Part shown: positions 1 to 20,593 of the stretch, one piece after another | How positions within the stretch are numbered: the first letter of the stretch is position 1 | Layout of the letters: every line of letters begins with the position of its first letter | IMG/VR virus record: IMGVR_UViG_3300028837_000489 | Coordinates: 1 to 20,593 of that record | Source of the DNA: a virus | DNA: 20,593 nucleotides | Direction: 5' to 3' (one strand) | The notes under the pieces: generated by a model | Database searches by the model: none | What the model was told of the DNA's origin: nothing | What the model saw: only the letters and a program-made list of their open reading frames with translations | Position numbers and translations under genes: made by a program

Positions 1-468
1 CACATCGTCCTTTGCATCTGGTATCAAATCATCATTCTCATCGTCGGATTTGTCACTATCTTTACTTGAACCCATGACTTTTACCTCAGTACCAAAAGAC
101 GCAAGATAAGTCGCCATCGCGCGATCCTTGATACCAGGTAACTTCTCTGCAATCTCTTCCACTGTGGACGCCTCTTCACGCAAGACTTCCGCGATAGTAG
201 AACTCAAACCCATCTGTGAGGCTTTTTCAACAGCCAAGTCAAACTCCATACCTGTTACTTTACTGTTTGCACCGTTAAGCAGGCCAGACAATTCAGCGAC
301 CTTTTCTGTGAGAGCAGAATCAGGTGCAGCAGCCTTCAGCGCCTCAACTTCCGCTTTCAGCGCGTCGATCTGCACCTTAGCAGCATCCAAGTTCTTAGCC
401 AAATACTCATCCAGTAGTTCCTTTGCGTTACTCTCCAACATTTCCAAGGTCAGTTCTTTGAAGTCCAT
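1..468 (-). CDS. Possible internally initiated scaffold protein (in frame, 3' end outside window)
   Basis: Met293 of the protease fusion (ATG at 468-466) is preceded by GAGGAG with a 6-base gap, which is as good as any gene-start site in the window. It falls exactly between the protease-like and coiled-coil scaffold regions. Initiation here would give a separate scaffold sharing the C-terminus of the protease, the arrangement known for lambda C/Nu3. The Shine-Dalgarno site and its position are seen directly. That it is used is inference, because a purine-rich Glu-Glu codon pair could produce the site by chance. Confidence 0.5.
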   Translation of the reverse strand, partial: MDFKELTLEMLESNAKELLDEYLAKNLDAAKVQIDALKAEVEALKAAAPDSALTEKVAELSGLLNGANSKVTGMEFDLAVEKASQMGLSSTIAEVLREEASTVEEIAEKLPGIKDRAMATYLASFGTEVKVMGSSKDSDKSDDENDDLIPDAKDDV

Positions 469-1344
469 GTCAGTCTCCTCACTTTCTTTATCAAAGTCCA
501 AGATAAGATTTTCCGGCTTATAAACTCCTGCCCCAATTATACCAGCTTGGTCACAAAAATCAACACCAATAATCTTCGCATTCATCATCACCTCAAGATA
601 CCCAGTTGTTTCTTTTTCACCATTGTCGTCCTCACCCTCCAATGCCTGAGTAAAACTGACGACCTCATTCATGCGTACTGAAGTTTCCTTGACGATTCCA
701 TCGTAGTATAGTTGAATTAAATCCTTCCCTTCGGATGTAGGTGAAATAAACGCCGCATATAGGATGTTCTCGCCCTCTCGCCAGAAGTGCTTAGTAACTT
801 TACCAACAGGATTCTTCGTCGGCATACCAAAGAAACCCTCACCGTATGCGCTACCATGTTTGTTGTAGACAGTAACAGTGTGTCCCAAATCCATGTACGC
901 ATTGGTGTTTTCCATGCAAAGGTCACAGAACTTAGACCCATAAAAACGTTCTCTACCAGTACCCTGCTGACTGATTACGTTGTCCATTAACGCAATAGCC
1001 TCATAGTGCAAACCATTACTCAATGCCTCTGATACCGAAATCTCCTCAGCAACGACACCTTGACCAAGAACACTTACATGGATACCTTCATTGAATTGCT
1101 CCTCAAAAACTGAAGCAAAAGCCTCATCCTTGTGGGCTTTATGCCACTTACCATCAACGCCCTTTCGATAACCAGCACTACGAAGAGCTCTGTTCATTGC
1201 AGAGTAAGCAATTCTAAAACGACGGGCAACATCTTTGTATTTCTTCACAAGCGAATTGTAAGTGCTAGTGAAAATGCTGATAAACTTTTGTGGTATACCC
1301 TTACCTTTCAACTGACGTGGAGTAGTATTTTTCTTATAAGGCAT
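1..1344 (-). CDS. Prohead protease/scaffold fusion with ChaB-like N-terminus (3' end outside window)
   Basis: The frame is open for 448 codons from an ATG at 1344 to the window edge, so the C-terminus is missing. AGGAGG lies 8 bases upstream of the ATG. Residues 10-70 resemble the ChaB fold (aromatic/basic helices ending in GxxGxW before a Lys/His-rich stretch). Residues 110-285 resemble HK97-type prohead (S78) proteases: a GHTVTVYNKHG segment with candidate catalytic His163, a GKV strand, and candidate nucleophile Ser222 in ETSVRMN. Residues 293-415 are charged and helical with heptad-like Leu/Ala spacing (about 320-355), as in scaffolds. The tail after 425 is acidic and Ser/Asp rich. In phages of this layout such a protein cuts itself and the scaffold out of the prohead before packaging. 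It follows the portal gene, which is the standard position. The domain calls rest on motif reading, and the ChaB call is the least certain. Confidence 0.85.
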   Translation of the reverse strand, partial: MPYKKNTTPRQLKGKGIPQKFISIFTSTYNSLVKKYKDVARRFRIAYSAMNRALRSAGYRKGVDGKWHKAHKDEAFASVFEEQFNEGIHVSVLGQGVVAEEISVSEALSNGLHYEAIALMDNVISQQGTGRERFYGSKFCDLCMENTNAYMDLGHTVTVYNKHGSAYGEGFFGMPTKNPVGKVTKHFWREGENILYAAFISPTSEGKDLIQLYYDGIVKETSVRMNEVVSFTQALEGEDDNGEKETTGYLEVMMNAKIIGVDFCDQAGIIGAGVYKPENLILDFDKESEETDMDFKELTLEMLESNAKELLDEYLAKNLDAAKVQIDALKAEVEALKAAAPDSALTEKVAELSGLLNGANSKVTGMEFDLAVEKASQMGLSSTIAEVLREEASTVEEIAEKLPGIKDRAMATYLASFGTEVKVMGSSKDSDKSDDENDDLIPDAKDDV

Positions 1345-1356
1345 TGTTTAATCCTC

Positions 1357-1560
1357 CTATATACCAAAGAACTGTTGAAACAAACCCACAACAACCGCTA
1401 TGAAAATGGCACATACCAACCATGTGAGCCACTTTATGTTGTTGCGCATTACTGGAATGTGTTCGGTAGCTTTTTCCACTGCGCCCAACTCATCGTTGAT
1501 TATGGCAATGTGTTTGCCATGTTCACACAATTCGTTCCAAATCTTTTTAAAGCCAAACAT
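1357..1560 (-). CDS. Small membrane protein, XhlA/holin-like topology
   Basis: This is a 67-aa protein. Residues 1-40 are hydrophilic and helical, a short basic/polar stretch (MRNNIKW) follows, and residues 43-63 form one strongly hydrophobic segment (WLTWLVCAIFIAVVVGLF), with a few residues after it. The shape matches XhlA-type phage proteins: an N-terminal coiled-coil-like helix and one C-terminal membrane anchor. GAGG precedes the ATG. It starts 11 bases after the portal stop and ends 12 bases before the protease start, so it is part of the head operon. Lysis genes are not normally placed between portal and protease, so a role in membrane-associated head assembly is as likely as a holin role. 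The coding call is firm and the function is open. Confidence 0.72.
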   Translation of the reverse strand: MFGFKKIWNELCEHGKHIAIINDELGAVEKATEHIPVMRNNIKWLTWLVCAIFIAVVVGLFQQFFGI

Positions 1561-1571
1561 GGCTTACCTCA

Positions 1572-2993
1572 CTATTCGTTATCTGATTCTGATTCTGTCT
1601 CAATGTTCTTTTCAATACCTTCAAGCTCTTGCAACTGTTTCTGACTCATATTCATCCAACTGCTACGAATATAGTTATGATCCACAAGACCCATTTCTAA
1701 TGCCAATTTAGCTGCATCCATGTAGTTCTTTACCGTTACGCTTTTCTCCTGCTCATCCTCCCAGCTAGGAGCAGGCCAGATTATTCTATACTCTACAGTG
1801 TTTGGAGCAATACCCCATACTACAAGCTGCAAATCAATAGTGTGTCGTATTGCCATACTCAACATTGATTGCACACGTCTGACAGTACGTGCAAAGCGAC
1901 GATCCTGTTGCTGTAATGTGGCTTTGGCATTAATGTCACGCTCAATACCAAGATGTGCTTTAGGTACTCTTAGAGATGTGATGATCTTGTTCTGATAGTA
2001 TTCAATTGCTGACAAGTTCCAAAAGCCTGTGTTACTAGTATCAAGCACTTTAACGTCTGTGAGACCTTCCTGAACTTTACCACCCCTTTCATCATATGCT
2101 TTGGCAATGTAAATATCTTTAACGACAGAGATTTGTTGTGTGCCCTTTGTATCTGTGGCAACCTGTCGTGTTTTCAATGTCTGCTTAAACTCTTCAATGG
2201 CTCTGGCGGACTCTGCTGGTCCTTTACCAGATGTATCAATGATAAAAAGCAAACGAGCGAAGGCGCGAGTTAGCCAGTTGATAACCAAAGCCTCTTCCAT
2301 AGCCTGTAGCTTTTTCCATGCAGTTCGCGCTGTATACAGCAACGATGTTCCATACTTGTTACTGCCTGTACGATTCCAGCGTATGTGTTCCATTTGCCAA
2401 GGAAAAAAGCCAGCAACATACTTCATACCACCATTGATCCACTGCTCAAACGCAAACTCCCCTTGTTTGTTACCATTCAATAACAAACCCTGCATATCTT
2501 CGTTCCGTCTGATTGTACTAGCTGGCATATCCATAAGACGCACTATATTAAACTGCTTATCGAAGACTAACTGTACAAAACAATCACCATACTTTAGCGT
2601 CTGCCTGGCAAATGAGTAAGCCTTCTCTGCCCATCTAGTAACTTTTAACATTGTGTCAATGTTGTTCGCCAAAGCTTTCGGTACATCAACATAGTACATG
2701 ACAAACGATTGACTTGCACCATGCTCCGAGTTAACAGCGTTATCAGACAAAATGTCAAGGGCTGTGGATACCTCGTCAACAGTTTCATCCATATCATCAG
2801 CGTCTCTGTACACGTTTAACCGCTTAGTAGATATGACATAGAAAAGCTTCGAGAGCATGTTTACGGTATCTTCAACTACGCCAATAGCACTTGTAGGTTG
2901 AGTTGCAGGCACAAGTGGAGTTCTGAAGAGCCTACGTATGCGTGTCATAACACGATCAATTAAACCGACTTTCATAGGTACGCCTACTGTCAT
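1572..2993 (-). CDS. Portal protein
   Basis: This 473-aa protein would form the dodecameric ring at the packaging vertex through which TerL pumps DNA. Near residue 60 it has a tyrosine/arginine-rich turn followed by DADDMDETVDEVSTALDI. This is the 'two-acidic, then E-x-S-x-A-L-D' block typical of large myophage-type (T4 gp20-like) portals, which define residues around an alternating N-terminal wing. Further support comes from FARQTLKYGDCFVQL, the VPKAHLGIERDINAKATL block, and an acidic C-terminus. The start ATG at 2993 has GGGAGG 6 bases upstream. Length and position (before the protease) fit the family. The gene is separated from TerL by the whole glycan island, which is unusual because the two are usually neighbours. 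Confidence 0.9.
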   Translation of the reverse strand: MTVGVPMKVGLIDRVMTRIRRLFRTPLVPATQPTSAIGVVEDTVNMLSKLFYVISTKRLNVYRDADDMDETVDEVSTALDILSDNAVNSEHGASQSFVMYYVDVPKALANNIDTMLKVTRWAEKAYSFARQTLKYGDCFVQLVFDKQFNIVRLMDMPASTIRRNEDMQGLLLNGNKQGEFAFEQWINGGMKYVAGFFPWQMEHIRWNRTGSNKYGTSLLYTARTAWKKLQAMEEALVINWLTRAFARLLFIIDTSGKGPAESARAIEEFKQTLKTRQVATDTKGTQQISVVKDIYIAKAYDERGGKVQEGLTDVKVLDTSNTGFWNLSAIEYYQNKIITSLRVPKAHLGIERDINAKATLQQQDRRFARTVRRVQSMLSMAIRHTIDLQLVVWGIAPNTVEYRIIWPAPSWEDEQEKSVTVKNYMDAAKLALEMGLVDHNYIRSSWMNMSQKQLQELEGIEKNIETESESDNE

Positions 2994-3008
2994 TTTAGTC
3001 CTCCCATG

Positions 3009-3512
3009 CTACGTTTTCAGTGGTATCAGTATTGCGTAGACGTGGCAACCATCTCTAATCTCACTCTGCATATTGCGCCAAGCACCACACAGCCCAACTG
3101 ATGCGCGTACTGCATCTAAGTTGTTATCGGTGAACCAGTTAAATGTGTACGTGCTAAAGTGTCTATAGTGTGTGGGATCATATTCATCATTCTTATGCTC
3201 CTTCCAAGGAACTATAAGATGACACTGTGCGCCCGCCCTTAGCACGCGATGGAATTCATTGATGACCCAAATAACATAGTCTATGTCTCTAGTTGGATGT
3301 CTCTGCGGCAAGTGCTCAAGGACATGATGACACCAAATCATTCCAATACTACTGTCTGGATATGGGAGTGGATCTTTCAGATCGTGCTGCCTGAAACGCC
3401 CACTCGGATATAGATGTGCAAAATCATGTTTGTCTAACCCTATCCAATTGAACTCAGGAACACGTTCCAAGTCTAAAGCATCACCACACCCAATATCAAG
3501 TGCAATTCGCAT
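3009..3512 (-). CDS. SAM-dependent methyltransferase (class I, Methyltransf_11-like)
   Basis: This 167-aa protein shows motif I (LDIGCGD, residues 5-11), an acidic residue ending strand 2 (GLDKHD, about 26-30), PLPYPDSSIGMIWCHHVLEHL (motifs around 48-68), and an 'xxEFHRVLRAG' block before a beta strand. All are typical of small Rossmann-fold methyltransferases. I place the start at ATG 3512, because GGGGAG lies 6 bases before it. The ATG at 3518 sits directly against that site with no spacing. The stop of the upstream glycosyltransferase gene is 2 bases away, so translation is probably coupled. The substrate is unknown. As the last gene of the glycan island, a sugar hydroxyl or amino group is a reasonable guess. 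Confidence 0.88.
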   Translation of the reverse strand: MRIALDIGCGDALDLERVPEFNWIGLDKHDFAHLYPSGRFRQHDLKDPLPYPDSSIGMIWCHHVLEHLPQRHPTRDIDYVIWVINEFHRVLRAGAQCHLIVPWKEHKNDEYDPTHYRHFSTYTFNWFTDNNLDAVRASVGLCGAWRNMQSEIRDGCHVYAILIPLKT

Positions 3513-3514
3513 GG

Positions 3515-4240
3515 TCATCTCCCCACATTGAACACTAACGGAACTGGAGACGGAGTGTGATAAACATGCTTACCGTGTTCCCAGTCAATCACCTTAATCA
3601 AGCTACTGAGATGTTCTCCGAATCCAAAGTTAACGACCAAATCAATGTCAGGTAGTGCCATCATGTATCCACCAGCTTGAACAGCCTCTTTGAACACTAT
3701 GTCCTCTGAGAAAGTGTGCCCAACGTTTTCTGACCAAGGGCCAAATTCATCATAGATTTCACGTCGCATACAAATGGTACTGCCAACAAAATCCTGCACC
3801 TCACAGAAGCATGGCTCCTTTGCAAAATGTTCTGCAATTAGCTTGTCAGGGAAGTTCACAGGCGGATGCCAATACTTGAACAGACCGAGACAGCCAATGT
3901 TCTCCCAGGCACGTAACAACCACATCACATGGGACAACCAACCTGGTGAGTAATCCAAGTCAGCATCGAGCTTCAGTAGAAAATCACCACGGGCAATCTG
4001 AAAGCCTCGATTGACCTGAACACCCAATCCCATGTTGTGTCCACAGTTGAAAAGTGCTGTTGACACTTTCTTCTCACGAACCAATTCATAGAGATAATCC
4101 TGCGTTTCCTGATCGCTGCTATCATCCATGACAATCAGTTCATAAGGTGCTCGTGTACACCTGAATAGAGACTCTAAACTGCGCTGTAGACTCTCCTTGC
4201 GATTGAACGATAAGACAACTAAACTTGCAAATTTATGCAT
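3515..4240 (-). CDS. GT2-type glycosyltransferase (GT-A fold)
   Basis: This 241-aa protein opens with a beta strand and SFNR (residues 5-14), the nucleotide-sugar-binding start of family 2. DDSSD (39-43) is followed by the metal-binding DAD (92-94) and a GFQIARGDFLL lead-in. A later EDIVFKEAVQAGG acidic block is the usual acceptor-side catalytic region. The start is set at ATG 4240: AAGGAGG lies 8 bases upstream, and the start shares its A with the TAA stop of the preceding gene (TAATG). A longer in-frame reading to 4276 lacks such a site and adds residues outside the fold. It would transfer a sugar to a glycan or protein, but donor and acceptor cannot be read from sequence. Confidence 0.9.
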   Translation of the reverse strand: MHKFASLVVLSFNRKESLQRSLESLFRCTRAPYELIVMDDSSDQETQDYLYELVREKKVSTALFNCGHNMGLGVQVNRGFQIARGDFLLKLDADLDYSPGWLSHVMWLLRAWENIGCLGLFKYWHPPVNFPDKLIAEHFAKEPCFCEVQDFVGSTICMRREIYDEFGPWSENVGHTFSEDIVFKEAVQAGGYMMALPDIDLVVNFGFGEHLSSLIKVIDWEHGKHVYHTPSPVPLVFNVGR

Positions 4241-4884
4241 TATGAGATCCTCCTTAGAAATCCCCCTGTAGCACACGAGATTATAAACTTCTCACGACTC
4301 TTATCCACCTCAAAGTGTAAGCCAGCATCAGTTTCCATGAAATCTTGAACTCCCAACAGCGGCCCTTCCCTTGGACACCCTGCAAGATGTAGAACATCAC
4401 ACCAGGTATCCTCCACTATGAAATAACTGCCAACCGTAACCATCGTAGAGTATTCGACAAGTTGCTGAAACACATGCCCCCTAGCATGATCCGAGTCGGC
4501 AATCACCATAACAGGAGCCCTTACACCAATTAGTCTTCTAATCAAGCTAACCACATCTAAATCAGTGTCATCACCTTGAATGAATCTAATCGGCTCTGGA
4601 AGGGGTAGACGTGGAACGTTCAAACCAACTGTTATGACCTGTCCATCCACATCCCCTACGATGCGCATAATATCTTGAAGTAATCTTGATCCACCACCTT
4701 CAGATGTCCCTAGCTCAACTATTACTTGCGGCTTAATCTCATAAATCATTTCCTGATAAATCCAAACGTCAAGAGGAAACTTTTGAGTCAAAACACCCTT
4801 CCAGGTCTTTGTGTGTGCCATGTTACAGCTGTACCAAAACATCCAGTCACGAAGACTTTTCTCTGAGAAGCTTTTCAAATCCAT
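4240..4884 (-). CDS. CmcI-family (cephalosporin hydroxylase-like) SAM methyltransferase
   Basis: This 214-aa protein carries the signature of the CmcI/rhamnosyl O-methyltransferase family (PF04989): ELGTSEGG (57-64) as SAM motif I, a GDDTD loop (104-108), DSDH (130-133) and GSYFIVEDT (152-160). Asp132 with Glu158-Asp159 reproduces the spacing of the family's metal-binding acids. Despite the family name, members are O-methyltransferases acting on sugars or small molecules, in several cases on capsular or glycolipid sugars. The start ATG 4884 follows GGTGGAG, 2 bases after the GNAT stop, and the stop overlaps the next start. It probably methylates a hydroxyl of the phage-built glycan. Family assignment is confident and the substrate is inference. 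Confidence 0.88.
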   Translation of the reverse strand: MDLKSFSEKSLRDWMFWYSCNMAHTKTWKGVLTQKFPLDVWIYQEMIYEIKPQVIVELGTSEGGGSRLLQDIMRIVGDVDGQVITVGLNVPRLPLPEPIRFIQGDDTDLDVVSLIRRLIGVRAPVMVIADSDHARGHVFQQLVEYSTMVTVGSYFIVEDTWCDVLHLAGCPREGPLLGVQDFMETDAGLHFEVDKSREKFIISCATGGFLRRIS

Positions 4885-4886
4885 AA

Positions 4887-5372
4887 CTACTCCACCCTCA
4901 CCATCACTTGTACTGGACGTGATACATCTGAACTGACATATACGGGTACTGTTCCACTCAGTTTCTCAAACCCACATTTACGATAAAGATTAATTGCCCT
5001 CTCATTATCACTATAGACAAGCAACCAAAACCATCTGACTCCAGAGATACGCCCTAGAGCAATTGCCGCCCGTAACAGCCCCTCACCCAAACCTTTACCT
5101 TGAAAATCTGAAGCAACACATATTCCCAAACATGCACCAGATAAGGTTTTGTAGCGACACATTTTTGCATAACCAAAAGGCACTCCATCACATCTGGCTA
5201 CATAATATGGAGAAGGCTTATCCTGTGCTCTCCACCACGCCTGCTGAGTATCCTTGGAAATCTCAGCCTTGTGTGCAAACAGCCAATAGTACACCTCTGG
5301 ATCGCTGCGCACCTGACGAACGAATTCCAAAGTATCATCAGTCAAAGGCTCCAGTGTAATCTCACCAATCAC
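4887..5372 (-). CDS. GNAT-family N-acetyltransferase
   Basis: This 161-aa protein has GNAT motif A (VASDFQGKGLGEGLL, about 87-100, with the Q-x-x-G-x-G acetyl-CoA pyrophosphate loop) and motif B (NERAINLYRKCGFE, 123-136). The N-terminal block of about 60 residues, with SDPEVYYWLF, resembles acyltransferases that act on nucleotide-linked amino sugars. It starts at GTG 5372 with AGGAG 9 bases before it, overlapping the end of the aminotransferase gene by 11 bases. Coming directly after a DegT aminotransferase, the obvious role is to N-acylate the amino sugar that enzyme makes, as in PseC/PseH-type or WecE/WecD-type pairs. The pairing is inferred from order. Protein acetylation remains possible. 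Confidence 0.88.
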   Translation of the reverse strand: MIGEITLEPLTDDTLEFVRQVRSDPEVYYWLFAHKAEISKDTQQAWWRAQDKPSPYYVARCDGVPFGYAKMCRYKTLSGACLGICVASDFQGKGLGEGLLRAAIALGRISGVRWFWLLVYSDNERAINLYRKCGFEKLSGTVPVYVSSDVSRPVQVMVRVE

Positions 5373-6480
5373 TGTTTATCACTCCTATAACCTTATGAAC
5401 ATCAATGTAAGATAAACCTAAATGCAATGGGAGGGAGATAATAGTCTCGCCGACAAATCGTGCATGTGGTGTATCACCACGACAACTCGCGTACAGCTGA
5501 AACTGATTGTTTGGTATATAGTGAACTCCAACTGCAATACCATTGCGTTTCAGCTTAGCAACCAAGGCGTCGCGTCGAAAGACCTGAATCCAGTAAAGGT
5601 GCTGAGCACTCCTCGTTGTCACGTCGATTTCGAACTGTGAGCATTTCCTGATTATATTAGGATGTTTAAGATGCCTGTCATATATACGTCCTAAAATGTT
5701 CCTGCAAGCATTGTCTCTGTCAAGCACTTCTAGTTGTGCCAAACCAATAGCCGCAGCGATGTCATTCATGTGATACTTGTAACCAAGTTCAGAAACGGAA
5801 TACTTCCAAGCGTAAGTGCCGACATCTTCCTCAGTGCGAGTGTAAGTGTCTTTATCTATACCCAACCATCTTAACCGTCTCAGCCGAGTGGCGGTTTCAT
5901 CTGAACCAGTCGTTATCATACCACCATCCCCAATCGGAAGATTCTTGACAGCGTGAAAACTAAAGCAGGTTAGGCCAAACGAGCCGATGCGTCTACCCTT
6001 ATAAATCGACCCCGCAGCATGAGCTGCATCTTCGATAACTTTGAGGTTGTTGTCCCTAGCTATCTCATAGATAGCATCAAGATCACATGGATACCCACCA
6101 TAATGCACACAGACGATAGCCTTGGTCTTTTTGGTTATAAGACGCTTAATGCTATCAGGGTCGATATTGCAAGTCTGTGGGTCAACATCAGCGAAAACAG
6201 GTGTTGCTCCACAGTACAAGATTGCATGATTCGTTGAGACGAAAGAGAGTGGTGTGGTTATGACCTCATCTCCTTCGCCTACACCAGAAACGATGAGAGC
6301 AAGATGCAATGCTGCCGTGCAAGAATTAAGCGCAATGGCATGTTTTGCTCCAACGTATTCAGCAAATACCTGCTCAAACTCTTGTGTCTTAGGGCCAAGG
6401 CCGATCCAACCTGACCTCAGTACCTCGGCTACGGCCTCAATAGCTTCTTCTGTAATGCAAGGCTTGAAAAGTTGTATCAT
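5362..6480 (-). CDS. DegT/DnrJ/EryC1-family sugar aminotransferase (PLP)
   Basis: This 372-aa protein is the usual length for the family. It shows the N-terminal RSGWIGLGP(K)xxEFE block, NSCTAALHLAL (52-62), EDAAHAAGSIYKGRRIGSFG (150-169) and FSFHAVKN (173-180), where Lys179 is the expected pyridoxal-phosphate Schiff-base lysine. LPIGDGGMI follows. These enzymes convert a 4-keto or 3-keto nucleotide sugar into an amino sugar. No dTDP-glucose or UDP-GlcNAc 4,6-dehydratase is visible here, so the keto-sugar would come from the host or from the SDR gene at 8115-8954. Its start shares ATGA with the stop of the CgeB-like gene and its end overlaps the GNAT gene. Confidence 0.93.
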   Translation of the reverse strand: MIQLFKPCITEEAIEAVAEVLRSGWIGLGPKTQEFEQVFAEYVGAKHAIALNSCTAALHLALIVSGVGEGDEVITTPLSFVSTNHAILYCGATPVFADVDPQTCNIDPDSIKRLITKKTKAIVCVHYGGYPCDLDAIYEIARDNNLKVIEDAAHAAGSIYKGRRIGSFGLTCFSFHAVKNLPIGDGGMITTGSDETATRLRRLRWLGIDKDTYTRTEEDVGTYAWKYSVSELGYKYHMNDIAAAIGLAQLEVLDRDNACRNILGRIYDRHLKHPNIIRKCSQFEIDVTTRSAQHLYWIQVFRRDALVAKLKRNGIAVGVHYIPNNQFQLYASCRGDTPHARFVGETIISLPLHLGLSYIDVHKVIGVINSDW

Positions 6481-7412
6481 AATTCTCTAGTCTCCCTAAT
6501 TGCCTGCTCAAAACGTGTTGAAAACGTGTGGTTCCTCTTTGCACGCATTTGTGCATTATGCCTCAGCACAACACACCTTGCTGGATCTCTCAACAGACTA
6601 TTCACCTGTGTTATAAAATCATTGGCGTTGGTAAACACTGCAATTTCATCTCTAGTAAAGTATTCCCACAGTTCAGGGACTCTACTGGAATCTACTAGCT
6701 GAGTACATCCAATCATAGCTTGCATGAAGAGACGACCATTCGGTGACGATGGACGTATTTTATGCTTGTTGGCGTGATCCATGTCATTCAAGCGATGCAG
6801 GTTCAACATGATTTTAGTACCAACAATAGCCGCTATGTATTGCTCTCCTCCATAATGCTCTTCTGTCCTTGCCCAAGGCGCGGCGTGTTTCCAACCAGAC
6901 CCAACCAGAAGGACATCAAGCTTTTTCAACTCATCAGAAACCTCTTTAATTAGTTTGACTCTACTGGGAAAGGCATTACCAACAAAGCAGACATCACTAT
7001 ATATCAATCTTTTTGGTGCAAGACTGATAGTAGACGGATAGAAGCAGGATGGAGAGTGTATGACGCGCTTTCCAAGAACCCTGCCTAGATGCTCCGCTGA
7101 GTTACGATCTGTGTCCCAAAGCAGGTCAACTTCTCTACCTGCGCGTTCGATGATGTCAATTTCGTATGGACTCTCTGACGACCACAAAATTGACACATCA
7201 CCAAGGGAACAAGCCACGTCAGTTGGAACATCACCATGCCAAGGATGATAAAAGATCACATAGTCAAAATGCCTGTGTATGACCTCTGGTAAACGAGCCG
7301 CATGAACAATTGCAACATCATACTTGGGCATCATACTCAAACCATTCATTATATTCTCAATGAAGATTGGATTGTCCCACACCACGATAAGTATACTGAT
7401 TGATGCTTTCAC
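6477..7412 (-). CDS. CgeB-type glycosyltransferase (GT-B fold)
   Basis: This 311-aa protein has the C-terminal pattern of CgeB/Glyco_trans_1_2 proteins: DVCFVGNAFPSR (140-151), a strand giving VLLVGSGW (167-174), KIMLNLHR (200-207), NGRLFMQAMIGCTQLVDS (225-242), an EYFTRDEIAVF block and a C-terminal HTFSTRF. The N-terminal half is a divergent first Rossmann domain. The family is named for Bacillus spore-coat glycosylation and is common in surface-glycan loci. The start is GTG 7412 with AGGAGGGAG upstream, sharing GTGA with the preceding stop. It is the only clear GT-B enzyme among several GT-A enzymes in this island. Donor sugar is unknown. Confidence 0.88.
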   Translation of the reverse strand: MKASISILIVVWDNPIFIENIMNGLSMMPKYDVAIVHAARLPEVIHRHFDYVIFYHPWHGDVPTDVACSLGDVSILWSSESPYEIDIIERAGREVDLLWDTDRNSAEHLGRVLGKRVIHSPSCFYPSTISLAPKRLIYSDVCFVGNAFPSRVKLIKEVSDELKKLDVLLVGSGWKHAAPWARTEEHYGGEQYIAAIVGTKIMLNLHRLNDMDHANKHKIRPSSPNGRLFMQAMIGCTQLVDSSRVPELWEYFTRDEIAVFTNANDFITQVNSLLRDPARCVVLRHNAQMRAKRNHTFSTRFEQAIRETREL

Positions 7413-8131
7413 AATAGATCTCCCTCCTCTCGTAGTCGCTTAAAAGCAACACTACGATCTATTTGCCTGCACATTGATGTGTGTGGAGAATCCTTGTACA
7501 AGCCTAACTCAACCGGAATGTGATGAAAGGCATGCCCTTGTGCTAGTATCCTGTCAAAAAATGCACCGTCTGCACAGCCCCAAAACCTTGGCTCTTCGGG
7601 CCATCCCTCCCCAAACACCTCTCTTCGATGTGCCACTTGATTATGGTCTAGCAGGCCACTTGCATTCAAATCCACTGTACCCCGAACGTGTCGGGCATTG
7701 TGCATTTCAGTTATTCTACCAGTTTTCCAATCAACCATACAAGTTCGGTGTCTGAAATAAACAGCGTAAACTTCAGGATGCTCGTCAAAGTAATCGCAGA
7801 CCACCTCAAAGCATCTAGGATAAAACTCATTGTCATCGCATAAATATAAAATTATGCCACCTTCGGTCATAGGAAATGACTTATTGATATTAACTGCGAA
7901 CCGAGTTAGTTTGGGGCGATCCTCTTCTGAAACATCAGAAGACCACCATGAGCATCGTGAGTCGCCATCAAGGAGTTCATGTAAGACAGCATGAACTCCT
8001 GGCCCAGAGTTATCATCAGCAACCACAAGCTGCCAATTCATCTCGGTTTGAACGAGAACAGAATTAATGGCAGCCCTCAACAAAGATGGACGGTTATAGG
8101 ATGTCAAAATAACACTACATCTCGGCTTCAT
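7409..8131 (-). CDS. GT2-type glycosyltransferase
   Basis: This 240-aa protein begins with SVILTSYNRP (6-15) and has ADDNS (38-42) for nucleotide binding. Where most relatives have DxD it has CDDN (98-101) at the end of a beta strand (GGIILYLCDD). A WGCADGAFFDRILAQGH block follows near residue 200, and the protein ends soon after. The start is set at ATG 8131, because GGGGAG lies 4 bases upstream and the fold begins there. The frame continues to 8284, but that extension only reads through the preceding gene and has no ribosome site. It overlaps the epimerase gene by 17 bases. Domain assignment is firm and specificity is not. Confidence 0.88.
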   Translation of the reverse strand: MKPRCSVILTSYNRPSLLRAAINSVLVQTEMNWQLVVADDNSGPGVHAVLHELLDGDSRCSWWSSDVSEEDRPKLTRFAVNINKSFPMTEGGIILYLCDDNEFYPRCFEVVCDYFDEHPEVYAVYFRHRTCMVDWKTGRITEMHNARHVRGTVDLNASGLLDHNQVAHRREVFGEGWPEEPRFWGCADGAFFDRILAQGHAFHHIPVELGLYKDSPHTSMCRQIDRSVAFKRLREEGDLL

Positions 8132-8954
8132 CTTGCTCCCCTGTCTGTGGAATAAGACGCTTGAACTCAGGGTGATAGTCAAGATACTTCTGCGCACGTG
8201 AAATATCGACCAGAGTTTCCTGACCGGATGTAAAGTTAGGCACATTGGGCCACACGCTTTGTATCCAACTTTGAATGTCAACAAATTCGGACGGCGTGGT
8301 TGGTGTGACGATGTTACACATCACATAACTCTCAACCTTCTCAGTTTCTACTGCAAGGCCAAATGCTTCCTGCAAATCATACCAAAGGATGTAAGCATAC
8401 AACCAGTCTGATTGTCTGTCATGTGCTGCGTGGAAGTATTCACTAGCGCGCGGTGTATGTGGCCAGATTCGCAAACCAATAATAACCATATCCGTAGCGG
8501 TGGCAAAGTTCTTAGCCCACTTGTCAGCAGCAATTTTAGTTTTTGTGTATACATGCAGCGTATCTTCGGGAGGAGACGGAGTATCCTCTGGCAACGGAAA
8601 ACGTCCTGGTACTAGATTCCCATGTGTTGGGCCATACACTGCATCAGAGCTTGCATATATGATCTTAGGAACTCCGGCATAAGACGCAGTTCGCAACACG
8701 GTGCGAAAACCGTCCCCATTTATACGCTCATAACCATAAGGATTAGGAGCACGACCTGGGCCACCAAGCGCGGCAAGATGAATAACAGCATCCTTGCCCT
8801 GCATCCTTTTAAACAGACTAGGTACGTCAAAAACGTTATCGCCGTCCTTATAGTCATAGATGTCAATGTCCAAACCAAAACGCCTTTTGTCAACAAGTCC
8901 AGGACGCACAATGTTGCCAATACACCCTTTACCACCAGTCATCAACACGTTCAT
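8115..8954 (-). CDS. NAD(P)-dependent sugar epimerase/dehydratase (extended SDR)
   Basis: This 279-aa protein has GGKGCIG (7-13) as the nucleotide-binding glycine loop, HLAA (59-62), SSDAVYG (102-108) as the catalytic Ser/Thr region, and Y136-x3-K140 as the catalytic pair. An RIWPH block follows where relatives have the substrate-binding R-x-x-N-x-Y/H-G-P segment. The start is set at ATG 8954: it shares ATGA with the preceding stop and has GGGAG 5 bases upstream, while the ATG 12 bases further up has its purines too close. Members convert nucleotide sugars (4-epimerase, 4,6-dehydratase, reductase). Which reaction occurs cannot be told, but supplying a sugar for the neighbouring transferases or a keto-sugar for the aminotransferase fits. 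Confidence 0.9.
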   Translation of the reverse strand: MNVLMTGGKGCIGNIVRPGLVDKRRFGLDIDIYDYKDGDNVFDVPSLFKRMQGKDAVIHLAALGGPGRAPNPYGYERINGDGFRTVLRTASYAGVPKIIYASSDAVYGPTHGNLVPGRFPLPEDTPSPPEDTLHVYTKTKIAADKWAKNFATATDMVIIGLRIWPHTPRASEYFHAAHDRQSDWLYAYILWYDLQEAFGLAVETEKVESYVMCNIVTPTTPSEFVDIQSWIQSVWPNVPNFTSGQETLVDISRAQKYLDYHPEFKRLIPQTGEQDEAEM

Positions 8955-9799
8955 GATTTCTCCCATCCCTTATAGCTTTCTGGGGGCAGCCCATCATCGA
9001 ATCTGCCCATGTGAAAGAATCGCTCAAACTTTTCCACTTCTATCTGACTCTGTTTGATAATGTAAGCTAAATTGCGCGGATGATAAAGATGTCCTCCGAT
9101 TATTCGTCTGTCGAAGCTAATACAATGTCCCGCGAAATGTGCTGCTAGACCAGATGCGCCATCTTCGACAAGACCAGCGCTTAATTCATTCCAAAAACCT
9201 CCAACATCCCAGAAGATGCCACTCGGCCAGCAGATGTTACCACTAAACGCACCAAGTAGCATTTCCTTAGAGTTGAAAACCTCTTGTGGTTGCGCGATAT
9301 TAAAGGAATCCATACGATAGTCCCTACAAATACTGTGAGTCGGTGGTAATTCGATTTTGCGCGGGGGAAGTTTCTCAGCAATGATGTCGTCAAAGCGATC
9401 AAAGACATCATTGGGCGTAACATCCATTGGTGTGAGCCAATGATAGACGCCAGCCACAATACGATTAGAATTCAGGTTCATATCCTCAACATACAGGGCC
9501 AAGGCATTCGACCGCAGAATCACGTCGCTATCAGCGAACACATAAAGATCTGAGTTAGCAAGCAAAGCGCCTTTGTTACGAGGCTGCACACCCACACCTG
9601 GGACAAACCTGGGCGTTCTAAAATAACGAATGGAAAGCTCACTGAAGCTTAAAGCCACACCTTCAGCTGCTCGCTCACCACCATCGTTAATTACTATTAC
9701 CTCGAAATCCTTGAAGGTTTGACACGTGAGGCTTGTCAAAACTAATCGCAAGTTTTCGAGTCTACCTCGTGCAACCGGAATAATCACACTCAATTTCAT
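8951..9799 (-). CDS. GT2-type glycosyltransferase
   Basis: This 282-aa protein starts with LSVIIPVARGR (3-13), then NDGGE (38-42), a GVQPRNKGALLANSDLYVFADSD lead-in to the metal-binding ADSD (89-92), and a long variable acceptor domain. A GLVEDGASGLAAHFAG segment near residue 220 holds the probable catalytic acid. GGAG lies 8 bases before ATG 9799, and the start shares ATGA with the stop of the RGP-like gene upstream. The lead-in PRNKG before the DSD resembles chondroitin-polymerase-like and galactosyl GT2 enzymes rather than dolichol-type ones. Function is likely assembly of the phage glycan. Donor and linkage are unknown. Confidence 0.88.
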   Translation of the reverse strand: MKLSVIIPVARGRLENLRLVLTSLTCQTFKDFEVIVINDGGERAAEGVALSFSELSIRYFRTPRFVPGVGVQPRNKGALLANSDLYVFADSDVILRSNALALYVEDMNLNSNRIVAGVYHWLTPMDVTPNDVFDRFDDIIAEKLPPRKIELPPTHSICRDYRMDSFNIAQPQEVFNSKEMLLGAFSGNICWPSGIFWDVGGFWNELSAGLVEDGASGLAAHFAGHCISFDRRIIGGHLYHPRNLAYIIKQSQIEVEKFERFFHMGRFDDGLPPESYKGWEKS

Positions 9800-10770
9800 T
9801 GAAACAACTCCAACCAGAGTAACATAGCTACTCTTAACTCATCCCAATATGCGTCGTGTGTAAAGGTAATCCTTCTTGCAAGCTCACCGTAACACTCAGC
9901 TATTGTGTCAGCACTCAAGATAACATTGTCAACCAAACGCCACAACTCCTCATTAACAGCAATACCAGGAGCCTCTTTGATGAGATTGTTAAACACATTA
10001 GACTTACGCATGTGCTTGACAATTGGTGCTCCAACAGAAACAGCCAAACCCAAATGGTCACAAATCTTCTTCACAAACAAACCAGCCCAAATGTCACCGA
10101 AGCGATCATAGGGATAAGAGTGCCCCATCAGTAAGAAATACATTGCAGGTGTCAACTCAGGCTTAAATGCTAGATTCATACCTGACATTGGAAAGTATCT
10201 GTTGAATGGAATGATCTGCTGCAAAGGAGCGAATTCAACAGTTGGCGCCAATCTTGGCTTCACAAGTTGGGTTGACGCATCTATATCTGGAACTTGTGAC
10301 CAAAGACCAACGTTCAAGGCAATCTCACACTCCCGTTCGACGTTGAAATATGGTACACCCCGCGTCACAAGGCCAACACCCACCTCATTCCATGCACACA
10401 TTGTACCTTTGGTCTGTAATGCCCGCCAGTGTGTGTCCAAAAATTGCTGCCCATCATCCGGCCAACAATCATCATCAAGGGTGACAATCATATCTGGCTT
10501 CGCAAGCCAAGCACGATAAAAACCAAACGAGCGAACACAATCAGTACGTCTAGGAATAATCCAAGAGCGCCCCCCAAACGCCTTGTCAATCTCAATCCAG
10601 CTAAAGTGCAAGACATTAGAATGGCCAATACTGAATGTATGTTTGGGATTGTCCTCCACTACAATTACCTGATGATCTTTGAACTCATCCTGCCACGCAT
10701 CAAGGAATAAATTGATACACTCCTCACGAATTGATGGAACTACTATAACGGCTTTATATTTCTCAGTCAC
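9796..10770 (-). CDS. Reversibly glycosylated polypeptide / UDP-arabinopyranose mutase homologue
   Basis: This 324-aa protein matches the plant RGP/UAM family (PF03214) along its whole length. Matching blocks are VIVVPSIRE (8-16), the metal-binding DDDCWP (99-104), TRGVPYF (136-142), GLWSQVPDIDASTQLVKPR (155-173), PMSGMNLAF (194-202), TPAMYFLLMG (207-216), RFGDIWAGLFVKKICDHLGL (223-242), a KSNVFNNLIKEAPGI block (256-270), and a terminal Tyr/Trp-rich helix. Arg137 lines up with the arginine that carries the covalent glucosyl group in the plant enzyme. Family members interconvert UDP-arabinopyranose and UDP-arabinofuranose. The start is GTG 10770 with AGGAGAG 7 bases upstream. A donor-making role for one of the glycosyltransferases beside it is likely. 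That it is an active mutase is inferred from conserved residues. Confidence 0.92.
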   Translation of the reverse strand: MTEKYKAVIVVPSIREECINLFLDAWQDEFKDHQVIVVEDNPKHTFSIGHSNVLHFSWIEIDKAFGGRSWIIPRRTDCVRSFGFYRAWLAKPDMIVTLDDDCWPDDGQQFLDTHWRALQTKGTMCAWNEVGVGLVTRGVPYFNVERECEIALNVGLWSQVPDIDASTQLVKPRLAPTVEFAPLQQIIPFNRYFPMSGMNLAFKPELTPAMYFLLMGHSYPYDRFGDIWAGLFVKKICDHLGLAVSVGAPIVKHMRKSNVFNNLIKEAPGIAVNEELWRLVDNVILSADTIAECYGELARRITFTHDAYWDELRVAMLLWLELFQ

Positions 10771-11638
10771 TTGGTTTCTCTCCTATCGGTAGTATTCCGA
10801 TGTCATCACCAACCTCCCACACATATAAACCAAGACTAGTCAGATCATGTTTGGATGCTATGTATCTGACATGGGCGTTACAAGATGTTTGATTAGCCAA
10901 CTGGTTTCTATCGTGATACACATGATAGCCATGAACGTAACCAGAGAAGATAGCCTTATAACCGGCTTTCTGAGCACGTATACCCATCTCACAGTCCTCA
11001 CCACCATGCCCAATAAAATTCTCATCATAACCACCAAGCGTCTCATAGACATCTCTCGGATACATCAGGAGAGCACTATACAGTGATGTGGCGTAAGATT
11101 CGCGTAGAACTGAGGACTTGAACAGACGTGCGCCATGTCTCTTGAACCTTGGATCAACGCCGACAATCCCTTTTACATCATCACACGCTTTCACAGGCAG
11201 ATTGCCAGCAATTAATTTTTTCCAATTATTATAGACATCAAATGCGCTGATTTGCATTGGCAACAGCCAGTCATATCGACCGGCAACTATGGCCGTAGGA
11301 TTTGCCTTGGAAATGTTGCTGAGATGAACAAATGCCGTTGCGTCTACAAGCATATCAGAGTCTATGAACAGAAATGACCGTCCACGTGCAATAGCACAAC
11401 CTCGATTACGTGCAAGTGCAACTCTATAACCCTCATGCGGCTGCCAGCGATATTGCAGAGCAAATCTGTTCTGAAATTCTAGCATGACATCAAGCGATCT
11501 GTCAGTAGAACCATCATCCATGACAATCAACTCAACAGGCTTGCCATAATGAACACGTGCTTTGTCTAAAGCGCACAGTGTGAGATAAAGATTCTCACGT
11601 CTGTTGTATGTTGGAATTATCACTGAAAACTCAAACAT
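10763..11638 (-). CDS. GT2-type glycosyltransferase with galactosyltransferase-like C-terminus
   Basis: This 291-aa protein has FSVIIPTYNRRENL (4-17), DDGSTD (41-46), ALARNRGCAIARG then FIDSDM (91-96), and GGEDCEM (212-218) followed by GIRAQKAGY. The GGED-x-(E/D) block is the second-half signature shared with chondroitin-polymerase-like and beta-1,4-galactosyl enzymes (Glyco_transf_7C), where the Glu-Asp pair is catalytic. The start is ATG 11638 with GGAGGGGAG just upstream. An in-frame GTG at 11653 lies before this ribosome site and would not be served by it. The gene ends 8 bases inside the RGP-like gene. It is one of the most canonical transferases of the island. Confidence 0.9.
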   Translation of the reverse strand: MFEFSVIIPTYNRRENLYLTLCALDKARVHYGKPVELIVMDDGSTDRSLDVMLEFQNRFALQYRWQPHEGYRVALARNRGCAIARGRSFLFIDSDMLVDATAFVHLSNISKANPTAIVAGRYDWLLPMQISAFDVYNNWKKLIAGNLPVKACDDVKGIVGVDPRFKRHGARLFKSSVLRESYATSLYSALLMYPRDVYETLGGYDENFIGHGGEDCEMGIRAQKAGYKAIFSGYVHGYHVYHDRNQLANQTSCNAHVRYIASKHDLTSLGLYVWEVGDDIGILPIGEKPSD

Positions 11639-11652
11639 TACTCCCCTCCGCA

Positions 11653-11952
11653 CTATGCGTGTTTACAATTAAATACAAAGGATTGTAAAGCTAGATACAT
11701 CTCGTTTGTCAGAAACCACTTACCACAACTGTGACATCGTAAAGTGGTAATCTCCACTTTACAATTTTTACCTAAGAGTGTATTAGTAAGAATCATAGTG
11801 TCTGGAAGGACATACCCACCACAGTGATGCGTGTAGTCCATACCAATACCAGGAGAACCTATTCCACTAATCCACAGTGAGTTAGCTATTGAATCGTTGT
11901 CCCGCTCACCCACGACTACCTTAGTCACGATACCCACCCCCTTTTTAATCAC
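11653..11952 (-). CDS. Unknown small Cys/His-rich protein inside the glycan island
   Basis: This 99-aa protein is not one I recognise. It has HHCGG (42-46), LRCHSCGKWF (71-80) and a final CKH (96-98), so a CxxC knuckle plus further Cys/His could bind one zinc. It resembles no sugar enzyme. The GTG at 11952 shares GTGA with the stop of the upstream glycosyltransferase, which favours that start, but it has only a weak ribosome site. A second GTG at 11928 follows a purine-rich AAAAAGGGGGTGGG run and is the main alternative, giving about 91 residues. It may be a regulatory or structural zinc protein carried along with the island. Confidence 0.65.
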   Translation of the reverse strand: MIKKGVGIVTKVVVGERDNDSIANSLWISGIGSPGIGMDYTHHCGGYVLPDTMILTNTLLGKNCKVEITTLRCHSCGKWFLTNEMYLALQSFVFNCKHA

Positions 11953-12722
11953 GTGAAAAGATGCTCGTCACTACCCATGTTACCCCAAATGCTCATCAAT
12001 CGCGCTCTATTGTTCAGACTATACTTCGCAACAACATCTTCACCTGAACCATGCTCATAATGAAGCAGTGCAGCCTTGGGTTGATATACTATCTTCCAAC
12101 CCTTCTTACGCACCTTGTAACAGAAATCAATATCTTCAAATTGCCCTATCACATAACCTTCATCAAGACCTTCAACATCATCCCATACGGTGCGGCGAAT
12201 AAGAGCACATGCGAAAGTTATAGCATTCAGCTCTCGACGAACATTAGCCACCGCAAAATCTGATGGCTCACCACCATGTATATGATATGGAAGACCTTCG
12301 CTGTTACGTGCAACACCCGCATGTTGAATCTTACCACCAAGATTGTATCCCTTTTGTGGAGGATATAACAGTTTAGCACCAACTACACCAACGTCATCAT
12401 GCTCATCCAATTCAGCAAGCATATGAGTAAGCCACATGTAACCAGGCTCAGTATCTGAGTTAAGTAGACATATGTACTTTGAGTTTGTATGTTCTACAGC
12501 CCAATTGTTGATGCCAGCAAAACCCCTACGCTTCTTAGACCTGATGATGCTGCATTTCGACTTAACTTTTCGAAGTACCACACGCATCTCATATTTAGAA
12601 CTCATATCGTCAGCAACCAACACTTTATAAGGCGCTACTGTGTTGCGCTCTACAGCAGACAAGCACATTTCCAACAAGTCTGGTGTATTGTATGTAGGTA
12701 TGATTATTGTTACGTCACACAT
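11949..12722 (-). CDS. GT2-type (rhamnosyltransferase-like) glycosyltransferase
   Basis: This 257-aa protein has VTIIIPTYNTPDLL (4-17), ADDMS (37-41), GFAGINNWAVEH then LNSDTEP (87-93), the NSDT form of the DxD motif typical of the RfbF/WsaF-like rhamnosyltransferase branch. It also has LDEGYVIGQFEDIDFCYKVRKKGW, the branch's C-terminal FEDxDxCxR-like block, with a His-rich strand after it. I use ATG 12722, where the fold begins. AAGGAG is 12 bases upstream, a rather long spacing. A GTG at 12752 is possible. It overlaps the upstream gene by 8 bases. This is the first gene of the glycan island. Rhamnose as donor is suggested by similarity only. Confidence 0.88.
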   Translation of the reverse strand: MCDVTIIIPTYNTPDLLEMCLSAVERNTVAPYKVLVADDMSSKYEMRVVLRKVKSKCSIIRSKKRRGFAGINNWAVEHTNSKYICLLNSDTEPGYMWLTHMLAELDEHDDVGVVGAKLLYPPQKGYNLGGKIQHAGVARNSEGLPYHIHGGEPSDFAVANVRRELNAITFACALIRRTVWDDVEGLDEGYVIGQFEDIDFCYKVRKKGWKIVYQPKAALLHYEHGSGEDVVAKYSLNNRARLMSIWGNMGSDEHLFT

Positions 12723-13062
12723 TGTCGTATTCCGCTCCTTGAAGAGATGCACCTAGATAACGATATGCCTCTATAATGGATGCAGCAAAAGTCTCTAGGT
12801 AATGAACAGGTGTTACATAACCAAACTCTTTGAATCGAATACACATCATCACAACATACACAAGGGTATCTGCAACCTCCTCGCGAAACATGAGTGTAAG
12901 TCTACTCATTGGTATAATCTCAAATGTTTGCTGGTCACCAATCGAGTATTGCTCATCACCCTCCCCAAGTATACGCTCCTCACACATCTCCAAGAGACCT
13001 ATGGGCATAACAAAATGCGAACAGAATTCCTTAACGGTGGTTGCCAGTTCTTCACTCGTCAC
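12715..13062 (-). CDS. Small helical protein, possibly MazG/NTP-PPase-like
   Basis: This is a 115-aa protein starting at GTG 13062, with AAAGGGGG 6 bases upstream and the preceding stop 3 bases back. The frame stays open to 13278, but that part is a shadow of the metallophosphoesterase gene. The sequence is almost all helical. Residues 58-80 contain FREEVADTLVYVVMMCIRF, close to the E-E-x-x-D-x-L-x-Y pattern that binds magnesium in all-alpha NTP pyrophosphohydrolases. The usual first E-x-x-E pair is only loosely present (CEERILGE, 27-34). Coding status is well supported by its ribosome site and tight packing. The enzyme family is a tentative reading. Confidence 0.75.
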   Translation of the reverse strand: MTSEELATTVKEFCSHFVMPIGLLEMCEERILGEGDEQYSIGDQQTFEIIPMSRLTLMFREEVADTLVYVVMMCIRFKEFGYVTPVHYLETFAASIIEAYRYLGASLQGAEYDNV

Positions 13063-13064
13063 TT

Positions 13065-13895
13065 TTATCCCCCTTTGGCTTCGAGCACTATAACGCCTGG
13101 TGGCGGAACCGCGCGCATTCGCGGTTTTACCACAATATCTTTTCCATCCCACTCTATCAACAGATAACCGATGTGTGGTAATGTGACAATACTTTTCTGG
13201 TGTGCATAAGCTGTCTTTACCTGCCATGCAGGAGCAGTCCACGCTTGAATATCCGGCGCGATAAAGACGCCAATGCAACGATGACGATGCGCTCGTACCG
13301 TTAAACGAACGTTTGGGGCCTCTTTCTTATACCAACGTCCTAGTTCAGAAAGAAGCATCAATGTGTCTCTGAGAGGCACAGTTGCCTCGTACCAAGAGAC
13401 TTTTGTAGCACCAATATGATGAGTTAGATGTATGACAGGCTCACTTCCGCCTGGGAGTCGAATGAATGCCTCCCAGAAAAGACTCTCACCAGTTGACGGG
13501 TCAATTTCTGCATCCAATGATTGAGCTAGCAGATTTGTATTCTCGGACGCTTTACCTTCATGCCAAGGTGTTCCCCTAAACATAAAGAACTGACGCGACT
13601 TTTCTCTCATTGGCTCTATTATCTTAAATGCGCCCTTACTTTGAATGTCACACCTATTTGTTACCAATTGCCCATCACGAATACTTACACCTTGAATAGC
13701 ATCACCAACAAGCGCAAGCACATCTGGCTTTAATCGTCTTACCTGATTTGTTGCATCCTTCCACCACTTTTTAAGGAACTCTTGATCCTCATTAAGCACA
13801 TACCTTCCACCACCCGCTAATCTCTGTTCTGGCTCCCATAGAGCCGCCGTACTACCCACGTGTAGATCGGCGAATACGACTGTTCTGTGAATCAT
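13065..13895 (-). CDS. Calcineurin-like metallophosphoesterase
   Basis: This 276-aa protein has the ordered metal-ligand motifs of the family: ADLHVG (9-14), VGDAIQG (63-69), FRGTPWHEG (106-114) in the place of GNHD/E, LTHHIG (157-162) and RAHRHR (201-206). The variant third motif keeps the histidine (112) but not the asparagine, a form I associate with phage-borne members. ATG 13895 has AAAGGGAG 5 bases before it and lies 11 bases after the TerL stop. Substrates of the family range from nucleic acids to phosphoproteins and cyclic nucleotides. Its position after TerL suggests a role in packaging or DNA handling, or countering a host signal. None of these can be chosen from sequence. Confidence 0.9.
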   Translation of the reverse strand: MIHRTVVFADLHVGSTAALWEPEQRLAGGGRYVLNEDQEFLKKWWKDATNQVRRLKPDVLALVGDAIQGVSIRDGQLVTNRCDIQSKGAFKIIEPMREKSRQFFMFRGTPWHEGKASENTNLLAQSLDAEIDPSTGESLFWEAFIRLPGGSEPVIHLTHHIGATKVSWYEATVPLRDTLMLLSELGRWYKKEAPNVRLTVRAHRHRCIGVFIAPDIQAWTAPAWQVKTAYAHQKSIVTLPHIGYLLIEWDGKDIVVKPRMRAVPPPGVIVLEAKGG

Positions 13896-13906
13896 ACTAT
13901 CTCCCT

Positions 13907-15721
13907 TTAGCAGAACATCTGTGGCATAAATGCTGGCTCAGGTAAAGGTTCTTGGTCGTTTAATATACGCTGCCTGTTTATCTCTTCTCTAGCACGAGCG
14001 TCATGTTCCGCATATGGGTCAGGATCATTCATTGGCACACGACTACGTGAGTAGGTTCGCTGTCCAAAGTCATGTGGTTCAGATTGCATGATTTCTGAAC
14101 TCTTTATAGGCGCCCAGTTTTGAGCTATTGTGCGACAACCCTCTAAAGCATCTGGGCCATCATCATAAGTTCCAACGGGAAACTCAGTTAACTGCTGCTT
14201 CAGCAAATCTTGTCCGCCCTCAAGTAGTAGCAAATAACCGTTCTCCAAATCGGGTTGTAGTGATTGTATGCGCAATTCCTTGTTAGCGTGTTGATTGACT
14301 TGCATGAATGGAATGTTAGTACCAGATTCCATACTTACACGAGCGGACTCAGATGCAAAGAACGCCTGAAACTGTGTGCTTTCAATTCCCCAACGTGAGA
14401 ATATATAATCTCGCGCGAACGCATTCTGATCCATCATTATTTGTGTTGGTGGTCGCCTTTTGAGATCAGCCTCCAGAACATACATTCGCCTATCAGGTGC
14501 TTTAGCAACAATGATTATAGCGGAGTAATCAGCAGACGATGTTTTACCAAGTGACGGATCAGTGAAAGCGAATATCTTACAATCAACAAGCCGAGTAGAA
14601 GCACCCTCTTTGTTAGGAATCAACCATAACTCAGGTATACCCTCTTCGTTCTGACGATACTCCTTTCTATATGTGTACCAACGATTGAAGATACATCTTG
14701 ACGGATCACGAGGATCGTTCATCAGCTCAGTATAAAAGGATACATTACCTTCTGAGACCTTAGTAACCATAAGATCATAGTAGGAGTATCCTTCCGGCCA
14801 TGCACTCTTAGCGCCTTCTAACATCGCATCTCTGTGTTTCTCGAAGAACGTGCGTGCTGTCTCGTTTTTATGCTCGTCACTAAGATTGGTCAGCAACACA
14901 CGCCAGTCGTCCCATAGTCTTTGATTCTTAGCCCACGAAACTACAGCCTGATAAACCCTGTGCCTGAACATAGGATTTGCGACTATGCGCTTCAACATAC
15001 AATCGAAGTGTAGGAAGTTTCCTACGGCAAAGATTTTAGTGTCGCTCCAACCGGCGCGGATGACTGATTGTGTTAGCCAGGAGTAGTTGGTTTCACGCTG
15101 AGTTTTAGATTGAACGCTTTTTAGGTTCTCAGTATCATCAAGCACAATCAAGTCGGGCCTAAACCAGAGGTACTTACGACCCCTTACCTTCATACCAGAA
15201 CCTAACGCCTCTATGCGAACCATATTAGCGAGCTCGATCTCTGAGCGCTGCCAGACGCGACCCTTCATGTCACCGAAATCTTCACGTATGCGCTCATTGT
15301 TCTCGATTTCACTCTGCAAGTTGGCAAGCTGTTGCTTCGCCTGGTCATGTGAGTCTGATATAATTAAGATAAAGCGTCTCTTTTTCAACAGGCTACACCA
15401 AAGTGGTAATGCTAGTGTGATGGTAGTTGTCTTGCCGAAACCACGAGGCCATATAACTGCACTATAGATTTTCCCCTTAGTGCTCATTACATCTTCTATC
15501 TCAAGCACGATCTCATGGTGCATACTGCCAAAGGGCAGGTAGAAGTGATGGCCGAGATAGAACTTCATAAAGAACTCAAAGTCAACCTCAGACAGCGCGA
15601 GACGAATCAACTTGCTGTCAAGTGGCTCATCTATAAGACCCGTCGCTTCAAGCTGCGCAACTGTGAAGTTACGCATAAGTGCAGCGCGGATTAATGAGAG
15701 ATCATCAGAGGTTAGTTCCAT
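13907..15721 (-). CDS. terL: Terminase large subunit (ATPase and nuclease)
   Basis: This 604-aa protein shows the packaging ATPase domain with Walker A WPRGFGKTT (91-99) and Walker B LIVLDDTE (191-198, catalytic Glu198). The C-terminal RNase H-like nuclease follows, with FTDPSLG (386-392), DYSAI (398-402) and DDGPDALE (520-527) supplying the metal-binding acids. TerL cuts the concatemer and pumps DNA through the portal. Length is normal. The start ATG 15721 follows TAG of the 50-aa peptide by one base, with GGGAT 5 bases upstream, a weak ribosome site that suggests coupling to the peptide gene. Both catalytic centres appear intact. Confidence 0.95.
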   Translation of the reverse strand: MELTSDDLSLIRAALMRNFTVAQLEATGLIDEPLDSKLIRLALSEVDFEFFMKFYLGHHFYLPFGSMHHEIVLEIEDVMSTKGKIYSAVIWPRGFGKTTTITLALPLWCSLLKKRRFILIISDSHDQAKQQLANLQSEIENNERIREDFGDMKGRVWQRSEIELANMVRIEALGSGMKVRGRKYLWFRPDLIVLDDTENLKSVQSKTQRETNYSWLTQSVIRAGWSDTKIFAVGNFLHFDCMLKRIVANPMFRHRVYQAVVSWAKNQRLWDDWRVLLTNLSDEHKNETARTFFEKHRDAMLEGAKSAWPEGYSYYDLMVTKVSEGNVSFYTELMNDPRDPSRCIFNRWYTYRKEYRQNEEGIPELWLIPNKEGASTRLVDCKIFAFTDPSLGKTSSADYSAIIIVAKAPDRRMYVLEADLKRRPPTQIMMDQNAFARDYIFSRWGIESTQFQAFFASESARVSMESGTNIPFMQVNQHANKELRIQSLQPDLENGYLLLLEGGQDLLKQQLTEFPVGTYDDGPDALEGCRTIAQNWAPIKSSEIMQSEPHDFGQRTYSRSRVPMNDPDPYAEHDARAREEINRQRILNDQEPLPEPAFMPQMFC

Positions 15722-15722
15722 A

Positions 15723-15875
15723 CTATCCCACAGTCACAATGTAGAACACAAAGGCTACCATCACTAACAGAAATACAGCGAACAGCATTGGGCCTTTACT
15801 GACCTCTTCCATATTCCTCAAATCATCCTCATCTGATCTGTGCTCTCCAATTCCATTATATATATCAACGCTCAT
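15723..15875 (-). CDS. 50-aa single-span membrane peptide between radical SAM and TerL genes
   Basis: ATG 15875 shares ATGA with the stop of the radical SAM gene, has AAGGAG 7 bases upstream, and opens 50 codons ending in TAG one base before the TerL start. Residues 1-28 are acidic and polar (EHRSDEDDL in the middle). Residues 29-48 are a continuous hydrophobic segment (MLFAVFLLVMVAFVFYIVTV), with only two residues after it. This predicts an anchored peptide with its acidic head on one side of the membrane. Strong ribosome site, 4-base overlap and exact filling of the gap make it very likely real. Function is unknown. Its arrangement suggests its translation feeds ribosomes into terL. Confidence 0.8.
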   Translation of the reverse strand: MSVDIYNGIGEHRSDEDDLRNMEEVSKGPMLFAVFLLVMVAFVFYIVTVG

Positions 15876-17062
15876 TCACGTTCTCCTTCTGTAACATCGA
15901 TTGCTATGGACTGTGGGTATGACACCGATTCTGGTGCCCACTCTTCACTGTTAGGTTCTGAGGGCTTTCTGTAAGCACAATACCTCATGCGCACACATAT
16001 GTTCTGTCGCCTTACATTCCTGCGGAACTGCTTTACCAAGGCGTCATCCCAACCCTCACTAATAAAGTAGTCCTCAAAGGTCTGTCCCGTAGATCGTGGT
16101 CTGTACTCATCAATAAGTTGGTTCAGCGGTCGGAACCTACAATCCGCTATCTGAACCTGCCATTCCCAACACTTGATGCGTTTCCTCTCCATCTCCTCAA
16201 AGGGGATTTGCCAATTGTAGAGCATAAAGACGAAGATGCCTCGTGACTTGTAACCTGCTTTTATTAGAACATCAATTTGCCTCTCAATGTAGTGATTCTG
16301 TTCATATCCCCAATCCCATGCTATTCTTGGGTATCTGAATCCTGCCTCTTTCATCATCCTCGCTAGGTTGGGCTTCTTTAGTAGAACTCTACCGTCTAGG
16401 CCCGACTGGCTTTCAACCCACTTCACCTTTCTCTCTCTTCTTAATCCAACGAGTTCATCCAATATGTTCTCTACATGCGGATTCATCAAGAAGTTGTTGT
16501 CGTAGAATACAACTCCTGGGAGTTGTATCTCATCTCTTATGCTACTCTTTGGTTTGAACTCAGGTTCGATCTTCCAAGTTCCACAGAACGGGCACTTTCT
16601 TGGGCATCCTCGTGACGCATGGACGATCTGAAAGTCAGTATGACGACATAGTTCATAAGCCAAAGGATGCGACATTATATGCTCTTCAACTTCGGGAATC
16701 ACACCTTGGTGAACCTCATCACATCCCGTGTATTCTTTAACATCAGATGATGGTAGTAGAGATGCGTAGATGCCACCGACCTTAATCCAAGCACTTGGAA
16801 ACATCTCTCTATAGCTTCGCACGGCCTCCCGTACATACTTGGCCCAATATGTGAAGAGGGAGGTTATCCATATTTCCTCTGGAATAATCTCCCTTGTCAG
16901 TTTGTTTATATCCTTACGTGTTCCTTTGGTAATCTTGACCTTATGCCCATTGTCACGCAGGTAAGTTGCTATCTTGAGTAGTCCTATTGGCGGAAAGTTA
17001 CTATGATTCCTGCTCTTCCGTAGTGTCAAAGGATTAGGGTCTACCAAAAGGATACTACTCAT
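15872..17062 (-). CDS. Radical SAM protein with B12-binding-like N-terminal domain
   Basis: This 396-aa protein has a Rossmann-like N-terminal half with the PPIGLLKIATYLRDNGHKV signature (24-42) of B12-binding/radical SAM proteins, lacking the DxHxxG cobalamin motif. The cluster motif RGCPRKCPFC follows, with Cys153, Cys157 and Cys160 (CX3CX2C). The TIM-barrel half after it holds VVFYDNNF and the conserved-looking WDWGYE and FVFMLYNW blocks. The C-terminus is Arg/Cys rich. Radical SAM enzymes cleave SAM for methylation, methylthiolation or rearrangement. The start ATG 17062 follows GAGGAG 7 bases upstream and overlaps the upstream gene by 8 bases. Substrate unknown. Position in the packaging operon is odd, and the gene is bracketed by related sequence at both junctions (see findings). 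Confidence 0.9.
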   Translation of the reverse strand: MSSILLVDPNPLTLRKSRNHSNFPPIGLLKIATYLRDNGHKVKITKGTRKDINKLTREIIPEEIWITSLFTYWAKYVREAVRSYREMFPSAWIKVGGIYASLLPSSDVKEYTGCDEVHQGVIPEVEEHIMSHPLAYELCRHTDFQIVHASRGCPRKCPFCGTWKIEPEFKPKSSIRDEIQLPGVVFYDNNFLMNPHVENILDELVGLRRERKVKWVESQSGLDGRVLLKKPNLARMMKEAGFRYPRIAWDWGYEQNHYIERQIDVLIKAGYKSRGIFVFMLYNWQIPFEEMERKRIKCWEWQVQIADCRFRPLNQLIDEYRPRSTGQTFEDYFISEGWDDALVKQFRRNVRRQNICVRMRYCAYRKPSEPNSEEWAPESVSYPQSIAIDVTEGERE

Positions 17063-17738
17063 TTATATTCTCCTCGGTAATATCAATTGCTACAGCGTCT
17101 ATTACATCTGGCATGTCCGATCTCTGCTGCTTTTTCGCTGGTATGATCTCTAATAGTGCGCGTATAGTTGGGATCTCACTAGGGGGTGTTCCTACTGGTA
17201 ACAAGTCTTGTACGGGCGTTGTGTCAACAGTAAAGAAGCCGAGACCCTTCTGAATGGTCACATACTGTTTGAGCAAATCCCAATACTCATGAAATTGCTG
17301 GTCAACGATGCCCAATAATGGGCGTGTAACACTTTCAATGAATAACGCTGTGTCCAAACGCTCTGCTTTCAGTTTAAGCAATCTAGCAAGTTCACCAATA
17401 GCATCAACTTCAATGTCAATCTCTCTGAACTTGCTCTGGAGATAAGTAATCGGCAAGAAGTCAGTCTCATCTAACTGCTCTCGATACTCTTTGATAGCAT
17501 CAACGGGAATGCTAACACCAGCAGTCCGTATCAAGTATGTATGTGTGCGCGCAGGCGACCAGTTATTGATGAGACAATTGAAGATGGTTTGTTTATGCTC
17601 ACTGTTTTCGATGGTTAGTACATTCGTCTGTGGTGCAGAAGATCCACCACGACGCTCCAAAGCAGCTAGAAACTCTTTATACTGCTCGGCTATCCTTTCG
17701 GGTAGCGCCAGCACATTATCCCCTTTAACCTTTGGCAT
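17055..17738 (-). CDS. Probable small-terminase-like or DNA-binding protein, first gene of the late unit
   Basis: This 227-aa protein is not one I can match by motif to a named family. Residues 49-90 read like a helix-turn-helix used for target selection (TIFNCLINNWSPARTHTYL then VSIPVDAIKEYREQL), with the rhythm of resolvase-like or small-terminase N-termini. Residues 105-170 are helical and would suit oligomerisation. The C-terminus is Pro/acidic. ATG 17738 has GAGAGGGG 7 bases upstream and lies about 24 bases after a predicted transcription start. Being the first gene before TerL (two genes further on), TerS is the natural candidate. That label is from position and a loose fold reading. 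Confidence 0.7.
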   Translation of the reverse strand: MPKVKGDNVLALPERIAEQYKEFLAALERRGGSSAPQTNVLTIENSEHKQTIFNCLINNWSPARTHTYLIRTAGVSIPVDAIKEYREQLDETDFLPITYLQSKFREIDIEVDAIGELARLLKLKAERLDTALFIESVTRPLLGIVDQQFHEYWDLLKQYVTIQKGLGFFTVDTTPVQDLLPVGTPPSEIPTIRALLEIIPAKKQQRSDMPDVIDAVAIDITEENINE

Positions 17739-17768
17739 TAGAAACCCCTCTCACGAACTTGTGCCTTC

Positions 17769-17797
17769 ATTTTATCACAGAAAAGTGTAAGCGTCAA
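17769..17797 (-). promoter_or_regulatory. Sigma70 promoter of the late unit
   Basis: On the minus strand TTGACG (17797-17792) is followed, after exactly 17 bases, by TAAAAT (17774-17769). A TG one base before the -10 makes it an extended -10. Transcription would start near 17762, about 24 bases before the first start codon. Five of six bases match in each box. Confidence 0.85.
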
Positions 17798-17802
17798 AAC
17801 CA

Positions 17803-17817
17803 GATACTTATAGTATC
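17803..17817. repeat. Perfect dyad next to the late promoter
   Basis: GATACT-TAT-AGTATC is a 6+3+6 perfect inverted repeat ending 5 bases upstream of the -35 box of the late promoter. Its position suits an operator or activator site. Binding factor unknown. Confidence 0.5.
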
Positions 17818-17843
17818 AACTACAAAGTGGAACACGCGGGCCA

Positions 17844-17854
17844 CCGTTTACTGT
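17844..17854 (-). promoter_or_regulatory. 11-bp element upstream of the late promoter (copy 1)
   Basis: On the minus strand this reads ACAGTAAACGG and lies 46 bases upstream of the late -35 box. The identical 11 bases stand 47 bases upstream of the -35 box of the plus-strand promoter, in the same orientation relative to transcription. Confidence 0.6.
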
Positions 17855-17974
17855 AAAGAATGTGACACTTTCTGGTAGGGCATGAAAAAGCGATACGAGA
17901 TTGTGTGAGAGAGGCCCCCCCTGTTTTCGTATGGTACTATGCAATGTTCGCCAGGTTGATCGTCAAGGTTTGCC

Positions 17975-17992
17975 AGCATATGAGCATATGCT
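17975..17992. repeat. Perfect dyad AGCATATG-AG-CATATGCT
   Basis: An 8+2+8 perfect inverted repeat near the middle of the divergent gap. It overlaps the left arm of the next dyad, so the two could compete as hairpins or form a compound protein-binding site. Confidence 0.55.
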
Positions 17993-18008
17993 AACACTAT
18001 ACGTTAGC
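17990..18008. repeat. Dyad GCTAAC-ACTATAC-GTTAGC
   Basis: A 6-bp perfect inverted repeat with a 7-base loop. The arms can be lengthened to nine bases if a two-base insertion is allowed on the right side. It may be a regulator site at the centre of the divergent region. Confidence 0.45.
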
Positions 18009-18092
18009 GCATACGAGCAACACAATATGATCCGTTTTGCTCACAGATCTGCAACAATTCGACAATTGCCGGTATGTAAATGACAATAGCCG

Positions 18093-18103
18093 ACAGTAAA
18101 CGG
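18093..18103 (+). promoter_or_regulatory. 11-bp element upstream of the early promoter (copy 2)
   Basis: ACAGTAAACGG, identical to the element at 17844-17854 read on the other strand, 47 bases upstream of the plus-strand -35 box. Confidence 0.6.
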
Positions 18104-18150
18104 CTAGTGCTACACAATAGCAGACCACAAACCACGTTAGTCACGGCGTT

Positions 18151-18179
18151 TTGACACTCGATTCCGATAGCTGTACAAT
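18151..18179 (+). promoter_or_regulatory. Sigma70 promoter of the plus-strand unit
   Basis: A perfect TTGACA -35 box (18151-18156) is followed after exactly 17 bases by TACAAT (18174-18179). Transcription would start near 18186, about 50 bases before the first start codon at 18237. Confidence 0.88.
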
Positions 18180-18182
18180 ATC

Positions 18183-18199
18183 ACCGATACTACCGATAC
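18183..18199. repeat. Tandem ACCGATAC repeat at the early start site
   Basis: ACCGATAC occurs twice with one base between (18183-18190, 18192-18199), across the predicted transcription start. A third CCGATA lies in the promoter spacer (18164-18169). Placement over the start site fits a repressor operator. Confidence 0.5.
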
Positions 18200-18236
18200 C
18201 ATTATTGACAATCAAACACAAAAAGGAGAGGCTAAC

Positions 18237-18452
18237 GTGTGTCAATCGGAACGGAACGATACTTGCCGTGATGATCCTGGTGAGTATCAATATGCTATGG
18301 CCTTTGGCGCAAACGTGATCTGTGTTGCGCCAAGTGTACTTGACGCCTTGCTTGAGCAAGCGCAAGTAGAGTATGTCAATGGTCTCTATCGAGGAGTTCC
18401 ACCATTGACACTAGACATAGTGGACTATCCACTAGAAGGAGAGTACATATAA
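18237..18452 (+). CDS. Unknown 71-aa protein, first gene of the plus-strand unit
   Basis: It begins at GTG 18237 with AAAGGAGAG 6 bases upstream, about 50 bases after the predicted transcription start. I recognise no family. The first 18 residues are polar with two cysteines. The rest looks like a small folded domain: a hydrophobic strand (ANVICVAPS), an acidic helix (VLDALLEQAQVEY) and an acidic/aromatic tail (VDYPLEGEYI). Being the first product of a strong promoter next to the divergent control region, it could be a regulator or an early host-takeover protein. That is position-based inference only. Confidence 0.75.
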   Translation: MCQSERNDTCRDDPGEYQYAMAFGANVICVAPSVLDALLEQAQVEYVNGLYRGVPPLTLDIVDYPLEGEYI

Positions 18453-18512
18453 GGCCAAACGTTCTATCGGCAATGTTCATCCGCATACACTCGCAACAGG
18501 GGGAATACTGAT

Positions 18513-18869
18513 ATGGCAAGAGATCGATTTATTGACGTCAAACGCGCAAAGGCTTTACTAAAGGGAACCGGTGCAGTTGCCAAGCTAAACCCCACGTTTG
18601 CCAAGGATAACGGCATACGATGCGGCAAGCTTGACGGCAAGGTGTTTTATAGCACCATCGACATCCAGACCTATACGGATCGTATTGCACAAGAGCGTGC
18701 CGAGTCGGCATTGCAGACGGATAGCGTACGCCTTTGGCAAGTTGTGGTCGATACCGCCATCCTGGATGGTGACGGTGTTGCCGAAGCCTGGGCTAATGAG
18801 CATCTACTGGAGGCAATTGCCGAGTCCGACGATGATGCGACCTTTGCCGGTGACATCAAGCTGATGTAG
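18513..18869 (+). CDS. Unknown 118-aa protein, possible DNA-binding N-terminus
   Basis: ATG 18513 has AGGGGG 9 bases upstream. The N-terminal 60 residues are basic and read like a winged-helix or excisionase-type module: VKRAKALLKG, then FAKDNGIRCGKLDGKVFYSTIDIQTYTDR, where a G-x-x-x-G-K-x-(F/W)-(F/Y) turn and a 'D-x-x-x-Y' helix are typical. The C-terminal 60 residues are acidic and helical (LLEAIAESDDDATFAGD). A hairpin at 18895-18924 follows. This base composition split suggests a nucleic-acid-binding head and an acidic partner-binding tail. No family is recognised with certainty. Confidence 0.72.
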   Translation: MARDRFIDVKRAKALLKGTGAVAKLNPTFAKDNGIRCGKLDGKVFYSTIDIQTYTDRIAQERAESALQTDSVRLWQVVVDTAILDGDGVAEAWANEHLLEAIAESDDDATFAGDIKLM

Positions 18870-18894
18870 TCCGTCCGGCACTACCGACCACCAC

Positions 18895-18924
18895 AAAGGC
18901 ACTAGGATACCCCCTAGTGCCTTT
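18895..18924. terminator. 12-bp perfect hairpin, possible bidirectional terminator
   Basis: AAAGGCACTAGG, a 6-base loop, then CCTAGTGCCTTT. It has A and T runs of three at the ends but no long T tract, and the next ribosome site (GGAGAG, 18935-18940) begins 10 bases later. It could terminate weakly in both directions or protect an mRNA end. Confidence 0.55.
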
Positions 18925-18943
18925 GCTCATGTCTGGAGAGTTT

Positions 18944-19246
18944 ATGACGATTGACAAGACTAGTGCTCTACGCCTTGCCCATAGGTCGGCAATGTTGGAC
19001 TATATGCAAGGCGCATATGATAGAGTGATACTCGGATCGATCCTAGCCTATCTGACTAGCAAGCTTGCCCAACATGTCAATCATAGCCTATGGGCGATAC
19101 CAGGTCGAATGTCTGGACATTTGGTATGCTCGGGTTGTGGACAACGATTCGGTGATACCGATGTATTGCCTAGCCAGGGGCGCAAACGGTATCTGGCAAG
19201 GCCAAGTTGTCCACATTGCGGGTGTGATAGGTACACCATGTCCTAG
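18944..19246 (+). CDS. Unknown 100-aa protein with C-terminal zinc ribbon
   Basis: ATG 18944 has GGAGAG 3 bases upstream (GGAG 5 bases), which fixes the start against a longer reading from GTG 18917 inside the hairpin. Residues 1-50 are helical (LRLAHRSAMLDYMQGAYDRV and following). Residues 60-98 carry CSGCGQRF and SCPHCGCDRY, two CxxC knuckles about 20 residues apart, as in a small zinc ribbon. Such proteins often bind nucleic acid or a polymerase. It ends just before the strong terminator at 19274, so it is the last gene of the first plus-strand operon. Function unknown. Confidence 0.75.
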   Translation: MTIDKTSALRLAHRSAMLDYMQGAYDRVILGSILAYLTSKLAQHVNHSLWAIPGRMSGHLVCSGCGQRFGDTDVLPSQGRKRYLARPSCPHCGCDRYTMS

Positions 19247-19273
19247 AGACCGGCAACACAATTGTACTACCAA

Positions 19274-19303
19274 ACCCCTAGCATAGAGCTAGGGGTCTTT
19301 TTT
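19274..19303 (+). terminator. Rho-independent terminator
   Basis: ACCCCTAGC, a five-base loop (ATAGA), then GCTAGGGGT, followed by CTTTTTT. The nine-bp GC-rich stem and the T run are classical. It closes the 18237-19246 gene group. Confidence 0.9.
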
Positions 19304-19466
19304 ATGCAATGGCAACACCCTACTACAATTATGGTGACACAATACTGACACCAACAATAGGCGACACGGGAATACAGCAGACCACTAGAATCGTGGGTCT
19401 TCAGGCACAGCACTATAAGAGCGTTTTTCATTGAAAACCCTTTTGAAATTGCTTTTGCTGAATTGA

Positions 19467-19540
19467 AAGAGAGAAGATAAAGAATAGCAGTAATAATTAT
19501 TATTATTATTATTATTGTTATTATATATTATATCTCTCTT
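19467..19540. repeat. AT triplet repeat flanked by an inverted repeat
   Basis: AAGAGAGA (19467-19474) and TCTCTCTT (19533-19540) form perfect arms around a core of about eight ATT units (19497-19520) plus the palindrome TAATAATTATTA (19491-19502). The core is almost pure A/T and would melt or extrude easily. Confidence 0.7.
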
Positions 19541-19831
19541 CTGTAGGTCGTGCCAGTAAGGATAATGTGGAAGTTAATAATCAGTAAATCTAGGTTACTA
19601 TATTATTCAAACTACCCGCCTCTGGAATTACGCGATATAATATGTAATAAACAAATCAAATCAGTCGATTCTCATTACAAATCACTAACCACTTTCAATT
19701 TTCATGTAGAAAAGTACAGACGCACTCAATTGGACACAAACTAGAGTTATGCGATAGCAACTGATTGTTCAGTATCACAGATAGCACTCCACAATGCACC
19801 TATTATACGATAACCTTGGAAGTTTCTTGAT

Positions 19832-19872
19832 AACCGATAGGTCATACACTCCTATTGTATGCTCTATCGGTT
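19832..19872. repeat. Nested dyad upstream of the zinc-ribbon gene run
   Basis: The outer arms AACCGATAG and CTATCGGTT (9 bp) enclose, after two unpaired bases on each side, the inner arms CATACA and TGTATG around a 7-base loop. As RNA it would be a long hairpin ending about 21 bases before the ribosome site of the next gene. As DNA it could be an operator. Confidence 0.6.
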
Positions 19873-19907
19873 GTCAACAAACACACACATATAAGGAGCG
19901 AACAAAC

Positions 19908-20048
19908 ATGAAGAGCTACGAGCGCAAGTGCGAGGAATGTGGACGCACAATGATTGTGACACCGACACGCCATCAGATATGTTCGGCGTGTTGCAAGCGC
20001 AATCATAGAAAGGCGACAGGTAGAAGCAAGCGACGCACGCGACGCTAA
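19908..20048 (+). CDS. 46-aa basic zinc-ribbon protein
   Basis: ATG 19908 has AAGGAG 9 bases upstream. The in-frame codons back to 19794 have no ribosome site and run through the dyad, so the short form is preferred. The protein has CEECG (8-12) and CSACC (25-29), two CxxC knuckles 13 residues apart, then a strongly basic tail (HRKATGRSKRRTRR). A small zinc fold with an Arg/Lys tail suggests binding to DNA or RNA. It is the first of a run of four closely spaced genes with AAGGAG sites. Function unknown. Confidence 0.78.
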   Translation: MKSYERKCEECGRTMIVTPTRHQICSACCKRNHRKATGRSKRRTRR

Positions 20049-20075
20049 CACACACACACACAAAGGAGAATCACA

Positions 20076-20333
20076 ATGATGGCTGAGCAACAAGAGAATA
20101 CGCCTATTATCTGTGATAAATGTACTATGCCAATGGGCTTTCCTGCACTCGAATTATCACCTACTACAGACATGGACAGCCCATACTTAGCTTTTGATGT
20201 AACCGCAATATGTCCTCATTGTGGTCATAGACAAGAGCTTCCAAAGGAACCAAGACTCACAATTGCACAAGCAAAAGCGGAACGCGAGTATTTACACAGG
20301 CTCAAAGCGCAGAGACAAGGAGAGTCACGATGA
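20076..20333 (+). CDS. 85-aa zinc-ribbon protein
   Basis: ATG 20076 has AAAGGAG 7 bases upstream, preceded by a CA dinucleotide run. CDKC (13-16) and CPHCG (46-50) give paired CxxC knuckles, the second of the common CPxCG type. The segment between is short and neutral. The C-terminal 30 residues form a charged helix (LTIAQAKAEREYLHRLKAQRQG). Its stop shares ATGA with the next start. No family identified. The fold is that of a small ribbon plus a helical tail. Confidence 0.78.
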   Translation: MMAEQQENTPIICDKCTMPMGFPALELSPTTDMDSPYLAFDVTAICPHCGHRQELPKEPRLTIAQAKAEREYLHRLKAQRQGESR

Positions 20334-20545
20334 AACTCACTGTCAACGTAGTATGTTCTGAGTGTGACAGACTGTTCGAGCGAGACGTAGATGCTGAAGA
20401 TTTGTCGCGTGATTATACTCGACAATCTGATGGAGCATACGTTTACGACAGAGGTGAGGACTGGTGCGATCAATGTGAGGAAGAGGATATGCGCACGATA
20501 ACTCGTGACTATTATCCTCCTAACTTTCGTGGTCACAGAATCTAG
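20330..20545 (+). CDS. 71-aa acidic Cys-pair protein
   Basis: ATG 20330 shares ATGA with the preceding stop and has AAGGAG 7 bases upstream. CSEC (9-12) and CDQC (46-49) are paired knuckles. Unlike its two neighbours the protein is acidic (DVDAEDLSRDY, CEEEDMRT) with a Tyr/Pro-rich end (DYYPPNFRGHR). The repeated ribbon layout across three adjacent genes suggests descent from a common small module or a shared kind of partner. Function unknown. Confidence 0.77.
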   Translation: MKLTVNVVCSECDRLFERDVDAEDLSRDYTRQSDGAYVYDRGEDWCDQCEEEDMRTITRDYYPPNFRGHRI

Positions 20546-20570
20546 TAGCACATACAAGGAGAGCACGACA

Positions 20571-20593
20571 ATGAAGTACAAAGTAGGTGATCG
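20571..20593 (+). CDS. Start of a further small gene (3' end outside window)
   Basis: ATG 20571 follows AAGGAG by 9 bases, the same arrangement as the three genes before it, and opens with MKYKVGD. Only seven codons are visible, so nothing can be said of its product. Confidence 0.6.

Follow-up and report, generated by a model that had tools for sequence, protein, structure and literature searches.

A GT75 (RGP) family protein encoded in an exchangeable sugar-gene block between the terminase and portal genes of a phage

The stretch of viral DNA analysed here (the window; record IMGVR_UViG_3300028837_000489) is a 20.6-kb fragment of 20,593 nucleotides. Between its genes for the large terminase and a T4-like portal lies a glycan cassette (Table 1). 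From the terminase inward, the order is a phosphoesterase-like gene, a small gene, a GT2 glycosyltransferase gene, a second small gene, another GT2 and the gene of a reversibly glycosylated polypeptide (RGP), followed by genes for a GT2, a short-chain dehydrogenase/reductase-like protein (SDR), a GT2, a GT1-like protein, an aminotransferase, an acetyltransferase, an O-methyltransferase-like protein, a GT2 and a methyltransferase, and then the portal. The RGP gene overlaps both of its GT2 neighbours; the one overlapping its start has chondroitin synthase as nearest solved protein, and comparison with solved structures named neither of the two as a furanosyltransferase. The GT2 downstream of the SDR probably has its true start near 8131, close to the SDR stop. 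We rejected a cellular origin for the window, since terminase and portal flank the cassette and these flanks recur in two related viral contigs (L002 and L081); compared with phage records, terminase and portal had best matches of less than 40% identity, too distant to point to a host. The placement of the gene in a phage head operon, as proposed in the original prediction, holds.

Table 1. Genes of the cassette and its borders, with amino-acid identities in the two related viral contigs
Feature	Coordinates	Strand	Supporting match	L002	L081
Large terminase, cassette border	13907..15721	-	phrog_38 E 1.7e-93	82%	75%
GT2, core in all three related phages	11949..12752	-	PF00535 E 1.7e-20	67%	77%
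GT2 with Glyco_transf_7C part	10763..11653	-	PF10111/PF00535; 8-base overlap with RGP start	62%	64%
GT75/RGP NDP-pyranose mutase homologue P0001 (predicted)	9796..10770	-	PF03214 E 1.2e-42	74%	
GT2, candidate furanose-donor user	8951..9799	-	PF00535 E 1.7e-11; 4-base overlap with RGP stop	78%, order kept	generic GT2 similarity only
NAD-dependent sugar epimerase/dehydratase-like SDR, travels with RGP	8115..8966	-	PF01370 E 2e-15	83%	no match
GT2, travels with RGP	7409..8284	-	PF00535 E 4.6e-17	84%	46-residue weak match only
GT1-like glycosyltransferase, travels with RGP	6477..7412	-	PF13524 E 9e-21	83%	no match
DegT-type sugar aminotransferase, ArnB/PseC-like	5362..6480	-	PF01041 E 9e-114; PseC 339 bits, under cut-off 423.5; ArnB 6.8e-74		
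GNAT N-acetyltransferase (RimI/PseH-like)	4887..5372	-	PF00583; RimI, PseH models below cut-off		
Rhamnosyl O-methyltransferase/CmcI-like protein	4240..4884	-	PF04989 E 1.6e-33		
GT2, cassette core	3515..4276	-	PF00535 E 8.6e-20	87%	55%
Class I methyltransferase	3009..3518	-	PF08241 E 5.7e-7		
T4-like portal, cassette border	1572..2993	-	PF07230 E 4.1e-34	71%	80%

Two further genes lie near the terminase. The phosphoesterase-like gene adjoining it (13065-13895, minus strand), metallophosphoesterase-like judging by its sequence, matched no Pfam or PHROG family and is kept in L002 (48%) and L081 (76%). A B12-binding radical SAM gene (15872-17062, minus strand) is situated between a probable small terminase (17055-17738) and the large terminase, and is absent from the equivalent place in L002 and L081.

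The open reading frame of the RGP gene was confirmed in the ORF list of the window exactly where it had been predicted, on the minus strand (the prediction gave none); it starts with GTG and encodes a protein of 324 amino acids, P0001. The sole Pfam family on P0001 is PF03214 (RGP; 146.7 bits versus a cut-off of 23.8), its match covering residues 9-323, or profile positions 8-337 of 342, with an E value that makes chance an untenable explanation. No PHROGs or NCBIfam model matched P0001. All the motifs quoted in the original prediction were found, at 99-102 (DDDC), 161-173 (PDIDASTQLVKPR, the TQLVKPR block), 198-202 (MNLAF), 208-216 (PAMYFLLMG) and 234-240 (KKICDHL). The nearest solved proteins by sequence are MtdL, a GT75 enzyme of Marinactinospora thermotolerans (PDB 7xpr, 7xpt and 7yua; E 3.8e-24), and then PDB 8cid (E 3.8e-18), a UDP-arabinopyranose mutase whose title names Oryza sativa UAM 2. 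Weak sequence similarity to chain E3 of PDB 8iuf (NDUEG3; E 2.5e-4) was seen as well.

An AlphaFold model of P0001 built with 55 related sequences (mean pLDDT 94.2; pTM 0.93) superposed on MtdL with a Z of 34.1 (rmsd 2.6; 300 residues) and on rice UAM2, the plant comparison, with 32.9, whereas the next fold family reached only 16.1. This gap sets P0001 apart as GT75 rather than a general GT-A enzyme. P0001 is thus a full-length GT75/RGP member, modelled with a GT-A fold whose core and C-terminal helices are those particular to the family, and the label 'NDP-pyranose mutase', predicted by family and naming no particular sugar, is supported. Between P0001 and the RGP of L002, dN is 0.17 at a dS of about 3 (saturated), so the gene is under purifying selection.

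In MtdL, Mn2+ is held by Asp111 and His287, with Arg159 as proposed nucleophile and Asp260 as proposed base, and activity is lost in mutants of Asp87, Asp109, Asp195, Arg159, Gln229, Arg257 and Asp260 (PMC9937993). When residue numbers were transferred through pairwise sequence alignments, MtdL Asp109-111, Arg159, Asp195, Arg257, Asp260 and His287 corresponded to P0001 Asp99-101, Arg137, Asp162, Arg223, Asp226 and His253, all unchanged in 38 of the 38 viral rows analysed, and MtdL Asp87 to Asp77. The sole activity-loss position that is changed is Gln229, which is Met198 in P0001 and Met in plants and phages alike. Arg137, along with the DDD at 99-101, was present as predicted and aligned with the arginine conserved in rice UAM2 and in Arabidopsis AtRGP1 (presumed sequence), in agreement with its proposed identity as the arginine that is glycosylated in plants. 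Rice UAM2, which is reported to be inactive (PMC9937993), lacks the third Asp, the phosphate Arg and the metal His. Overall, P0001 shares with MtdL the full-length fold, the main catalytic and metal residues and the sugar-contact Asp, at 28% identity; MtdL acts on GDP-sugars in an antibiotic pathway, whereas P0001 is encoded in a phage cassette. Flavin-dependent UDP-galactopyranose mutase catalyses the same kind of reaction but with FAD, while GT75 works with a divalent cation instead (PMC9937993).

The cassette was compared with those of the two related contigs. In the sister L002 the gene order is kept, without the aminotransferase, the acetyltransferase and both methyltransferases. In L081 the terminase, the phosphoesterase, three GT2 genes (11949, 10763 and 3515) and the portal are kept (55-80%), whereas the RGP, the SDR and the GT1-like gene are absent and the GT2 genes at 8951 and 7409 have no clear counterparts; that is, the block of RGP, GT2, SDR, GT2 and GT1 is gone jointly while flanks and core glycosyltransferases remain. 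The joint absence marks the RGP as part of an exchangeable block, and the gene probably belongs to a swappable sugar-gene set building a phage-made glycan. Between the same flanking genes, L081 (14358-20544) harbours in its place a different glycan block with genes for a GT2, a methyltransferase, a GT, an ATP-grasp-like protein, an SDR and an aminotransferase, several of them named by sequence alone. The ArnB/PseC-like aminotransferase and the GNAT of the window suggest an N-acylated amino sugar; as partners of the RGP they were rejected, both being absent from L002. Among the phage RGP loci compared, the cassette of the window is common to L002 only.

The original prediction had called the protein 'plant-like', which stands for the family motifs and Pro12 but not for kinship. 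The plant row is a sequence that we take to be that of AtRGP1; its score of 594.8 bits on PF03214, the only check made on it, indicates that it is usable. P0001 is 52-57% identical to Planctomycetota and Chloroflexota homologues (L049-L053; 57% to a Planctomycetota one), versus 35% over 334 columns to the presumed AtRGP1 sequence. In the tree, made without the distant short homologues L041-L047, P0001 and L002 fall among Planctomycetota/Chloroflexota proteins (inner support weak, 98/45), with L049-L053 as the nearest rows after L002, and plant rows (AtRGP1 as presumed) lie outside all bacterial and viral rows. The L049-L053 proteins, from cellular MAGs and none of them characterised, carry the same Thr-Asp pair at the sugar site as P0001. 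Plant RGP/UAM (presumed AtRGP1 sequence, OsUAM1 as published) shares with P0001 the DDDC, LVKP, GMNLAF, PAMYF-LMG and ICDHL motifs, the catalytic Arg and Pro at position 13, but differs in its Asp-Ser sugar site and its separate branch.

Viral and bacterial rows are intermixed, with nine virus-label changes by parsimony, at least two of which are forced by well-supported branches; several transfers are thus likely. Cellular GT75 is sparse: in the phylum of L050 (Planctomycetota) only 5 of 147 genomes have it, and in the phylum of L067 (Acidimicrobiales) only 2 of 296 do. The commonest neighbour families of bacterial homologues are GT2/GT1, plus epimerases, O-antigen ligase and ABC-2 transport, which fits surface-polysaccharide loci. 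Nor is an RGP in a phage a rarity: one viral scan alone returned 45 viral contigs with RGP, and GT75 has already been mentioned as a soil-phage gene (PMC12016548). A literature search that used the names RGP and UAM for phages found nothing; in BFVD, a phage fragment (A0A6J5N5Z7) is already named RGP. The window gene therefore adds one member to a family known and fairly common in phages (IMG/VR loci L005-L047, the LR756511 megaphage, the BFVD entry and the soil phages). The phage members are spread over several branches and over differing contexts, DNA replication among them, and several of the genes adjoin GT2, sulfotransferase, methyltransferase or epimerase genes.

Several individual records in the survey were distinctive. 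The distant viral RGPs L041-L047, five of them short (238-274 amino acids), retain the catalytic Arg and, for the most part, the DDD motif. One Paceibacterota contig (L059) harbours a pair of divergent RGP genes separated by about 3 kb (3422-4441, plus strand; 7270-8316, minus strand). Sulfotransferase-like genes adjoin phage RGPs at L006:2547-3347 and L003:14366-14995 (the latter by sequence only), which suggests sulfated glycans in these phages.

The replication context is that of one clade (L015, L027-L031 and L040) plus L026, where RGP neighbours include DNA polymerase III alpha (seven scanned proteins), DNA polymerase A, primase, helicase, deaminase and kinase-like genes; for other phage RGPs the neighbour tally is led by GT2, methyltransferase and sulfotransferase genes. 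A gene of thymidylate-synthase fold was found in 7 of the 7 replication-module records tested versus 0 of 16 others of about 100 kb or less (Fisher P value of 4e-6; the records are related, with an effective number of perhaps two lineages), and two much larger RGP records outside this group carry one too. In L026 and L027 its best solved relative is CMP 5-hydroxymethylase (2e-16 and 6e-32, respectively), which outranks the thymidylate synthases. GT2 genes are missing in seven of eight replication-module records and present in 15 of 20 others (Fisher P value of 0.004, likewise for related records with an effective number of perhaps two lineages). The RGP and a cytosine-5-hydroxymethylase-like gene, in records with no GT2, occur together at L026:6149-8951, L027:2549-9071 and L031:1745-9053. 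Read from gene content, this clade suggests a sugar on a hydroxymethylated base, possibly furanosylated. RB69 DNA carries arabinosyl-hmC, and the study that discovered it did not settle how the phage obtains UDP-arabinose (PMC6024577). That phages repeatedly adopted GT75 for two ends, head-region furanose glycans and a furanosylated cytosine-type DNA base, is offered as a tentative idea, with the balance leaning against it. For the window itself, a furanose donor that modifies phage DNA bases appears very improbable: the separate replication-module clade gives it a precedent, but here the RGP is situated among six glycosyltransferase genes in the head region, and a thymidylate-synthase-fold gene was seen neither in the window nor in the 59-kb L002 record (each may be incomplete).

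The identity of the sugar turns on the donor site. In MtdL, Thr13, Asn42 and Ser86 were tested as base-selecting and Asp87 contacts the sugar, its replacement by Ser, the plant residue, abolishing activity (PMC9937993). Plants have Pro at MtdL position 13 and Asp-Ser at 86-87; P0001 combines the plant-like Pro12 with Thr76-Asp77, which is near the MtdL Ser-Asp and unlike the plant pair. Compared with a GDP-sugar mutase of MtdL/Hyg20 type, Asp77 agrees, Thr76 is similar to Ser and Pro12 differs, Gly197 and Met198 taking the place of MtdL Ser228 and Gln229. These positions are thus a mixture of the states of the GDP-sugar enzyme MtdL and the UDP-sugar plant enzymes, so that UDP-arabinose is not the default reading of the donor. 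The plant-type Asp-Ser pair occurs in other phages, for example the 595-kb LR756511; Asp at position 77 is tightly clustered on the tree, and with only three changes among 63 rows it largely marks a subfamily. That P0001 is a UDP-L-arabinopyranose mutase as in plants, providing L-arabinofuranose for a phage glycan, is consistent with Pro12, Gly197 and Met198, which agree with the plant enzyme and not with MtdL, and with the characterised members being mostly plant enzymes, some with mutase activity on UDP-arabinopyranose (PMC9937993). Thr76-Asp77 in place of the plant pair, the loss of MtdL activity upon Asp87 to Ser and the clustering of the Asp77 state make it rather doubtful, as does the cassette, where a search for the UDP-arabinose pathway recognised no gene and where the SDR matched no solved structure at E 1e-6 and scores below every NCBIfam cut-off. 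Of the product originally predicted, a ring-contracted donor for a virus glycan accords with the cassette context, while UDP-arabinofuranose is not supported.

Whether the ring is contracted at all was considered as well. P0001 has a GT-A transferase fold, plant members self-glycosylate on arginine and some of them lack mutase activity (PMC9937993), so it could be a plain or self-glycosylating transferase (a primer or carrier) that has lost ring contraction; the metal His and phosphate Arg that are lost in the inactive plant class are, however, all present, and this alternative is unlikely. As for the destination of the glycan, location in the head region does not by itself prove a virion acceptor, and the host surface could receive it, as in O-antigen conversion. 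Two GT2 neighbours weakly match GtrB-like phage proteins and the bacterial relatives reside in neighbourhoods resembling surface-polysaccharide loci, yet in each of the three related phages the cassette lies within the terminase-to-portal block, and no flippase or polymerase was recognised in it. These last two features fit virion assembly better, without being decisive, and leave a host-surface glycan rather unlikely. Mycobacteriophage glycosyltransferases are reported to glycosylate virion proteins of both capsid and tail tube (PMC12363180), so by analogy a virion protein would be a reasonable acceptor.

The reading that we consider probable is that P0001 acts as a metal-dependent GT75 NDP-pyranose mutase feeding furanose to a phage cassette glycan, most likely on a virion protein. 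The family, the fold, the intact catalytic set, the gene overlaps and the co-inheritance of the block among the three phages are established; the mutase activity, the sugar and the acceptor are what we infer from them. By analogy with the mechanism proposed for MtdL (PMC9937993), Asp226 would deprotonate Arg137. This arginine would then attack the NDP-sugar, positioned by Mn2+ at Asp101 and His253, on its anomeric carbon; the arginine-linked sugar would open, reclose as a furanose and leave as NDP-furanose. The adjoining phage glycosyltransferases might then transfer the furanose to the glycan made by the terminase-to-portal cassette, its acceptor being most likely a virion protein.

Because a mutase dedicated to the task is required for making a furanose donor, a phage with such a gene is investing part of its genome in an unusual sugar. 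Comparison of the cassettes yields a concrete list of co-travelling genes that is open to assay. Furthermore, the survey reveals GT75 to be widespread in phages and split by residue type and genome context, a split that opens both the question of donor specificity and that of a possible furanosyl-DNA modification to direct tests.
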